Source: Methylophilales bacterium HTCC2181 (lineage in GTDB: Bacteria > Pseudomonadota > Gammaproteobacteria > Burkholderiales > Methylophilaceae). From it: 64,000 bases of DNA. Under the pieces are notes generated by a model. It did not search any database. It was not told the origin of the DNA and was given only the letters and a program-made list of their open reading frames with translations. The stretch is taken from positions 930,001-994,000 of the forward strand of contig AAUX01000001.1 in assembly GCA_000168995.1 (NCBI GenBank), in the 5' to 3' direction. Position 1 is the first letter of the stretch, and each line of letters begins with the position of its first letter. Of the stretch, positions 1-64,000 are shown piece by piece. The position numbers and the translations under genes were made by a program.

Positions 1-2
1 GT

Positions 3-227
3 CGTGTTGCAGGAAGCATCCTAAAAGAAATCAGCTGTGAAATGCTAATAACCAAAACAGAAGAGGAATATTTTAAAGTGGCATCAGTATTATCAAATAA
101 TGATATTAAGTTGAAGAGTATTAAGGAAAAAGTACTTAAGGGTAAAAATTCTTCCTCCCTATTTAAATCTACACATTTTGTGAAGAAGCTTGAACAAGTT
201 TATTCAGAATTGCTGGAAAAAAAATAA
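3..227 (+). CDS. SPINDLY-type O-GlcNAc transferase-like protein, C-terminal fragment (5' end outside window)
   Basis: The open frame runs in from the left edge without a start and stops at 225-227. The 74 visible residues begin RVAGSILKEI and contain a TKTEEEYFKVA segment and a SLFKSTHFVKKLEQVYSELL tail. This pattern matches the extreme C-terminus of bacterial GT41/SPINDLY-family proteins, in which TPR repeats precede a UDP-GlcNAc-using catalytic domain. The short reading beginning at the internal ATG at 42 is only part of this larger frame. It converges on miaA 12 bases away. Target and substrate cannot be judged from the tail alone. The family call is pattern recognition on a short stretch and therefore only moderately certain. 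Confidence 0.6.
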   Translation, partial: RVAGSILKEISCEMLITKTEEEYFKVASVLSNNDIKLKSIKEKVLKGKNSSSLFKSTHFVKKLEQVYSELLEKK

Positions 228-239
228 GGTTTTATCAGG

Positions 240-1181
240 CTAATGCTTATCTAGAAAAGTATTAATGCTCTCCTTAACCTGTGTTTGCAAATTTTCTTGG
301 AAAGGGTCAAACAATCTTAAATTCTGCATCTTCCGCATCCAGGTTATCTGCCTTTTTGCTAATTGCCTAGTTGCGAATACAATTTTATCTCTAAGATCTT
401 CTTTAGGAAGCTTACCCTTAAGATAGTAATAAGTTTGTTTGTACCCCACGGCTCTTAATGAGGAATAACTCTGATCAAGACTTGGATGTGAATTTAATAT
501 GCCTTCCACCTCTTCAACTAGTCCATTACTCAACATTTTATCTACTCGCAACTCTATTAGGCTATGGAGCTTTTCTCTGTCATGAGGAAAGAGGGCAATT
601 TTTAAAAGGGGGGGTGGCTTAATTATATTTTTTTTCGTCTTATAAAAAGAAGATAGGGGTTTTCCTGACACATAAAACACCTCTAACGCTCTCAATATTC
701 TTTGCGTATCTGAGGGTAAAATTCTTCTGGCTGAATCAGAATCAAACTCATTAAGCTTTTGATATAAATAGTCAAGTCCATACTTTTCAAGATCTGCTGC
801 AACCCTGGTTCTAATCTCCAAATTAGTAGCTGGAATATCATCTAAAGGAAATTCTAGGCTATTAAAGTACATCATCGTACCTCCGCTCAAAAAGGGTATC
901 CTCCCTATTTTCTTGGACTCATCACATAGTCGCTCTACATCATTATTGAAATCATAGGCTGAATAAGCTAGATATGGATCAATTATATTAACGAGCTGAT
1001 GCGGATATTTTCTTAGTTCGTCTTGGCTGGGTTTGGCGGAACCAATATCAAAACCTTTATAGACCTGGGCAGAGTCCACACTGATAATATCAATTGGAAA
1101 GTTGTCGTAACAAAATTTAGTGAGCTCAGTCTTACCCGAAGCCGTTGGTCCCAGTAAAAAAATTCTTGACTGATTACTCAT
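240..1181 (-). CDS. miaA: tRNA dimethylallyltransferase MiaA
   Basis: MiaA transfers the dimethylallyl group of DMAPP to N6 of A37 in tRNAs reading UNN codons, in the cytoplasm. The 313-residue protein has the P-loop GPTASGKT at residues 11-18, the DSAQVY segment at 36-41 and a QRILRALEV helix typical of the family. I start it at ATG 1181, which overlaps the amiC stop by 8 nt, because the longer frame to 1208 would need a TTG start and adds ten residues ahead of the usual N-terminus. It is the last gene of tsaE-amiC-miaA. The common neighbour hfq is not here but about 38 kb away. Confidence 0.96.
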   Translation of the reverse strand: MSNQSRIFLLGPTASGKTELTKFCYDNFPIDIISVDSAQVYKGFDIGSAKPSQDELRKYPHQLVNIIDPYLAYSAYDFNNDVERLCDESKKIGRIPFLSGGTMMYFNSLEFPLDDIPATNLEIRTRVAADLEKYGLDYLYQKLNEFDSDSARRILPSDTQRILRALEVFYVSGKPLSSFYKTKKNIIKPPPLLKIALFPHDREKLHSLIELRVDKMLSNGLVEEVEGILNSHPSLDQSYSSLRAVGYKQTYYYLKGKLPKEDLRDKIVFATRQLAKRQITWMRKMQNLRLFDPFQENLQTQVKESINTFLDKH

Positions 1182-2421
1182 CAAAGCTTTTTTTTGTATA
1201 AAACGCAATTGAAGGCTGCGTTTTTAGATAGCTTTTGATTCCAAAATATATGCTGTTAGCGAGCTTGTTTTGATAGGCGACTGAGCGAAGATTCTTTTCT
1301 TCTCCCGGATTGCTAATGAATGCCGTTTCAACCAAAATTGACGGCGTGTCAGGTGCCTTTAGAACGGCAAATCCTGCCTGCTCAACATACTTCTTGTGTA
1401 AATTATTAACTTTTTTAATTTCTCTCAACACATGATTTCCTAACTTTAAACTATCGTTAATAGTTGCTGATTGAGATAAGTCTAACAATGTTCTAGCAAG
1501 TGCAGGCTCCTTGTCATCAATACTAACACCTCCAATCAAATCTGCTGCATTCTCCTTGTTGGCTAAATATTTAGCAAAAGCACTTGACGCACCTCTTTCG
1601 GATAATGCGAATACCGATGATCCGCTGACACTTTTTTTTCTAAATGCATCTGCATGTATTGAGATGAAAAGATCTGCTTTTGCTGCCCTAGCTTTTTTTA
1701 CTCTCGTTCCCAATGGCACAAAATAATCGCCGCTTCGAATTAGAACAGCTTTCATATCCGGATCCTGATCCAAAAGTTTTTTTAATCTTTTTGCAACCTG
1801 TAAAACAACAATCTTCTCTTTCGTACCCTTGGCCCCTATCGCACCCGGGTCTTCACCCCCGTGCCCGGGATCTAAGGCTATTATAATCGGCTCTTTTTTG
1901 GGTGGTCCCTTTTTTTGTGGCAAGGAGTTAGCTGTTAACTCGCGGTTTTTTTCTGGAAGAATATTTTTTTCGTTAAGCTGTTCCAATAAGTTGGCTAGAG
2001 GATCAAAATTATTGGGGTAAACGTCTACAACCAATCTGTAGCCATAAGGTTTTGTAGGTAACAAAGAGAATACTTTAACCGTTGAAGAGGCAAATAAATC
2101 AATAACGATGCGGGAGGTATTTGGATTAAATTGCGCCGCTCTAATTGATTTTATTGTCGTATCTTTGGCTGATACCATTTTTGATAGATTTATAAGCTCT
2201 TTCGATAACGCCTCGCCATTGAGGTCCACCACAATTCTTTCTGGATTCGTTAGATTCATATAGGTGTATTTTAAAGGGGTGTTTGATTCGATAGTTATCC
2301 TAGTGTATTCCGGTGAGGGCCATACTCTAGTTTCTTTAATGCTTGAGCCTGCAAACCCATTAAAGCTAAAAAAAAACGTAGCAATAAATAAAATAGCCTC
2401 TAAACTAATAAATCTATACAT
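1174..2421 (-). CDS. amiC: N-acetylmuramoyl-L-alanine amidase (AmiC type)
   Basis: This periplasmic Zn amidase cleaves the amide bond between MurNAc and the stem peptide and helps daughter cells separate. Residues 1-25 form a signal peptide. An AMIN domain (about 27-125), used for septal targeting, is followed by an Amidase_3 domain (about 178-405). Candidate Zn ligands are His187 in DPGHGG, Glu202 and His256 in SIHADA, with catalytic Glu365 in VETAFISNP. At 415 residues it has family length. The start overlaps the end of tsaE by 22 nt and the stop overlaps miaA, so the three genes form a translationally coupled operon, as in many proteobacteria. Confidence 0.95.
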   Translation of the reverse strand: MYRFISLEAILFIATFFFSFNGFAGSSIKETRVWPSPEYTRITIESNTPLKYTYMNLTNPERIVVDLNGEALSKELINLSKMVSAKDTTIKSIRAAQFNPNTSRIVIDLFASSTVKVFSLLPTKPYGYRLVVDVYPNNFDPLANLLEQLNEKNILPEKNRELTANSLPQKKGPPKKEPIIIALDPGHGGEDPGAIGAKGTKEKIVVLQVAKRLKKLLDQDPDMKAVLIRSGDYFVPLGTRVKKARAAKADLFISIHADAFRKKSVSGSSVFALSERGASSAFAKYLANKENAADLIGGVSIDDKEPALARTLLDLSQSATINDSLKLGNHVLREIKKVNNLHKKYVEQAGFAVLKAPDTPSILVETAFISNPGEEKNLRSVAYQNKLANSIYFGIKSYLKTQPSIAFYTKKSFDE

Positions 2422-2870
2422 TGTTCTCCTCTTGATGTCAGCGATTTAAATCTCACATTTCTCCCATCAGCTCCATCCTGATCAGTGTAAGTAAAAAAAA
2501 TTATTAAGTCTGGGGTAGGAAGTGCATCCATAGCTTTTTCTGACCACTCAATTAAATTGACGTCTGTTTTGTTAATAAATTCACTAAAACCAGCACCTTC
2601 CCATTCACTAGCACTCTTAAATCTATATAAGTCAAAATGATTGATAGTAAAATTTAAGACATACTGCTCCATAAGGCTATAGGAAGGGCTCTTAACCTTA
2701 CCCAAAAAACCTAACCCTCTCATCATTCCACGTACAAACGTTGTCTTACCGGCCCCTAACTCACCATCTAGAAAGATTAAATCTCCGGGGCAAATAATAT
2801 CTGAATATCTTCGAGCTAGAGCTAATGTCTCATCAGAATTATTTGTTAGAAATGATAGTTCTTTTGTCAT
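2400..2870 (-). CDS. tsaE: tRNA threonylcarbamoyladenosine biosynthesis ATPase TsaE
   Basis: TsaE is the ATPase partner of TsaB/TsaD in making t6A37 in ANN-decoding tRNAs. The 156-residue protein carries the P-loop GELGAGKTT at residues 36-44, the SPSYSLMEQY segment and the LIEWSEKA motif near residue 109, all diagnostic for the YjeE family. It is the first gene of tsaE-amiC-miaA and is divergent from queG across only 24 bases, so the two promoters must lie partly inside the opposite gene or in this very short gap. Confidence 0.95.
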   Translation of the reverse strand: MTKELSFLTNNSDETLALARRYSDIICPGDLIFLDGELGAGKTTFVRGMMRGLGFLGKVKSPSYSLMEQYVLNFTINHFDLYRFKSASEWEGAGFSEFINKTDVNLIEWSEKAMDALPTPDLIIFFTYTDQDGADGRNVRFKSLTSRGEQCIDLLV

Positions 2871-2894
2871 GATTTTAGTTTATTATTTTTCTCC

Positions 2895-3953
2895 ATGAAT
2901 GATAAGTTAAAGTGGCAGTTAATAGCAGAAAATATTAAGTCTTGGGGTAAAGATTTTGGGTTTGATGGTGTCGGTATATCCAATACCGATCTTACTAAGA
3001 ATAAACTGGCTTATAAAGAATGGATTGATGCTGAATTTCATGGCGAGATGAACTACCTTGAGAGACATCTTGAACAAAAATTTAACCCTGACATGCTGCT
3101 CGAAGGTACAAAAAGTATTATATCGATAAGATTAGACTACCTACCACTTGAAGCAAATGCACTTCAAGCACTAAAGAATAAAGACGCTTCTTATATTTCA
3201 AGGTATGCCCTTGGCAGAGATTACCATAAAGTAATTAGAGGAAAATTAAAGAAGTTTATTGCCTTTATCAAAAAAGAGCTGAGCGATGAGGTTAGCCGCT
3301 TCAGGTTGTTCACAGATAGCGCACCGGTCTTGGAGGTTGAAATTGCTGAGAAGGCGGGCTTGGGATGGAGAGGCAAACATACCCTTCTTTTAAATAAAGA
3401 TCATGGGTCATGGTTTTTTCTTGGCGAAATATATACAGATATGCCATTACCAGCAGACAAAGAGACGACAAAGCATTGTGGATCATGTTCAGCATGCATA
3501 GATATATGCCCTACCTCAGCAATAATAGGTCCTTATGAATTGGATGCAAAAAAATGTATTTCTTATTTAACAATTGAACATAAAGAATCAATACCTGAGA
3601 AATATAGAAAAGCTATTGGAAATAGAATATATGGCTGTGATGATTGCCAATTTGTATGTCCTTGGAATAAATACGCAAAAATCACAACCGAAAATGATTT
3701 TTTAGTTAGACATGATCTAGATAAGCTCAGTCTTATTGATGCATTTAAATTATCTGAAAATGAGTTTGATGATAAATTTAAAGGGAGTGCTATTTACCGA
3801 ATTGGATACGAACAGTGGTTGCGTAATGTTGCAATTGGGCTTGGCAATGCTCCAAAATCATTGGAGGTAGTGAAAGTACTTCAAAGTAGATTAACCCATA
3901 CATCGATAATGCTAAAAGAACATATTTTATGGGCCATAAAACAACATAATTAA
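2895..3953 (+). CDS. queG: Epoxyqueuosine reductase QueG
   Basis: QueG carries out the last step of queuosine synthesis, reducing epoxyqueuosine to queuosine in tRNA with a cobalamin cofactor and two 4Fe-4S clusters. The 352-residue protein has the first cluster motif CGSCSACIDICP at residues 195-206 and the second CDDCQFVCPWN from residue 248, after the N-terminal cobalamin-binding region. The SRYALGRDYHKVIR segment is characteristic. tsaE/queG divergence is a common proteobacterial arrangement. A second queuosine gene, queD, lies at 13.5 kb in this window. Confidence 0.95.
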   Translation: MNDKLKWQLIAENIKSWGKDFGFDGVGISNTDLTKNKLAYKEWIDAEFHGEMNYLERHLEQKFNPDMLLEGTKSIISIRLDYLPLEANALQALKNKDASYISRYALGRDYHKVIRGKLKKFIAFIKKELSDEVSRFRLFTDSAPVLEVEIAEKAGLGWRGKHTLLLNKDHGSWFFLGEIYTDMPLPADKETTKHCGSCSACIDICPTSAIIGPYELDAKKCISYLTIEHKESIPEKYRKAIGNRIYGCDDCQFVCPWNKYAKITTENDFLVRHDLDKLSLIDAFKLSENEFDDKFKGSAIYRIGYEQWLRNVAIGLGNAPKSLEVVKVLQSRLTHTSIMLKEHILWAIKQHN

Positions 3954-4019
3954 AAAATATTAATATATATTTGCTACAATTACGCCTTAACTTAAACTCA
4001 AAGAATAACTTCAGACCAA

Positions 4020-5669
4020 ATGACATCAATCATCCACTCAAAAAGCTGGGATTTACTAAAAAAGCATTATGAACAGATATCCCCACAACATATACGTGAC
4101 TTTTTTAATCATGATGCAAGGCGATCTGATAAATTTAGCTTGAAATTTGACGACCTATTATTTGATTTCTCGAAGAACAAAATCACAGAAGAGACGTTAG
4201 CCCTACTTTACGGCCTAGCAAAGCAATCTGAACTAAAAAGCTGGATCAGCAAACTCTTTAATGGTGAAAAAATTAACTTTACCGAGAAGCGTGCTGCTCT
4301 TCATGTTGCATTAAGGAATCGCTCAAACGCTCCAATACTTTTTGATGGTAAAGACGTTATGCCATCCGTTAATAGAGTACTTAATAAAATACATTTTTTT
4401 TCGGATTCAATTAGGTCTGGTGAATTAAAAGGTTTTACAGGAAAGAAATTTACAGCTGTAGTTAATATTGGTATTGGTGGTTCAGATCTTGGGCCCGCAA
4501 TGGTATGTCATGCCCTTAAATCTTACGGGGAAAAAAGTATTAAGCCAATATTTGTTTCGAACGTTGATGGTTATGACATAGCACAGGCTTTAGATCAATG
4601 CGATCCAGAAACTACACTTTTCATTGTTGCCTCAAAAACTTTCACAACACAGGAAACTATGACAAATGCTTTTACTGCTAGAAAGTGGTTAACAGATAGT
4701 CTCGGTATAGATGCTGTCAAAAATCACTTTGTAGCTATCTCAACAAATGAGGCTGCGGTTACTGCCTTTGGGATTAGTCCTGAAAATACGTTTGAATTCT
4801 GGGATTGGGTAGGTGGGCGTTATTCTCTTTGGTCATCTATTGGATTATCCATAGCCATTTATATTGGAATGGATCAATTTGAAAATTTGTTGGACGGAGC
4901 GCATGAAATAGACAATCATTTTAGGGATGCGCCTTTTGAAGAGAATATTCCCGTCACACTCGCAATGATTGGAGTATGGCATATTAATTTTTTTGGTTAC
5001 AACACATTGGCTGTACTTCCTTATGATCAAGGCTTATCACTGCTCCCATCATATCTTCAGCAAGCAGATATGGAGAGCAATGGTAAGTTTATTGGTAGAG
5101 ATGGAGAGAAAGTATGTCTCCATACTGGCCCCATCGTATGGGGCGATGCTGGAACAAACGGTCAGCATGCGTTTTATCAACTTATTCATCAAGGGACGGA
5201 CATCATCCCTACAGACTTTATTATGCCAGCCAACACTCAGTATTCCGTTGGTTCAGAAAAGAATCAACACCATAAAATATTATTCTCAAATTATGTTGCC
5301 CAATCAAGAGCTTTAATGTTTGGCAAGACAAAAGAGAAAGTTCGTGCGGAGTTGGTTAGATCACAAAATGATGTAGATGGCCTTGAAGACATTATTCCTC
5401 ACAAATCATTTGAAGGTGACCGCCCTTCAAACTCATTTTTGTTCAAAAAGCTTACCCCTAAATCTCTAGGTAGGCTTTTAGCAATTTATGAACACAAGAT
5501 ATTTGTTCAAGGCATTATATGGAATATCAATTCGTTTGATCAGTGGGGGGTCGAATATGGGAAGCAACTTGCCTCCCTAATACTTCCCGAGCTCAACAAC
5601 CAAAACGAAACAAATGGTTTTGATTCTTCAACAAATAATTTAATAAATTACTTTAAAAAAAGCACCTAA
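4020..5669 (+). CDS. pgi: Glucose-6-phosphate isomerase
   Basis: Pgi interconverts glucose-6-phosphate and fructose-6-phosphate. In a ribulose-monophosphate methylotroph it also feeds hexose phosphate into the oxidative branch of formaldehyde fixation (family knowledge; the pathway is not shown in this window). The 549-residue protein shows the signatures INIGIGGSDLGP near 150, DMESNGK near 350, the GQHAFYQLIHQGT histidine near 383, and the conserved lysine in a C-terminal YEHKIFVQG segment near 509. It follows queG after 66 bases and ends 4 bases before the convergent sppA stop. Confidence 0.97.
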   Translation: MTSIIHSKSWDLLKKHYEQISPQHIRDFFNHDARRSDKFSLKFDDLLFDFSKNKITEETLALLYGLAKQSELKSWISKLFNGEKINFTEKRAALHVALRNRSNAPILFDGKDVMPSVNRVLNKIHFFSDSIRSGELKGFTGKKFTAVVNIGIGGSDLGPAMVCHALKSYGEKSIKPIFVSNVDGYDIAQALDQCDPETTLFIVASKTFTTQETMTNAFTARKWLTDSLGIDAVKNHFVAISTNEAAVTAFGISPENTFEFWDWVGGRYSLWSSIGLSIAIYIGMDQFENLLDGAHEIDNHFRDAPFEENIPVTLAMIGVWHINFFGYNTLAVLPYDQGLSLLPSYLQQADMESNGKFIGRDGEKVCLHTGPIVWGDAGTNGQHAFYQLIHQGTDIIPTDFIMPANTQYSVGSEKNQHHKILFSNYVAQSRALMFGKTKEKVRAELVRSQNDVDGLEDIIPHKSFEGDRPSNSFLFKKLTPKSLGRLLAIYEHKIFVQGIIWNINSFDQWGVEYGKQLASLILPELNNQNETNGFDSSTNNLINYFKKST

Positions 5670-5673
5670 GCTA

Positions 5674-6630
5674 TTATTTTAGATTAAAATTATTACTTAT
5701 TAACTTGTAATAAAAGTTATTGAAAGTGATTCCAATACCCATCCCCAATTGTTTAGCAAATCTATCCGCAAATGATTCATAGCTAGTAAAATCTACAATC
5801 TTCTCATATCCAATAATTTCATTTGCTACCGAATAAATATCACCCATGTCATCCGCAAGACCTAGTTGGATAGCTTTTTCTCCGCTCCAAAATAAACCCG
5901 AAAATATATCATCGTTATTGGCGAGACGATCACCCCTGCCCCTCTTCACCACATTGATAAATTGCTGATGAACCTCCGCAAGCATAGCGTCAATATGTAA
6001 TTTTTGTTTAGGATCAATAGGGAGAAATGGGTCCATAATAGCTTTATTTTCTCCAGCTGTAATAAGTCTTCTCTCAATCCCTAGGGTAGCAATGGCCTTT
6101 TCAAAACCAAATCCATCTATCAACACCCCAATTGATCCAACAATGCTGGCCTTATCAACAAATATTTTATCCGCAGCCACTGCTATATAATAGGCTCCTG
6201 ACGCGCAAACATCTTCTACCACTGCATAAACCGGTATTTCTGGAAATTTTTTCTTGTATCGCTGGATTTCGTCATTAATCATACCCGACTGAACTGGACT
6301 TCCTCCGGGGCTGTTGATGGATAAAATTAGCGCTTTTGTTCCCGGATTAGCATACACCTCTTTTAGGCTGATCCTAAAGTCTGAGCCATTAACTGGCTGG
6401 TCAGCGCCAATCTCTCCACGGAGATTTATAAGCGCGGTAAATTCGCCAGTTGAAACCGCTCCCCGGTCGCCCCCGCTTACAAAAATCAATAAAAGAGCAA
6501 TCAAATACCCTAAAGTTAGAAATTTAAAGAAGATACCCCATCGCCTTGATCGCCTCTGCTCTATAAAAGCCGAATTAAGCACACCTTCTAATAATTTTCT
6601 TTCTGATTCCTGCTTATTGCCTTCTGCCAT
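5674..6630 (-). CDS. sppA: Signal peptide peptidase, S49 family (SppA)
   Basis: This is an inner-membrane serine protease thought to digest cleaved signal peptides in the membrane. The 318-residue protein is the short single-repeat form. It has a membrane anchor at about residues 34-51, the NSPGGSP segment near 107-112, the nucleophile Ser144 in VCASGAYYIA and the candidate general base Lys196 in AGENKAI. It is last in the rluC-gph-Rieske-sppA string, a conserved betaproteobacterial order. The gap to the Rieske gene is 9 bases. Confidence 0.92.
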   Translation of the reverse strand: MAEGNKQESERKLLEGVLNSAFIEQRRSRRWGIFFKFLTLGYLIALLLIFVSGGDRGAVSTGEFTALINLRGEIGADQPVNGSDFRISLKEVYANPGTKALILSINSPGGSPVQSGMINDEIQRYKKKFPEIPVYAVVEDVCASGAYYIAVAADKIFVDKASIVGSIGVLIDGFGFEKAIATLGIERRLITAGENKAIMDPFLPIDPKQKLHIDAMLAEVHQQFINVVKRGRGDRLANNDDIFSGLFWSGEKAIQLGLADDMGDIYSVANEIIGYEKIVDFTSYESFADRFAKQLGMGIGITFNNFYYKLISNNFNLK

Positions 6631-6639
6631 TATTGTCCT

Positions 6640-6978
6640 TTATAAAGTAACTACTATTTCACTCTTTGTCATTGTGAAGCTCATAGATTTTAAGGAGCTT
6701 CCCTTGCAGGGACCGGATACGCAGAGCCCTGAGGTGGGTTCGTAAATTGCGCCATGCGTTGCACAAATAATAAAAGAACCCTCATCTTCCAAAAAATTAT
6801 TGTCGACCCAATCGAGCTCGACAGGAAGGTGCTGGCATTGATTCTTATATACATAATAGCTTCCCTTGTAAAACAAAGCAAAACCCGTTTTTTCTTCCCC
6901 GTACTCAAAAAATTTAAACTTCGAAGTAGACGGATCTGACGCAAAATCTTTTTTTAACAATTTAATACTCTCAGCCAT
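6640..6978 (-). CDS. Rieske 2Fe-2S domain protein
   Basis: This small soluble Rieske-type ferredoxin has 112 residues. Cluster ligands are Cys48/His50 in the CQH motif and Cys72/His75 in CATH, followed by the PxSG turn and a GPCKG segment. No catalytic oxygenase domain is present, so it probably acts as an electron carrier or subunit; the partner is unknown. I use the ATG at 6978 (MAESIKLL), which overlaps the upstream phosphatase gene by 8 nt, rather than the longer frame to 7017, which would add an unconserved-looking leader. It sits in the conserved rluC-gph-Rieske-sppA operon. Confidence 0.85.
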   Translation of the reverse strand: MAESIKLLKKDFASDPSTSKFKFFEYGEEKTGFALFYKGSYYVYKNQCQHLPVELDWVDNNFLEDEGSFIICATHGAIYEPTSGLCVSGPCKGSSLKSMSFTMTKSEIVVTL

Positions 6979-7633
6979 TTTTAGCGATCCACAAAAAAAG
7001 GTCGTGGGCATTTTCAATAAGAGCGAGAGGGTTGTGAAGCTGAAGCTGAGTCATAGTTTGTGCGCCATATGATACCCCTATAGAATCTACTTTTGCATTT
7101 GCTGCCATTTCCATATCATAACTAGAGTCTCCTATCATTAGTGCTCTATGATTTTCAATCATTAAGGCCTCTAATATCTCATTAATCATTTGTGGATGAG
7201 GCTTTGAAAAGCATTCATCCATCGTTTTAGTTACTTTGAAGTAACTGTAAAGATTTGATTTGTTTAATGCATTGTTGAGTCCTCGCCTACTTTTTCCTGT
7301 AGCAATTCCAAGTGCGTATCCTTGGTTATACAACCCCTTGATTCCAAGGTCTACACCGTCAAACAATACAATCTCATCCATTCTTCTTAGATAAGCATCA
7401 CGGTATAGCGCTTGCAAGCTGATTAAACTGCTCTTTTGCATGTCAGGGAAGAGCCTAGTGAAGGCTTCCTCCAAACCCAAACCTATGATGCCACTGATAC
7501 TATAATCTGAAGGCAATGCTACCCCCTCAGAAATACACGCCGCCTTTACTGACTCGACTATAATTCCTGCGGAATTTGCAATTGTTCCATCCCAATCAAA
7601 TATAATAAGATCGTAATTAGTTTGTTTTGGCAT
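6971..7633 (-). CDS. HAD-superfamily phosphatase, Gph-like
   Basis: The 220-residue HAD hydrolase starts with the catalytic motif DWDGT (Asp13/Asp15). The TGKSRRGL segment is motif II, and GDSSYDME is the acidic motif IV, with a helical cap between motifs I and II. It resembles phosphoglycolate phosphatase, but the substrate is inferred only. ATG 7633 is chosen because the longer frame to 7642 needs a TTG. The start lies inside the end of rluC (17 nt overlap) and the stop overlaps the Rieske gene. It is one of three Gph-like HAD enzymes in the window. Confidence 0.85.
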   Translation of the reverse strand: MPKQTNYDLIIFDWDGTIANSAGIIVESVKAACISEGVALPSDYSISGIIGLGLEEAFTRLFPDMQKSSLISLQALYRDAYLRRMDEIVLFDGVDLGIKGLYNQGYALGIATGKSRRGLNNALNKSNLYSYFKVTKTMDECFSKPHPQMINEILEALMIENHRALMIGDSSYDMEMAANAKVDSIGVSYGAQTMTQLQLHNPLALIENAHDLFLWIAKNG

Positions 7634-8591
7634 AATGCTCAAGCTTAATAAAGTCTGAAGGAATAGGCGCTGTTAGAAAAATATCTTCTCCGGAAAGTGG
7701 GTGGCGAAAACCTAACTCACAAGCATGCAAAAACATGCGCTTAAATCCTAATTTTGCATGCCTCTTATTTAATGAGAAATCACCATATTTATCATCACCT
7801 ACTATCGAAAATCCAAGATGGCTTAAATGAACTCTAATCTGATGGGTTCGACCGGTAACTAGCTTGACCTCTAAGCAACTAAATTGGTCGAAAGCTTGTT
7901 TCAGAAAAAAAACTGATCGTGAAACTTTTGAACCTCCAACCACATCTTCTTGTGATATGACTCGAACTTTTTTTTGGCCTTCCTCGTCGGAAGTTTTAAT
8001 TAAGTTAAGGTCAACTATCAGTTGTTTCTTTTGCCATTTACCATTTACTATAACCTGATATTTTTTATGGATACTCTTGTCACGCATTTGCTTATGAATA
8101 TCAACAAGTACAGGACGTTTTTTAGCAATTAAAATAATACCTGAAGTCTCTTTATCTATCCTGTGCACAAGCTCAAGAAATCTTGCATCAGGCCGTGATT
8201 TTCTTAGTAATTCTATAAGACCATAACTTATCCCACTTCCTCCATGAACTGCTAAGCCACACGGCTTGTTGATAACAATTAACGCATCATCTTCGTGAAT
8301 AATTGACTTCTCGATAAGCAATGCTTGCTCAGGCTTAATGCTTATGGGAGTTTTTACTTCACTTTTAGGTGATGTGAAAGGTGGTATTCGAACGCTATCT
8401 CCCAACGAGAGCCTAAAATCAGTTTTAATTCGTTTTTTATTAACTCTTACCTGACCACTTCGTAATAATTTGTAGATATGGCTTTTAGGGACATTTTTTA
8501 ACGTTTTAATTAAAAAGTTGTCAATTTTTTGACCTTCACTTCCTTCACCAATAAGCTCATAACGAACACTGTTATTAATATCTGCAGCCAT
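7617..8591 (-). CDS. rluC: 23S rRNA pseudouridine synthase RluC
   Basis: RluC isomerises uridines 955, 2504 and 2580 (E. coli numbers) of 23S rRNA to pseudouridine. The 324-residue protein has an N-terminal S4 RNA-binding domain (about 20-80) and the RluA-family catalytic domain with the HRIDKETSG motif near 143-151, whose Asp is the nucleophile, and the GRTHQIRVH motif near 246. It heads the rluC-gph-Rieske-sppA operon and is divergent from rne. That pairing with rne is conserved in proteobacteria and separates RluC from its paralogue RluD, present at 43.6-44.6 kb. Confidence 0.92.
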   Translation of the reverse strand: MAADINNSVRYELIGEGSEGQKIDNFLIKTLKNVPKSHIYKLLRSGQVRVNKKRIKTDFRLSLGDSVRIPPFTSPKSEVKTPISIKPEQALLIEKSIIHEDDALIVINKPCGLAVHGGSGISYGLIELLRKSRPDARFLELVHRIDKETSGIILIAKKRPVLVDIHKQMRDKSIHKKYQVIVNGKWQKKQLIVDLNLIKTSDEEGQKKVRVISQEDVVGGSKVSRSVFFLKQAFDQFSCLEVKLVTGRTHQIRVHLSHLGFSIVGDDKYGDFSLNKRHAKLGFKRMFLHACELGFRHPLSGEDIFLTAPIPSDFIKLEHYAKTN

Positions 8592-8951
8592 TTTTTTAGT
8601 TTTCTTTTAATGATTTATCGCATATACTTAATTCTGTTCAGATATCTTTATAACTAAAGAGAAAAACAATTCTGAATTATACATAAATACAAAAGAATTT
8701 AAGGTTTAGATCTGCTCACCAGAAACTTATATAAGAAGCGGACCGATAAAAAAGATTTTTATAAACGAATTTAAAATAAATTACTAAACAAACAAGCACC
8801 AATAATAAAAACACTAATAGCATAGAAAAGTACGAATAAAACGTTATTCTATTCAACTAGGATCAATAAGATTCAGTTTGAAGCTTGCTTGTGTGCACCA
8901 AATTTATAATAAGTTCTTTATCTAAATCTTCATACATATGGAGATAAGGTA
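8592..8951 (+). promoter_or_regulatory. rluC/rne divergent intergenic region with long rne leader
   Basis: This 360-base AT-rich gap is the only stretch without any gene above 300 bases in the window. It must hold the rluC promoter (minus) and the rne promoter plus 5' untranslated region (plus). A perfect TATAAT at 8905-8910 lies 41 bases before the rne ATG, but no good -35 sits at 16-18 bases, so if rne is transcribed from further up its leader could be up to about 350 nt. In E. coli the long rne leader mediates RNase E autoregulation; whether that holds here is inference. A clear ribosome-binding GGAG lies at 8940-8943. Confidence 0.45.
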
Positions 8952-11240
8952 ATGAAAAGAATGTTATTTAATGCAACGCAATCCGAAGAGCTCAGGGTTG
9001 CCATTGTCAGTGATTCAAAACTTGAGGACCTCGATTTTGAGCGTGGTAATCGAGAACAACGCAAAAGCAATATATATAAAGCTGTAGTCACTAGAGTAGA
9101 GCCCTCCCTTGAAGCTGCATTCGTAAACTATGGAGTCGACAGACATGGATTTCTCCCGTTTAAGGAAATAGCCCCCGAATATTATTCAAAAAAATCTAGA
9201 AAAAAAGATTTGTCCATTAAAGACGTAATTAATGAGGGGCAAGAGATTATTGTTCAAGTTAGTAAGGATGAACGTGGTAATAAAGGTGCCGCCCTAACTA
9301 GCTACCTTTCTTTGGCTGGAAGATATATTGTTTTGATGCCAAACAATAATGATGGTGGGGGTATTTCAAGAAGAATCGAGGGTGAAGAAAGATCTGCTTT
9401 CAAAGAAGTTTTATCTCAACTAACGGTCACAAAAGGTACTAGCGTTATTGGTCGAACAGCAGGTATAGGTGCATCGGTAGAACAAATACAATGGGATCTT
9501 GATTACCTTAACCAGTTGTGGGAAGCAATTGAAAATGCTGCCAATGCACAGGAAGGACCTTTTCTGATTTACCAAGAAAGTAACTTGGTTATTAGGGCAA
9601 TACGTGACTACTTCTCTGCTGATATAGAAGAGGTATTAATTGATAAACAAGAAATATTTGATCAAGCCCATCAGTTCATGAGCCATGTGATGCCCGATTA
9701 CGCAGAGAGGGTAAAGCTTTACGAAGAAAATATTTCACTTTTTTCCAAATTTAACATTGAAAATCAAATTGAATCAGCTTTTCTCCGAGAGGTTCAGCTT
9801 CCCTCTGGTGGATCAATTGTAATTGACCATACCGAAGCATTAGTTTCTGTGGATGTAAACTCAAGTCGCTCAACAAAAGGTCGCGACATCGAAAATACTG
9901 CATTCAATACCAACCTTGAGGCTGCAAGCGAGCTTGCTAAGCAAATGCGATTGCGTGATATTGGGGGGTTAGTTGTTGTCGACTTTATTGATATGGAGCA
10001 TCAAAAAAATCAAAGAGAAGTTGAAAATCGTATGAGAGATGCCTTAAAGAACGACAAGGCAAGAATTCAACTTGGAAAAATATCACGATTTGGCTTGATG
10101 GAGCTATCCAGACAACGACTAAGGCCTAGTCTTGGAGACTCTATCAATGGGGTGTGTCCTAAATGTAGTGGAACAGGTCGTGTAAGAGATATCCAATCAA
10201 CCGCTCTTTACATGCTTAGACTAATACAAGATGAGGCAGCTAGGGATGAAAATCAAATCGTTTCCATCCAACTTCCTGTTGAGGTTGCAACACTTCTTTT
10301 GAATGAGAAAAGAGCTGCAATTAACGAATTAGAAGAGAAAACTCATAATGACATCGTGATTATACCTAATCGATACTTTGAGATTCCCAAATACTTAATT
10401 GAAAGGACGTCGAAAAAGTCAGGGAAGATAAGCTACACCGTAGTAGAGCCACCAGTTGAAGAGCTGGCTAATGGCGACGAAGACGTAGAGAAAGACAAAC
10501 TAACCCCTGTTGTTAAATCTGTGATGCCAGCGAATTCAAGCACCAAGAAAAATAAGCAAACTAAATCACTGCTTGGATTCTTTAAAAATCTAATTGGGTC
10601 TGATGATTCCGATGCTAATCATGATGATCGCGCTCAGGTCGAAATCACAAGCCCAGAAACAGTTAAAGGGAATGGGGATCAGCTTGAATCTGTTAATGAA
10701 AACAGAACTAATTCTAACTCAAACAGAAGGCCAGGGAGAAATAGAAGTAGAAAGCCAGGTTTCAATAAGAATCAACAACAAAGAAGAGAAAGAGGAGGAG
10801 AAGATGCAACGCCTCAACCATCCGTAATTAATAGCAAAGAAGTTGCTGAGGAAAATAATGTTGGTATAAAAACTCCTAACCAAAGGCGTGATAAACCAGT
10901 TGAGAGAATTATTGAAAAACAACAGGAAATTGTTTCGCAAGTAAAAGAGAAGCAGTCGGATGAGTTGTTGAGCACTAAACCAGATCCAAAGAAAAAGCCT
11001 GTAAGAAAAAGGGTTGCGCCACCAAAAGTTGATCTTGAAAAAGTAGGATTAAAGTTAGTTGAAACAAGCAAGACTGCAGTAAAAGAAATCGTTAAGGAGG
11101 AAGCTACAAAGCCTAAGCCAAGAAAAAAAGCTGCTTGGCAACAAACAGAGGTTGTGGTTAAGTCTTCAGAAAAGTTGCAAATGGTAGAAACAAAGAAAAA
11201 GCCGGCAGCAAAGCCTAAAAAGAGCGCAAAGAAAGACTAA
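8952..11240 (+). CDS. rne: Ribonuclease E
   Basis: RNase E is the main mRNA-decay and rRNA/tRNA-processing endonuclease and the scaffold of the degradosome. The 762-residue protein has an N-terminal S1 domain (about 35-120). Catalytic Asp lies in VSVDVNSSRS (about 301) and in VVVDFIDM (about 343). The Zn-link CPKCSGTG (Cys402/Cys405) bridges two protomers. After about residue 510 the chain is lysine/glutamate/asparagine rich and probably disordered, as expected for the degradosome-binding tail. This tail distinguishes it from the shorter RNase G. The start follows GGAGATAAGGTA. Its 3' end overlaps the convergent crcB gene by 26 bases. Confidence 0.94.
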   Translation: MKRMLFNATQSEELRVAIVSDSKLEDLDFERGNREQRKSNIYKAVVTRVEPSLEAAFVNYGVDRHGFLPFKEIAPEYYSKKSRKKDLSIKDVINEGQEIIVQVSKDERGNKGAALTSYLSLAGRYIVLMPNNNDGGGISRRIEGEERSAFKEVLSQLTVTKGTSVIGRTAGIGASVEQIQWDLDYLNQLWEAIENAANAQEGPFLIYQESNLVIRAIRDYFSADIEEVLIDKQEIFDQAHQFMSHVMPDYAERVKLYEENISLFSKFNIENQIESAFLREVQLPSGGSIVIDHTEALVSVDVNSSRSTKGRDIENTAFNTNLEAASELAKQMRLRDIGGLVVVDFIDMEHQKNQREVENRMRDALKNDKARIQLGKISRFGLMELSRQRLRPSLGDSINGVCPKCSGTGRVRDIQSTALYMLRLIQDEAARDENQIVSIQLPVEVATLLLNEKRAAINELEEKTHNDIVIIPNRYFEIPKYLIERTSKKSGKISYTVVEPPVEELANGDEDVEKDKLTPVVKSVMPANSSTKKNKQTKSLLGFFKNLIGSDDSDANHDDRAQVEITSPETVKGNGDQLESVNENRTNSNSNRRPGRNRSRKPGFNKNQQQRRERGGEDATPQPSVINSKEVAEENNVGIKTPNQRRDKPVERIIEKQQEIVSQVKEKQSDELLSTKPDPKKKPVRKRVAPPKVDLEKVGLKLVETSKTAVKEIVKEEATKPKPRKKAAWQQTEVVVKSSEKLQMVETKKKPAAKPKKSAKKD

Positions 11241-11598
11241 CGCAATAATAACCGGCGTAACATAAGACTAGAGCGCCGATAACGTGAGTAATCATAAAAA
11301 GGAGAGCTAAACCCAGCTCTCCTTTTTGCATGAGCTGAAACAAATCGGCAGTGTATGCTGAGAAAGTTGTTAACCCCCCCAGAAAACCTACATTGATAAT
11401 AAGTCTAATTTCATCAGAGATGTTTGTTGTAATCTGTAAGAAGGCAATAGATAAACCCATAAAAAAACCACCTAATAGGTTGGCAACTAAGCTACCTAAT
11501 GGCATTCCTGGGAACATAACTAGCATTCCAGCCCCAATCAACCATCGCATCCATGCCCCAATAGCCGCAGAAAAACCTATAAGAAAAAAATTAAGCAT
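11215..11598 (-). CDS. crcB: Fluoride channel CrcB (Fluc)
   Basis: CrcB/Fluc is a dual-topology dimeric membrane channel that exports fluoride. The 127-residue protein has four hydrophobic segments and the signature GFLGGLTTFSAY around residues 72-83, which lines the pore, together with the early GAWMRW and GSLVANLLGGF segments. It follows orn after only 2 bases, so there is no room for a fluoride riboswitch in front of it. The last 26 bases are shared antisense with the rne 3' end. Confidence 0.93.
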   Translation of the reverse strand: MLNFFLIGFSAAIGAWMRWLIGAGMLVMFPGMPLGSLVANLLGGFFMGLSIAFLQITTNISDEIRLIINVGFLGGLTTFSAYTADLFQLMQKGELGLALLFMITHVIGALVLCYAGYYCVSLSLRSF

Positions 11599-11600
11599 AG

Positions 11601-12152
11601 CTAAATTTTAATAAAATGCTCACGATAATACTTTAGCTCCTCAATCGATTCCATTATATCTGCCAATGCTTCATGCTTCCCTGCTTTTTTAAAGCCGTCA
11701 ATAATTTCTGGTTTCCAGCGCTTAGATAATTCTTTAAAAACACTTACATCGAGGTTGCGATAGTGAAAGAAGCTTTCGAGCTCCGGCATATGCTTAGCCA
11801 TAAATCTTCTGTCTTGGCATATAGAGTTACCACACATTGGTGACTTATTTTTTCCAACATATTTAGCCATAAATTCTAGTAGCTGTCTCGTTACTCCTTC
11901 TTCGTTATGTTTTGAATTTTTTACTTTCTCTATCAATCCTGATTTTCCATGGGTTCCTTGATTCCATGCATCCATTCTAGCTAGGACTGCATCCTCCTGA
12001 TGTATAACAAAGACCGGGCTCTCAGCAATAATCGTTAAGAAAGGATCAGTTATTACTACCGCAATCTCAAGTACCTTATCGTTTTCTGGGTCGAGGCCGC
12101 TCATCTCCATATCCAGCCAGATTAAATTATTATTGTTTTTTTCGTCCATCAT
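11601..12152 (-). CDS. orn: Oligoribonuclease
   Basis: Orn is the DEDDh 3'-5' exonuclease that degrades 2-5-mer RNAs and linear di-GMP. The protein of about 183 residues has the first acidic motif [11 protein letters not shown] (Asp/Glu near 14-16), an SKR-type segment, and the late [11 protein letters not shown] motif with catalytic His and Asp. I place the start at the ATG pair 12152/12149, which has GGAAATC just upstream; an in-frame frame to 12191 adds nothing family-like. The gene heads orn-crcB and is divergent from the M48 protease gene. Confidence 0.93.
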
Positions 12153-12255
12153 GATTTCCATTAAATTGTTTGATCGGGCCAGTTTTAGCACTCACTCTCT
12201 TACTTTAATTGCAATTTTACTGCACAATACACACTTTTACACAGAACTATTATCA

Positions 12256-13497
12256 ATGACAATCAATTACCAGTCTTTTTTTATCTTTCTTATTATCTTT
12301 GCTGCTAGTTTAGAGTTTTGGCTGAACAAAAGACAGATAAACCATGTCCAAAAAAATAAAAATAAAGTTCCCGTTGAATTCTCAAAAACTATAAAACTCA
12401 GAGATCATAAAAAAGCAGCTGACTATACTGTAGCAAAAACACAATTTGGATCATTCGGGTTGGTGGTTTCTGCATTCGTAACTTACTACCTCACTATTGG
12501 TGGAGGAATTAATGAAATTAATGCTGCAATGATCGACTATGATGTCTCTTCATTGCTTGGTGGATCATTAGTAGTTACTTTCTTGGCAGTTATTCTCTCT
12601 ATAGTTGAAATACCTAGTAATCTTTATAGCACCTATGTTATTGAGGAAAGGTTTGGTTTTAATAAAACAAAAGCGAAAACATTTATGAGCGATGTATTAA
12701 TTGATCTGGCAACAACAGCATTAGTGACGTTCGCTATTATGTATATTTCTTTATGGATTATATCGTCGCTAGGATCAAGTTGGTGGGTCTGGCTGTGGGT
12801 ATTTCTAAGCGCAGTGGTTGTAATCATGTCCGCTCTCGCACCGGCTCTTCAGCAATTAAAGAATAAGTTCTCACCACTAGAAGATAAAAAACTTAAAAGT
12901 AGTATTGAAAAGCTGCTAGTGAAGTGTGGCTTTGAATCAAAAGGCTTATTTATTATGAATGGCTCGCTTAGGAGTTCGCACGGAAATGCTTTTTTTGGAG
13001 GGTTTGGCAAGACAAAGCGAATTATCTTTTTCGACACTCTACTAGAAAAGCTATCTCATAAAGAAATTGAGGCAGTGATTGCTCACGAATTAGGTCACTT
13101 TAAAATGAATCACGTGAAAAAATTTATGGCTATTATGATCACTATTTTATTTCTAAGTCTTTATGTTCTAGGTGGCCTTAAAGATAATCCGCTTTTTTAT
13201 CAGGCCTTAGGAGTTTCGCAAATGACCGATGCTAACTTTCTTATGTTATTTAATTTCGTTTTATTAAATTATCTGTTCTTTTTTATCAAGCCTATAATGA
13301 CCTACTTATCAAGGAAGAATGAATACGAAGCGGATAGCTATGCATGTCTCTATACTCAAGGATCTGACCTTAAACAGTCTTTAACGAAGCTTTACCGTGA
13401 TAACGCCTCCACTTTGACACCTGACCCTCTATACTCGGCTTTTAATCACTCACACCCCCCAGCATTAATGCGAATTAAAGCAATAGACGGTCTATAA
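12256..13497 (+). CDS. M48 (Ste24-like) membrane metalloprotease
   Basis: The 413-residue polytopic zinc protease contains HELGH (His277, Glu278, His281) and the third-ligand motif EYEAD (Glu356-Asp360), with about six hydrophobic segments spread along the chain. This is the layout of CAAX-protease-1/Ste24-type M48 enzymes rather than the smaller HtpX. The start at 12256 (MTINYQSFF) is preferred: the frame extends to 12133 but that part overlaps the divergent orn start and does not look like protein. Its role in this bacterium (membrane protein quality control is likely) is inference. queD starts one base after its stop. Confidence 0.85.
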   Translation: MTINYQSFFIFLIIFAASLEFWLNKRQINHVQKNKNKVPVEFSKTIKLRDHKKAADYTVAKTQFGSFGLVVSAFVTYYLTIGGGINEINAAMIDYDVSSLLGGSLVVTFLAVILSIVEIPSNLYSTYVIEERFGFNKTKAKTFMSDVLIDLATTALVTFAIMYISLWIISSLGSSWWVWLWVFLSAVVVIMSALAPALQQLKNKFSPLEDKKLKSSIEKLLVKCGFESKGLFIMNGSLRSSHGNAFFGGFGKTKRIIFFDTLLEKLSHKEIEAVIAHELGHFKMNHVKKFMAIMITILFLSLYVLGGLKDNPLFYQALGVSQMTDANFLMLFNFVLLNYLFFFIKPIMTYLSRKNEYEADSYACLYTQGSDLKQSLTKLYRDNASTLTPDPLYSAFNHSHPPALMRIKAIDGL

Positions 13498-13498
13498 C

Positions 13499-13936
13499 AT
13501 GCAAATTACCACCAGAATGGAATTCGATGCCGGGCATAGAATTCCCAATCATAAAAGTTCCTGTAAAAATTTACATGGGCATCGTTACGCAATAGAGGTG
13601 ACAATTTCTGGGGAGATAGTAGAGCAGAAAAATGAGTCAAATTTTGGTATGGTCATGGATTTTAAAGATGCAAAAGAGGTAATTAAAAAACTTATCGTTG
13701 AACCATGGGACCACGCCTTTATTGTCTTTGAAAAAGACTTTGAGGTACTTGATTTTTTAAATGGCATGCAAGACCATAAAACCGTTGTACTGCCAAAGGT
13801 TCCGACTGCAGAAAATATGGCTCTAATTGCTTTTGAACTGCTTAGTGAGGCATTTTTAAAAGAATTTAAGGGTCTTATTAAACCAATTAATGTTCGACTC
13901 TTTGAGACCCCTAATAATTGGGCAGATGCTTCATAA
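13499..13936 (+). CDS. queD: 6-carboxy-5,6,7,8-tetrahydropterin synthase QueD
   Basis: QueD converts dihydroneopterin triphosphate to carboxytetrahydropterin, the second step of 7-deazaguanine/queuosine synthesis. The 145-residue protein has the Zn-binding histidines His13 (DAGHRI), His26 and His28 (HGH), catalytic Cys22, and the C-terminal RLFETPNNWA motif. It is coupled to the M48 protease gene (1-base gap) and complements queG at 2.9 kb. No other queuosine genes are seen in the window. Confidence 0.92.
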   Translation: MQITTRMEFDAGHRIPNHKSSCKNLHGHRYAIEVTISGEIVEQKNESNFGMVMDFKDAKEVIKKLIVEPWDHAFIVFEKDFEVLDFLNGMQDHKTVVLPKVPTAENMALIAFELLSEAFLKEFKGLIKPINVRLFETPNNWADAS

Positions 13937-13948
13937 CATATCTTGACG

Positions 13949-14494
13949 TTATTTTGGTTGCTTTATTTTTGAAATTTTTGTTCCCTCTAAAGATGCATTC
14001 ACCATTAATCCTTGAGGTGAAAAAATAAACGATATAACAGGGTCTTTTATATTCTCAACGGTAAGATCCTCACCGGCGCCAAAATTTGCAATGGCCACGC
14101 TACCATCAGCACCCCCATCCCACCCATCGCTATCTTTGAAGCGATTTAGAGCATTTTTGCTCAGGAACATGATGACTTCCGACCTCCTTTCTATGCCAAA
14201 CTGAAATCCTACGGAGCCCGATATATTGTTGTAGTATTGAATATTTTGATCATTAACACGCAATGCGCCTTCGCCGTAAGATCCACCAATTATCCAACCT
14301 GCTTTTATAATGCTTGGGAAGACTAATATTCCCTCCGCCTTGCCTGCTAAAGTTTTTGCTGCTGGTGAAAATTCAAAAAGCTTTTGGAGAACCTCGTCGA
14401 TTTGGGCATCTATTTCTACCTTGGAGTCAGAAAAGGCAATTTGTGAAAAGGATAGTGTGAATATTAAAAACCAAAAATTTAACCATCTACTCAT
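13949..14494 (-). CDS. Exported SYLF/YSC84-domain protein
   Basis: The 181-residue protein has a signal peptide (about 1-22, cut before SDSKVEID). The rest is a SYLF-type domain: an AKTLAGKAEGILVFPSI entry, a GWIIGGSYGEGAL glycine-rich strand, and later GSVAIANFGAG and VISFIFSPQGLM segments. Bacterial SYLF proteins are periplasmic or lipid-associated with no settled function. It is transcribed alone, converging on queD at 12 bases, and is separated from mxaL by 118 bases in which I see no strong terminator. Confidence 0.8.
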   Translation of the reverse strand: MSRWLNFWFLIFTLSFSQIAFSDSKVEIDAQIDEVLQKLFEFSPAAKTLAGKAEGILVFPSIIKAGWIIGGSYGEGALRVNDQNIQYYNNISGSVGFQFGIERRSEVIMFLSKNALNRFKDSDGWDGGADGSVAIANFGAGEDLTVENIKDPVISFIFSPQGLMVNASLEGTKISKIKQPK

Positions 14495-14612
14495 CTCTCG
14501 TTTCCTTTTTTAATCTATTCTTAATTATTACACTTCATAAAATAAAAGCAAGGTAGGGAGTAAGTTCAAAGAGCTGGAGCCAGACTTATCTTGAGTTAGA
14601 TATATTGCAAGG

Positions 14613-15584
14613 CTAGCGGTTTGATATTAAGCTTAACAATGCCGTTAGCTTCCTTCTTAAATGAAGTGCAACTATAAGAAGTAAGCCGATGAAAATAGCA
14701 GGACGCTCCAATTGAAAGTCAGATTGAATCTTTTGATGCGGTCGATTATCTAAGATTTTTTTAGTGAATGTATCTGATAACTCACCTTTAATGTATTGTG
14801 ATTTTATTTGTTCTGATAAAGATATTAAATAGTCCTCATACAACTTAGTAAGATACCTCTCGTAATCTGCTGAAGCAACAGATGGATCAGGCTCATCTTT
14901 TCCACTATCACTATTTCTTGATCCCGTTGCCCCGGGAAGTGAGTCATAAATGTCTGATCCCCAGTATCCAACATACATATTTCTTGAATTATATCGCTTA
15001 ACAGGAACGGGAACGTTCCCTCCAATACCAACAAAAATTAACTCTTCCCCTAAATTAAAATCGTCCAGGTTAACTCGATTAATCGCATTTACCTTTGGGG
15101 CCTCATCACCATCAGTAAAAAAAAGAATTTTTGATGGGAAGTTTAGGCTGTCTTGCATTTTAGCAGCTGACTTTATACCAAATGTGATTCGCGAGTTTCC
15201 TTTCCAAGCCATTCTCCATTCAAGCTTGCTGATAGTATCCATCAACTCATCATAATTCTTACACTTTTCTACTGGTTCAATAATATTGGCAATATTATCT
15301 GCAACAAAAATATTAATGCTAAAAAAACTTCCACAATCTGACCTGTCAATGATGTTTTTTAAGAGGAGCTTGGTATATTCAATTCGGGTAACTGGGCTAT
15401 CCTTGACGAGTAAGTCTTCAGCATTCATCGATTGTGATACATCTACAAGGAGCATGTAACTGGTAATTGACTTCTTCAGCTGAACTGTTGGATTATTTAT
15501 AGCTAGAAGGCATAGTAATGCCAGTAGCACCATTACTGTTAGCTCTGTTTTATTTCTTAGAATATTGATAATGCCTGCAATCAT
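14613..15584 (-). CDS. mxaL: Methanol dehydrogenase maturation protein MxaL (VWA domain)
   Basis: MxaL is a membrane-anchored von Willebrand A protein of the Mxa maturation complex, implicated with MxaA and MxaK in calcium insertion into PQQ methanol dehydrogenase. The 323-residue protein has a transmembrane helix at about 16-30, a MIDAS motif at Asp48-x-Ser50-x-Ser52, and a second helix near 293-312 followed by a basic tail. It overlaps mxaK by 4 bases and is the last gene of the block. The family call rests on order and VWA/TM layout together, since VWA proteins are common. Confidence 0.85.
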   Translation of the reverse strand: MIAGIINILRNKTELTVMVLLALLCLLAINNPTVQLKKSITSYMLLVDVSQSMNAEDLLVKDSPVTRIEYTKLLLKNIIDRSDCGSFFSINIFVADNIANIIEPVEKCKNYDELMDTISKLEWRMAWKGNSRITFGIKSAAKMQDSLNFPSKILFFTDGDEAPKVNAINRVNLDDFNLGEELIFVGIGGNVPVPVKRYNSRNMYVGYWGSDIYDSLPGATGSRNSDSGKDEPDPSVASADYERYLTKLYEDYLISLSEQIKSQYIKGELSDTFTKKILDNRPHQKIQSDFQLERPAIFIGLLLIVALHLRRKLTALLSLISNR

Positions 15585-16126
15585 GGCAAACCAATAGGAA
15601 TATTACTGAGTTCCTGAACAGATTGCTCAGATATAATCTTTGATGCCTCAGTTGGTATGGAGGAGAGTAGTAAGCTTAAATTAAATTTTGCCATGCTATT
15701 GTCAGGGTTTATAGCCAATGACTTCTCAAGCGCAATGATAGCGCTTTGCAGTTTTTGAAAATTTTCTGCGGTAACTTTCCCATCATCGCTGAGTGGTTTA
15801 GTTAATGCATCCTTAAGATACAATGTCCCTATATTGTAATAAATCTCATCAATATTTCTGCTCTCGGGAAACATCTTCAATAGTCGTGTAAACTTTTCTA
15901 TTGCATTGTCATACTCGCCCTGCTCTCCAAGTTGGTAGGCAGAAGAATACAAGCTAAGAAATTCATAGTTATCGTTAATTATCAATTCGTCCTTTACTAA
16001 TTTTTGGTTAATCTCCGACACCTCAACAATCCTGCTGAACTCATAAAAAGAAAATAAAAGAAGACCTAAAAAAAGAATAGAAAAATAACGACCTTTTAGA
16101 TTGAAAATACTTTTTAACATCTTCAT
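15581..16126 (-). CDS. mxaK: Methanol dehydrogenase maturation protein MxaK
   Basis: The 181-residue protein has one N-terminal membrane helix (about 13-30) and a tetratricopeptide-like region: QLGEQGEYDNAIEKFTRLL near 67, then a second unit around AIIALEKSLAINPDNSMAKF. In methylotrophs MxaK lies between MxaC and MxaL and is needed for active, Ca-loaded methanol dehydrogenase; it probably scaffolds the VWA partners on the periplasmic side (inference). The 4-base overlap with mxaL and the 3-base gap from mxaC show strict coupling. Confidence 0.82.
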   Translation of the reverse strand: MKMLKSIFNLKGRYFSILFLGLLLFSFYEFSRIVEVSEINQKLVKDELIINDNYEFLSLYSSAYQLGEQGEYDNAIEKFTRLLKMFPESRNIDEIYYNIGTLYLKDALTKPLSDDGKVTAENFQKLQSAIIALEKSLAINPDNSMAKFNLSLLLSSIPTEASKIISEQSVQELSNIPIGLP

Positions 16127-16129
16127 AAG

Positions 16130-17086
16130 TTAGACCTTAATATTTTTAATGGCAATGAGAGATACAATTAGCGCTAATAATAATTTCAAAATTGACGGGT
16201 TATAATTTTTTCCGGGTATATCTCTTTCAATTTTGATGGGTTTTTTTTCTTTTTGATCAATATCAGCAATGGCGCTTGAAAGTGCATCGGGATTCTCAGC
16301 TTCGTATGCTTTATATTCGGTTTTAAGTGACTTAAAAAAATTGTCGAGTTTGATGACGGTCGGCTCCCTACCCTCAAGATAAGTATTTCCTGAGAATAAG
16401 CTAACATCATTAGGTTCTTTAATAATGATCCAATATAAATTTATTTTTTTTTCATTTAACATTTCCGCAATTCTTTCCTTAACCCTCTTGGATATTTTTC
16501 CGGCTCCGTCTGACAAAAGGACTAAGGCCTGAGATCCTGTTGTCTCAATTTCACTAAACATAAAAAGTCCTGATGTAATACCAGACCCTATGTTTGTTTG
16601 ATTAATCGAAGATCCTGTCGCTGCATCAATAGCTGCGTAGGTATAGCTTCTATTTTTAGTAATTTTTGAAGCGTAAAGTGCTGAGTTTGAAAACCCAACT
16701 ATACCAATCATATCCGATGGGCGTTGATCAATAAAATCCTTCAATATCCTTCTTGCAGCGAGTGATTTAATTTCAGACTTATTGTCATCGTCACCAATAA
16801 ATGGTTTTGCCATACTCACACTTCTATCAATTAGGAAGACAAGCTGAGCACCTTTACCGATTTCCGTAATGGATGTTGATTTGGACCAAGGATTTGCAAG
16901 AATAACCACCAATAGGAAAATAATGAGGGACATAAGAGATCGGCATAGCATAGTAATTTTTTTGGAAATACCGTCTTGTTCAAATATTTTTATACTGCTT
17001 ATAGCCGTATTGTCAGATATTGACACCATAAAAGGTAAGACCGATAAGGGTAACAATAACAGCCAAAGTGGATGAATAAAGTCCAA
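16130..17086 (-). CDS. mxaC: Methanol dehydrogenase maturation protein MxaC (BatA-like VWA)
   Basis: The 318-residue membrane VWA protein has hydrophobic segments at about 5-22 and 50-66 and near the C-terminus. A MIDAS triad Asp87-x-Ser89-x-Ser91 (LIDRSVSMAK) opens the VWA domain, with LVLLSDGAGK further on. This is the BatA/Aerotolerance-like layout shown by MxaC. Its start directly abuts the mxaA stop (no gap). It contains an A9 tract near 16443-16451, but tracts of this length are frequent in this AT-rich sequence. Confidence 0.85.
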   Translation of the reverse strand: MDFIHPLWLLLLPLSVLPFMVSISDNTAISSIKIFEQDGISKKITMLCRSLMSLIIFLLVVILANPWSKSTSITEIGKGAQLVFLIDRSVSMAKPFIGDDDNKSEIKSLAARRILKDFIDQRPSDMIGIVGFSNSALYASKITKNRSYTYAAIDAATGSSINQTNIGSGITSGLFMFSEIETTGSQALVLLSDGAGKISKRVKERIAEMLNEKKINLYWIIIKEPNDVSLFSGNTYLEGREPTVIKLDNFFKSLKTEYKAYEAENPDALSSAIADIDQKEKKPIKIERDIPGKNYNPSILKLLLALIVSLIAIKNIKV

Positions 17087-17950
17087 CTACAATTTTCTCT
17101 CTATAATTTTCAGTTCATTTGAAAGGTAAAGAATCTTATCAAATCGACTTTTTGAGTAGAAGGATTCCGATGAATAAACCTCATCATTCGTTATATCTAC
17201 GAACGCTTTAATCTCATGTTTGAAAGAAAAATATTTTGATTTATTAGAGATAAGCTTATCAATACTATCGCCATTCATGTTTTGTCCAAAGGCCTTATTA
17301 CAACCGTCCATTAGGACAAGTACCGACTCATCATAGCTCTCTTCATTGCCTAGGCGGTGTAAGGGCTTAATTTTTTTATTGGCTTTTGTAAAAGGGCCAT
17401 TCATTCTGGTGACAAAAGTTAGATCCATCTTTTTATAAAGGAGTATAAGCAGGACAGAAAAGGAAAGAGCTAGCAGTGCGAACAATGGCTGCCTGCTATG
17501 ATTTAATGGGTTAGGTTTAATTTGACCAAGGGAATTGAGAAGGATCTCATTAAGGTCTGAAGATGCAATGCGAGAAAACCAGTAACTTTTAGTAGATATT
17601 TCTAGCTCATCATCACCAATCTTATAATGGTGCGTTGGTAATGCATACTTTTTTCCCTCAGATCTATGAAAAATCTGGTAAGTAATTATATTAAAAAAGG
17701 TGTGCTCACCACCTTTACTAACATTATGACTTTCCTGCCTCACCAAACGAATGCCTACATTTTTCTTGACCAATAATTTTGGAGCATCTGAAAAAGGTTC
17801 TTTTGTGGTTATTTTATCCTCAACTAAGATCAAGTCACCAAGCTGAAATCCATGTTTAAAATTACTGATATTGCTTTCAAAATTATATTCCGCAGCAAAG
17901 GCGAAGGTGCTGATAGCTGCGGTAAAAAAGAAGATCAGGATCCGGATCAT
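17087..17950 (-). CDS. mxaA: Methanol dehydrogenase calcium-insertion protein MxaA
   Basis: MxaA is required for methanol dehydrogenase activity, probably for placing the metal next to PQQ. The 287-residue protein has a signal peptide (about 1-19, cut after FAFA), a periplasmic domain of about 135 residues, one membrane helix near 157-175, and a cytoplasmic tail of about 110 residues, the usual MxaA topology. The start overlaps the mxaS stop by 4 bases (ATGA). The sequence has no catalytic motif of its own; identification leans on topology and on its fixed place between mxaS and mxaC. Confidence 0.85.
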   Translation of the reverse strand: MIRILIFFFTAAISTFAFAAEYNFESNISNFKHGFQLGDLILVEDKITTKEPFSDAPKLLVKKNVGIRLVRQESHNVSKGGEHTFFNIITYQIFHRSEGKKYALPTHHYKIGDDELEISTKSYWFSRIASSDLNEILLNSLGQIKPNPLNHSRQPLFALLALSFSVLLILLYKKMDLTFVTRMNGPFTKANKKIKPLHRLGNEESYDESVLVLMDGCNKAFGQNMNGDSIDKLISNKSKYFSFKHEIKAFVDITNDEVYSSESFYSKSRFDKILYLSNELKIIERKL

Positions 17951-18789
17951 ATAACGGCTCTCATAAAGTATTGTTGAATGGCATTCATATCAATACCATT
18001 ATCTAACTCTAAATGCATTAGCTGATTTTTTGCGAAGATATGAAAAGTTTTTTCTTTTGATTTCCTATAATCATGCAATAATTTTTCTTTAACCCTCGGT
18101 CGTAAAAAAATTTCTCTCTCCAGGCTCAATTCAGAATCCTTAAAGTTGGTAAAGCCATAGCTTGGCAACCTTTTAATTTCTTCTTCAGTGGATAAATGAA
18201 CAGGGATAACATGATGATTGGACAGTTGCTCAATCATTGTATTAATATGTTTATGGCTGTGATGAAAGTCTGAGATCCAAAAAATTAATGATTTCTCATT
18301 AGGAACTTTCTGAGCAATGTTCGAAATATGATCGCTAGTTGCTCGGGCACCCTCTAAAGTTAGCCCATCAATCCATTTACCAATAGTATGAAAATTGTTG
18401 CTGGACTCTAGAGCAAGGTTATTTTTAATGACATCGTTATAGCACAGCATACTAAACATATCGCCATGCTCAACTGCTGATGATGCAATAATTTTGGCAA
18501 GTAACTTAATAGTAGAATTATTCTCCTTCATAGCGAACATTGAACTAGAAATATCACAAAGAGCTACCAGATTAACTGGATTGTTGAGATTGAATGTTTT
18601 AACAAATATGTTCTCATGTGGATCAGTAATGGAGTTTTTGATGTCGATACTAGAGAGGTCTGGGTGATCATTAAAGTTTTTAGAGCCGCTATATTCAAAA
18701 TCATTTCCTATCTTAGAGCTCAGATGATTTCCATACCGGTAATTTTTTGATCGCCATGATATCGAATAATTAAAATAATCTATTCTCAT
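17947..18789 (-). CDS. mxaS: Methanol dehydrogenase accessory protein MxaS (DUF58)
   Basis: The 280-residue soluble protein belongs to the DUF58/VWA-like family and almost always follows a MoxR ATPase. A MIDAS-like Asp79-x-Ser81-x-Ser83 (CDISSSM) is present, and a second acidic site lies in IFWISDFHH near 170. MxaS is expected to couple the MoxR chaperone ATPase to the membrane VWA partners MxaC and MxaL. It is 3 bases from mxaR and overlaps mxaA by 4 bases. Confidence 0.88.
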   Translation of the reverse strand: MRIDYFNYSISWRSKNYRYGNHLSSKIGNDFEYSGSKNFNDHPDLSSIDIKNSITDPHENIFVKTFNLNNPVNLVALCDISSSMFAMKENNSTIKLLAKIIASSAVEHGDMFSMLCYNDVIKNNLALESSNNFHTIGKWIDGLTLEGARATSDHISNIAQKVPNEKSLIFWISDFHHSHKHINTMIEQLSNHHVIPVHLSTEEEIKRLPSYGFTNFKDSELSLEREIFLRPRVKEKLLHDYRKSKEKTFHIFAKNQLMHLELDNGIDMNAIQQYFMRAVI

Positions 18790-18792
18790 TAG

Positions 18793-19824
18793 CTAATCCA
18801 GTTTTGGAGTGGCGACTTTAAGGAGGACTTCCTGTGTAAATTTTTCTAGCAACTCTGTTCTATTGTTTTCATAAATTCTATTGACCACTAACCTGTGAGC
18901 CATCACCGCATGAAACACATACTCAACGTCAATTGGTTGAACATGATCCCTGTTACTCATCCATGCGTTAACTTTTGCTGCCTTAACCAGCATAATCATG
19001 CCTCTTGGGCTACTGCCTGCAATGATAAAATCATCTATATCAATTCCTTCCACATCGACAGCAAATTTTCTTGGAGTCTCTGTTGCCTGCCACAATGTCT
19101 CAATATAGTTTTTGATGTGGTCGCTCGTCTGAATATTTTCTTGTATTGCGGCCGACACTGCATTAAGTTCTTTACAGTCAAACAATGGTGAAGGTATATC
19201 TTCAATCAGCTTAGAGGTGTCCTGAAACTTAGTATCAAAAATGATGGAATCACGCAAAACTTTATCTGTAGGAGACTGAATAGACACCTCCATCATAAAT
19301 CTATCTCTTGCTGCGGCTGGAAGCTCAAAGGTTTCATTCTTTTCAACCTGATTACGATCTGCAAAGACAACCATATTAGGAAGATAAATAACATCATTGA
19401 ATGCGCTCACCGATTTTTCTGCCATTACTCGCAACAATAATGAGTGAACTTGGGGCCTAGCCCTATTGATTTCATTAAAGAAGAAGATAGAGAGATCCTC
19501 CCCTTTTTTTAACAAAGGGCCCTTTGAGATACTTGGCTTTCCCTCATCATTTATTGATGCATGATAGATGATATCGTTAGGCATTAGATCGACTGTACCT
19601 TCGACCCTTTCGTATGAACCACCTATCAGTTTAGTAATAACTTGCAGCAGGGTCGTCTTACCTACACCTACGCCGCCTTCCAACAACACATGGCCTCGGG
19701 CAAAAAGACTAATAATAACTAGGTTAATAGCTTTTTCTTGGCCCAGGATGATCTTATTGGCATCCTGTTTTATTTTAAGGGCATGCGCATGCCATTCTTT
19801 GGCTATATTCGTATCAATTTTCAT
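18793..19824 (-). CDS. mxaR: MoxR-family AAA ATPase MxaR
   Basis: This is the chaperone-like AAA+ ATPase of the methanol dehydrogenase maturation system. The 343-residue protein has Walker A GGVGVGKT (50-57), Walker B IFFFNEIN (113-120), and the LPAAARDRFMM sensor region in which family members carry a Q-x-x-DRF motif. A clear GAGGAATTC ribosome-binding site precedes the ATG. It lies 42 bases downstream of the muconolactone-isomerase-like gene and starts the strictly coupled R-S-A-C-K-L series. Many bacteria have other MoxR loci, but only methylotrophs have this six-gene order. Confidence 0.9.
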   Translation of the reverse strand: MKIDTNIAKEWHAHALKIKQDANKIILGQEKAINLVIISLFARGHVLLEGGVGVGKTTLLQVITKLIGGSYERVEGTVDLMPNDIIYHASINDEGKPSISKGPLLKKGEDLSIFFFNEINRARPQVHSLLLRVMAEKSVSAFNDVIYLPNMVVFADRNQVEKNETFELPAAARDRFMMEVSIQSPTDKVLRDSIIFDTKFQDTSKLIEDIPSPLFDCKELNAVSAAIQENIQTSDHIKNYIETLWQATETPRKFAVDVEGIDIDDFIIAGSSPRGMIMLVKAAKVNAWMSNRDHVQPIDVEYVFHAVMAHRLVVNRIYENNRTELLEKFTQEVLLKVATPKLD

Positions 19825-19866
19825 GAATTCCTCAGTATTGTAAGTAAAGTTAAGGTTGTCATTTAA

Positions 19867-20181
19867 TTAACTATTATGTCTATCTTTAACGTCAGAAGCA
19901 AAGCCCTCATAGGTCCTTATTGCCCTAACATTGACCTGAACATGCTGGCCCATTCTTCTCATAATGGGTAAGTCGAGAAGAATCTGATCGAGCATTTCGT
20001 GACTTTCGACATTTACAATTGCAATAACGTTTCTTTCCCCAACAACCTTCCAAAGATCCACTACCACTCCAGCCTCTTTTGCCCCTAGAGCCGCGCCAGC
20101 TTCTTCGGTCCAGATATCAAACAAATCATTTTGTGTCATATTGGCTGAATACCCAACCTGAAAATCTAGATGAAATAACAT
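19867..20181 (-). CDS. Muconolactone delta-isomerase-like small protein
   Basis: The 104-residue protein resembles muconolactone isomerase (MIase): an MLFHLDFQV strand at the start, then DLWKVVGERNVIAIVNVES and a LPIMRRM segment, matching the family's LWRxxGxxxN...LPL pattern. MIase isomerises an aromatic-degradation lactone, but no catechol pathway genes are present. Its place as first gene of the mxa block suggests a different, methylotrophy-linked role (inference). The start has a good AAGGAC site 6 bases upstream. The leader ahead of it contains a long hairpin. Confidence 0.75.
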   Translation of the reverse strand: MLFHLDFQVGYSANMTQNDLFDIWTEEAGAALGAKEAGVVVDLWKVVGERNVIAIVNVESHEMLDQILLDLPIMRRMGQHVQVNVRAIRTYEGFASDVKDRHNS

Positions 20182-20213
20182 ATGTGTCCTTTATCAGCAC
20201 TTTAATGAATGGC

Positions 20214-20255
20214 GGGAGGAAAGATTCTAAAGCATAATCTTTATTGATCCTCCCT
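20214..20255 (-). promoter_or_regulatory. Hairpin in the leader of the MIase-mxaRSACKL operon
   Basis: GGGAGGA at 20214-20220 pairs with TCCTCCC at 20249-20255. AAAGATT at 20221-20227 pairs with AATCTTT at 20237-20243. Together they give a 14-bp stem with a 9-nt loop and a 5-nt bulge. It lies 33 bases upstream of the first start codon and has no T-run after it on either strand, so it is not a simple intrinsic terminator. It may stabilise the transcript or act as a regulatory leader. Confidence 0.5.
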
Positions 20256-20271
20256 GCTCTCTAGCAAGCCA

Positions 20272-20331
20272 TTATATTTTCTTATTTATCTCTTAACGAG
20301 TCATTCCTGTTATACCAAAAAAAACTATAAC
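20272..20331 (-). promoter_or_regulatory. Candidate promoter and dyad upstream of the mxa accessory operon
   Basis: On the minus strand a perfect TATAAT occupies 20277-20272, about 17 bases ahead of the leader hairpin, which would begin near position +10 of the transcript. No good -35 hexamer is seen at the right spacing. An inverted repeat, GTTATA at 20309-20314 with TATAAC at 20326-20331, lies about 55 bases upstream of the expected start, where an activator could bind. This is inference from sequence alone. Confidence 0.35.
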
Positions 20332-20360
20332 TTCGGTGAACAGTTTACGCTATCGAACAA

Positions 20361-22274
20361 TTAAGAGGACCTATCCTGGCTTGGATCAATTGTCTTATTA
20401 CCATCATCACTGCCCATTCCGCCATTCATTTTCACCTCAGCAATTGTTGTCAACAAAGCTTGCATCTCCTTCGAAACAATGCCCATAGTACCGATAAGTC
20501 CGACAAGCTCATCCTTCGCTTTTTGTTTGGCATTATCGCGTGCTTCGTTTACATACTGCATTGCGTCGCCGGGAAAATCAACGCTGAATGACGAAAAATC
20601 ATAGGTACGATTGCCAAAATATTTGAACTTCATGCCCGAATTTATTTTCAACGTTTTGCCACTATTTAATACCTCAAAACCGAGGCCACCGATCACCCCT
20701 GATGCTTCACTTACATAGGGTATTGAATAAATGTACCTAATTTTTTTCTTGCTTTCCTCGGAAGTTGAAAACCCCCCGGTCAAATCTTCGATTGCTTTTC
20801 TTACCGTCGCCGCAGGGCTTTTCCAGTCTTTCGTGCTCCATTTAATGGCACCATCGTAACTAAGCTGAGACTTTGGGTCAAAATTACCTGATGCTGCTTG
20901 GGATACATCAGGATACCAGGTTAGTTTGATACGGTATTTTACTGTCCGAGTCCTACCCGCCATCTTAAGCTTTTTGTCGAACAGAGGATCTTTGTTAAAC
21001 AGAATAATACCATCCGACTTAACTTTCTGAAGCGTATTTAGTTGTTGCTGAAAAGTTGCTGCAACAGCTACGCCGTCACAAAACGATTTTCTTGCAGAAG
21101 CATAGCGTGACTGGGCCGCACTAATCTCTTTATCACTTGATCCCATATAACCCATAGCTAGGGCAAGTTTGGTTTTAACGCTTTCTTCAATAGACGTATC
21201 GTCACAACGCTCCGTATTATTATTCATGATCTTATCCGCATCGCCGGTTGTGATTGCTTGTTGAACCCATGCACCATCCCCTGCTGGCTGTGTGTAGGTC
21301 GCCCCGAAGTACTGATAGGTTTTATATTTATCATGTATTCGACTGATCGCGGTTCCATCAATCCCGTAGGCCGCCAATTTTTCAGTTAACTTGGCACTTA
21401 ATGCTGACTTAACCGCATCCCCTATCTGTTCCTGTGATTTTTGTAGGCAATTTGAAGCACCAGAATCTAAGCATGCTTGCGCAGCATCCTTTATCTTATT
21501 ACAATTTTCTTGCGTTAATATCTCTGTGCATTGTGAATTTAGATTTTGCGCTACGTTACTCGTCGAAACATTCTCCTTGGCCTTAGCTAATCCTATACTT
21601 TTTATTTGATCCACGGCATCACTGAGACAGTTTGCTGAGTCGGTCGTAGAGCATGCTTGAGCAGTCGATTGAATTTTTGAGCAAGTGTCTGCCGGAATTT
21701 GATTACTCGCACATTGTTCAGCTACATTAGCTTGCAATTGATTTTTTGCGTCTGAAGTTAAACTGCTGGCATATTTTCCTAATGAATTGATTTCATCAGT
21801 CACGCAATTCTGGGGGTTTTTGTTGGTAGCGCAGCCTTCAAAACTTTTAATTGCTGCAGAACATACTGAGGTCTTTACCCCATACTTTGCACATGCCGCT
21901 GTAATTTGGTTTTCTGCTTTAGCAAGGGCAAGCATCTTAAAAGCCGTTTGTTGGCAAACCTGAGGATCAGAGTTTGAGGCACAATTACTGATAACACTTA
22001 ATGCCTTATTGCACTGCGCAGTTCCCACGCTTAAATTTTTACATTGGCTGGCAACCATAGGCCCTATCTTTTTAATAAGTATTTCACGTGCCTTATTTTG
22101 GATTTTAATCTTAGCAGTAGCTTTACATTGATCAACATCTCCTCCGGACGCCTCACAATCTGCATAAGCTTTGGTAAGTGCAGCGGTTAAGTCACTAACA
22201 TTGGGCTTGGCATACAGATGACCAGGGGAAGAAAAGAAAAGAACGGCTAATGTTGAAAAAAAAATTAATCTCAT
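20361..22274 (-). CDS. Exported protein with tandem four-cysteine repeats, function unknown
   Basis: I do not recognise this 637-residue protein. A signal peptide ends near residue 22 (LYA/KPN). Residues about 70-280 hold four repeats of about 50-61 residues, each with four cysteines: C78/88/98/107, C128/138/148/157, C188/198/208/216 and C249/258/268/276. A half unit (C40, C50) precedes them. The spacing is nearly fixed at 10, 10 and 8-9, with helical, alanine/lysine-rich linkers. Two more cysteines (C357, C399) bring the total to 20, which suits disulphides in the periplasm or outside the cell. Residues about 440-570 look beta-rich, and the C-terminus is helical then acidic. It follows the secretin gene by 42 bases and has its own AAAGGA site. 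Confidence 0.7.
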   Translation of the reverse strand: MRLIFFSTLAVLFFSSPGHLYAKPNVSDLTAALTKAYADCEASGGDVDQCKATAKIKIQNKAREILIKKIGPMVASQCKNLSVGTAQCNKALSVISNCASNSDPQVCQQTAFKMLALAKAENQITAACAKYGVKTSVCSAAIKSFEGCATNKNPQNCVTDEINSLGKYASSLTSDAKNQLQANVAEQCASNQIPADTCSKIQSTAQACSTTDSANCLSDAVDQIKSIGLAKAKENVSTSNVAQNLNSQCTEILTQENCNKIKDAAQACLDSGASNCLQKSQEQIGDAVKSALSAKLTEKLAAYGIDGTAISRIHDKYKTYQYFGATYTQPAGDGAWVQQAITTGDADKIMNNNTERCDDTSIEESVKTKLALAMGYMGSSDKEISAAQSRYASARKSFCDGVAVAATFQQQLNTLQKVKSDGIILFNKDPLFDKKLKMAGRTRTVKYRIKLTWYPDVSQAASGNFDPKSQLSYDGAIKWSTKDWKSPAATVRKAIEDLTGGFSTSEESKKKIRYIYSIPYVSEASGVIGGLGFEVLNSGKTLKINSGMKFKYFGNRTYDFSSFSVDFPGDAMQYVNEARDNAKQKAKDELVGLIGTMGIVSKEMQALLTTIAEVKMNGGMGSDDGNKTIDPSQDRSS

Positions 22275-22316
22275 AGTGAATATCCTTTAATTAGTTAAGC
22301 GGCCTAGTGGAAAACA

Positions 22317-25300
22317 TTACCTTTCATCAAGAGCAAAATCAATGATCTTTAATTGATCGTCAAGTTTATTGTAAAAATTATTAATAAAAAATTCAGTATT
22401 AGCAAAATAATAGGCTGTGTTGTAGTCGATATTAACAGGAGTCTCACTGAGATTGTCTGGAAGGCGAATAGGCCTTCCTTCTTTAAAGTGCTTGATACTC
22501 AATTGATCAAGCCCCCCATTATTGTTAATAATCAAATTGGTGGCTATTGCACGTTTTAATAGCTCCACATCCTCAGGGGAGTGAATGACTAAAGTTTTTT
22601 TCATATGCCCATTATCGAAATTGGTCTCCCATAGTAGCCTTTTCCAGTCCTTTCGGTCTTTGCAGTCCACCATGGATATTTCTGGAACTATACTATCAAG
22701 GAGGTTGCCATCGGGCGACTGATAGCCATCAAATGCAATTAACAAAGCTTTGCCTGGGTTGGCAACAAAAAAATTATTTTCATTTTCTCCGTAATAGGCC
22801 AGCAAGCTATCTAAGCTGATCTTCTCGAGTATGTTACGTGTATTTTTTCGTGTAAATTTTATTTGTTCTGACTTTATATCGTCGGCCAAGTCGATGCGCT
22901 TTTCAATTTCACCGATCTTTCCTGCTATAAAACTTTCCTCTCCGGGTATCTTCCCTTCCGCCCAACCATTAAAGGGTTCAACTTCAAACTTAGATGGTTT
23001 TTCACTCCTTAATATATCAAGCTTAGCCTGAAAGGCTTTAAAAATATTATTGGACAGGATACTTTTGACACCAGATGTATCTTTATTAGTAATCCGATAA
23101 TTATTTTTAAATAAATCTTCTGAATCCGTAAAATCTTTATCGAAATTGCCTAATTTGATTGTGTTATCTTCCCCTTCGATGATGGTTGGTGTGATGATGA
23201 GAACGACTTCTGTATCAACGTTGCTTGGGCTCTCGAATGAGAATAATCCTCCGAGTAAGGGGATAGATGACAAAACCGGCACACCCGTTGTAGTCATGGT
23301 TTTTTGTTTGCTCACCAGTCCTGCAATAATGAGTGGAGACTCATTGTTAACTCGTGCATATGTTTGAATTTTGCGTAAAGTGGTGGTGGGCGCGGATGCC
23401 ATAGCTACCCCGGTGCTGTTGTATATAATCACATCCTCATCATCAACCTTTTGTGAAATAGTTGCATCTATCAACATACTAATTTCCTGGTTGTCATCCG
23501 AAATCCTAGGGCGAATATTTAACATGATACCTACCGGTAGATAGGTAAAACCAGCCGTCGAAGCGCCAACGGCTGTAGTCACACTCGCGGCGATAGGAAT
23601 ATTCGTTCCCACCTTGATTGAGGCCTGCCTATTATCCAGGGTCATTAAGGAGGGTTTTGATAAAACCTGTGATTTTGTTTTAGTAATTAAAGCCTCAAGA
23701 TTAGCGGCAAAAGATGGCCCTGCACCAGTGCCACCCGCAGTCGTATAAGCTACGCTTGCCGCAGCCGAACCAGCGGCAACCGATGTAATTTCAGCTAACG
23801 TACCAAGACTGATAATCGAACCATTAGTTCTTGTGGTAGACCAGTTTACCCCTAGCTTTGATAGTTCGCTTGACGCTATCTCTAAAACAATACCCTCGAT
23901 CAGAATCTGTTTGGCTGGCCTATCGATAAGCTCAGAAATTGCCTTGTTGACCCGCAACAAGGCCTTTTGATCATTAGGGTTGTAAATTACTAAAAGCTGA
24001 GATGAAACTTGGCCTGCAAGGGGCACAGGGAGATCTGCTGTTGGTGGCGAAGTAAGTTGCGAGCTGGTAGGGGTTGTTGTCGAATCAGTATAAGTGTCGG
24101 TAGTTGATGTAGTGGAGCTCTGCTGACTCAAATATTTATTCAGCGTATTACCACCTACTAAGCCGGTTGATTTAGCATCAGGGGATGGCATTTTAACAAT
24201 CATTGGCAAACGGCTTGCTTTAATAGCACTGGGTAAATATTCAATGGCGTTGCTTTGTTCTGTATCGTCTTCAACATTATCTGATGCGGAATCGGAATAT
24301 AAATTGTTGCTACTCTTCGTTGTATTTGTCTTGTTTAATTTATCAAAAACATCGTCACTATTGCTTGAAGTATTCTTTTTGGGGGCACTATCCATTTCAT
24401 TATTCTTTTTTTCTTCTGCAGTTAACGGAAGACCTAACTTTCCTCTAAAGCTATTATCAGCCCAAAGTGCCGCACTGTCTGTGATTACAGAAAATCCCAT
24501 AGCCTTTAAACCGAACAATGCGCCATCTGGATCTACGTATGACAAATTAATTAGCTTGAAATCAAGATCTTTGACCGACAGGCTACTTTCGTATTCCAAT
24601 GTTTTGGTTGAAACCTTTTTAATCAAATCCCCTATAAACATATTGGTATTTAATGTGTTAGGTAAAATTTCACCATCCACTGATTTGGTCGAATAAACAT
24701 TTAGCTGGGGTGTTCTTCGAGGTCTTTTCATGTAACCAAAATACATATTTTCGTAAACGTTTTCCTCCAATTTTCTTTGAATGGCGCTATAAAAAATAAC
24801 GTCCTCAACTTCAGGTACTGAGGTGGAAAGGGATATTGGAACCACATTAAAACCTTCGTTCATTTTCAACTCAAATACAATGTCGTCTATTAAGGCCTCA
24901 ACCTCTACTATACTAATATTTGGAAGCTCGATTAATCGCGATGCTGGAAGCGGAATTTCATCCAATATAGGATTTTTTGTAGCATTATCATCGGCACTTA
25001 ATGCAACATTTTTTGTCAAAGTATCAGCTTTATTCTCTTTTGTAACAACAGGCTCAGTTTTTTCTTCTCCTGAAGTAGGATCCACATAAGGGTTCTCATC
25101 TTTAACAACAGCACTAATTGAAGTAGATTTTTTCGCTGTACTAGAGTTAGTTATTTTTTCAAAAATATCGTCACCACTGCTTTGGATTGGTTTTTCTTTT
25201 ACCACGACAGGATTGTTTTTTTTCTCTGATAATAAATCGTATTGGGGGGATAAATTTAGAGGATCTTCTGGGGGTTTATCTAATTTTTCTTCCAGTAAGG

Positions 25301-25502
25301 CGGGGGGGGGATTTATGACTTTTAAGTTCAAATCATTTGGCGAAGGTTTAAAGTAAGATACTAGGGCGGCTTTTTTATTTTCTAAATTAGTTTTTAAATC
25401 ACTAACAAAGCCGTCATCATTAATGATTGGTCCTAAAAGGGAAGCAGAAACTCCTGCTAAAGCAAGGCAATTCATAGCTATTAAAAAAGTTAATTTATTC
25501 AT
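22317..25502 (-). CDS. Very large orphan secretin (GspD/PilQ/MshL superfamily)
   Basis: This is an outer-membrane secretin, a ring channel used by type II/III secretion and type IV pilus systems. The 1061-residue protein has an N-terminal export signal (about 1-20) and a low-complexity linker (about 60-180). A domain of possible N0/N1 type follows at 190-345, then a Ser/Thr-rich linker (370-490). An N1-like segment from about 500 (VSSQLLVIYNPND) runs into the secretin core at about 530-775, with VPVLSSIPLLGGLF and VVLIITPTII. About 285 residues beyond the core match nothing I know. No ATPase, pilin or platform gene is nearby, and only the four-cysteine-repeat protein is linked. A C9 run lies at codons 65-67. 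Confidence 0.85.
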   Translation of the reverse strand: MNKLTFLIAMNCLALAGVSASLLGPIINDDGFVSDLKTNLENKKAALVSYFKPSPNDLNLKVINPPPALLEEKLDKPPEDPLNLSPQYDLLSEKKNNPVVVKEKPIQSSGDDIFEKITNSSTAKKSTSISAVVKDENPYVDPTSGEEKTEPVVTKENKADTLTKNVALSADDNATKNPILDEIPLPASRLIELPNISIVEVEALIDDIVFELKMNEGFNVVPISLSTSVPEVEDVIFYSAIQRKLEENVYENMYFGYMKRPRRTPQLNVYSTKSVDGEILPNTLNTNMFIGDLIKKVSTKTLEYESSLSVKDLDFKLINLSYVDPDGALFGLKAMGFSVITDSAALWADNSFRGKLGLPLTAEEKKNNEMDSAPKKNTSSNSDDVFDKLNKTNTTKSSNNLYSDSASDNVEDDTEQSNAIEYLPSAIKASRLPMIVKMPSPDAKSTGLVGGNTLNKYLSQQSSTTSTTDTYTDSTTTPTSSQLTSPPTADLPVPLAGQVSSQLLVIYNPNDQKALLRVNKAISELIDRPAKQILIEGIVLEIASSELSKLGVNWSTTRTNGSIISLGTLAEITSVAAGSAAASVAYTTAGGTGAGPSFAANLEALITKTKSQVLSKPSLMTLDNRQASIKVGTNIPIAASVTTAVGASTAGFTYLPVGIMLNIRPRISDDNQEISMLIDATISQKVDDEDVIIYNSTGVAMASAPTTTLRKIQTYARVNNESPLIIAGLVSKQKTMTTTGVPVLSSIPLLGGLFSFESPSNVDTEVVLIITPTIIEGEDNTIKLGNFDKDFTDSEDLFKNNYRITNKDTSGVKSILSNNIFKAFQAKLDILRSEKPSKFEVEPFNGWAEGKIPGEESFIAGKIGEIEKRIDLADDIKSEQIKFTRKNTRNILEKISLDSLLAYYGENENNFFVANPGKALLIAFDGYQSPDGNLLDSIVPEISMVDCKDRKDWKRLLWETNFDNGHMKKTLVIHSPEDVELLKRAIATNLIINNNGGLDQLSIKHFKEGRPIRLPDNLSETPVNIDYNTAYYFANTEFFINNFYNKLDDQLKIIDFALDER
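25302..25310 (-). repeat. C9 homopolymer inside the secretin gene
   Basis: Nine consecutive G on the plus strand are read on the minus strand as three CCC proline codons (residues 65-67 of 1061). It is the longest G/C run I found in the window; a few G7 or C7 runs occur in housekeeping genes. Tracts of this kind can vary in length by replication slippage, which here would shift the frame very early in the protein. Confidence 0.9.
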
Positions 25503-25632
25503 ATCGTATTTTCATCTATTCAATTATTAAATGTATAGGAAAGATTAGTTGACCTCAAGACATTCAACAGAGATTTCTTCACTTAAAATAAAAATTTATT
25601 TTGAGGTACATGTGATTTGATCTTAAAATCAT

Positions 25633-25649
25633 CATCCTAAAATAGGATG
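25633..25649 (-). terminator. Candidate terminator downstream of tRNA-Ser
   Basis: CATCCTA and TAGGATG form a perfect 7-bp stem around a 3-nt loop. On the minus strand it lies about 50 bases after the tRNA CCA end and is followed by ATGATTTT, a short T-run. An AT-rich inverted repeat (25588-25611) lies further on. This could end the tRNA transcript before the secretin gene, or the stem could be a regulatory site for that gene. The evidence is weak. The rest of the 195-base gap shows nothing clear. Confidence 0.35.
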
Positions 25650-25697
25650 AGATTGAATGCAGCAAACAATGTAAGTTTGAGAATTTCACATGCAGTA

Positions 25698-25789
25698 TGG
25701 CGGAAGGAGAGGGATTCGAACCCTCGTTAGGGAGTTCACCCTAAACACGCTTTCCAGGCGTGCGCCTTAAACCACTCGGCCACCCTTCC
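25698..25789 (-). tRNA. tRNA-Ser (anticodon GGA)
   Basis: The 92-nt gene folds as a class II tRNA: acceptor GGAAGGG pairs with the 3' strand, position 8 is U, and the D-arm begins GGCCGAGUGG. The anticodon loop CUGGAAA gives anticodon GGA at 25755-25753. A long variable arm (GGGUGAACUCCC region) and the T-arm with GGUUCGAAUCC follow, and the discriminator G and CCA are encoded at 25701-25698. It reads UCC/UCU codons. It lies between the secretin gene and the divergent aldehyde dehydrogenase gene. Confidence 0.97.
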
Positions 25790-25886
25790 GACTCGAAGAT
25801 TATATATTATTTTTATCCTTGATTAATAAATCACAAAGCTTAAATTAGCTTTCACTGGAGTATTAATTTTTCTAATCCAATTTTAT

Positions 25887-25913
25887 AACTCTTATAGGTC
25901 ATATATAAGAGTT
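25887..25913 (+). promoter_or_regulatory. Perfect 10-bp dyad upstream of the aldehyde dehydrogenase gene
   Basis: AACTCTTATA at 25887-25896 is the exact inverted complement of TATAAGAGTT at 25904-25913, with a 7-base spacer. It lies 100 bases upstream of the aldehyde dehydrogenase start and 98 bases upstream of the divergent tRNA-Ser. A possible promoter, TTGATT at 25930-25935 and TAATGT at 25953-25958 with a 17-base spacer, lies just downstream, so the dyad would sit where an activator binds. Both assignments are inferred. Confidence 0.4.
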
Positions 25914-26013
25914 AATTTTGTTTACAGGCTTGATTTATAGATTATTTAGGATTAATGTATGGCTTTAACATAAATAAAAAAAACACCCATAAAACGCATA
26001 CTTAGGAGGCAAC

Positions 26014-27537
26014 ATGGCTTTTACTACACTTAAGGACCTTGGAATTGATAGTCCTTATAAAAAAGAAAAATATGATAATTATATTAATAATCAGTGGGTT
26101 AAACCAGTTGATGGTAAATACTTTGAAAATTTAACGCCTATATCAGGTAAACCTTTTTGTGAAGTAGCTCGATCCAATGAAAAAGATATTGAGTTGGCTC
26201 TTGATGCCGCCCATGCAGCAAAAGATGAATGGGGTAAAACAAGCACTACTGATCGCGCCAATATTTTAATTAAAATAGCTGACAGGATGGAGCAAAACCT
26301 TGAAACCATTGCCTTGGCTGAAACTATTGATAACGGCAAACCTATTCGCGAATGTATGGCAGCTGACATCCCATTAGCAATCGACCACTTCAGATACTTT
26401 GCTGGTGCCGTAAGAGCCCAAGAAGGCTCTATTGGTGAAATTGATCATGACACAATGGCCTACCATTTCCATGAACCATTAGGTGTGGTTGGGCAAATTA
26501 TTCCATGGAATTTTCCTATTCTCATGGCGGTATGGAAACTAGCTCCGGCCCTTGCTGCGGGTAACTGTGTTGTGCTTAAGCCAGCAGAGCAAACACCAGT
26601 TTCGATTATGGTGTTATTAGAAATAATAGGTGACCTACTCCCTCCTGGAACGCTTAATGTAGTAAATGGTTTTGGACTGGAGGCAGGTAAACCTCTGGCA
26701 AGTTCTTCTCGCATTGCAAAAATAGCATTTACTGGGGAGACAACTACTGGACGATTAATAATGCAGTACGCGTCACAAAATATTATTCCTGTAACACTAG
26801 AGCTAGGTGGCAAATCACCTAACATCTTTTTTGAAGATGTAATGGACAAGGATGATGGCTTCTTTGATAAAGCATTGGAAGGCTTTACGATGTTTGCCTT
26901 AAACCAAGGTGAAGTATGCACCTGCCCCTCACGCGCACTAATACAAGAATCGATCTACGATCAATTTATGGAAAGAGCATTAGAGCGAGTAAAAGCCATT
27001 AAGCAAGGTAGTCCACTTGATGCATCGACTATGACTGGTGCTCAAGCCTCAAGCGAGCAAATGGAAAAAATTCTTTCCTATATTAAGCTGGGTAAGGAGG
27101 AAGGTGCGGAGCTACTTACTGGTGGTAATAGAACTATTATGGAAGGTGAGCACGCTGATGGTTACTATATAGAACCGACCGTATTTAAGGGGCATAATAA
27201 GATGCGTATATTCCAAGAAGAAATATTTGGTCCTGTTGTCTCAGTAACTACCTTCAAAGACGAAGCAGAAGCTTTAGAGATAGCAAACGACACCCTATAC
27301 GGTTTAGGTTCTGGTGTCTGGACAAGAAACGGAAATACTGCCTTTAGAATGGGTAAAGGGATTCAAGCTGGTCGTGTTTGGACCAATTGTTATCATGCCT
27401 ATCCTGCTCATGCAGCTTTTGGTGGCTATAAACCATCAGGTATTGGCCGTGAGACTCATAAGATGATGCTTGATCATTATCAACAAACGAAGAACTTATT
27501 AGTCAGCTACACGGAAACTAAACTTGGCTTCTTTTAA
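26014..27537 (+). CDS. NAD-dependent aldehyde dehydrogenase (ExaC/AldB type)
   Basis: The enzyme oxidises an aldehyde to its carboxylic acid with NAD(P). The 507-residue protein has IIPWNFP at the cofactor site, the FTGETTTGR turn, the catalytic base Glu263 in LELGGKSPN, the nucleophile Cys302 in NQGEVCTC, and the EIFGPVV motif. It resembles the acetaldehyde dehydrogenases that pair with DUF779, rather than a formaldehyde-specific enzyme. A strong AGGAGG precedes the ATG, suggesting high translation. It is followed by a 10-bp terminator-like hairpin and then the DUF779 gene. In a methylotroph it could handle ethanol-derived or side-product aldehydes (inference). Confidence 0.93.
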
Positions 27538-27561
27538 GTCGACTCTTTAAAGGAAAAATTT

Positions 27562-27588
27562 AAAGGCCAGGATCTATGCCTGGCCTTT
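27562..27588 (+). terminator. Hairpin between aldehyde dehydrogenase and DUF779 genes
   Basis: AAAGGCCAGG at 27562-27571 pairs perfectly with CCTGGCCTTT at 27579-27588 around a 7-nt loop, followed by ATTTATTATG. The stem has the strength of an intrinsic terminator but only a short, interrupted T-run. Its 3' arm ends 7 bases before the DUF779 start codon, so it could also control how much of the downstream gene is made. Confidence 0.6.
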
Positions 27589-27595
27589 ATTTATT

Positions 27596-27973
27596 ATGAT
27601 TAGCAGAATAACTTCCACCGCATCCGCAGATCAGCTTATTGATGAATTAATTAGTGTGCATGGCGACCTCATGTTTCATCAGTCCGGGGGCTGTTGCGAT
27701 GGAAGCGCTCCTATGTGCTACAACAAAGGTGAGTTCTATTTAGGTCAAGCTGACGTAGAGATCGGTATCGTAAGAAATACTCGATTTTATATGAGTGCTG
27801 AGCAATTTAGCTATTGGGAACACACGCATATCACTCTGGATGCTATCAAAGGGACTGGGGGTCAATTTTCACTTGAAAGGCCCACTGGAATGCGCTTCAT
27901 TATTCGCTCTCGCCTTTATACTGATGATGAATGGGAATATCTAAAAGATCATCCGGTAAAAAATTGCGGTTAA
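27596..27973 (+). CDS. DUF779 protein, partner of aldehyde dehydrogenase
   Basis: The 125-residue protein has the family signature FHQSGGCCDGSAPMC near residues 28-42, with three cysteines that may bind metal, followed by a short beta-rich stretch and a C-terminal WEYLKDHP segment. DUF779 genes very often follow ExaC/AldB aldehyde dehydrogenases; their function is unknown. The first ATG is at 27596, only 7 bases after a strong hairpin and with no visible Shine-Dalgarno, although the protein start fits the family. A later start would remove conserved residues. Confidence 0.85.
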   Translation: MISRITSTASADQLIDELISVHGDLMFHQSGGCCDGSAPMCYNKGEFYLGQADVEIGIVRNTRFYMSAEQFSYWEHTHITLDAIKGTGGQFSLERPTGMRFIIRSRLYTDDEWEYLKDHPVKNCG

Positions 27974-28011
27974 TTAGTTTGATAGGCTTTTATTAAGGTA
28001 AAATAATTAGT

Positions 28012-28107
28012 GGCGGGCCTCCTCGCATTGTTATTTAGCCAACCTGGTCAGATGCGGAAGCAAGCAGCCACAACTATTGATACAAGTGCCGGGGGTCTGG
28101 CTCGCCT
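28012..28107 (+). ncRNA. ffs: 4.5S RNA of the signal recognition particle (small bacterial SRP RNA)
   Basis: The sequence contains the conserved SRP apical core: AACCTGGTCAG, then GCGGAAGCAAGCAGCCA with the GGAA-type tetraloop region, and the returning strand AAGTGCCGGGGGTCTGG. The ends GGCGGGCC and GGCTCGCC pair to close the long hairpin, followed by a T-run (28107-28111) that can terminate transcription. It binds Ffh for co-translational targeting. It lies immediately upstream of dnaX, a place seen in other proteobacteria. Ends are estimated from pairing. Confidence 0.9.
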
Positions 28108-28132
28108 TTTTAACTAAATTGAAAAAACTGAC

Positions 28133-29767
28133 ATGTCATACCAAGTTCTAGCCCGTAAATGGCGACCAAAATCGTTTGACACACTCATAGGACAAGAAAG
28201 TGCTGTCCAGGCAATCGCAAATGCTCTAGATCAAAATAGACTGCATCACGCTTATCTATTTAATGGCACCAGAGGCATTGGAAAGACTACAATAGCTAGA
28301 ATTCTTGCCAAATCACTCAACTGTGAACAAGGCATTTCATCCAAGCCCTGTCTCACTTGTTCGGCATGCCAAGAAATCGATGTAGGCCGTTATGTAGATC
28401 TCATTGAATTAGATGCAGCCTCTAATACCGGAGTCGACAATATGATCGACTTGCTAGAGAATGCGCAATATGCTCCATCATCAGGACGCTTCAAGGTTTA
28501 TATTATCGACGAAGTGCACATGCTTTCCAAAAGCGCCTTTAATGCGATGCTCAAGACTCTGGAAGAACCGCCAGAGCATGTAAAGTTTATTCTCGCAACC
28601 ACAGAACCTCAAAAAGTGCCGATTACCGTGTTGTCCCGCTGCCTTCAATTTAATTTAAAACAAATGACTACGGAAAATATCGCCAGTCACTTAACGAGCA
28701 TCCTTACAGAAGAAAAAATTGGATCTGAGAGTGGTGCTATTCAAATTATTGCAAAAGCAGCAAACGGTAGCATGCGAGATGCGCTATCTATACTTGATCA
28801 AGCTATTGCCTATTCTTCTGAAAAAATTAGCACGGAAAAAGTCACGCAGATGCTTGGAACAATAGAGGATGACATCCTATTTGACATTATTAAGCATCTT
28901 ATTGATAAAAATGGAAAAGGTCTGACCGATATCGCCAAGGCGATGGAGGAAAAGAATACATCATTTGATGACGCTCTTAACGGGCTAGCCAAACTTGTTC
29001 ATGAGCTGGCTGTCTGCAAAATTATTCCTGACCAATATGCAGAATCAAGTAAAAAAAATTTATATGAAGAGTTTGCAAAAAAACTAACGGGAGAGACATT
29101 GCAACTGTTCTATCAAATAAGTATTAACGGAAGAAAAGACCTATATCTAGCACCAGACCCTATTACAGGTTTCACTATGACTCTTTTAAGGATGTTGGCT
29201 TTTTATCCAGCTAGCAATTCATTAAAGGAAAAATCTGATCCTATAACAAAAACGCAAACAGAGGCTCCTGAAAAAAAAAGTCTAATTCCTAGGATTGCAG
29301 AGAAAACTTTTACTGCAAAGCAAGACACCACCAATAGTATTACCAATGCACCGACGAAACCCAAAGAGCCTGGAAATGCCGATTTTGATGGTGACTGGAA
29401 TGTATTAGTAAGTCAGTTAAAAACTGGGGTAGCAAAAACACTGGCTCAGGAATGCCAGTTTCTATCTTACAAAGATAATACCTTTCATCTTTTTCTCGAT
29501 GAAAAGCATACATACCTCTCCCAAAATGATTATGTGCAAAAACTAGAAGAACAATTGATTAATCATTTTAATAAAAAGCTTAAGCTAGACATCAAGATTG
29601 ATAGAGTTAGCACGTCCCCTGCAATCGAGAAAAGAACAGAGAAAGAAGCCCTTTTGAAGGATGCTGAATCTGCTATCATGCAAGATAATTTTGTAAAAGA
29701 GCTGATTTCCGACTTTAACGCGGAGATTATTCCATCAAGCATTGAACCCATTAAAAAGGAAAAATAA
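28133..29767 (+). CDS. dnaX: DNA polymerase III subunits tau/gamma
   Basis: DnaX is the clamp-loader ATPase; tau also tethers the polymerase cores and DnaB. The 544-residue protein has Walker A GTRGIGKTT (about 44-52), the Zn-binding Cys cluster CLTCSAC (about 76-83), Walker B IIDEVHML (about 124-131) and the SRC sensor (about 167). A linker at about 375-415 follows domain III. At codons 380-383 there is a run of nine A (29271-29279), where a -1 or +1 shift reaches a stop within seven codons; this could yield a gamma-like short form. The gene leads dnaX-ybaB-recR. Confidence 0.95.
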   Translation: MSYQVLARKWRPKSFDTLIGQESAVQAIANALDQNRLHHAYLFNGTRGIGKTTIARILAKSLNCEQGISSKPCLTCSACQEIDVGRYVDLIELDAASNTGVDNMIDLLENAQYAPSSGRFKVYIIDEVHMLSKSAFNAMLKTLEEPPEHVKFILATTEPQKVPITVLSRCLQFNLKQMTTENIASHLTSILTEEKIGSESGAIQIIAKAANGSMRDALSILDQAIAYSSEKISTEKVTQMLGTIEDDILFDIIKHLIDKNGKGLTDIAKAMEEKNTSFDDALNGLAKLVHELAVCKIIPDQYAESSKKNLYEEFAKKLTGETLQLFYQISINGRKDLYLAPDPITGFTMTLLRMLAFYPASNSLKEKSDPITKTQTEAPEKKSLIPRIAEKTFTAKQDTTNSITNAPTKPKEPGNADFDGDWNVLVSQLKTGVAKTLAQECQFLSYKDNTFHLFLDEKHTYLSQNDYVQKLEEQLINHFNKKLKLDIKIDRVSTSPAIEKRTEKEALLKDAESAIMQDNFVKELISDFNAEIIPSSIEPIKKEK

Positions 29768-29768
29768 T

Positions 29769-30077
29769 ATGAGCAAAGGTGGTATGGGAAATATAATGAA
29801 ACAGGCGCAAATGATGCAAGCCAACCTACAAAAAGCGCAAGCTGAATTAGCATCGATAGATGTGCAAGGTTCTGCTAGTAACGGGCTGGTAAAGATTGTT
29901 ATGTCATGCAAGCATGAAGTAAAAAAAATTGACATCGATCCATCAATACTTGAAGACAAGGAAATGCTAGAGGATATGCTTGTGGTCGCATTAAAAGATA
30001 CATTACAAAAAATTGAGGCAACTACCTCATCAAAAATGGGTGGGTTAGTCCCACCAGGAATGAATCTTCCCTTCTAA
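29769..30077 (+). CDS. ybaB: Nucleoid-associated protein YbaB/EbfC
   Basis: This small DNA-binding dimer of 102 residues starts at ATG 29769, one base after the dnaX stop; the frame reaching back to 29742 lies inside dnaX. It has the MSKGGMGNIMKQAQMMQ N-terminus, the coiled-coil helix and the LVPPGMNLPF end of the family. It sits between dnaX and recR in the standard order and is thought to organise DNA and affect repair and gene expression. Confidence 0.95.
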   Translation: MSKGGMGNIMKQAQMMQANLQKAQAELASIDVQGSASNGLVKIVMSCKHEVKKIDIDPSILEDKEMLEDMLVVALKDTLQKIEATTSSKMGGLVPPGMNLPF

Positions 30078-30078
30078 A

Positions 30079-30675
30079 ATGAAAGATACAGAAGTCCTTC
30101 AATCCTTAGTGGATGCATTGAAATGTTTGCCCGGAGTAGGTCCTAAGTCTGCCTTAAGATTGGCTTATTACTTGCTTCAACGCAATCGAAAGGGAGCTGA
30201 TACCCTCTCTCAATCAATTTCTAATGCACTTGAACAGTTAGGTCACTGTAAATTATGTAATGACTTTACCGAGCAAGAAGTATGTAAAATTTGTAGTTCT
30301 CAAAAAAGAGACGTGCACACTATATGCATTGTGGAGATGCCCTCTGATTTGTTAATGATGGAGCAAACACATTCCTACAAAGGTATGTACTTTGTTCTAA
30401 TGGGGAGACTATCACCTCTGGATGGTGTGGGGCCCAAAGAAATTCATTTGGACAGACTTATTGAGCGAATTAAAAGCTCTGAGATTAGAGAAATAATACT
30501 TGCTACAAACTTTACTGCCGAGGGAAACGCTACAGCCCAATACATCAAGGAATTATTGAAGGGTGCTGAAATAAAAATGACTCGAATTGCCAGAGGTCTT
30601 CCTATGGGCGGGGAAATTGAATACATCGATAGTGGAACCTTAGCTCAGGCTGTCGTGGAAAGAAAACAGCTTTAA
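30079..30675 (+). CDS. recR: Recombination mediator RecR
   Basis: RecR works with RecO and RecF to load RecA at gaps. The 198-residue protein has the helix-hairpin-helix LPGVGPKSALRL near 16, the four-cysteine zinc finger CKLC...CKIC (about 55-71), and a Toprim domain starting ICIVEMPSDLLMME (about 79-92). It ends in convergent 4-base overlap with the HAD phosphatase gene. It completes dnaX-ybaB-recR. Confidence 0.96.
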   Translation: MKDTEVLQSLVDALKCLPGVGPKSALRLAYYLLQRNRKGADTLSQSISNALEQLGHCKLCNDFTEQEVCKICSSQKRDVHTICIVEMPSDLLMMEQTHSYKGMYFVLMGRLSPLDGVGPKEIHLDRLIERIKSSEIREIILATNFTAEGNATAQYIKELLKGAEIKMTRIARGLPMGGEIEYIDSGTLAQAVVERKQL

Positions 30676-31313
30676 GCAATAAGAGTGATGAGGTCGCTTG
30701 GCTGGTGAATAATCATATTTGCCTGCCAATCTTCAATTTGGTCAGTAGTTTTTAAGTATCCATAACAAGCTAAGACCGAATACATTCCAGCAGCATTCGC
30801 CGATACGATATCTCTTTTACCATCACCAACATAGATAGCCTCATTCGCTTCAATACCTAAAATCCGTTTAGCTTCGTTTAACAAATCAGGAGCCGGCTTA
30901 GGCGTAAAGCCATCATCACCACAGAGTAAAACATCTAACGAGTTAAGCTTGTGATGCTTAAGAATGCTCTCAGTTAATGATCGAGGCTTATTGGTGACAA
31001 TACCCCAGCTCATCTTTTTCTTATTTATAAAATCAATTAACTCGCAAATACCAGTAAATAAAAGGGGATTATTTAAAATATTTTCCCGGTAGCAATTCAG
31101 AAATTCTTGGGCTAATGAAGAAAAGTCATACTCTTCTTCATTGAAGCGCATATTAAGGAAAGCTCTTGTTCCATCTGAGGCAATAGCACGACCTTCTTCG
31201 AAGTTAATAGGCTCCTTATTATAGAGGTGGTAGATAATATTTGCCGCACTTATAAGATCATGAGCCGTATCAGCAAATGTTCCATCAAAGTCAAATAAAA
31301 CTGCTTTATGCAA
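30672..31313 (-). CDS. gph: HAD phosphatase, phosphoglycolate-phosphatase-like
   Basis: The 213-residue HAD hydrolase starts with the catalytic motif DFDGTFADT (Asp8/Asp10). The VTNKPR segment is motif II and GDGKRDI the acidic motif IV, with a helical cap of the Gph/MupP kind. It follows ubiG by 2 bases, an arrangement common in beta- and gammaproteobacteria, where the enzyme next to ubiG has been assigned as Gph or as MupP (MurNAc-6-phosphate phosphatase). From sequence alone I cannot decide between them. Confidence 0.85.
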   Translation of the reverse strand: MHKAVLFDFDGTFADTAHDLISAANIIYHLYNKEPINFEEGRAIASDGTRAFLNMRFNEEEYDFSSLAQEFLNCYRENILNNPLLFTGICELIDFINKKKMSWGIVTNKPRSLTESILKHHKLNSLDVLLCGDDGFTPKPAPDLLNEAKRILGIEANEAIYVGDGKRDIVSANAAGMYSVLACYGYLKTTDQIEDWQANMIIHQPSDLITLIA

Positions 31314-31315
31314 AT

Positions 31316-32023
31316 TTAAAATCCGGCTTCCACAAGATAATTAACAGAACAATCTTTGGTAAGGGAGTATATTTTTGTCAATGGGTTATAGGTCATTCCA
31401 ATCATATCGTAAAACTGCAAACCGACCTCGGAGCTCCAAGAACGTAATTCTGCTGGCGTAATAAATTTCTCATAGGTATGCGTGCCTTTAGGAAGAAGTT
31501 TTAAGATGTATTCAGCTCCGACTATAGCGAACAAAAAAGATTTAGGATTACGGTTTAACGTAGAGAAAAATATCCTGCCTTGTGGCTTCAGTAATTGCGC
31601 ACAAGTCTTAATAATAGAAGATGGGTCTGGCACATGTTCTAACATTTCTAAACAAGTAATTACATCATACTTTTCTTTATTTTTTTTAAAAAAATCTTCT
31701 ATATTCATATTCTTATAGTTAATATTTAACTTAGATTCTTTGTTATGTAATTCGGCTATTTTTATCACCTTATCACCTTGGTCGATACCTGTAACTATCG
31801 CTCCTTCTAGCGCCAATGCTTCAGCTAAAATTCCTCCCCCACAACCGACATCGAGAATGGATTTACCCTCCAAACTCAATTTAGATTTAATAAAATTCAC
31901 CCTTAGCGGATTGATCTCATGCAACGGCTTAAACTCGCTCGTAGGATCCCACCACTTATGGGCTAACATATTAAATTTATCTACTTCCGTCGGATCTATA
32001 TTTTTTTTATTTTCGATTGCCAT
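31316..32023 (-). CDS. ubiG: Ubiquinone biosynthesis O-methyltransferase UbiG
   Basis: UbiG carries out both O-methylations of ubiquinone synthesis with SAM. The 235-residue protein has the N-terminal KFNMLAHKWWDP and FKPLHEINPLR signature, the SAM-binding ILDVGCGGGILAEALA (about 59-74) and the LEMLEHVPDP post-motif (about 124). Its start overlaps the upstream mtaD gene by 28 bases. Together with mtaD, which can recycle the S-adenosylhomocysteine product, and the HAD gene it forms a compact three-gene unit. Confidence 0.94.
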   Translation of the reverse strand: MAIENKKNIDPTEVDKFNMLAHKWWDPTSEFKPLHEINPLRVNFIKSKLSLEGKSILDVGCGGGILAEALALEGAIVTGIDQGDKVIKIAELHNKESKLNINYKNMNIEDFFKKNKEKYDVITCLEMLEHVPDPSSIIKTCAQLLKPQGRIFFSTLNRNPKSFLFAIVGAEYILKLLPKGTHTYEKFITPAELRSWSSEVGLQFYDMIGMTYNPLTKIYSLTKDCSVNYLVEAGF

Positions 32024-33312
32024 ATTTTTGTTTTTTGTAAAATTTCGTCTTCATCTAAACAGACAAGCTGTCCTTGATTTAGTTTGGTATTACCATCAAT
32101 CCAGACGTACTCGATTGAGGATCGGTCTGCACTGTACATAAAGCTACTCAACGGCTCATAGCATGGCTGTGATTCAATTGTATCAAGGTTAATAGCGATT
32201 ATATCAGCCCGCTTCCCCTTGCTTATTGAGCCTGTTATCTCTTCAAGCCCTAAAGCTTTTGCTCCATTGATGGTAGCCATCCTGATTAACTCTGCAGGTT
32301 TTAAAAATTCACTTGTCATATTAAGACCTTTGCTAACTAAGCTCAAAGACCTCATCTCCCTCATCATATCTAAGGCATTATTGCTAGCTGAACTATCAGT
32401 GCCTAACGCCACGTTAATTTCACAATTGAGTAGCTGCCTTAAATCAGGAATACCACTACCAAGCTTCATATTTGATGAGACATTACATATTGCCGAAACT
32501 CCGTTAATTGCGAGCAGCTCGGCATCCGCCTCACTGACATGAACGCAATGAGCTGCCATTAATTTAGGTCCCAGTATGCCTAAATCTTGCATGCGCTGTA
32601 TTGGTGTTACTCCATATTCTTTAATACTACCTTCCACCTCCTGGCTAGTCTCATGAAGATGCATATGGATACCTAAGTCTAATTGCTCAGCATACGTATT
32701 GATTGTCTCAAAAGTCTTGTCTGATATTGTGTATGGAGCATGGGGGGCCAAACATGTAGTGATTAGCTTATGATCTCTCCATTGGTCTCTAAAGGCAAAG
32801 CCTTTAGTGAGGTAATCTTCTGGGTCATTCGCATAATTAGTAGCGAAATCAAGCACTCCAAGTCCTATATTTGCCCTTATCCCTACCTTACTGACAACTT
32901 CTGCGGTAGCTTCTGGGAAAAAATACATATCATTAAAAGTGGTTGTTCCTCCTTTAATCATTTCTGCAATAGCTAGGGAAGATCCATCTTTTACGAAATC
33001 AAAGCCCACATGCTGACTTTCAGCTGGCCAGATATGATTATTGAGCCAAGTATCTAGAGGTAAATCATCAGCATAACCTTTCAAAAGTGACATAGCGCTG
33101 TGACTATGCGCATTAATAAAGCCTGGGAGAATAAGATGATTGGTTAACTGGTATGCTTCGGAGGCTTCGTATAAGGAAAAAACATCAATCGTAGGAACAA
33201 TGTCGAGAATTTTTCCATCATTTACTACAATAGAATGATCTTGTAAAACTCTATCTCCTTCCTCAGCATCAAAAATCCAACTGGGGGAGATAATCTTGTC
33301 TACTTGATCCAT
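31996..33312 (-). CDS. mtaD: 5-methylthioadenosine/S-adenosylhomocysteine deaminase, amidohydrolase family
   Basis: This TRZ/ATZ-type metal-dependent deaminase has 438 residues. The metal ligands are in FINAHSHS (about 62-68), MHLHETSQE (about 216-222), AAHCVHV (about 253-259) and GTDSSASNN (about 305). An N-terminal beta-sandwich segment and a C-terminal KGKRADIIAINLD stretch complete the composite domain. It probably clears SAM by-products, which would suit its place next to the methyltransferase UbiG. Substrate specificity in this family is broad, so the exact reaction is inferred. Confidence 0.85.
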   Translation of the reverse strand: MDQVDKIISPSWIFDAEEGDRVLQDHSIVVNDGKILDIVPTIDVFSLYEASEAYQLTNHLILPGFINAHSHSAMSLLKGYADDLPLDTWLNNHIWPAESQHVGFDFVKDGSSLAIAEMIKGGTTTFNDMYFFPEATAEVVSKVGIRANIGLGVLDFATNYANDPEDYLTKGFAFRDQWRDHKLITTCLAPHAPYTISDKTFETINTYAEQLDLGIHMHLHETSQEVEGSIKEYGVTPIQRMQDLGILGPKLMAAHCVHVSEADAELLAINGVSAICNVSSNMKLGSGIPDLRQLLNCEINVALGTDSSASNNALDMMREMRSLSLVSKGLNMTSEFLKPAELIRMATINGAKALGLEEITGSISKGKRADIIAINLDTIESQPCYEPLSSFMYSADRSSIEYVWIDGNTKLNQGQLVCLDEDEILQKTKIWQSKIKKI

Positions 33313-33337
33313 ATGATAGAATTCAGGCTACAGATAG

Positions 33338-34675
<1,338 letters not shown>

Positions 34676-34681
34676 TTAAGT

Positions 34682-35641
34682 TTATAAATTATTAACCAAG
34701 TACCTTAAGTCAAGCGAAAAGCCTGTGGCTGGACGCTTAAGTCCTAACGATTCATTTAGATTGTCGTAACGGCCCCCATGAGCAATAGCGGCAGTAAATC
34801 CATCCGTATAGGCAGAAAAGACCAAGCCGCTATGATATTGATAGCCTGTAATATCAGAAAAATCAAAGGTAACTTTTGCACCTACATTTGTTAGTGCCAG
34901 AACAAGCTCATCTAATTTTTTAATCGCATTCATTAAAACTCTGTTACTTGGATCTAACGCCGATAGCTCCTTAATCACGGATGAGTCACCATATAAGTTA
35001 AACAAAGCAAGCAATTGATCTGCGTGTTTATTATTCCCTAGCTGAATTAGTAATGAACTAGCAGATGACTTATCTTTCAAAATCATTGCCTGAAGAAGAT
35101 CATCTTTTTCCTGAGCGTTCAGATTAATGTGCTGAATAATTGACTGAAAGATAGAAAGGTCATTCAAGTCAATAGTAATTTCTTTAATTCCCAAAAGCTG
35201 TAATGAGTTTATTAGTATTGTTAAAACTTCAAGATCGGCAGCTGGTGCGGCGCTTCCAAAATATTCTAAACCCACCTGGAATAACTCTCTTGAATGGCCG
35301 TTTTTGGATTTGGTGCGGAGTACCGGCCCTGCGTAACATAATTTACTTTCTTTTTCGGCACCTTGCATTAGATAGGCGTCTACTCGGGAGGCTTGGGTGG
35401 TCAAGTCGGAGCTTATTCCCATCATGCGACCAGACAGTTGATCTACTACTTTATAGGTATCAATATCCAAGTCCTTACCATGCGCCTTTAATGATTCTTC
35501 ATACTCCAGAAGCGATGGCATAATATATTGATAGCCATTACTAGCAAACAGGTCGATAAGGGCCCTTCTGAATGTTTCTAACTTTATTGCTTTGCTAGGA
35601 AGCAAGTCTTCAAGATTGTTTGGAAGTCGCCATTGAGACAT
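34682..35641 (-). CDS. hisZ: ATP phosphoribosyltransferase regulatory subunit HisZ
   Basis: HisZ is a histidyl-tRNA-synthetase-like protein that activates the short HisG in the first step of histidine synthesis. The 319-residue protein has the class II fold pieces: GYQYIMPSLLEY, LTTQASRV, the LRTKSKNGHSRELFQ motif-2 region and GGRYDNL. It ends directly after the motif-3 strand ATGFSLDLRYL. Betaproteobacterial HisZ is usually longer by about 60 residues, so the C-terminal extension is absent here. True HisRS is encoded at 50.4-51.7 kb. Confidence 0.88.
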   Translation of the reverse strand: MSQWRLPNNLEDLLPSKAIKLETFRRALIDLFASNGYQYIMPSLLEYEESLKAHGKDLDIDTYKVVDQLSGRMMGISSDLTTQASRVDAYLMQGAEKESKLCYAGPVLRTKSKNGHSRELFQVGLEYFGSAAPAADLEVLTILINSLQLLGIKEITIDLNDLSIFQSIIQHINLNAQEKDDLLQAMILKDKSSASSLLIQLGNNKHADQLLALFNLYGDSSVIKELSALDPSNRVLMNAIKKLDELVLALTNVGAKVTFDFSDITGYQYHSGLVFSAYTDGFTAAIAHGGRYDNLNESLGLKRPATGFSLDLRYLVNNL

Positions 35642-35647
35642 AACAAA

Positions 35648-35833
35648 TTAGTTCGCTATTAAAATTAACATTATGCCTAAAAGCACAGAAAAAAACCCAA
35701 AAAAACGTATTTGGCCATCATTAAATTCGGTTACTTTTTTAAATGTTTCCCTCCAAATGCTGGGAAATATGAGAGGAAGAATACCTTCCAATAAAAAAAA
35801 TAGGCCAAATGCTATAACTAAAGTTTCAGGCAA
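35648..35833 (-). CDS. DUF2065 (YjeT-like) small membrane protein
   Basis: This 61-residue protein has two hydrophobic helices (about 4-22 and 42-60) joined by a short loop with a PSIWRETF segment. It matches the DUF2065/YjeT family, which consistently follows hflC. Its stop is 6 bases before hisZ and its start abuts the end of hflC. Function unknown; it may associate with the HflKC membrane complex (inference from context only). Confidence 0.85.
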   Translation of the reverse strand: MPETLVIAFGLFFLLEGILPLIFPSIWRETFKKVTEFNDGQIRFFGFFSVLLGIMLILIAN

Positions 35834-36703
35834 TTATTTTTTTTCAGACCCACGCAGGTATTTAAAAAAGTCAGAGCTCGCATCTAGGACCATAATGTCA
35901 TCTTTTCCGCTAAAACTTTTCCTGTAGGCTTCGAGGCTACGGTAAAAGTCATAAAACTCTTTATTCTTTGAAAAAGCATCCGCATAGATACGAGAAGCCT
36001 TAGCATCGCCTTGACCTTTAATTTTTTGCGCATCTTTATAGGCTCCGGTGATAATAATATCGCGCTGTTTCTCTGCATCAGCCCGTATCTTTTCTGACTC
36101 AGCAAAACCTTCCGATCTCAACTGGTTGGCAACAGATTTTCTTTCCGCATCCATTCTCTGGTAAACCGACTCACTCACCTCTTGAGGAAGATCAACCCTT
36201 CTCAGCCTTACATCCAATATCTCCACCCCAATTTGACGCGAATCTCTGTCTGCACGTTCTCTGAGAATATCCATAATCTCCGAACGCTCACCAGAAATCA
36301 CTTCTAGGATAGTTCGCTTACCAAACTCAGCCCTTAATCCATCATTAACTGTCTGGTTTAATCGTCGCTCTGCTTGTCTTTCATCTCCATTGACTGACAC
36401 ATAATACTTTGCTGGATCGATAATTCTCCACTTGATGTAGGAGTCAACTAACACGTTCTTTTTTTCACTCGTAATAAATCGGTCCGGGTTGCTTGAATCA
36501 TAAGTTAATATTCTCTTGTCAAAGAACTTTACGTTATCTACAAGTGGAGCCTTAAGATAAAGTCCAGGTTCTTGCTTGACGGATACGATCTCACCTAACC
36601 GAAAGACTAAGGCATGCTCTCTTTGGTCAACCGTAAATGTAGACAGTGATAGCACTACTAATAAAAGTATTATTACAACCAAAATACGGGGTATTTGTCT
36701 CAT
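35834..36703 (-). CDS. hflC: HflC, SPFH/prohibitin-type regulator of FtsH
   Basis: HflC forms with HflK the large membrane-anchored cage around the FtsH protease. The 289-residue protein has one N-terminal helix (about 5-22) and an SPFH domain beginning TVDQREHALVFRLGE. The RVDLPQEVSESVYQRM segment and a long helical C-terminal half with AEKQRDIII repeats follow. I start at ATG 36703 with GGAAGG upstream; five more residues would be read from 36718, inside hflK. The hflK-hflC overlap indicates coupled synthesis of the two partners. Confidence 0.94.
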   Translation of the reverse strand: MRQIPRILVVIILLLVVLSLSTFTVDQREHALVFRLGEIVSVKQEPGLYLKAPLVDNVKFFDKRILTYDSSNPDRFITSEKKNVLVDSYIKWRIIDPAKYYVSVNGDERQAERRLNQTVNDGLRAEFGKRTILEVISGERSEIMDILRERADRDSRQIGVEILDVRLRRVDLPQEVSESVYQRMDAERKSVANQLRSEGFAESEKIRADAEKQRDIIITGAYKDAQKIKGQGDAKASRIYADAFSKNKEFYDFYRSLEAYRKSFSGKDDIMVLDASSDFFKYLRGSEKK

Positions 36704-36707
36704 GATT

Positions 36708-37934
36708 TTACCTTCCATCCCTTTCTCGCGCTCTTAAGGCGCTACGTGATCTATCTGTTATTGAGTTGATGACGTCGGAAGTGGAAATATTTCCACCCGG
36801 GTCATTACTAGCCTTACTTAGATCTAACCCAGAATTTTTTGCCGAATTAGACTGCTGAATAATCTTATCAAGAGGCAGGTATAAGAGGCTGTTTGATTCT
36901 TTCTGATCAACAATTACCTTCGATACAGACGACATAATCCCCTCTTGAGCCTCTAAAAAAAGCCTTGTTCGTGTCACTTCTGGAGCGCGTTTATATTCCG
37001 TAAGGATCTGATCAAAACGGCTGGCATTACCCGAGGCCTCATTTTCAATAGAAACTCGGTAACCGTTGGCTTCAGCTATGAGTCTAGAAGCAGTTCCTGA
37101 GGCTTTAGGGATAATATCATTAGCATATGCCTGACCTTCATTGATTTGCCTTTCCAGATCTTGCTTGGCCTTTACTGCATCGTCAAATGCGGCCTGAACC
37201 TGCTGAGGTGGTTGGGCATTTTGCATGGTAACACTAGTAATATTAATACCCGTTGCATAGCGGTCGAGAATATCTTGCATCAATGCTTTCGTACCAATAA
37301 CAATCTCCTCTCGCCCTTCATACAACACAAAGTCCATTTTACTTTTCCCTACAACTTCTCTGATTGCTGTCTCAGCAGCACCTCTAACTGATTTCTCAGC
37401 CGAGCGATTATTAAATAAGAAATCTTTAACTGACTTTAGGTTATATTGCACCGCAAACTGAAGATCAATAATATTTTCATCACCGGTAAGCATTAATGAC
37501 TCTCGCAATTCGTTAGTCACACTTCCTGTTGAACCCGATGATCGGTAACCCACCTCAATTGTTCTCACTTGCTCAAGGTTAACTGTCTCTACCGTTTCAA
37601 TCGGATATGGTATGTGCCATCTTGGTCCTGGTAAGCTGACTTCGGTATTTTCACCAAATCTCAGCACCACGCCGCGTTGACCTTGGTCTACGATATAAAA
37701 TCCTGAAGCCATCCACACTAAAAGCACAATAATTAATATGGGCCCTATGGGCAAAGGGTCTCTTGGTTTGATGCTTTGAGGATTATTAAAATTTCCTCCA
37801 CTCTTCTTTGCTGTTCCAGTAAACATGCGATCGACTTTATTCTTTAGGTCCTTGAACAATTCATCTAAATCGGGTGGTCCATCTTGTCCGGCAGCCAGAG
37901 GCTTTCTATTTAATCTTAATAAACTTCTAAGCAT
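36708..37934 (-). CDS. hflK: HflK, SPFH/prohibitin-type regulator of FtsH
   Basis: HflK is the partner of HflC. The 408-residue protein begins with a glycine/proline-rich N-terminus (GQDGPPDLDELF), then a membrane helix at about 60-78 and an SPFH domain beginning VDQGQRGVVLRFGE. A helical region with ANDIIPKASGTASRL and a disordered tail complete it. The start at ATG 37934 has AAAGGAC upstream and overlaps the hflX stop by 8 bases; the longer frame to 37952 has no such site. Confidence 0.94.
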   Translation of the reverse strand: MLRSLLRLNRKPLAAGQDGPPDLDELFKDLKNKVDRMFTGTAKKSGGNFNNPQSIKPRDPLPIGPILIIVLLVWMASGFYIVDQGQRGVVLRFGENTEVSLPGPRWHIPYPIETVETVNLEQVRTIEVGYRSSGSTGSVTNELRESLMLTGDENIIDLQFAVQYNLKSVKDFLFNNRSAEKSVRGAAETAIREVVGKSKMDFVLYEGREEIVIGTKALMQDILDRYATGINITSVTMQNAQPPQQVQAAFDDAVKAKQDLERQINEGQAYANDIIPKASGTASRLIAEANGYRVSIENEASGNASRFDQILTEYKRAPEVTRTRLFLEAQEGIMSSVSKVIVDQKESNSLLYLPLDKIIQQSNSAKNSGLDLSKASNDPGGNISTSDVINSITDRSRSALRARERDGR

Positions 37935-39048
37935 ATTGTCCTTTTCTCTCATTCGTTAGGTTTACATCATATTCGACTAATGCCTGCTTTAAAAATTCAA
38001 TTCCATTTCCAGTTTTTGCAGACAATTGAATCCTTGAAATAGTACCATACTCGTCTCGGTCAAACATGGCTTTCAACGGAATTTTATCAATCTGATTGAG
38101 CACTAATATCTGCGGTAAGTCATTCGCCTTAATTTCTTTTAAAATTTTGTCTACCTCGACTATTTGCTCTGATTTATTATTATTGCTGACATCAACAACA
38201 TGAATCAAAAGGTCCGAATCGGTAGCTTCCTCTAGTGTCGATTTAAATGCTTCAACGAGAGTGGTTGGGAGATTCTTTATAAAACCCACGGTGTCAGAAA
38301 TCACCAGCTTGTGGTTGGGTTCAAGGAACAGCTTTCTTGATGTAGTATCAAGGGTGGCAAACAGCTTATCTTCCGCTAAAATTTTTTCATGTGTTAACGT
38401 ATTAAAAAGGGTGGACTTACCTGCGTTAGTATAGCCAACAATCGACACTGTTAATACATTAGACCTTCTTCTGGCACGTCTTTGCATACCTCTTTGTTTG
38501 TCGAGTTTTTTTAATTTTTCTTTTAATTGCTTAATTCTAATACCAATCATACGTCTATCTAACTCTATTTGCTTTTCTCCTGGTCCACCTCTTACGCCTA
38601 TCCCACCCTTCTGTCTTTCTAAATGACTCCATCCCTTTGTTAGGCGCGAAGCTAAGTGAGCTAAATGGGCTAATTCTACTTGTAATTTCCCCTCATAACT
38701 TTTTGCTCGTTGGGAAAAAATATAGAGGATGAGTGCCGTACGATCGTATACACGAAGACCAGTAAGTTTTTCAATATTTCTCTCTTGCGATGGAGTTAAT
38801 TCATGATTAAAAACAATGGTTGATGCCTCGGTAACCTCTTTTAGTGTCACTAATTCTTGGGCTTTGCCTGAGCCGATAAAATACTTTGCATCCGGCTGAC
38901 TTTTATTGCTTTCTATAATGTCTGCTACCTCAAAACCTGCACTAAGTACGAGCTGCGTTAATTCAGTAGTGTCTTCTTCATGATTAATATTATTAAAGTT
39001 AATATTAACTAAAATAGCTTTTTCGCCAACTTCAGGTCTATCAAACAT
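37927..39048 (-). CDS. hflX: Ribosome-associated GTPase HflX
   Basis: HflX rescues or splits stalled and heat-damaged ribosomes. The 373-residue protein has the N-terminal glycine-containing KYFIGSGKAQEL domain, the KGWSHLERQKGGIGVRGGPGE linker and G1 GYTNAGKST (about 207-215). DTVGFI is G3 and NQID is G4. It lies between hfq and hflK, as in most proteobacteria, 9 bases after the hfq stop. Confidence 0.95.
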   Translation of the reverse strand: MFDRPEVGEKAILVNINFNNINHEEDTTELTQLVLSAGFEVADIIESNKSQPDAKYFIGSGKAQELVTLKEVTEASTIVFNHELTPSQERNIEKLTGLRVYDRTALILYIFSQRAKSYEGKLQVELAHLAHLASRLTKGWSHLERQKGGIGVRGGPGEKQIELDRRMIGIRIKQLKEKLKKLDKQRGMQRRARRRSNVLTVSIVGYTNAGKSTLFNTLTHEKILAEDKLFATLDTTSRKLFLEPNHKLVISDTVGFIKNLPTTLVEAFKSTLEEATDSDLLIHVVDVSNNNKSEQIVEVDKILKEIKANDLPQILVLNQIDKIPLKAMFDRDEYGTISRIQLSAKTGNGIEFLKQALVEYDVNLTNERKGQYA

Positions 39049-39057
39049 TAATGGCTT

Positions 39058-39282
39058 TTATAACCCCTTTAAGGTAATTTTTTGTGAAGGAACAATCGTT
39101 GAAATAGCATGTTTATAGATAAGCTGGGGGGCTGATCCGTTCAACACAATTACGTATTGATCGTAAGATTCAATATGCCCTTGGAGCTTAATGCCGTTTA
39201 GTAAATAAATAGATACAGCAATATTTTCTGCACTCACTTGATCTAAAAAGGTATCTTGCAAATGTGTACTCTTAATTGTCAT
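39058..39282 (-). CDS. hfq: RNA chaperone Hfq
   Basis: Hfq is the hexameric Sm-like chaperone that pairs small RNAs with mRNAs. The 74-residue protein has the Sm1 core VSIYLLNGIKLQGHIESYD and the Sm2 motif YKHAIST, with almost no C-terminal tail. The start at ATG 39282 follows AAGAG and overlaps the gltX stop by 11 bases; the reading from 39321 lies inside gltX. In many relatives hfq follows der or miaA; here it is coupled to gltX. Confidence 0.94.
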   Translation of the reverse strand: MTIKSTHLQDTFLDQVSAENIAVSIYLLNGIKLQGHIESYDQYVIVLNGSAPQLIYKHAISTIVPSQKITLKGL

Positions 39283-40663
39283 AGTTGCTCTTAAAATCTT
39301 GCCATCGTTGATTAACCTCATTTTTTCCCATAATTGCTATTATACTCCCAACACTAGGGGTGTGATCAGTTCCAGCTAAAATAGTCCTAAGTGGCATGGC
39401 AATAATAGGAAACTTAATACCCTCTTCCTTAACGAAATCTTTTAGGTATTGATTAATGCTCTCATCATTCCAAACTTTCTCATTTAAGCCTTGCATAAAA
39501 TTTTCCACCATACGAATAACATCGGCATTAATGTATTTTTCTAATAATTCCTGACTAATAACAGGTGCTGAAAAAAAATAGTGGATGCTTTCCGCAATCT
39601 CATTTAAGGATTTTGCTCGATCTCGGTAGAGCATAACCGCACTTTTATAGAGTTCATTATCGTAGCTATTCGGTGGATTAAGCAATTCAGTTAGCTCATC
39701 AATAGCCATTGCTTTAATATAATGATTGTTTAACCAGTCTAACTTTTCATCATTAAATTGGGCTGCTGACGATGTCACATGATCAAAATCAAATAAAGTA
39801 CAAAATTCCTTCATGCTAAAAATTTCGTCATCTCCATGACTCCAACCCAATCTGGCAAGATAGTTTTTTACTGCTTCAGGCACATACCCCATATCTCGAT
39901 AATGAGTGACGCTCACCGCTCCATGTCGCTTAGATAGCTTTTGACCATCACTGCCTAAAATCATAGATAGGTGGGCATACTCTGGGACTGGTGCCTGAAG
40001 CGCATGAAGGAGGTTGATTTGTCTTGGTGTATTATTGATATGGTCGTCTCCACGAATGACATGACTAATATTCATATCCCAATCATCCACTACCACACAA
40101 AAGTTGTAGGTTGGCGAGCCATCGGAGCGAGCAATAATAAAATCATCAAGCTCTTGGTTTTGTATCGAAATCACCCCTTTCACTAAATCTTTCCATGAAA
40201 TAGCCCCATCGGTAGGATTTTTAAATCGGATCACAGGCTTATTGTGATCCGGGATGCTCGGCAATGTTTTGTTTGTTTCCGGGCGCCACTTTCCATCATA
40301 TTTAGGTTTTTTTCCTAAACTCATCTGCGCTTCTCTTACCTTCTCCAATTCTTCTTTTGAGGAATAACAATGATAAGCAAGTCCATCCTTTAGCATTTGA
40401 TTAATAACCTCAGTGTATCGTTCAAAGCGCTGCGTTTGAAAATAAATAGGGCCGTCATAATCTAGCTCGAGCCACTCCATCCCGTCCTTGATTGCCTCAA
40501 TCGCTTCAGGCGTTGATCTCTCAAGATCGGTATCTTCTACCCTTAAAATGAACTTACCTTGATATTTTTTTGCGTAGGCCCATGAAAATAGCGCAGTTCT
40601 AGCTCCTCCAATATGAAGGTAACCTGTGGGACTTGGGGCAAATCGAGTAATCACTTCTTTCAC
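39272..40663 (-). CDS. gltX: Glutamyl-tRNA synthetase
   Basis: GltX charges tRNA-Glu. The 463-residue protein has the HIGH-type signature PSPTGYLHIGGARTALF (about 10-26), a DDHINNTPRQ segment, and the KMSKS-type KLSKRHG motif (about 235-241). The anticodon-binding C-terminal half begins near residue 330. It follows rimO by 17 bases and its end overlaps hfq. Confidence 0.96.
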   Translation of the reverse strand: MKEVITRFAPSPTGYLHIGGARTALFSWAYAKKYQGKFILRVEDTDLERSTPEAIEAIKDGMEWLELDYDGPIYFQTQRFERYTEVINQMLKDGLAYHCYSSKEELEKVREAQMSLGKKPKYDGKWRPETNKTLPSIPDHNKPVIRFKNPTDGAISWKDLVKGVISIQNQELDDFIIARSDGSPTYNFCVVVDDWDMNISHVIRGDDHINNTPRQINLLHALQAPVPEYAHLSMILGSDGQKLSKRHGAVSVTHYRDMGYVPEAVKNYLARLGWSHGDDEIFSMKEFCTLFDFDHVTSSAAQFNDEKLDWLNNHYIKAMAIDELTELLNPPNSYDNELYKSAVMLYRDRAKSLNEIAESIHYFFSAPVISQELLEKYINADVIRMVENFMQGLNEKVWNDESINQYLKDFVKEEGIKFPIIAMPLRTILAGTDHTPSVGSIIAIMGKNEVNQRWQDFKSNYDN

Positions 40664-40680
40664 GTCTCTATATCCTTCGC

Positions 40681-42009
40681 TTAATTAGGGCCTGCATACA
40701 AATCATACTCTTCGGAGCGTTTAATTTTAACATCTAACATATCCCCAACCTCTAAACCCTCAGGATTCTCCAGGAAAATATTTCCATCAATTTCTGGTGC
40801 GTTAGCATATGACCTTGCTTTTGCATAATCCTCACCTACCTCATCGATCAATACCGTATGAACGGTACCCACTTTATTTAATAGCTTCTTTTTACTAATA
40901 GCATTTTGTACCGTCATAAATCTTATATATCGGTCTTGCTTGACGTCCTCTGGGATTTGTTTGTCCAATAAATTGGCGGTTGCTCCATCCACGTCGGAGT
41001 AGGTAAAGCAACCTACCCTGTCTAGTTGGGCTAACTCAAGAAACTCCAGGAGATCTTCAAATTGCTCTTCTGTTTCACCGGGAAAACCTACAATAAATGT
41101 GCTTCTTATGGTTAAGTTTGGGCATATTGCTCGCCATCCATTTATTCTTTCAAGATTATTTTCAGCATTCGCTGGTCTCTTCATAGATTTCAATATTGTA
41201 GGATTAGCGTGCTGAAAAGGCACATCTATGTAAGGCAGTATTAACCCTGATGCCATTAATTCGATTAGGCGATCGACATTTGGGTAGGGGTAAACATAGT
41301 GAAATCTCACCCACACTCCAAGCTCACTGAGGCTTTTTGCTAAATTATATAGGTCAGTTTTTATAGGTCGGCCATTCCAAAAACCCGGGCGGTATTTCAC
41401 GTCAACACCATAAGCACTGGTATCTTGGGAGATAATAATCAATTCCGAAACGCCAGAATTAACCAGATTTTCCGCTTCTTGCATAATATCGCCTATAGGT
41501 CGGCTTATCAATTTACCGCGCATAGAGGGAATAATACAAAATGTGCACTTATGATTACACCCTTCAGAAATTTTTATGTAGGCATAGTGTTTTGGGGTTA
41601 AGCGTATGCCTTGAGGGGGAATCAAGTCTATATGAGGATTGGTAGGCTTAGGTGCATGCAAATGTACGGCTTCCATAACCTCCTGGTATGCTTCGGATCC
41701 CGTTATGGCTAATAAATTATTGAATCGCTTTTCTATGACATCTTTTCTTTCGCCTAGACAACCGGTTACAATGACTTTACCATTTTCATCTAATGCTTCT
41801 GAAATAGCATCAAGGGACTCCTCTACCGCACTATCAATAAAACCGCACGTATTAACAATAACCAGTTCAGATTCTTTGTAATTATTTGCAATCTCATAGC
41901 CTTCCGCTTTAATTTGGCTGAGCATCTTTTCCGTATCAGACCCAGCTTTTGGGCATCCTAAGGAAATAAATCCAATTTTTGGGGCGTGGTAGTCGGTAGG
42001 TATTGTCAT
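40681..42009 (-). CDS. rimO: Ribosomal protein S12 methylthiotransferase RimO
   Basis: This radical-SAM enzyme adds a methylthio group to Asp88 (E. coli numbering) of ribosomal protein S12. The 442-residue protein has an N-terminal UPF0004 domain with cluster cysteines in [17 protein letters not shown] and VTGCLGER. The radical-SAM motif [11 protein letters not shown] lies near residue 148, and a TRAM domain is at the end (about 370-442). It abuts the ZIP transporter gene without a gap. Confidence 0.95.
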
Positions 42010-42783
42010 CTAATGAAGGTAAAGATGAATAATGTAAATTATGCTGACACCAATCACTATCATTACCACTTGCATAATAGATTCATTGGGCTGGGTTTTT
42101 TTATGTAGGCCAGGGATCAAGTCAGAAACTGCAACATAAATCATGCTAGATGCCGCAAAAGCCAGTAGCAAAGGAAGTAATTCACTGACTGAATCGATTA
42201 AATAATAGGCAAGAATAGCCCCTACAACCATTGCCATACTAGCAATCAAATTAAACAAAATGGCTTTACTTTTCTTGAAGCCGGATTCTACTAATATGGA
42301 GATATTTCCCATCTCCTGAGGAATTTCATGGGCAAAAATTGCTAACGAGGTAACCAGGCCTAGTCTGATATCAAAAAGAAATGCACTAGCAATAAGGCTT
42401 CCATCAATAAAATTATGAAATAAGTCCCCTATCAGTACAAAGCTGCCTTTTTTATTTCTCTCGAAATGTACGTCAGGTGAATGATTTTCACAGTGACTTC
42501 CATGACAATGACGCCAAATTAATAGCTTCTCTAAGACAAAAAAGATAAGTATACCTATAAGAACCGTTAAGGTGGTGAGGTGAAAGTCTGAGGATAATTC
42601 CAAGGCGTGAGGTAGTATTTCCAAAAAAACGGCACCCAGTAGAGTGCCTACCGCGAGACTTACCATGTTGGTTAGAATGGTCGCATTCGCTTTTCTTAAA
42701 AACAAAAAAGCAAAAATAAGGCTCAACGCCCCCCCTGCAAAACAGGTACCAATGATCCAGAAAAGTGTTGTCAAGTTAGCCAT
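42010..42783 (-). CDS. ZIP-family divalent metal (zinc) transporter
   Basis: This is an inner-membrane metal permease of 257 residues with about eight hydrophobic segments. A His-rich cytoplasmic loop (WRHCHGSHCENHSPDVHFE, about 90-108) lies between segments. The metal-site helices are FHNFIDG (about 122) and AHEIPQEMGN (about 150-159). Direction and metal (zinc is likely) follow the family. It starts after GGAAATT and is the last ORF before rimO. Nothing in the sequence points to a Zur box. Confidence 0.9.
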   Translation of the reverse strand: MANLTTLFWIIGTCFAGGALSLIFAFLFLRKANATILTNMVSLAVGTLLGAVFLEILPHALELSSDFHLTTLTVLIGILIFFVLEKLLIWRHCHGSHCENHSPDVHFERNKKGSFVLIGDLFHNFIDGSLIASAFLFDIRLGLVTSLAIFAHEIPQEMGNISILVESGFKKSKAILFNLIASMAMVVGAILAYYLIDSVSELLPLLLAFAASSMIYVAVSDLIPGLHKKTQPNESIMQVVMIVIGVSIIYIIHLYLH

Positions 42784-42826
42784 AATTTCCGCATATTATA
42801 GTTTGAAGTGCAGGAAGATGATAGAG

Positions 42827-43555
42827 CTAGTTACTATCAATCCAAGCGAGTGTGGCCATTCTTCCTGTATTTTTCTCTCTTCGGTAGGAGAAAAAGGTAT
42901 CCGCTTGCTGGTAGGTGCAATATTCTTGAGTAATTCCATTCCCATAAACCCAATCCACACCTAATTTTTTGAGTTTAAGGTGGGCTACGCCAGGAAGATC
43001 TAATAAAAATTTATTATTGTGTAATTTAAAAAAACCTTCAGTTGACGGGTCATTTGCTACAAAACAGTTAAACACATCCCGTCCTACCTCAAACTTATAT
43101 TGACCAATGCATGGACCAAGCCAAGCCATTATTTTATTTCCATTAGTCATTTTTTTAATAGCTTTCTCTATAATGCCTAGCCCGAGACTCCTCCATCCAG
43201 CATGAATAGCTGCCACAAAGGATCCTTTATCGTCGGTAAACAATATAGGGAGGCAGTCAGCGGTTCTTATAGCACAAACAACCTTTTCTTTTGTGGTAAA
43301 GGCACCGTCAGCATTTCGTATCTTCTCACTTGGGAGGTCTAGGATTTCTATCCCATGCACTTGATCCAACCATGACACTTGAGCAGGCAAATATTCCTGA
43401 AGGCGTTGAAGGTTTTGTGCCACAAAATGACTATTACCACCTACTTGATCGCTTAAATTGAAATCAGCATAGGGTGGGTTTTGACTTAAATCTCCTCTGC
43501 GAGTCGTTTGAATAGCTTTCACTTTTTGCGGTGCGGGCCAATCGGGTCTTATCAT
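42827..43555 (-). CDS. pgeF: Peptidoglycan editing factor PgeF (purine nucleoside phosphorylase YfiH family)
   Basis: Multicopper-oxidase-like proteins of this family remove wrongly built peptidoglycan precursors in E. coli and act as purine nucleoside phosphorylases/adenosine deaminases in others. The 242-residue protein has SWLDQVHG, the conserved His in AAIHAGWRSLGLGI and WLGPCIGQYKFEV with its Cys. I start at ATG 43555, just after the rluD stop; the reading to 43624 is inside rluD. The rluD-pgeF pair is very widely conserved. Confidence 0.92.
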   Translation of the reverse strand: MIRPDWPAPQKVKAIQTTRRGDLSQNPPYADFNLSDQVGGNSHFVAQNLQRLQEYLPAQVSWLDQVHGIEILDLPSEKIRNADGAFTTKEKVVCAIRTADCLPILFTDDKGSFVAAIHAGWRSLGLGIIEKAIKKMTNGNKIMAWLGPCIGQYKFEVGRDVFNCFVANDPSTEGFFKLHNNKFLLDLPGVAHLKLKKLGVDWVYGNGITQEYCTYQQADTFFSYRREKNTGRMATLAWIDSN

Positions 43556-43556
43556 G

Positions 43557-44606
43557 CTACTCATCATCAAATACATCATCCAGATCTTCGTTTGTATAAA
43601 TAACCTCACCATCGAAATCTTCATCAGAAAGCGTAAAAGGCTTAGGAGATTTGTTAGGTTCAGCCCTTATCAATTCTAATAATTTTTTCATATCATCTGG
43701 TAGGTCTATGTCCCAGCGCATAAATTCATTAGTAGCTGGATGAATTAGTCCCAAACCAATAGCATGAAGTGCTTGTCTTGGAAAACCAAAAACCTCATCT
43801 TTAAGATCTTGAGAGAGCTCACGTACGGGTATGATTTTTTTAATTCCGTAAACAGGGTCACCAACAATAGGAGCTTGGACGTGGCTCATGTGAACCCGTA
43901 TTTGATGAGTGCGGCCTGTTTCAAGATTACAACGGAGGTAGGAGTGATGCCCAAATCGTTCTAACACCTCATAATGGGTTACTGATTCTTTGCCATGGAT
44001 TTTGTTCACCGCCATCTTTACTCTCACAGTGGGGTGTCTGCCTATAGGCTCTTTCACCACCCCATTTTTCCATACCTGCCCCCAAACAATGCAACGGTAT
44101 TCGCGCTTAACAGTTTTATTTTGTAACTGTTTAATAAGATGCTGTTGCGCCACCTCAGTTTTTGAGACAACCATAAGCCCTGATGTATCCTTATCCAGTC
44201 TGTGAACAATACCAGCTCTTGCGAGAACTTTATTCTCTGGAAAATGATGCAACAAACCATTAAGAAGTGTTCCGCTCCAGTTTCCTGCGCCAGGATGCAC
44301 TACAAGTCCAGCGGGTTTATTTATGACAAGGATGTGGTCATCTTCGTATACTGCCTCAATGATCATATCCTCAGCTTCAAACTGCTTTAATTCATCATCC
44401 GGCTGAAAATCGATGGAAATATTTTCCCCCCCTATGATTTTTTTCTTAGGTGCCAGACTTTGCCCATCAACCTTGATATGCCCATCTCTAATCCATGCTT
44501 GAATTCTTCCCCGAGAATATTCTGGAAAAATTTTATGGATAGCTGCATCGATTCGCAATCCTGACAGCTCTTGAGGCATTAAAATATCTTTTTTGTTTGA
44601 AGCCAT
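43557..44606 (-). CDS. rluD: 23S rRNA pseudouridine synthase RluD
   Basis: RluD makes pseudouridines 1911, 1915 and 1917 in helix 69 of 23S rRNA. The 349-residue protein has an S4 domain (about 15-75), the HRLDKDTSGLMVV motif (about 135-147, with catalytic Asp), and GRTHQIRVHM (about 228). The tail is acidic (DDVFDDE). It is divergent from bamD over 21 bases, a gene pair conserved across proteobacteria and useful for distinguishing it from RluC. Confidence 0.94.
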   Translation of the reverse strand: MASNKKDILMPQELSGLRIDAAIHKIFPEYSRGRIQAWIRDGHIKVDGQSLAPKKKIIGGENISIDFQPDDELKQFEAEDMIIEAVYEDDHILVINKPAGLVVHPGAGNWSGTLLNGLLHHFPENKVLARAGIVHRLDKDTSGLMVVSKTEVAQQHLIKQLQNKTVKREYRCIVWGQVWKNGVVKEPIGRHPTVRVKMAVNKIHGKESVTHYEVLERFGHHSYLRCNLETGRTHQIRVHMSHVQAPIVGDPVYGIKKIIPVRELSQDLKDEVFGFPRQALHAIGLGLIHPATNEFMRWDIDLPDDMKKLLELIRAEPNKSPKPFTLSDEDFDGEVIYTNEDLDDVFDDE

Positions 44607-44627
44607 AATGTATAATTTGATCTAATT

Positions 44628-45446
44628 ATGAATATTAACATTTCCTCTGTTTTAACCTCACTTTTATTGTCACTGATTTTATCTGGGTGTTTTATTTTTG
44701 GTGAACCCACTGAGTTTGATGAAACGATGGGGAGAACCGATGCTGAAATAGTCAGAGGGGCCGAAGTATTTTCTGCCAACAAGGACTGGCAAAGGACTAT
44801 TGAGTGGTTAGAAAAAGCAGAAAAACGATTCCCTAATTCACCATTGGCTCCGCAAATCAAACTTAATCTTGCTTATGCCTATAAGAATTTCTATCGAGAT
44901 GAAGAAGCCCTTGCGATGCTTGATAAGTTTATCAGGACTTATCCCAACCATCCCGCTTTAGATTATGCCTATTACCTCAAAGGTGTAGTGCTATTTGTTG
45001 ATCGAGGTATTGTTGAAGAACTGACCCTACAAGATATTAGTGATCGTGATGTTTCCCAACTTGAAGGCGCCTTCAAAGCATTAAAGCAAATGGTGAGACT
45101 GTTTCCCGAAAGTGAATATGCCGAGGATGCAACCAATCGAATGACCTATTTAATGAATAAAATATCGGAACGTGAACTCCATGTCGCAAGATACTATATG
45201 CGAAGAGAAGCCTATGTTGGTGCGCTCAACAGGGCAAAATTCGTGTTAGAAAATTATTCCCAGTCGATCCATCAAGAGGAAGCGCTGGTTATTATGGTTA
45301 GTGCGTACAATAAGCTAGGTATATTTGACCTTGCAGAGGATACCAAAAGGGTGCTTGATTTAAATTTTCCCGATACGCAGTTTCGCAAACAAAAGCAAAC
45401 TGGGGGCGAGTCAGCGTGGTGGGAGTTTTGGGATGTTATTGACTAG
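44628..45446 (+). CDS. bamD: Outer membrane assembly lipoprotein BamD
   Basis: BamD is the essential TPR lipoprotein of the BAM complex that inserts beta-barrel proteins into the outer membrane. The 272-residue protein has a lipobox ending LSGC (Cys21) and the KDWQRTIEWLEKAEKRFPNSP TPR-like start. RTYPNHPALDYAYYLKG and FPESEYA repeats follow. It is divergent from rluD. Its last 11 bases overlap the convergent der gene. Confidence 0.95.
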   Translation: MNINISSVLTSLLLSLILSGCFIFGEPTEFDETMGRTDAEIVRGAEVFSANKDWQRTIEWLEKAEKRFPNSPLAPQIKLNLAYAYKNFYRDEEALAMLDKFIRTYPNHPALDYAYYLKGVVLFVDRGIVEELTLQDISDRDVSQLEGAFKALKQMVRLFPESEYAEDATNRMTYLMNKISERELHVARYYMRREAYVGALNRAKFVLENYSQSIHQEEALVIMVSAYNKLGIFDLAEDTKRVLDLNFPDTQFRKQKQTGGESAWWEFWDVID

Positions 45447-46860
45447 TCGACCGTGCAAGCTTTCTTTCTTTAATCTTTTTCCTAAAATCATCGATTCTTC
45501 TTCTACGCGTCACTAAACCTGTTTTTTTCACTTTCTCATTTTCGTCTTGGTAAGGATTTTTACCATTTTTTAGTTCTACCCGTAACGGTGTTCCCACGAG
45601 ATTAAAAGCTTTCCTAAAAAAGGTTTCCAGGTAACGGACGTAATCTTTTCGAATATCGGTTAAATGGTTGCCGTGAATAATAATGGTGGGGGGGTTGAGT
45701 CCGCCTTGGTGGGCAAATTTCAATTTAGGTCGTATACCTTTAATAATTTTAGGTTGATGACTTAGTATGGCGTTAGCCAGCACTTCATTAATTTGGGGTG
45801 TAGAAAACTTCCGTGATGATGACTCGTAAGCCTTAATAACCGATCTCATCAAACCCTTTAAGCCAGTTTCCTTAAGCGCAGAAATAAAAACTTTTTCCGC
45901 AAAATTAACAAAAGGTAGCTTTAAATCGATATCATTTTTTATGGCTTCTCTTTCATAGGCCGACACCGAGTCCCACTTATTGATTGCGATAACGATGGAC
46001 TTACCTGTTTCCAAAATAAACCCTATGAGATGCATGTCTTGTGTCGCGATTCCTCCCGATGAATCAATTACCAAAATGATGACATCTGATGATTCTACTG
46101 CAGCTAACGTTTTTAATACTGAAAATTTTTCTACCGTCTCAAATACCTTACCCTTTTTTCTAATGCCCGCCGTATCAGTTAATACAAAACGGTCACCATT
46201 GAAATCAAAATCAACCGATACCGCATCTCGCGTCGTTCCTGCTTGATCAAACACAATAAAACGCTCTTCTCCCACCAGTGCATTAACAAGCGTAGACTTA
46301 CCGACATTGGGGCGTCCTACTATTGTTATTTTGGGGGCTCCCTTGAATATGGACTGAGGCTCACTGTCTTGATGGTTAAGATCCACTAATAACTCTTTTA
46401 GGAGACCTACTCCTTCTCCATGCGCTGAAGATATCGAGAGAATATTTTTAAAACCTAGGGAATAAAAGTCTGCTCCGACGATTTCATGTTGCATCCCTTC
46501 GGTCTTATTGATCAGAAGAATCTTCTCTTTATCATTTTTTCTAATAACATCAGCAATATGCTGATCAATCGGATGAAGCCCTTCTCTTCCGTCCACCACA
46601 AAAAGAATCACATCACACTCATCAATAGCTAGCAAAGTTTGAAGGGCCATTTTTTTGGCGATACCTATTTTTTTCTTGGGCTCAAAGCCTCCGGTATCCA
46701 CTAAAATGAATTGGGCATCTTCTATCGTAATTTTGCCGTAATGACGGTCTCGGGTCAGGCCAGGAAGGTCTGCGACAAGCGCATCCCTGCTCTTAGTTAA
46801 GCGATTAAATAGGCTTGATTTTCCCACATTTGGTCGACCGACAATGGCTACAGAAATCAT
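45436..46860 (-). CDS. der: Ribosome biogenesis GTPase Der (EngA)
   Basis: Der is the tandem GTPase needed for 50S assembly. The 474-residue protein has G1 GRPNVGKSS (8-16) and a second G1 GRPNVGKST (about 183-191), with DTGGFE and DTAGIR switch II motifs and NKTE/NKWD specificity motifs. A KH-like C-terminal domain ends in a basic tail. It follows bamB by 2 bases; yfgM-bamB-der is the standard order. It contains a C7 run, which is not exceptional here. Confidence 0.96.
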   Translation of the reverse strand: MISVAIVGRPNVGKSSLFNRLTKSRDALVADLPGLTRDRHYGKITIEDAQFILVDTGGFEPKKKIGIAKKMALQTLLAIDECDVILFVVDGREGLHPIDQHIADVIRKNDKEKILLINKTEGMQHEIVGADFYSLGFKNILSISSAHGEGVGLLKELLVDLNHQDSEPQSIFKGAPKITIVGRPNVGKSTLVNALVGEERFIVFDQAGTTRDAVSVDFDFNGDRFVLTDTAGIRKKGKVFETVEKFSVLKTLAAVESSDVIILVIDSSGGIATQDMHLIGFILETGKSIVIAINKWDSVSAYEREAIKNDIDLKLPFVNFAEKVFISALKETGLKGLMRSVIKAYESSSRKFSTPQINEVLANAILSHQPKIIKGIRPKLKFAHQGGLNPPTIIIHGNHLTDIRKDYVRYLETFFRKAFNLVGTPLRVELKNGKNPYQDENEKVKKTGLVTRRRRIDDFRKKIKERKLARSTSQ

Positions 46861-46862
46861 AT

Positions 46863-48143
46863 TTAATCCAGAATGGCGTCTTTTAATTTATCAAATAGAT
46901 TTGGGGACGGTTCGTCCTCATTCTCTAATACATCAGGAAGTACTTTGCTTTCATCGATAGGAATATCAATATCTATAAGGGCTAATTTATGGATGCTGCC
47001 CTCTTCATTCATAGCAATTATCGTGTCGTCTTCATTAATGATCATGTTGTTGGTTATGGGGCTGTTATCTCCCAACGATACTCTTCCTATTAGCTGACCA
47101 TCTCCTATGCGAATCATATGTAATAAGCCTTCATAATCACCTACGACAAACATATCATCGATAATGATACCTTGGGTTACATTTCTTCCTACCAACTCGG
47201 CATTTCTCCAATTTGTCTCTCCCGTAATTTTATCTAATGAGTAAATTGAATTACTTTCATGCACCACCAGCACTTCATCCAGATGGTCGGTTATTCCAAC
47301 ATAACTTGATAAAGGTCTTGACCATAAATTTTGCGCTGAACGCCTATCCAAACAGGCTGTATCACCATTCATGGAAGCACTAAAAATTAACTCATTATCG
47401 ATCACAGGAGTGCTGGTGATGTCTATCACTCGGTCGATATCGGATGCCCCTTTGGATCGAGAGATAGATACTTCCCATATAAGCGCCCCTGATGCAGCCT
47501 CAATCGCAATAAGCTTTGCACCAGGAAGACCCGTATAAATCACCCCATCAGAAAACCGCATATTGCCTTTATTATTCACTGTCAATGGCGGTGTGGGGGC
47601 TTGATAAGTCCATCCTTGCCTACCATCCATGAGTTTTATTTCAATAAACTGATTGTCATTCCTTCTCACGATGACACTTTCATCCAGCACTAACGGTTGA
47701 ACATCCACCATGCCGACATAGGATTTCCAGAGAAGCCCACCCTCTAAATTCAAGCACCACACATAGCCATCTTGCGACGTGAATATCAGGTGCTTATTGT
47801 TACCTCCAAGGCCTGAGGTAATGACGGCATCAAATTGCTTTTCCCATTCAATTTTCCCTGACTCATGATTGATGGCAAGTAATTGCCCCTCTGCCGACAG
47901 TACAAACGCTTTTTCATTCTGCACAATAATGTTTAAGGGCTTGTTTGAGTCGGTTTTGTTAGTATTCACTTCCCATAACATCTGGGTACCTTTTTTTTGG
48001 TGAATTTGTTTTAACGGCGTTGGTTCGTTGACATGCTTACCCTCATCCCAAGCATCCTCAATTTGATACTTCAGCTCTTTAACAGGTCCAAAAAAACAGG
48101 AGGTTAAAAGAAGCACTATGCATCCCAACCAAAACGATCTCAT
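46863..48143 (-). CDS. bamB: Outer membrane assembly lipoprotein BamB
   Basis: BamB is the beta-propeller lipoprotein of the BAM complex that contacts BamA. The 426-residue protein has a lipobox LLTSC (Cys16) and repeated blades with pyrrolo-quinoline-quinone-like repeats, such as LLAINHESGKIEWEKQF and LIAIEAASGALIWEV. The C-terminal tail is acidic and Pro/Glu-rich. It overlaps yfgM by 4 bases. Together with bamD at 44.6 kb this gives two of the BAM lipoproteins in the window. Confidence 0.94.
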   Translation of the reverse strand: MRSFWLGCIVLLLTSCFFGPVKELKYQIEDAWDEGKHVNEPTPLKQIHQKKGTQMLWEVNTNKTDSNKPLNIIVQNEKAFVLSAEGQLLAINHESGKIEWEKQFDAVITSGLGGNNKHLIFTSQDGYVWCLNLEGGLLWKSYVGMVDVQPLVLDESVIVRRNDNQFIEIKLMDGRQGWTYQAPTPPLTVNNKGNMRFSDGVIYTGLPGAKLIAIEAASGALIWEVSISRSKGASDIDRVIDITSTPVIDNELIFSASMNGDTACLDRRSAQNLWSRPLSSYVGITDHLDEVLVVHESNSIYSLDKITGETNWRNAELVGRNVTQGIIIDDMFVVGDYEGLLHMIRIGDGQLIGRVSLGDNSPITNNMIINEDDTIIAMNEEGSIHKLALIDIDIPIDESKVLPDVLENEDEPSPNLFDKLKDAILD

Positions 48144-48766
48144 TGACCTATAGCATCAAGTTTTGTTTGAATGACCTGAGCTAACTCGCTCTTATTTTTA
48201 TAAAAATCAAGCGCTTGATTAAAAAACGAACGGGCTGCCTCGTGATCCCCATCCATCAGGGCAATATCCCCAAGAAGATCCGACTTTAAGCCTATATAAC
48301 CAGGCGTTGCGATAGCTTCTGCAGCCAGCTTGGCTTTTGATGTATCTTTTTTTGCAATATACATGTATGCCAGCGCATAATGCGCTAATGACTGAATGGA
48401 TAATTCGGTTGCATTTTCACCAGCCCATGAAAGCTCGGGAATGGATTTATCGTAGTCTCCGGTTTTCGCATAAAGTTGACCAAGATGCAGGGAAGCTCTC
48501 CCCGCATAAGGGGTATTGGTATGGTCTTTTTTAACAAGATCTGTTTTCACTTTAATTTGATCTAAATTATCTATCTTCTCCATCAATACCTCTTGGTAAA
48601 GCTGTGAAGCCAATTCATTTGCTTTATTCTTTTTATTGCTAATAAATGTTGCTGCTATATAAAGGCAGAGAAATATACCGATTACAATAAATGCAATATT
48701 TTTATATTTGCTCCATAAGTTTTTCAAGTTTTCTTCTTGGTCTTGCTCTTCCATATCTAATGCCAT
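48140..48766 (-). CDS. yfgM: YfgM-like ancillary TPR membrane protein
   Basis: The 208-residue protein has one membrane helix (about 24-42, AFIVIGIFLCLYIAATF). The periplasmic domain contains TPR-like units (about 85-185, GRASLHLGQLYAKTGDYDKS and later ALMDGDHEAARSFFNQAL). YfgM belongs to the periplasmic chaperone network at the Sec translocon with PpiD. It lies between the ABC ATPase gene and bamB; its start shares one base with the preceding stop (TAATG). Confidence 0.88.
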   Translation of the reverse strand: MALDMEEQDQEENLKNLWSKYKNIAFIVIGIFLCLYIAATFISNKKNKANELASQLYQEVLMEKIDNLDQIKVKTDLVKKDHTNTPYAGRASLHLGQLYAKTGDYDKSIPELSWAGENATELSIQSLAHYALAYMYIAKKDTSKAKLAAEAIATPGYIGLKSDLLGDIALMDGDHEAARSFFNQALDFYKNKSELAQVIQTKLDAIGQ

Positions 48767-49572
48767 TACTTATTTCCTTTTTTTTTATTATTTCCGGGGA
48801 TAGACGCTAATAATTCCTTTGTGTATGCCGACTTAGGATTTTTGAAAATTATATCAGTTTTTCCCTCTTCAATTAATTTACCTTGCTTCATCACGAAAAC
48901 CGTATCAGCTATATGCCTTACAATTCGCAAATCATGGGTAATGAAGAGGTAGGTTAAGCCTAGCTCCTTTTGTAAGGACTTTAACAGTTGAATGATTTGT
49001 GCCTGTACCGATACGTCCAGAGCTGATACGGGTTCATCACAGATGATTAATTCAGGATTCAGGATCAATGCTCTGGCAATACCGATGCGTTGGCGTTGCC
49101 CTCCTGAGAACTCATGCGGATACTTTGTGAGATCCTCTGGACTCAAACCGACCTTCACAATCATGGCCCGAATTTTATCTTTCCGTGTTGATGAAGTTCC
49201 GATAGCATGGATAAGTAAGGGCTCTTCCAGAATGTTATGTATTCTCATTCGGGGATTAAGGGAAGCATAAGGATCTTGAAACACCATTTGAATATTTTTT
49301 CGGGTTGCTTTTAATGCCTTAGCACCGATTTGATTTATATTTTCTCCATTGAATTGGATGACGCCGTCATCAATATCAATTAACTTAATCAAACTCTTAG
49401 CTAGGGTAGATTTTCCACTACCGGACTCTCCCACTACCGCCATTGTCTTTCCCCGCTCAATGGTAATAGAAACATCATCAAGAGCATGAATAGTATGTTT
49501 CGTTCTCGAGAAGAATCCTTGGGTTTGTATGTACGTCTTCACTAGATTTTTCGCTGTCAGTATCGAGGTCAT
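48766..49572 (-). CDS. Oligopeptide-type ABC transporter ATP-binding protein (OppF/DppF-like)
   Basis: The 268-residue ATPase has Walker A GESGSGKST (about 48-56), the Q-loop VFQDPYASLNPR, signature SGGQRQRIGIARAL (about 155) and Walker B LIICDEP (about 175). The C-terminal oligopeptide-binding-type tail continues to KSAYTKELLAS. This is the second ATPase of an Opp/Dpp/Yej-type importer. No permease or substrate-binding protein is adjacent. An A9 run lies near the 3' end and the stop overlaps the yfgM start. Confidence 0.9.
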   Translation of the reverse strand: MTSILTAKNLVKTYIQTQGFFSRTKHTIHALDDVSITIERGKTMAVVGESGSGKSTLAKSLIKLIDIDDGVIQFNGENINQIGAKALKATRKNIQMVFQDPYASLNPRMRIHNILEEPLLIHAIGTSSTRKDKIRAMIVKVGLSPEDLTKYPHEFSGGQRQRIGIARALILNPELIICDEPVSALDVSVQAQIIQLLKSLQKELGLTYLFITHDLRIVRHIADTVFVMKQGKLIEEGKTDIIFKNPKSAYTKELLASIPGNNKKKGNK

Positions 49573-50408
49573 AGCGCGGCCATCAATTTATCTAATTTTT
49601 CATAATCAATAGGTTTTAATGCTTTTTTTCCCTGCGCATCAGGCACGCAATTTAATAATGCTTTGGTGTAGGGGTGTTGTGGGGTGGAAAGCACTTGCTT
49701 CACACTGCCCTGTTCTACAATTTGCCCCTTAAACATCACCATCACCTCGTCTGCAATATCATGTACCACACCAAAGTCATGAGTGATGAATAACATAGTC
49801 ATATTAAGCTGGATTTTCAAGTCGTCTAATAATCGTAAGATTTGGGCCTGGACAGTTACATCGAGTGCGGTTGTTGGCTCATCAGCAATCAATAAGGTGG
49901 GGTTACATGACATGGCCATAGCAATCATCACACGCTGTCGCTGACCTCCGGATAACTCATCAGGAAAACTTGCCGCCCTATCGGCAGGAATACCAACTAA
50001 ACTGAGCAATTCGTGCGTTCTTTTGCGCATCTGCTCTTGATCAAGCTTGCTATGGGCCCCAATAGCTTCTTGAATTTGATAACCAATCGATAAAACTGGA
50101 TTTAATGAAGTCATCGGTTCTTGAAAGATCATAGCAATTTCTTGACCTCTCTTCTCTCGCATAACTTCGTCGCTCACTAAGGTCAAATTTTCTCCTCGTA
50201 ACAAAAACTCCCCCGATACTGATAACTGTGATGATAGTAAGCGAATAATTGCTAAAGCGGTAAGGCTCTTTCCACTGCCTGATTCTCCTACAATGCAGGT
50301 AGTCTTGCCTTCTCGCAACTTCAAAGACACATCTTTTACCAGCAATAGATCGGGATTATTTTTTGGGTGGATAGTTAAGTGATTAATTTCTAGTAGGTGT
50401 TTACTCAA
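49569..50408 (-). CDS. Oligopeptide-type ABC transporter ATP-binding protein (OppD/DppD-like)
   Basis: The 279-residue ATPase has Walker A GESGSGKSL (about 38-46), IFQEPMTSLNPV, signature SGGQRQRVMIAMA (about 150) and Walker B LLIADEP. HPYTKALLNCVP marks the Opp/Dpp-type C-terminus. It overlaps hisS and the second ATPase gene by 4 bases each. The pair is inserted between hisS and yfgM, which are neighbours in most relatives. The substrate is unknown; the missing permease genes must be elsewhere. Confidence 0.9.
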   Translation of the reverse strand: MSKHLLEINHLTIHPKNNPDLLLVKDVSLKLREGKTTCIVGESGSGKSLTALAIIRLLSSQLSVSGEFLLRGENLTLVSDEVMREKRGQEIAMIFQEPMTSLNPVLSIGYQIQEAIGAHSKLDQEQMRKRTHELLSLVGIPADRAASFPDELSGGQRQRVMIAMAMSCNPTLLIADEPTTALDVTVQAQILRLLDDLKIQLNMTMLFITHDFGVVHDIADEVMVMFKGQIVEQGSVKQVLSTPQHPYTKALLNCVPDAQGKKALKPIDYEKLDKLMAAL

Positions 50409-51670
50409 TTTATCATACTCGTTAAGTGGGTTAAGACGTCCTTATCTTTTACGCTTACTTGAGACCCCTCCTCGCGAAGAAGTTTAATTTGAATGCACTT
50501 TTTTTCCACTTCGTCTTCACCAATGATGAACGCGATATTGGCATGGCTTTTATCCGCCTTCTTCATTTGTGATTTAAAGCTAGCCCCTTCCATATTTACC
50601 GCGATATTGTAATGATGGTCACGCAATGATTCGGCAATCATTAATGCCTTGCTCCTAGCCTCATCGCCTAAGTTGACGATGTAGATATCCGGATTCATCA
50701 ATCCATCTAATGCCTTACTTTCTAACAATAAAATGATGCGCTCAATGCCAATCGCAAAGCCACATGCCGGTGTTGTTACTCCACCTAATTTTTCTACTAG
50801 ATAGTCATAGCGTCCACCGCCTGCAACCGTCCCTTGACTACCAAGGTCCTTAGTCACCCATTCATAAACGGTACGGTTATAGTAATCAAGACCTCTAACT
50901 AACCGATCACTTAGTATGTATGGCACACCATGATTATCCAGTGTCTGGCACAAGGAATCAAAGTGTGTGCGTGCTTCAGCGGAAATAGACTCTCGAAGTT
51001 TCGGTGCACTATTGAGCATATCTTGCATAGAAGGGTTTTTGCTATCCAGTATACGCAGTGGGTTGTCATACAGACGTCTTTGCGCATCCTCATCTAGCTC
51101 GGCTTTATTGTCCTCAAAATAGGTGATAAGGACTTTTCGGTAGGCTTCTCTGTCAGCTGGGTCACCAATGGAATTCAATTCGAGCGTAATATTGGTTAAC
51201 CCTAATGCCTTCCAAAGCCGACTGAGCAAGAGAATCTGTTCGGCATCACTCGAAGGATCGCTTAAGCCAAAAGCTTCCACCCCTATCTGGTGAAACTGTC
51301 GTTGTCTTCCTTTTTGTACATTCTCGTGCCGAAACATAGGGCCCCGATAAAATAATTTGGTGGGTCCGTTATAAGTGAGGCTTCCCTCAATCACGGCTCT
51401 CACACAACCCGCAGTACCTTCTGGTCGAAGGGTTAAGTTATCCGAATTAAGAGGGTCTATCCAGCTGTACATTTCTTTTTCGACAATATCTGTCTGTGTT
51501 CCCACACCTGAGATAAATAAATCCGTGGATTCAACGATAGGCAAACCAATTTCTTGGTAATGGTATTGATCCAGAACCGATAACACTGTTGCTTCAAAGT
51601 ATCGCCATAGCTTTTGGCGCTCTGGGGCCACATCATAAAAACCTTTGATCGATTGGATTTTTTTAGCCAT
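50405..51670 (-). CDS. hisS: Histidyl-tRNA synthetase
   Basis: HisS charges tRNA-His. The 421-residue class II synthetase has the N-terminal GFYDVAPE, LRPEGTAGCVRA, FYRGPMFRHENVQKGRQRQF motif 2, LVRGLDYYNRTVYEW and CGFAIGIERI motif 3. A C-terminal anticodon-binding domain (about 325-421) completes it. This full-length protein contrasts with the truncated paralogue HisZ at 34.7 kb. It follows ispG by 8 bases. Confidence 0.96.
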   Translation of the reverse strand: MAKKIQSIKGFYDVAPERQKLWRYFEATVLSVLDQYHYQEIGLPIVESTDLFISGVGTQTDIVEKEMYSWIDPLNSDNLTLRPEGTAGCVRAVIEGSLTYNGPTKLFYRGPMFRHENVQKGRQRQFHQIGVEAFGLSDPSSDAEQILLLSRLWKALGLTNITLELNSIGDPADREAYRKVLITYFEDNKAELDEDAQRRLYDNPLRILDSKNPSMQDMLNSAPKLRESISAEARTHFDSLCQTLDNHGVPYILSDRLVRGLDYYNRTVYEWVTKDLGSQGTVAGGGRYDYLVEKLGGVTTPACGFAIGIERIILLLESKALDGLMNPDIYIVNLGDEARSKALMIAESLRDHHYNIAVNMEGASFKSQMKKADKSHANIAFIIGEDEVEKKCIQIKLLREEGSQVSVKDKDVLTHLTSMIN

Positions 51671-51678
51671 GCAGTGTC

Positions 51679-52893
51679 CTAGGATTTCTTGGGATAGTTA
51701 TTATCAATGTAGACATCAATGATTTTTTTAAATTCGTTTCCAATATTATCGCCCTTTAGCGTAATGGTTTTTTTACCGTTTTCAAACACCGGGGCCACCG
51801 GTATTTCTCCTGTACCCGGAAGGCTGATGCCTAAATTAGCCATTTTGGATTCGCCCGGTCCATTGACCACACAACCCATCACTGCCACCGACATCTCTTC
51901 TACTCCATTATATGTTTTTTTCCACTCAGGCATAGTGTTTCGAAGGTAGCGTTGAATATCACCAGCTAATTCCTGAAAGTACGTGGAGGTTGTTCTTCCA
52001 CATCCTGGGCAAGCGGTTACGAGTGGGGTAAATGAGCGTATGCCCATGGTCTGCAATAGTTCCTGAGCCACAACCACCTCCGTTGTTCTCGATTCTCCTG
52101 GCTCGGGGGTTAAAGACACTCGAATCGTGTCACCAATACCCTGTTGTAATAAATAACCGATGGATGCGGAAGAGGCGACTATGCCCTTTGATCCCATACC
52201 AGCCTCCGTTAATCCCACATGCAGTGGATAACTACACCTTTTAGCAAGATTGGTGTATAACTCGATTAAATCCTGCACATCACTCACCTTACAGGACACA
52301 ATAATTTTATTTTTTGGCAGGCCAATGGATTCGGCCGTCATGGCACTGTCAATCACCGATCGAATTAAGGCTTCCTTCATTACTGATGCGGCGGGTAAAG
52401 GATCTGTTAAATGCGCATTCTCATCCATCAACACCTTTAATAACTCTTGGTCTAGGCTTCCCCAATTTACGCCGATACGCACCGGCTTATCGTAATCCAT
52501 AGCCAGCTTAATCATGGTTGAAAACTGTTCATCTCGCTTCGTTCCCTTCCCGACATTGCCTGGGTTAATTCGGTATTTATCCAGTGCGGAGGCACAACCA
52601 GGATATCTAGTGAGTAGCTTATGCCCATTAAAATGAAAGTCGCCCACGACAGGAATATCGCATCCATTATCTAATAGTGCCTTTTTAATGTCGGCTACTT
52701 GGTCCGCTGACGCCTCATCATTCACCGTAATCCTGACCAACTCTGAACCCGCCTGCCAAAGATCAAGGATTTGGGTGACGGTTGCTTTTCGGTCAGCCGT
52801 ATTGGTGTTGGTCATCGATTGAATCACCACTGGCGCTCCACCACCAACGGCAACATCACCCACCATGACTTGCGTTGTATTTTTTTTTATCAT
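51679..52893 (-). CDS. ispG: 4-hydroxy-3-methylbut-2-en-1-yl diphosphate synthase IspG
   Basis: IspG (GcpE) converts MEcPP to HMBPP in the MEP isoprenoid pathway with a 4Fe-4S cluster. The 404-residue protein has the N-terminal TIM-barrel signatures [12 protein letters not shown] and RINPGNVG. Cluster cysteines are in [10 protein letters not shown] and [11 protein letters not shown]. The start is ATG 52893, overlapping the cysC stop (ATGA); the frame to 52950 lies in cysC. It precedes hisS, a typical order. Confidence 0.95.
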
Positions 52894-53486
52894 CGTTGCA
52901 TTATAATTTTTAATTGTGCGATTAATTCTAGTATGGACTGCTCTATACACGATGTTTTTGTGTCTATGGTAATCTCAGGGCATGAGGGCACTTCAAACAC
53001 ACTGTTTACTCCTGAAAAGTCTTTAATCTCCCCTGCTCTAGCCTTCGCATAAAGTCCCTTAGTATCGCGCTGTTCACATACCTCCAAGGCAGTTGATACA
53101 TAAACCTCAATAAACTCATTTTTATGGAATAGCCCTCGGATCTTTGTTCGCTGCTCAAGGGTAGGAGAAATAAAGCCAGCTAAAACGATAAGTCCAGCGT
53201 CGACCATTAGCCTTGCTACCTCGCCCGCTCTGCGAAGATTTTCATCACGATCTTTATTAGAAAAACTCAGATCATCACACAAGCCGTTGCGGAGATTATC
53301 TCCATCTAAGACATAGGTGTGGTAATACTTCTTATGTAAGTAGACTTCTAGCGCGTCTATGAGTGTGGATTTTCCCGCCCCCGACAGTCCGATAAACCAT
53401 ATGCACATCGGTTGCTGTTGCTTTTTTAATGCCCTGTCAGCCTTCGTTATCTTAAAGTCCTGGCTAAATGGATGGGATTTACTCAT
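52890..53486 (-). CDS. cysC: Adenylylsulfate kinase CysC
   Basis: CysC phosphorylates APS to PAPS. The 198-residue protein has the P-loop [11 protein letters not shown] (about 33-43), the [16 protein letters not shown] segment (about 60-75), FISPTLEQR (about 104) and the [18 protein letters not shown] stretch. No cysD/cysN or cysH is nearby. The position between rlmN and ispG, coupled to both by 4-base overlaps, is unusual: relatives usually have pilF/rodZ-like genes there. PAPS could serve sulfate assimilation or surface sulfation (inference). Confidence 0.93.
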
Positions 53487-54574
53487 ACAGCTTTTAACCT
53501 CATAGTCCGTTTGGTTTTATCTTGAACCTGACCGGCAAGCTGGCCACAGGCCGCATCAATATCATCTCCCCGAGTCTTACGGACGGTAGCAACAAGACCA
53601 GCGTCCATCAACACTTGTTTAAATGCATTAATAACCGATCTACTGGAGCATAAGTAACCACTATTAGGAAATGGGTTAAATGGTATCAAATTGAATTTGC
53701 AGGGCACATTTTTCACTAGTTTTACTAATGCCTTTGCCTGGTCAACCGAGTCATTAACCCCCTCCAGCATTACATACTCAAAGGTCACAAAATCCCTTGG
53801 TGCTTTTTCAATGTACCGAATGCATGCAGCCATTAAGTCTTGCAAGGGGTATTTTTTGTTAATAGGTACAATCTCATCTCTGAGTTTATCATCGGGTGCG
53901 TGAAGAGATATGGCTAATGATACCGGGCAGTCATCACGCAATTTATCGATCGCTGGAATTAGTCCGCTGGTCGATAAGGTCACCCTCCTCCGACTTAAGC
54001 CATAAACATGATCATCGAGCATCATCTCCAGTGCATGGACTACATGATTGTAATTCGTAAGCGGCTCACCCATCCCCATCATAACGACATTAGTAATAAT
54101 GCGATCTTCATGAGCTAGTAATCGATAGTTTGCTTGTTCGCGAAGCATCTTGTTAGCTAGCCACAACTGACCGACAATCTCCCCTGAAGTGAGGTTACGA
54201 TTAAACCCCTGTCTTCCAGTAGAACAAAACGTGCATTCTAACGCGCAGCCCACCTGAGAAGAAATACAGAGCGTGCCACGATCGGTTTCGGGGATAAACA
54301 CCGCCTCAATGCCATTTTTAGCACCCACATCTAGTAACCATTTTCTGGTGCCATCGGTAGATAAATGATCAAGCTGAATGGATGGTGTAGCAATTTCTGA
54401 TGTGGTTTGTAAGCTTTGTCGAAATGATTTAGCGAGGTCAGTCATTTGGCTAAAGTCATGCTCACCTGACTGGTAAATCCATTTGAGCAGTTGTTTTGCC
54501 CGATAAGGCTTGTGCCCGAATTTTTCTAGGTATTCAGTGAGTTCACGCAGATTAAAATCGAGCAAATTGTCCAA
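53483..54574 (-). CDS. rlmN: Dual-specificity RNA methyltransferase RlmN
   Basis: RlmN methylates C2 of A2503 in 23S rRNA and A37 in some tRNAs by radical-SAM chemistry. The 363-residue protein has the cluster motif [11 protein letters not shown] (about 113-123, CxxxCxxC) and the GMGEPLTNY segment (about 166). The methylated catalytic cysteine lies near the end in [11 protein letters not shown]. It lies 6 bases after ndk, as commonly found. Confidence 0.95.
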
Positions 54575-54580
54575 AAAATA

Positions 54581-54985
54581 TTAGCCAAAGAAGTAATCAA
54601 TTTCAATTTTAGCATTTTCTAGTGAATCTGAGCCATGCACCGCATTCGCATCGATACTGTCAGCAAAGTCCGCTCGGATGGTTCCAGCATCTGCTTCTTT
54701 AGGGTTAGTCGCGCCCATGAGCTCACGGTTGGTTAATACCGCATTCTCACCTTCGAGAACTTGGATCATTACCGGGCCGGATATCATAAAAGCTACCAGG
54801 TCATTGAAAAAAGGACGTTCTTTATGGACCTCATAAAAGCCTTCTGCCTCTTCTTTTGAGAGTTCGATCATTTGTGCCATCACAATCTTCAGGCCAGCCT
54901 TTTCAAAGCGTGAATAAATCTCGCCAATCACATTCTTAGCAACGGCGTCTGGTTTGATAATTGATAGTGTTTGTTCTGTTGCCAT
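54581..54985 (-). CDS. ndk: Nucleoside diphosphate kinase
   Basis: Ndk equalises nucleoside triphosphate pools. The 134-residue protein has the [12 protein letters not shown] start, the RPFF and [14 protein letters not shown] segments and the active-site His in [12 protein letters not shown]. It is a few residues shorter than most at the C-terminus (ends IDYFFG). A GGAG site precedes the ATG. It is the first gene of the long ndk-rlmN-cysC-ispG-hisS-ABC-yfgM-bamB-der run and is divergent from trhO. Confidence 0.96.
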
Positions 54986-55079
54986 GTTTATTTCTCCGAA
55001 ACAATTTAATATATTAATGAAAGAGCGTTAAAATAACATTTTTACACTATAAAATAAACGACATTTATCCAAAGTTATC

Positions 55080-56018
55080 ATGTTTCTGACTATCGCTTTT
55101 TATCATTTTGTTGCCCTTGAGAATATCACCTCATTGCAAGCCCACATTCAACAGTTCTGCCAAGAGCATGAGATCAAGGGAACAATACTATTGGCCGATG
55201 AGGGCATCAACGGAACTATCTCGGGTGTGGAAGACAATATTCGTCACTTCCTACACTTTATCAAAAAAGATGAAGGATTAAATGGGGTGTTTAGCCCGCT
55301 AGAGCATAAGGAGTCATGGGCACACAGTAATCCATTTTACCGAATGAAGGTGAGGCTAAAAAAAGAGATTGTTGCGCTTGGTGTTGAGGGTGTGAGTCCG
55401 ACAAAAAAGGTCGGCACCTACGTGAGGCCTGAAGATTGGAATGCTCTGATCATCGACCCTGATACGGTCGTTATCGACACAAGGAATAACTATGAGGTGG
55501 ATATTGGCACCTTTAAGCATGCCATTAACCCAAAGACTGAAACCTTTAGGGAGTTTCCCGGTTATGTCGACGCCAACCTCAACCCCAAGTCACCGAAAAA
55601 AATTGCCATGTTCTGCACCGGCGGTATCCGTTGTGAAAAGGCCACCTCACTGATGCTAGAAAAAGGGTTTGATGAGGTCTACCACCTCCAAGGGGGTATA
55701 TTAAAATACCTGGAAACCGTGCCAGAGGAAGAGAGTTTGTGGAGTGGTGAGTGTTTTGTGTTTGATCAACGGGTGGCAGTGACTCACGGCTTACAGGAAG
55801 GCCAGTATGACCAATGCTACGCTTGCAGACATCCCTTGTCTCCTAAGGAGATGGTATCCAATTATTATATCAAAGGCGTAAGCTGCCCCCATTGTCACGA
55901 CAAACTCACTGATGATAAAAAAGCTAGCGTGATTGAACGACAAAAACAAATCGAACTGGCTAAGCTACGAGGCGAGGTTCATATCGGTAAAACATTACAT
56001 AAGGAAAGCCATGAGTAA
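55080..56018 (+). CDS. trhO: tRNA uridine(34) hydroxylase TrhO (rhodanese-domain)
   Basis: TrhO hydroxylates U34 of certain tRNAs using molecular oxygen. The 312-residue protein has the N-terminal UPF0176 domain (LADEGINGTISG near 40), a rhodanese domain with the active-site loop CTGGIRCEK (about 179-187), and a C-terminal zinc-binding part with CYACRHPLSPKE and CPHC. The divergent gap to ndk (94 bases) contains a TATAAA-like box at 55051-55056. Its stop overlaps the oxidoreductase start by 8 bases. Confidence 0.93.
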   Translation: MFLTIAFYHFVALENITSLQAHIQQFCQEHEIKGTILLADEGINGTISGVEDNIRHFLHFIKKDEGLNGVFSPLEHKESWAHSNPFYRMKVRLKKEIVALGVEGVSPTKKVGTYVRPEDWNALIIDPDTVVIDTRNNYEVDIGTFKHAINPKTETFREFPGYVDANLNPKSPKKIAMFCTGGIRCEKATSLMLEKGFDEVYHLQGGILKYLETVPEEESLWSGECFVFDQRVAVTHGLQEGQYDQCYACRHPLSPKEMVSNYYIKGVSCPHCHDKLTDDKKASVIERQKQIELAKLRGEVHIGKTLHKESHE

Positions 56019-57015
56019 AATACGATGGGGTATTGTGGGAGCTGCCAGAGTGAATGAGCGATTAATGCCTGCTATTATCCATTCTGCTGACGGTGAGCTT
56101 GTAGCCATAGGGAGTAGACGCCCAGGGGCTGCTAAGGAATGCCTCCTCAAGCACGCACCCGATCTCGAAGATCAAGTGCAGTGCTTTGATGGGTTAGATC
56201 AAGTGATCAATCATGAGCGTGTGGATGCCATCTATATTCCACTAGCTAATGAAGAACATGTACCCACCGCCCTCAAAGCCATTCGAGCAAAAAAACATGT
56301 CCTCATTGAAAAGCCGATGGCACTGAAATCTCAGGAAGTACAAATGCTGTTTGATGAAGCGAAGAAGTATCAGGTCAACATCATGGAAGGATTTATGTAT
56401 GCCTTTCATCCGCAGTTCGACCGTATCCAGAGTATTATTCACTCCAACATTATTGGCGAAGCGAATTATGCCCATTCCATGTTCTCGTTCCCTATTCAGC
56501 CGGCACGGTTTTACCGTATCAACCGATCGATGAAAAACGGTGGTGGCGCCCTCTGGGATATCGGTCCCTATGCCATCCATACCATCAGACAGTGCTTTAA
56601 AGAGAACCCCCAAAGGGTTTACGCACAAGCGGAATTGAATGAGCATGGCGCGGATATCTCAGCTACCGGGATGATTGATTTTAACAATCATAAGCGTGCG
56701 ACCTTTGACATTAGTTTTAACTGCACCCGGCGCTCAGAATTTGAGGTATTTGGTCCTAATGGCCGAGTGAAATGTCCGTCCGTATGGCAGCCCGAGGATC
56801 AGACCGCAAAAATTATCTATACGACCGAAAAGTCAGGGCTCACCCAAGAGATTGTGCCGAAGGCTAATCACTTTGATCGGGAAATCCAGCACTTTAATGA
56901 GGTAATTTTAAGGCGCATAACCCCGAAGTTAGATGAACAAGATGCGGTGTGGAATGCTAAAACGCTTGAAGGTATACAGAAGAGCATTGAGGCCAATATA
57001 TGGGTTAATCTGTAA
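56011..57015 (+). CDS. Gfo/Idh/MocA-family oxidoreductase
   Basis: The 334-residue NAD(P)-dependent dehydrogenase has a Rossmann start WGIVGAARVNERLMPA, the EKPMALKS motif (about 98-105) with the catalytic Lys, GFMYAFHPQFDR (about 126) and the GGGALWDIGPYAIHTIR segment (about 174). It is likely active on a sugar or inositol-type polyol, but the substrate is not defined. The start is ATG 56011 behind AAGGAAA; the longer frame to 55933 lies in trhO. It is coupled to the following HAD gene (TAATG). Confidence 0.88.
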   Translation: MSKIRWGIVGAARVNERLMPAIIHSADGELVAIGSRRPGAAKECLLKHAPDLEDQVQCFDGLDQVINHERVDAIYIPLANEEHVPTALKAIRAKKHVLIEKPMALKSQEVQMLFDEAKKYQVNIMEGFMYAFHPQFDRIQSIIHSNIIGEANYAHSMFSFPIQPARFYRINRSMKNGGGALWDIGPYAIHTIRQCFKENPQRVYAQAELNEHGADISATGMIDFNNHKRATFDISFNCTRRSEFEVFGPNGRVKCPSVWQPEDQTAKIIYTTEKSGLTQEIVPKANHFDREIQHFNEVILRRITPKLDEQDAVWNAKTLEGIQKSIEANIWVNL

Positions 57016-57665
57016 TGAGCAAGGCTTGGATTTTTGACTTTGATGGGACGTTAGTTCATTCGGAGACTTTAATAACTAAATGTTTTCAGCGCATCACCAA
57101 ACAATTAGCGCCCCAAAGGGTGCAAATTGCACAAAAGATTCTCATTGGCCCTCCTCTACGGCAAACTGTAGCAGAAATCTTAGGTTCACCAGAGCATCCT
57201 CTGATCGATGAGTTCATCAGTGCTTTTATTCAGCTGCATGATGATAGGGTACTAACCCATACAAAACCATATCCATACGCTGATGACACTCTAAAAAAAC
57301 TCTATCGGCAAGGCATAAAAATGGCTATCGCTACTAATAAAAGAGTTGCTCCTACCCAAAAAATTATCAATCATTTTGGTTGGGAAAAATTTTTTATTCA
57401 GGTGGAATGTTCAGATAGCACCCCATCCCTTCGAAGCAAAAATGAAATGATAAGTACCATTATCTCAAAAGATAGTGACTTTAAGGGTTCGTATTTCGTT
57501 GGAGATACGGTCAATGATGGTTTAAGCGCAAACGATAATAGCCTTCCCTTTATTAAAGCTAGCTTTGGATACGGAAGAAAACAAGACTGGTCTCAAATTA
57601 AAATATTATTATCAGTCGATGATTTTAAAGCCATAGAGACTTTTGTAGTTAACCATGGAGGCTAA
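57015..57665 (+). CDS. HAD-superfamily phosphatase
   Basis: The 216-residue Gph-like HAD hydrolase has motif I DFDGTLVHS (Asp8/Asp10), motif II ATNKRVAP (about 110-117), and GDTVNDGLSA as motif IV. It follows the Gfo/Idh oxidoreductase gene with one-base coupling, so both may act on one metabolite, but no substrate is evident. It is the third HAD enzyme of this subtype in the window. It ends 43 bases before the convergent end of the polysaccharide locus. Confidence 0.83.
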   Translation: MSKAWIFDFDGTLVHSETLITKCFQRITKQLAPQRVQIAQKILIGPPLRQTVAEILGSPEHPLIDEFISAFIQLHDDRVLTHTKPYPYADDTLKKLYRQGIKMAIATNKRVAPTQKIINHFGWEKFFIQVECSDSTPSLRSKNEMISTIISKDSDFKGSYFVGDTVNDGLSANDNSLPFIKASFGYGRKQDWSQIKILLSVDDFKAIETFVVNHGG

Positions 57666-57708
57666 TAATTCATGCGAAGATCAAGGTGGGGTGAGTTTCT
57701 TTCCTGAG

Positions 57709-59568
57709 CTAAACTTTAACACTTTTCGTTTTCTTTAAAGCCATATCTTTGGGTTGATAATCCTCCACCCAATTTTTTATTTCCCTCTTTATTGTATGTT
57801 CATCTTTTTCATTGATAGTGCCAATCCATTTAAGGAGATTGCCTACCCATAAACCACTAACTTTCTTAGCGTTGGCGATAAAAATTTTATTATGTAGGGT
57901 CGGCAACACTTTTTCATGGTCCATCAAAAGCTCTTCATATAGCTTCTCTCCTGGACGTGTGCCCGAAAAAGTAATTTTAATTTCTTTTTCCGAAAAGCCT
58001 GAAAGCTTAATCATATTTCTTGCTAAATCTAGAATCTTCACAGGGACACCCATATCAAGCACAAAAATCTCCCCTCGCCTGCCAAGTAAGCATGACTGTA
58101 ATACAAGTTGCGTGGCCTCAGGGATGGACATGAAGAAACGTGTCATCAACTTATGAGTCACAGTAACTGGACCACCATTAGCAATCTGCTCGCGAAACTT
58201 TGGGATAACACTGCCACTGCTCCCCAAAACATTCCCGAACCTCACGCTTACAAAGCTTGTCCCGGTTTTTTTTTGAAGGCTTTGGCAGACCATTTCGGAC
58301 ATGCGCTTTGTTGCCCCCATAACATTGGTCGGATTAACTGCCTTATCAGTTGAAATTAGAATAAATTTAGGCACTCTAGCCTTAATGGCTGCCTTTGCTA
58401 TTGTATGCGTCCCGATTACATTGTTATAAATACATTGTGCTACGTTTATATTTTCCATGAGCGGTACATGCTTGTATGCGGCTGCATGAAATACTACGCT
58501 AGGCTTAAACTTTGACAATACATTATCAGTTAAATTTACGTTCTTAACGTCAGCGACAACGTAGGTTATGTTGGATTGAGCTCGAGTACTGTCAAGTTCT
58601 TGTTGGAGTCCATATAAAGCATACTCGGAATGATCAATGCAGACCAAACAACTTGGGTTGAATTGGAGTATTTGACGGCATAATTCTGAACCAATAGACC
58701 CGGCAGCACCGCTAACAACAATCGACTTACCCTTAATTAGCTCTTGTAATCCGGAGGAGTCGATTTCTACCGGTTCACGACCAAGCAGGTCTTCTACTTT
58801 CACTGGCCTTATCTGTGAAATAGTCATTCGACCGGAAATTATGTCATCCAGTGAAGGGGCGGTAAGTACCTTTTTTTTCTGTATCAGGGCTGTATCTAAA
58901 ATTATTTTCCGGTCGGCATTAGTGAGGCTTGTTGATGCAATAACAATATGCTGATATTCTAAAGATGAGCTAAGGGTAGGGAGCATAGACAAGGATCCAA
59001 GAACCTTAACCCCGGCAATCTCTCGGTTTTTCATCGATGGGTTTGAATCTAGTGCCCCGACCACCCTCCACTCCTTACTGTATCTAAATTCCTTAATAAG
59101 GTTTGCCGCCGTACGATCTGCTCCAATCACAATAAGTGGCTCACCTGACAGCGAGCCTACAAAAAATAATTGTCTCTCTCTGATTAATCGATATAAAAGA
59201 CGGCCACCACCAATAAAAGAAATAGCTAAAATTAAATTTAACACGACAATGGATCGCGGGATTATGAAGTCAAGACTGTAGGTGAGGACGATAATGCCAA
59301 ACAATATTCCAACTAAGGACAATGCAATGACAATCTTCTGAAGCTCAATCATTCCAGAAAAACGCCAAGTACCTCGATATAAACCTAGCCCAAACAAAGC
59401 GGTGATCTCGAATAAAATAAGATAGGGCGCACAATTAAGCATGACCAAGAAATGTTCTTGTGGAATTGAAAAATTAAACCTAAGTAAATAACCGATATAC
59501 CAGGCACATAATAGACTTATTAGATCGTAAGCAATGACTATGGGTTTTTTAAATCTTTCAACATTCAT
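57709..59568 (-). CDS. FlaA1/CapD-type NDP-sugar dehydratase (polysaccharide biosynthesis)
   Basis: The long membrane form, as in WbpM/PglF, makes 4-keto-6-deoxy sugar nucleotides, probably from UDP-GlcNAc. The 619-residue protein has about four N-terminal helices (8-130). A first Rossmann-like part follows (LIVIGADRTAANL, near 145), then the catalytic SDR domain with GAAGSIGSELCRQ (about 286-298), YKHVPLMEN and STDKAVNPTNVMGATKR (about 397-413). It is the last gene of the surface-glycan block. It probably makes the initiating deoxysugar for the PglC-like enzyme encoded just upstream (inference). Confidence 0.9.
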   Translation of the reverse strand: MNVERFKKPIVIAYDLISLLCAWYIGYLLRFNFSIPQEHFLVMLNCAPYLILFEITALFGLGLYRGTWRFSGMIELQKIVIALSLVGILFGIIVLTYSLDFIIPRSIVVLNLILAISFIGGGRLLYRLIRERQLFFVGSLSGEPLIVIGADRTAANLIKEFRYSKEWRVVGALDSNPSMKNREIAGVKVLGSLSMLPTLSSSLEYQHIVIASTSLTNADRKIILDTALIQKKKVLTAPSLDDIISGRMTISQIRPVKVEDLLGREPVEIDSSGLQELIKGKSIVVSGAAGSIGSELCRQILQFNPSCLVCIDHSEYALYGLQQELDSTRAQSNITYVVADVKNVNLTDNVLSKFKPSVVFHAAAYKHVPLMENINVAQCIYNNVIGTHTIAKAAIKARVPKFILISTDKAVNPTNVMGATKRMSEMVCQSLQKKTGTSFVSVRFGNVLGSSGSVIPKFREQIANGGPVTVTHKLMTRFFMSIPEATQLVLQSCLLGRRGEIFVLDMGVPVKILDLARNMIKLSGFSEKEIKITFSGTRPGEKLYEELLMDHEKVLPTLHNKIFIANAKKVSGLWVGNLLKWIGTINEKDEHTIKREIKNWVEDYQPKDMALKKTKSVKV

Positions 59569-59585
59569 TATTTAATTGGGCAGCC

Positions 59586-60146
59586 TTAATGAGAAATATC
59601 ACTCTTTGTAAATATTTTTTTTAGGGTTATTAGCAGGATATACATATCAAAAAGTGTACATTTTTTACGGTTATATTGTAAGTCATAATCAACTTTATCC
59701 TCTATAGAGAGGTGGTCCCGCCCTTTGATTTGGGCTAGCCCTGTCAGTCCGGGTCTAAGCTTATGTAGCGCGTTGTTGGTTCTGAGTGTTACTAGGTCAT
59801 GCTGATTAAATAGAGCCGGCCTGGGGCCGACCAGGCTCATATCCCCAAGAAAAACTGACCACAGCTGAGGAACTTCATCCAAGCTAGTCTTTCGTAAAAA
59901 AGACCCGATAGGGGTAAGGTATTTTTTTGGGTCGTCCATCAGGTGGGTGGCAATATCTGGGCTATCAATGTGCATGGTCCTAAATTTCGGCATGGCTATG
60001 ACCTTGTTGAACCTTCCTATTCTTTTAGACCAATGAATTGCCGGGCCGGTCGACGTTAAACGCACTGCCAGTCCTATAACTACCATCGGTATACTTAACA
60101 TAAGCAGCAGTAACGTTGACAACATGATATCAATAAGCCGCTTCAT
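59586..60146 (-). CDS. Initiating sugar (phosphoglycosyl) transferase, PglC-like
   Basis: This small monotopic phosphoglycosyl transferase moves a sugar-1-phosphate to undecaprenyl phosphate, the first membrane step of surface-glycan synthesis. The 186-residue protein has one N-terminal re-entrant helix (about 6-28), the KFRTM motif (about 54-58), RKTSLDEVPQLW (Asp-Glu catalytic dyad, about 84-95) and SLVGPRPAL. It lacks the extra N-terminal membrane region of WcaJ/WbaP. It is coupled in order to CapD-like and GT4 genes. Confidence 0.9.
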   Translation of the reverse strand: MKRLIDIMLSTLLLLMLSIPMVVIGLAVRLTSTGPAIHWSKRIGRFNKVIAMPKFRTMHIDSPDIATHLMDDPKKYLTPIGSFLRKTSLDEVPQLWSVFLGDMSLVGPRPALFNQHDLVTLRTNNALHKLRPGLTGLAQIKGRDHLSIEDKVDYDLQYNRKKCTLFDMYILLITLKKIFTKSDISH

Positions 60147-60189
60147 CTAATCAAGTCTCAGTAAGCATAAAAAGATAAGGGTCATCATT

Positions 60190-61323
60190 TTATTGCTCCA
60201 AGATGTCACGGTAGAATTTTACCCATAATGACGTCACACTATCGGCATTGAAATCTTTAATGGCTCTTTGGTAGGCAAAGTCTCCCAAGCTTTGAAGTAA
60301 CACAGGGTCAGCATTCAGCCTGTTAATGCAAGCTGCGATAGCATCGATGTCTCGTGGGGGATGAAGCAACCCTGACTTATCACTAACAATGGCGTCACTA
60401 ATACCGTATATATCAGAACCCATTGCCGGTATACCTACCGATGCCGCCTCAATAATAACAGAGCCAAAACCTTCTCGGTGACTAGGAAGCGTTAGCACGT
60501 CACCGGCAGATAAGAAGTGCTCAGGCGTGGATGAGTAGCCGACAAATTTAATGTTGCCTAAAAGGCCAGGAAAATCATCCGCAACCCTGCCGACAACATT
60601 CTCCTCGTCAGGGCCGACCACAATGAGATATATTGCAGGGTTTGCTATACGCTCTAGGGCTTCTATCAGCTCATAGATACCCTTAGCCTCTGAAAGCCTC
60701 GCAATAAATACTAGGCACAATGCATCGTCGGGTATGGCCAGCTGCTGCCTAATACCCCTCCTTTTATCTTGGTTAAATTTAAACTTATGGGTATCAACGC
60801 CAGATATGGAGCCCGCTCCCAAAACCTTTCCCTTACCTTTATGGAGAATGCCTTGCTCATGAAGAAATGTTAACTGGGAATTGCTATCAACTAAACAGTC
60901 AGTCGTTAGAGCGCCTGTAACTCTATCAGCAAGCTTTAAAACACAGGCTCTAATACCCTTATTATGAGCCCAGACCTGTCCCGTAAAAATATGGATTCTT
61001 TTTTTAAATCGTAATACGTAACCGAGGATTGCGGTGAAAAATCCCATTTTTGGTGTAATGGAATGGATGCAATCAAATCTATTTGTTAACATAAAAAGAA
61101 AAAGCATAAAAAAAGTAAGCATGTCTCCATGTAAACTTATCCCCCTATTAACAGGAATCTTATGGATTTTTACAACAATACCTTTTTCTTCAAGCATGGG
61201 AAGCCGATCAAAATTCCCGACTAATGTCACGTCATAAATTTTTGACAGTGATCTCAGGTGGTTGATAAGAAAGTGATTGACTACGTACTCAACGTTTACA
61301 ACAAGACAAAGTTTTTTCCTCAA
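60190..61323 (-). CDS. Glycosyltransferase, GT4 family
   Basis: The 377-residue GT-B enzyme has an N-terminal acceptor domain (LCLVVNVEYVVNHF) and a C-terminal nucleotide-sugar domain. The latter shows LVFIARLSEAKGIYELIEAL (about 209-228) and SHREGFGSVIIEAASVGIP (about 281-299), with the E-x7-E pattern. It resembles N,N'-diacetylbacillosamine alpha-1,3-N-acetylgalactosaminyltransferase-type enzymes and may add the second sugar after the PglC-like step (inference). It is separated from the GT2 gene by 125 bases in which I see no recognisable feature. Confidence 0.87.
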   Translation of the reverse strand: MRKKLCLVVNVEYVVNHFLINHLRSLSKIYDVTLVGNFDRLPMLEEKGIVVKIHKIPVNRGISLHGDMLTFFMLFLFMLTNRFDCIHSITPKMGFFTAILGYVLRFKKRIHIFTGQVWAHNKGIRACVLKLADRVTGALTTDCLVDSNSQLTFLHEQGILHKGKGKVLGAGSISGVDTHKFKFNQDKRRGIRQQLAIPDDALCLVFIARLSEAKGIYELIEALERIANPAIYLIVVGPDEENVVGRVADDFPGLLGNIKFVGYSSTPEHFLSAGDVLTLPSHREGFGSVIIEAASVGIPAMGSDIYGISDAIVSDKSGLLHPPRDIDAIAACINRLNADPVLLQSLGDFAYQRAIKDFNADSVTSLWVKFYRDILEQ

Positions 61324-61448
61324 AATCTTATACTCTCTAACTTACAAACACTCTCAGAACCTATATACGTATTTATTTTAATTACTGGGCGTGCCGGTGG
61401 CATAATGTTTAGCCAAGCATCAAAAATTAAAATTTTTTGAGCAAGCAA

Positions 61449-62300
61449 TTATCTTAACCTCAAAATCTTTTGGCATTTTCTCAAAACACTCATTAATTCA
61501 GATTGGCGATGATAAAGGAACCAATAAGGGTAGATGAGCCAATAAAAAAAATGTAGGTACGTTGGTGCTGATCTTATTGAATAATAATAAAGCCGCAATG
61601 GAATGAACAAGTATTCAGCATATTGTAATTTTGAAGATCTGAGGTTACCCGAAGTATTATCGACATGCACTCGGTAAAAAAAAGTTGTTTTTGAGGTTGT
61701 TTGCATATCCCCATGCCATACCAATTGATTTGTAATCGCCCTGTCAATACCAATAATAGGTTCTTTAATTAGACTGAGATCCTGCTTGAGCAATAGGATT
61801 CGGTTAAATAATCCATACATTCTTAGCGCGAGGTGGGGTGTGTTGACTAAAGCTCCTAAAAAGTTTTCTTTTGTCATAGCTTTAAGAGTGCATCCGCTTG
61901 TTTTCTTTCCCTCACCATCAATAAAACATACCTTACTTGTAACAGACAGATCGTCGGGACCGAATTCATCAACTAACGTTGCAATGTAATTCTTCTCCCA
62001 TAGATCGTCCGCGGCTGCCCACATAAAATAGGTTCCGGTGGCCTTTGTAAGAACATTGAGAAAGTTCAAGGCTACCCCCTTATTGGTCGGTTGTTTTTCA
62101 TACCTTACTCTTGGGTCTTTTTTTGCATAGTCAAGACAGATTATTGGGGTGTTATCTGTAGACCCGTTATCAGAGATTAAAATTTCAATATTGGGGTAAG
62201 TCTGACTCAAAATAGATTCCAGAGTCTCCGTAAGATATTTAGCACCATTGAATACAGGCACACCTACGCTAACCAACGGGACTAATTTAGTATCAATCAT
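61449..62300 (-). CDS. Glycosyltransferase, GT2 family
   Basis: The 283-residue GT-A enzyme has the start VSVGVPVFNGAKYLTETLESIL, the ISDNGSTDNT donor site (about 42-51) and the DXD-like ADDLW segment (about 95-99), followed by a helical C-terminal region with an aromatic LHFFYWLIYPYWFLYH stretch that may lie on the membrane. It overlaps the flippase gene by 4 bases (ATGA). Donor and acceptor are unknown. Confidence 0.85.
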   Translation of the reverse strand: MIDTKLVPLVSVGVPVFNGAKYLTETLESILSQTYPNIEILISDNGSTDNTPIICLDYAKKDPRVRYEKQPTNKGVALNFLNVLTKATGTYFMWAAADDLWEKNYIATLVDEFGPDDLSVTSKVCFIDGEGKKTSGCTLKAMTKENFLGALVNTPHLALRMYGLFNRILLLKQDLSLIKEPIIGIDRAITNQLVWHGDMQTTSKTTFFYRVHVDNTSGNLRSSKLQYAEYLFIPLRLYYYSIRSAPTYLHFFYWLIYPYWFLYHRQSELMSVLRKCQKILRLR

Positions 62301-63805
62301 TTTGTTTTAATTAAGGGTAAAAACATATTCAACATCAAAGGTCTGAGCGTCGAAGACATAAAGACTGCAAATGCTACAGAAATAAACCAAACTACAATAT
62401 AAAATAACAGTTTCGTTAATTCGCTCTCTAGGTTCACGTAGACTGTTGCTCTAAAAAATATTACCACAGAGACAATGTATGCCATGGGCTTTAAAATATC
62501 CTCCACATACCAAGTTCTTTTTTCTGTTCGCAAAAGTTTCTTAAACATAAAATGCATGCCCACACTAACGTACCCCAAATTTAACAAGACCCATATCCAT
62601 GCAGCACCAACTCCACCATACATTGGGGTAAAAATATATATTGAAGGAAGTATAAAAATAACCCCCACAAGATTAACCCAAAGACCAAACCGAGTCCAAC
62701 CATAAGCCAACTGAATCTGGTAAGGCATCCAAACTAAACAATTCAAAAAGCAACCAAGCACAAGAGGAAGCAATATGGGTGAAACATTAGAGGCCAATTC
62801 TGCATCCCCCGTCCATAAGAAGACTATATCATTGCGAAAAAAAAGTAGGATTGCAGCAAAGGACCCTACTAGCAAGGAAACCATCTGCGACCCTTGGTGG
62901 TAGAGTTTACATAAACCAACATCTTTTTTATTGGCGACAAGATCAACAAATTTTGGGTAATAAGCTTGGCTCATGGGTAATGCAAGTAGCAACGTAGATG
63001 AGGCAACGGTCCATGCTAAGGTGTAATGTCCATACACCTCCAGCGATAACAAGCCTGACAACAAGATCTTGTCAAATTGAGTCATCATAATTGCGAGTAA
63101 TGAGATGCCAGACATACCTATTGCAAACTTCCAAACTCGCCGTATGGATAAAAACGAGGCTACCGGATTCCCTTTTTTTTTTGGGAGATAGTAGTAGGTA
63201 AAAACCATTAGCATTAATAAGGAGATCATAGAGGCGGCCAGTTGCCACATAAAGAACGCTACAATTGAATTGTTTACCATGGAAAGTATCAATAAAGCCC
63301 CACCAAATCTTGTCAAAGAAGCGAGACCAGTAATCATATTTGCAGCTACCTGTTTTTCAATGCCAAGAAGTGATCGAAGATAAATCAGCTCTAAAGGTCT
63401 TAAGGCTATAATTGCTCCCATAAAGATGACAGCATTACTTATAGTATTGGATGATATATTTTCTGCTTTAAGCCAGTTGTAAGCAATAAAATCAGACGAT
63501 CCCCATACCAATAAAAATATAATAGTAGCCATAAAAAGTAGCACGTATTCGACGCTTCGCAATAAATTTTTTATCGATATTGAGGTATATTTTCCAGCCT
63601 TAAACCTTGCCATTTCACGGTTTAGTGTTTGTGAGAAACCCAGATCAAGAACAATCAAACACGCCTGCAGGGTTATGAATAATCCGATTAAGCCGTAAGC
63701 CTCCATGCCTAGATACTTAATATAAAATGGAAGAAATACAATACTCATCAGAGCCGTCCAGCCCTGCCCTAAAAAGTTGGCAACAACATTCTTTTTTAAT
63801 GACAT
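62297..63805 (-). CDS. Wzx-like polysaccharide flippase (PST/MOP family)
   Basis: The 502-residue polytopic protein has about 12-14 hydrophobic helices, starting VANFLGQGWTALMSIVFLPFYIKYLG, the N-terminus typical of O-antigen/lipid-II-type flippases. It would move lipid-linked oligosaccharide across the inner membrane. It contains an A10 run (minus) in a cytoplasmic PKKKGN loop, which is not unusual for this AT-rich sequence. It is coupled to the GT2 gene and lies 33 bases downstream of the truncated hydroxylase-like gene. Confidence 0.87.
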   Translation of the reverse strand: MSLKKNVVANFLGQGWTALMSIVFLPFYIKYLGMEAYGLIGLFITLQACLIVLDLGFSQTLNREMARFKAGKYTSISIKNLLRSVEYVLLFMATIIFLLVWGSSDFIAYNWLKAENISSNTISNAVIFMGAIIALRPLELIYLRSLLGIEKQVAANMITGLASLTRFGGALLILSMVNNSIVAFFMWQLAASMISLLMLMVFTYYYLPKKKGNPVASFLSIRRVWKFAIGMSGISLLAIMMTQFDKILLSGLLSLEVYGHYTLAWTVASSTLLLALPMSQAYYPKFVDLVANKKDVGLCKLYHQGSQMVSLLVGSFAAILLFFRNDIVFLWTGDAELASNVSPILLPLVLGCFLNCLVWMPYQIQLAYGWTRFGLWVNLVGVIFILPSIYIFTPMYGGVGAAWIWVLLNLGYVSVGMHFMFKKLLRTEKRTWYVEDILKPMAYIVSVVIFFRATVYVNLESELTKLLFYIVVWFISVAFAVFMSSTLRPLMLNMFLPLIKTK

Positions 63806-63838
63806 TAAATTAAATGCACTCTTACGTGTAAAGAATAC

Positions 63839-64000
63839 TTATCGAGTACGTTTAAGGTAACCATCTGGAGCAACGGTAATGAGCAGTTTATTTTGTATGC
63901 TTTTGTCTATTTCAAACTCTGAATGTGTTTTAAGGTATTCCCATACCGCTGTTTTTGGGTTGTCACCAGAGCCCCAAGGGCGATCTGGAAACATATCTGC
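63839..64000 (-). CDS. Cephalosporin-hydroxylase-family protein, C-terminal fragment (5' end outside window)
   Basis: The minus-strand frame comes in from the right edge and stops with TAA at 63841-63839. The 53 visible residues include MFPDRPWGSGDNPKTAVWEY and TVAPDGYLKRTR at the end. This matches the C-terminus of the CmcI-like (cephalosporin hydroxylase) family, which in glycan loci is a SAM-dependent methyltransferase-like protein. It belongs to the same transcript direction as the flippase and is probably part of the polysaccharide locus. The annotation as hydroxylase is historical and the real activity is unknown. Confidence 0.75.
   Translation of the reverse strand, partial: ADMFPDRPWGSGDNPKTAVWEYLKTHSEFEIDKSIQNKLLITVAPDGYLKRTR

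Follow-up and report, generated by a model that had tools for sequence, protein, structure and literature searches.

Secretins are known as the gates through which export machines of pilus, type III and phage type cross the outer membrane, and protein IV of filamentous phages is a secretin that functions without the motor of type II secretion. The closest described counterparts of P0001, a secretin encoded in a 64-kb stretch of the Methylophilales bacterium HTCC2181 genome (hereafter the window), come from such machines. GspD (TIGR02517), whose solved representatives PulD (6hcg) and V. cholerae GspD (5wq8) are among the best matches in sequence and fold, shares with P0001 a barrel and a preceding N-type domain. 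Unlike GspD, however, P0001 carries an extra BamC-like domain, an insert and a 277-residue C-terminal domain, and its score of 172.9 bits is half the curated cut-off of 351.35 and short of an equivalog assignment. The genome also departs from those of GspD systems, in that GspF and the prepilin peptidase were not found in it and no GspE scores above cut-off. MshL (TIGR02519) and PilQ (TIGR02515) resemble P0001 in the secretin core (137.2 and 103.4 bits), but these scores fall under the cut-offs of 250.2 and 284.35, the flanking domains differ, and searches of the P0001 genome found no pilus motor above cut-off and no platform. Phage protein IV (PHROG 1012, 7ofh) has a homologous core, whereas its match to P0001 goes no further. 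Type I secretion, with its ABC exporter, adaptor and TolC, is a likeness of working only: it pairs an ABC exporter with an outer-membrane channel, as planctomycetal relatives of P0001 do, but in those relatives the outer-membrane part is a secretin and not TolC, and P0001 itself has no ABC partner adjacent to it in the window.

Features of the window around the secretin P0001 (positions are those of the window; residues are those of P0001)
Feature	Position	Strand	Remarks
Secretin ORF P0001	22317..25502	minus	1061 aa, ATG start, intact, internal stops = 0
Residues 1-185	24948..25502	minus	hydrophobic N-terminus, a putative signal peptide (by eye), then low complexity; family alignment poor
Residues 186-307	24582..24947	minus	N-terminal domain common to the family; its model has a BamC/Flpp3-like helix-grip fold
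Residues 312-345	24468..24569	minus	secretin N-type domain, first half
Residues 346-500	24003..24467	minus	insert splitting the N-type domain; mostly low confidence; conserved stretch 421-452
Residues 501-528	23919..24002	minus	N-type domain, second half
Residues 604-776	23175..23693	minus	secretin barrel domain (PF00263)
Residues 785-1061	22320..23150	minus	C-terminal extension common to the family; alpha/beta model, no credible known match
tRNA-Ser(GGA)	25698..25789	minus	upstream of the secretin, 195 bases away; borders a region that varies between strains
Cys-repeat protein P0003	20361..22274	minus	637 aa; four four-Cys units, then a C-terminal domain at about 304-609
Muconolactone-isomerase-like gene	19867..20181	minus	downstream of P0003; any link to the secretin is hypothetical
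MoxR/DUF58/unknown/VWA/TPR/VWA cluster	14613..19824	minus	six genes, downstream; any link to the secretin is hypothetical

The sequence-only reading had described P0001 as a 1061-residue chain with a secretin core, and both points hold. The frame lies beyond chance, because residues 187-1058 align with a protein from another genome at 31% identity (E 1e-134). The motifs quoted for the core are present, and Pfam Secretin (PF00263) scores 134 bits against a gathering score of 27.5 (E 5.2e-39), with no other Pfam family matching P0001 at E<=1. P0001 is the sole secretin found in the 1.30 Mb genome, and by computation it is an orphan throughout this assembly, which is about 95% complete, since PF00482 (T2SSF, the platform) and PF01478 (prepilin peptidase) have no match in the whole genome and PF00437 (T2SSE, the GspE-type ATPase) has none above cut-off, its best being a 43-position match of 17.4 bits against 24.9. 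What had been noticed for 64 kb, that neither a GspE-type ATPase nor a platform protein is encoded there, therefore extends genome-wide. P0001 could otherwise have been assigned to a type II secretion or MSHA/type IV pilus system that has degenerated or whose genes are scattered, and it is indeed with the GspD and MshL models that its core scores best; however, both scores are far under their cut-offs, and no GspE-like gene was found near the secretins of its relatives (a single T2SSE-like fragment of 162 aa lies about 9 kb away in locus L061). The own-genome searches led us to reject a scattered set and turned up no type II secretion, MSHA or type IV pilus set lacking its own secretin, which leaves this explanation largely refuted and very unlikely.

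An extremely unlikely origin, and one that we disfavour, is the virion-export secretin of a filamentous phage. Residues 500-775 resemble PHROG 1012 (M13 protein IV) with E 7.7e-44, yet that match is confined to the core, and family profiles run twice against viral contigs returned no relative. The flanking genes that were scanned are of cellular types, not those of a filamentous phage or prophage. Phage or plasmid origin was set aside, as the matches listed cover the core only and records covering 80% of P0001, phage records included, number zero.

Family and architecture could likewise be computed. P0001 has the order of its family, with an N-terminal domain, a split N-type domain, the barrel and the C-extension following one another in alignments and in per-locus profile coverage. 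The N-terminal domain is modelled with pLDDT mostly between 80 and 93, and it resembles 9nlt_B (Z 7.9, rmsd 3.4 over 98) and 9hg5_C (Z 7.8, rmsd 3.8 over 105); this BamC/Flpp3-like shape may be only a common arrangement, because unrelated folds also score 7-8. In the model range 129-344, fold comparison matches the N-type domain to the XcpQ N-domain (4ec5_B, Z 6.9, rmsd 2.0, 60 residues) and shows one such domain in P0001; for a GspD, N0 and repeated N1-N3 would be expected. Pfam Secretin_N was matched in only one of the 52 aligned members, all of which match the secretin model at E<=0.01. The two low-complexity linkers reported earlier are also seen by eye, at about 1-185 and 346-500, and mean column identity over the 52 members is 0.09 at residues 346-420.

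The C-extension (about 785-1061) yields a confident model (pLDDT 86, pTM 0.83) and, as first described, matched no known domain. It has no match in Pfam, NCBIfam or PDB sequences, and Pfam finds just weak one-member matches (E>=0.014) for it across the 52 aligned members; neither it nor the N-terminal domain has a credible candidate among known sequence domains. Known folds fare no better, the best Foldseek match in the PDB having E 1.2 and the best VIA match Z 2.4, with nothing credible in the viral library, although a new fold is not thereby proven. A confident model together with the lack of a credible PDB match makes the C-extension a good target for structure work.

The C-extension is not peculiar to P0001: going by the alignments it is a trait of a secretin family, since it is common to 59 other loci. 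A single-protein scan of genome contigs with P0001 returned no relative; the 59 come from an alignment-based scan of genome contigs, and as this relied on two short patterns and favours members with those motifs, the family that carries the C-extension and the common N-terminal domain has at least 59 other loci, with titles mainly from Burkholderiales, Planctomycetota and Verrucomicrobiota. Duganella alba, Roseateles oligotrophus and Polynucleobacter sp. 30F-ANTBAC are among the carriers in culture. To judge from sequence, P0001 is a divergent member of an unrecognised secretin family for which we found no description: among the matches listed from the open-licence PMC literature, which were partial texts, no paper treats a stand-alone or ABC-linked bacterial secretin. 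CsgGF, as portrayed in PMC9004378, is not the P0001 system.

Within this family the branch leading to P0001 is very long, at 3.17 changes per column, which could reflect altered or failing function. P0001 has a match of E 5e-125 in genome G093, against only 6e-14 for the best match within the same genus. At the tRNA-Ser, synteny breaks in all seven relatives fetched, and in none of the seven was the secretin found within 13 kb of that border. PMC10872708 reports tRNA-Ser(GGA) as an island border in Methylophilaceae (fGI-1). Simple tRNA integration is unsupported because the tRNA 3' end has no second copy in the 64-kb window, with up to 3 mismatches allowed; we accordingly rejected an attachment-site duplication, and the island reading rests instead on synteny and on that report. 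The branch, the distant same-genus match, the absence near the border in the seven relatives and the failure to find a partner transporter would all suit a decaying or idle piece of island cargo: the secretin would have arrived alone, its transporter partner left behind, and would persist by chance in an island that was exchanged recently. We consider this quite unlikely, given that the 1061-codon frame is intact, that P0001 keeps the 44 columns without variation in the 52-row alignment (P0001 itself being one of the rows), and that the 1.3 Mb genome is streamlined. The host is probably a pelagic methylotroph.

Gene neighbourhoods were computed for 62 distinct loci, the window included (L094 duplicates L041, and L048 duplicates L042). 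An inner-membrane transporter is adjacent or fused to the secretin in 45 of the 62, an association that is common but not universal. In Planctomycetota, an ABC exporter accompanies the secretin at 28 of 31 loci, 12 times in the same open frame and 16 times directly upstream on the same strand. An MscS-type protein (an MscS-cNMP channel) is adjacent in 9 of 11 verrucomicrobial or kiritimatiellotal loci, and 8 of 20 betaproteobacterial loci have an MFS transporter with a PF04392 binding protein beside the secretin; the other 12, among them the window, have no MFS partner in view, some of their contigs being short. Pfam identifies ABC_membrane, ABC_tran and Secretin in one chain in both joined frames scanned (L088 and L061), and MFS_1, ABC_sub_bind and MS_channel with cNMP in the other partners. 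The joined frames mostly hold an internal lipobox-like segment, and a pattern search between their Walker motifs found the ABC signature motif in L076 only, so that both a single mature chain and ATPase activity are hypothetical for them. The apparent coupling of secretin and transporter may also be operon co-inheritance, because the partners fall in unrelated transporter classes.

At the window locus, no transporter is adjacent or fused to P0001. An ABC example from the family matches only two ABC-type ORFs there, some 23 kb from P0001, and a search of the genome for the Polynucleobacter-type MFS, made with no positive control, gave no match. The Cys-repeat protein P0003, whose units have cysteine spacings of 9-9-8, 9-9-8, 9-9-7 and 8-9-7, had been called the only linked gene, which proved too narrow, for the muconolactone-isomerase-like gene and the MoxR/VWA cluster follow on the same strand. 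A survey of whether P0003 and the secretin occur together gave a divided answer. The C-terminal half of P0003 recurs at just one other family locus, as a homologue at L047:16053-17078 near an MFS/binding-protein set and a family secretin; of the 120 genomes searched, none but its own yielded the full protein, and genome G170 has a P0003-type protein where no C-extended secretin was found. The link between P0003 and the secretin is weak. Nothing in the PDB matches P0003 at E<=1, its best Pfam match (E 0.13) is under cut-off, and it has no relative in the viral scan and no plasmid match. A PADLOC match of 13.4 bits to P0003 was set aside as weak.

The same neighbourhoods invite a reading in the opposite direction, in which the pore would admit a large substrate to the periplasm, uptake from there would fall to the MFS transporter and the binding protein (PF04392), and P0001 in its own genome might serve the MoxR/VWA (methanol-dehydrogenase-type) genes. 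The betaproteobacterial sets just described agree with this, as does the six-gene MoxR/DUF58/VWA/TPR/VWA cluster downstream of P0001, which we take to resemble mxaRSACKL; among the 61 other loci, L095 has a MoxR/VWA/BatD cluster upstream of its family secretin. However, the MoxR and VWA proteins of the window match near no family secretin other than that of L095, the MFS partner is missing from the finds in the P0001 genome, and the planctomycetal partners have the ABC_membrane and ABC_tran layout of exporters. We consider import fairly unlikely.

We lean, if only slightly, towards P0001 being a gated outer-membrane channel that works without a pseudopilus motor and whose relatives are coupled to inner-membrane transporters. 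The earlier suggestion of an undescribed export or adhesion system survives in its first half, as export fits the repeated transporter pairing; nothing pointing to adhesion was seen. Pore function, topology, direction and cargo we infer as follows. Judging by their secretin domain, the family members would assemble into multimers that make a gated pore across the outer membrane, and the C-terminal domain, placed in the periplasm, would couple or anchor that pore to inner-membrane partners. The pore would pass material already in the periplasm or delivered there, and candidate cargo would be the apparently exported neighbours: P0003 here, and a subtilase encoded beside the secretin in ten Phycisphaerales-type loci. 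In its own genome P0001 would be island cargo at the tRNA-Ser(GGA); P0003 could be its client, and no transporter dedicated to it was seen in the neighbourhood.

A further proposal is more tentative. The family might supply the outer-membrane component of envelope-spanning machines that form a class of their own. In these, a transporter of the inner membrane would drive the secretin or be coupled to it by way of a new periplasmic domain; in Planctomycetota this transporter would be an ABC exporter, in some cases joined to the secretin in a single reading frame. P0001 would then be a minimal version, borne on an island, with a disulfide-rich repeat protein to handle. Such coupling is directly testable with one gene in the joined ABC-secretin frames. 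If the proposal is true, other engines of the inner membrane can be connected to a secretin gate, among them ABC transporters, MFS transporters and mechanosensitive channels, and Planctomycetota and Verrucomicrobiota would gain an outer-membrane export route that is unnamed in the family models used here.

The window secretin is encoded by an unbroken frame of 1061 residues whose single Pfam domain, Secretin, spans residues 604-776; the sequence-only reading had named it rightly. Its core matches the NCBIfam secretin models (GspD, MshL, SctC, PilQ and others), all below curated cut-offs, and solved secretins among PDB sequences match it only inside about residues 400-800. The protein had also been taken for an orphan, and a genome-wide search agrees: in the HTCC2181 assembly (1,304,428 bases in 3 contigs, 94.98% complete, so that about 5% may be missing) the window copy is the one secretin, the platform family T2SSF and prepilin peptidase have 0 matches each, and the GspE-type ATPase family T2SSE gives one match of 43 positions at 17.4 bits, below the 24.9 cut-off. 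These searches work, since T2SSF was found in 13 of 14 control genomes, prepilin peptidase in 12 and T2SSE in 14 (above cut-off in 13).

A tRNA-Ser(GGA) lies upstream of the secretin. In the synteny sample (7 of 14 other same-genus genomes having the aldehyde dehydrogenase), the aldehyde dehydrogenase-tRNA-Ser pair is kept in 7/7, and the content after it differs from the window in 7/7; in one relative, G013, the genes beyond the window's 11 kb block start about 1.2 kb after the tRNA. A study of Methylophilaceae describes a replacement island with a tRNA-Ser(gga) border, and it assigns a T2SS and a pilus cluster that is incomplete to different insertions (PMC10872708). Genome size, synteny and the MoxR/VWA cluster downstream of the secretin suggest that the window belongs to a pelagic methylotroph in that family. 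Three genomes of the genus (G002, G016 and G023) have weak secretin matches (best E 2e-9 to 6e-14), which may come from the usual T2SS or pilus secretins carried on islands.

The C-terminal extension (residues ~785-1061), said to resemble no known domain, kept that standing in every comparison. Pfam gave just four single-member matches over 52 members (best E 0.014), a 52-row profile found one PDB sequence (E 0.95), and the predicted structure found nothing credible in the PDB with Foldseek (best E 1.2), in VIA (best Z 2.4, rmsd 11.9) or in a viral library (best E 0.067, probability 0.09). Residues 774-1061 modelled alone reach pLDDT 86 and pTM 0.83, and residues 186-1061 together 72.5 and 0.44. 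The modelled barrel region matches GspD, pIV, PilQ and InvG, each at Z 10-13, and residues 312-345 with 501-528 of the model are similar to an N-domain of XcpQ (Z 6.9, rmsd 2.0, 60 residues). For modelled residues 186-307 the likeness is to BamC/Flpp3 (Z 7-8); since some unrelated proteins score likewise, it may reflect no more than a common arrangement.

Among the matches listed from 120 genomes, HTCC2181 included, one other genome (G093, same order, other family) matches the window secretin at near full length, and the remaining matches are partial, within residues 390-809. The C-extension profile matches 5 of 399 genomes of the order and 2 of 398 of the phylum, HTCC2181 included in both; the extension is rare but spread. 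GTDB genome contigs scanned with a five-member family alignment yielded 59 loci. By record title, carriers include Duganella alba, Polynucleobacter sp. 30F-ANTBAC, a Lacisediminimonas MAG, Roseateles oligotrophus and a Ramlibacter MAG, with many Phycisphaerales and other Planctomycetota, Verrucomicrobia and one Kiritimatiellota; the titles Bordetella parapertussis (locus L048) and Akkermansia muciniphila (L079) belong to metagenome bins and look unreliable there. A profile built from nine betaproteobacterial members matches 64/64 sequences scanned, from the N-terminal domain through the C-extension except in L078, L090, L093, L100 and L101, and its match in L092 ends at position 913 of 964. 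Over 52 rows (the window and 51 of the 59 loci), mean column identity is 0.74 in the barrel, 0.56 in the C-extension, 0.45 in the N-terminal domain and 0.09 in the insert at 346-420. A quick tree of 57 rows sets the 18 betaproteobacterial rows on one side of a branch with support 100; the exact place of the window row is unsure because its branch is very long (3.17). Genes of dnaX-ybaB-recR type (ybaB and recR assigned by reading) lie within about 8 kb of both the window secretin and the G315 family secretin, probably by coincidence.

A transporter partner is adjacent to or joined with the secretin in 45 of 62 distinct loci, namely the window, L033, L040 and the 59 from the contig scan (L094 and L048 repeat the contigs of L041 and L042). 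Groups were set by record titles and tree, with L055, L061 and L099 planctomycetal by tree and L100 betaproteobacterial by title. Neighbours were sought with one example each of an ABC exporter, MFS protein, binding protein, MscS-type channel, subtilase and 254-aa membrane protein; Pfam names all except the last, which has no Pfam match and is sensor-like by reading only. ABC exporter and secretin share an open frame in 12 of 31 planctomycetal loci (including L070, with the ABC membrane half in an overlapping frame), in 16 the ABC gene immediately precedes the secretin on its strand (L069 being a fragment at a contig end), and none was seen in L078 (contig edge), L083 or L095. The 16 unfused members form one clade in the quick tree, and the 12 joined ones fall outside it. 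Every ABC part keeps Walker A, the membrane half of L070 apart. Pattern searches located Walker B in all but L057, L061 and L067, and a signature motif between the two in L076 only. Nine junctions were inspected, those of L058, L068, L070, L072, L075, L076, L080, L081 and L088: in eight a hydrophobic segment runs up to a lipobox-like Cys (less clearly in L058), and in L088 the segment lacks the Cys. An internal signal is therefore likely, judging by these segments, and the mature product may be two chains.

An MFS protein and a binding protein stand beside the secretin in 8 of 20 betaproteobacterial loci (the binding protein cut off in L046), and neither was seen in the window and 11 others, some on short contigs. 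An MscS-type protein adjoins the secretin in 9 of 11 verrucomicrobial and kiritimatiellotal loci, counting L101 with its split secretin frame, and was not seen in L082 and L085. Domains of cNMP-binding type recur beside the secretin, fused to MscS in L084 and eight other verrucomicrobial or kiritimatiellotal loci, and in G465, a genome outside the order and not among the 62, where the secretin is followed by a cNMP-type protein and by a sulfate permease that has STAS and cNMP domains. A search with GspE-like controls found no GspE-like frame near family secretins; L061 has an N-terminal GspE-like fragment about 9 kb away.

Coordinates of the window secretin, its neighbours and features at other family loci
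Locus	Coordinates	Strand	Feature
Window	22317-25502	-	Secretin
Window	20361..22274	-	Cys-repeat protein P0003, 637 aa
Window			MIase-like gene, after P0003 (Pfam)
Window	14613-19824	-	MoxR/DUF58/VWA/TPR/VWA cluster, next (Pfam)
Window	28133-30675		dnaX-ybaB-recR-type genes
L040 (G315)	891-3482		dnaX-ybaB-recR-type genes
L047	16053-17078		Match to C-terminal half of P0003
L088	6803-11272		ABC exporter half-transporter and secretin, joined (Pfam)
L057, L058, L061, L067, L068, L070, L072, L075, L076, L080, L081			Other 11 joined ABC-secretin loci
L084	11257-12756		MscS-cNMP protein
L148 (G465)	10699-13809	opposite to secretin	cNMP-type protein and sulfate permease
L052	3262-6285	as ABC-secretin pair	Subtilase
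L096	5178-8387		Large upstream protein
L098	2796-6734		Large upstream protein
L091	6609-8414		Large upstream protein
L095	2141-8518		MoxR, VWA, VWA, TPR, BatD-type genes

Upstream of the ABC-secretin pair, L052 and nine other Phycisphaerales-type loci encode a subtilase of about 1000 residues with an apparent signal peptide (Peptidase_S8 and P-domain in L052 by Pfam), which is a possible cargo. Large proteins with apparent signal peptides lie directly upstream of the secretin in L096, L098 and L091, slightly overlapping it in the first two and carrying a DM9 repeat in L096; these are candidate cargo where a line has no transporter partner.

P0003, with four four-Cys units, starts 42 bases after the window secretin. 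Full-length relatives occur in HTCC2181 only among 120 genomes searched. The linkage noted between the two genes stands in part: the C-terminal half of P0003 matches a gene just beyond the MFS/binding-protein set of family locus L047 (E 1.8e-10), and it also matches a gene that stands by itself in G170 (such matches occur in 2 of 399 genomes of the order, HTCC2181 included), where secretins are present without any match reaching the C-extension. The link is thus suggestive, not tight. The MoxR cluster further on, which we take to look like mxaRSACKL, belongs to the strain-variable 11 kb of the window. The genes directly upstream of the L095 secretin recall it; relatives of the window's MoxR- and VWA-type genes are near no other family locus, and this single case could be chance.

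The computed results establish the family, its architecture, its gene neighbourhoods and the lack of motor genes above cut-off in the HTCC2181 assembly. From these, the family secretin would form an outer-membrane multimer, gated as other secretins are, with N-terminal and C-terminal domains predicted to be periplasmic and the latter perhaps coupling the pore to inner-membrane transporters; apparently exported neighbour proteins would be candidate cargo of this pore. The ABC exporter partners argue for export, and the binding protein and MFS partners could argue for import. An undescribed system was a reasonable guess from the window, and it fits the recurrent transporter partners of the family. 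This family and its partners are a stronger result than the initial observation, and there is a real chance that they represent a new machine.
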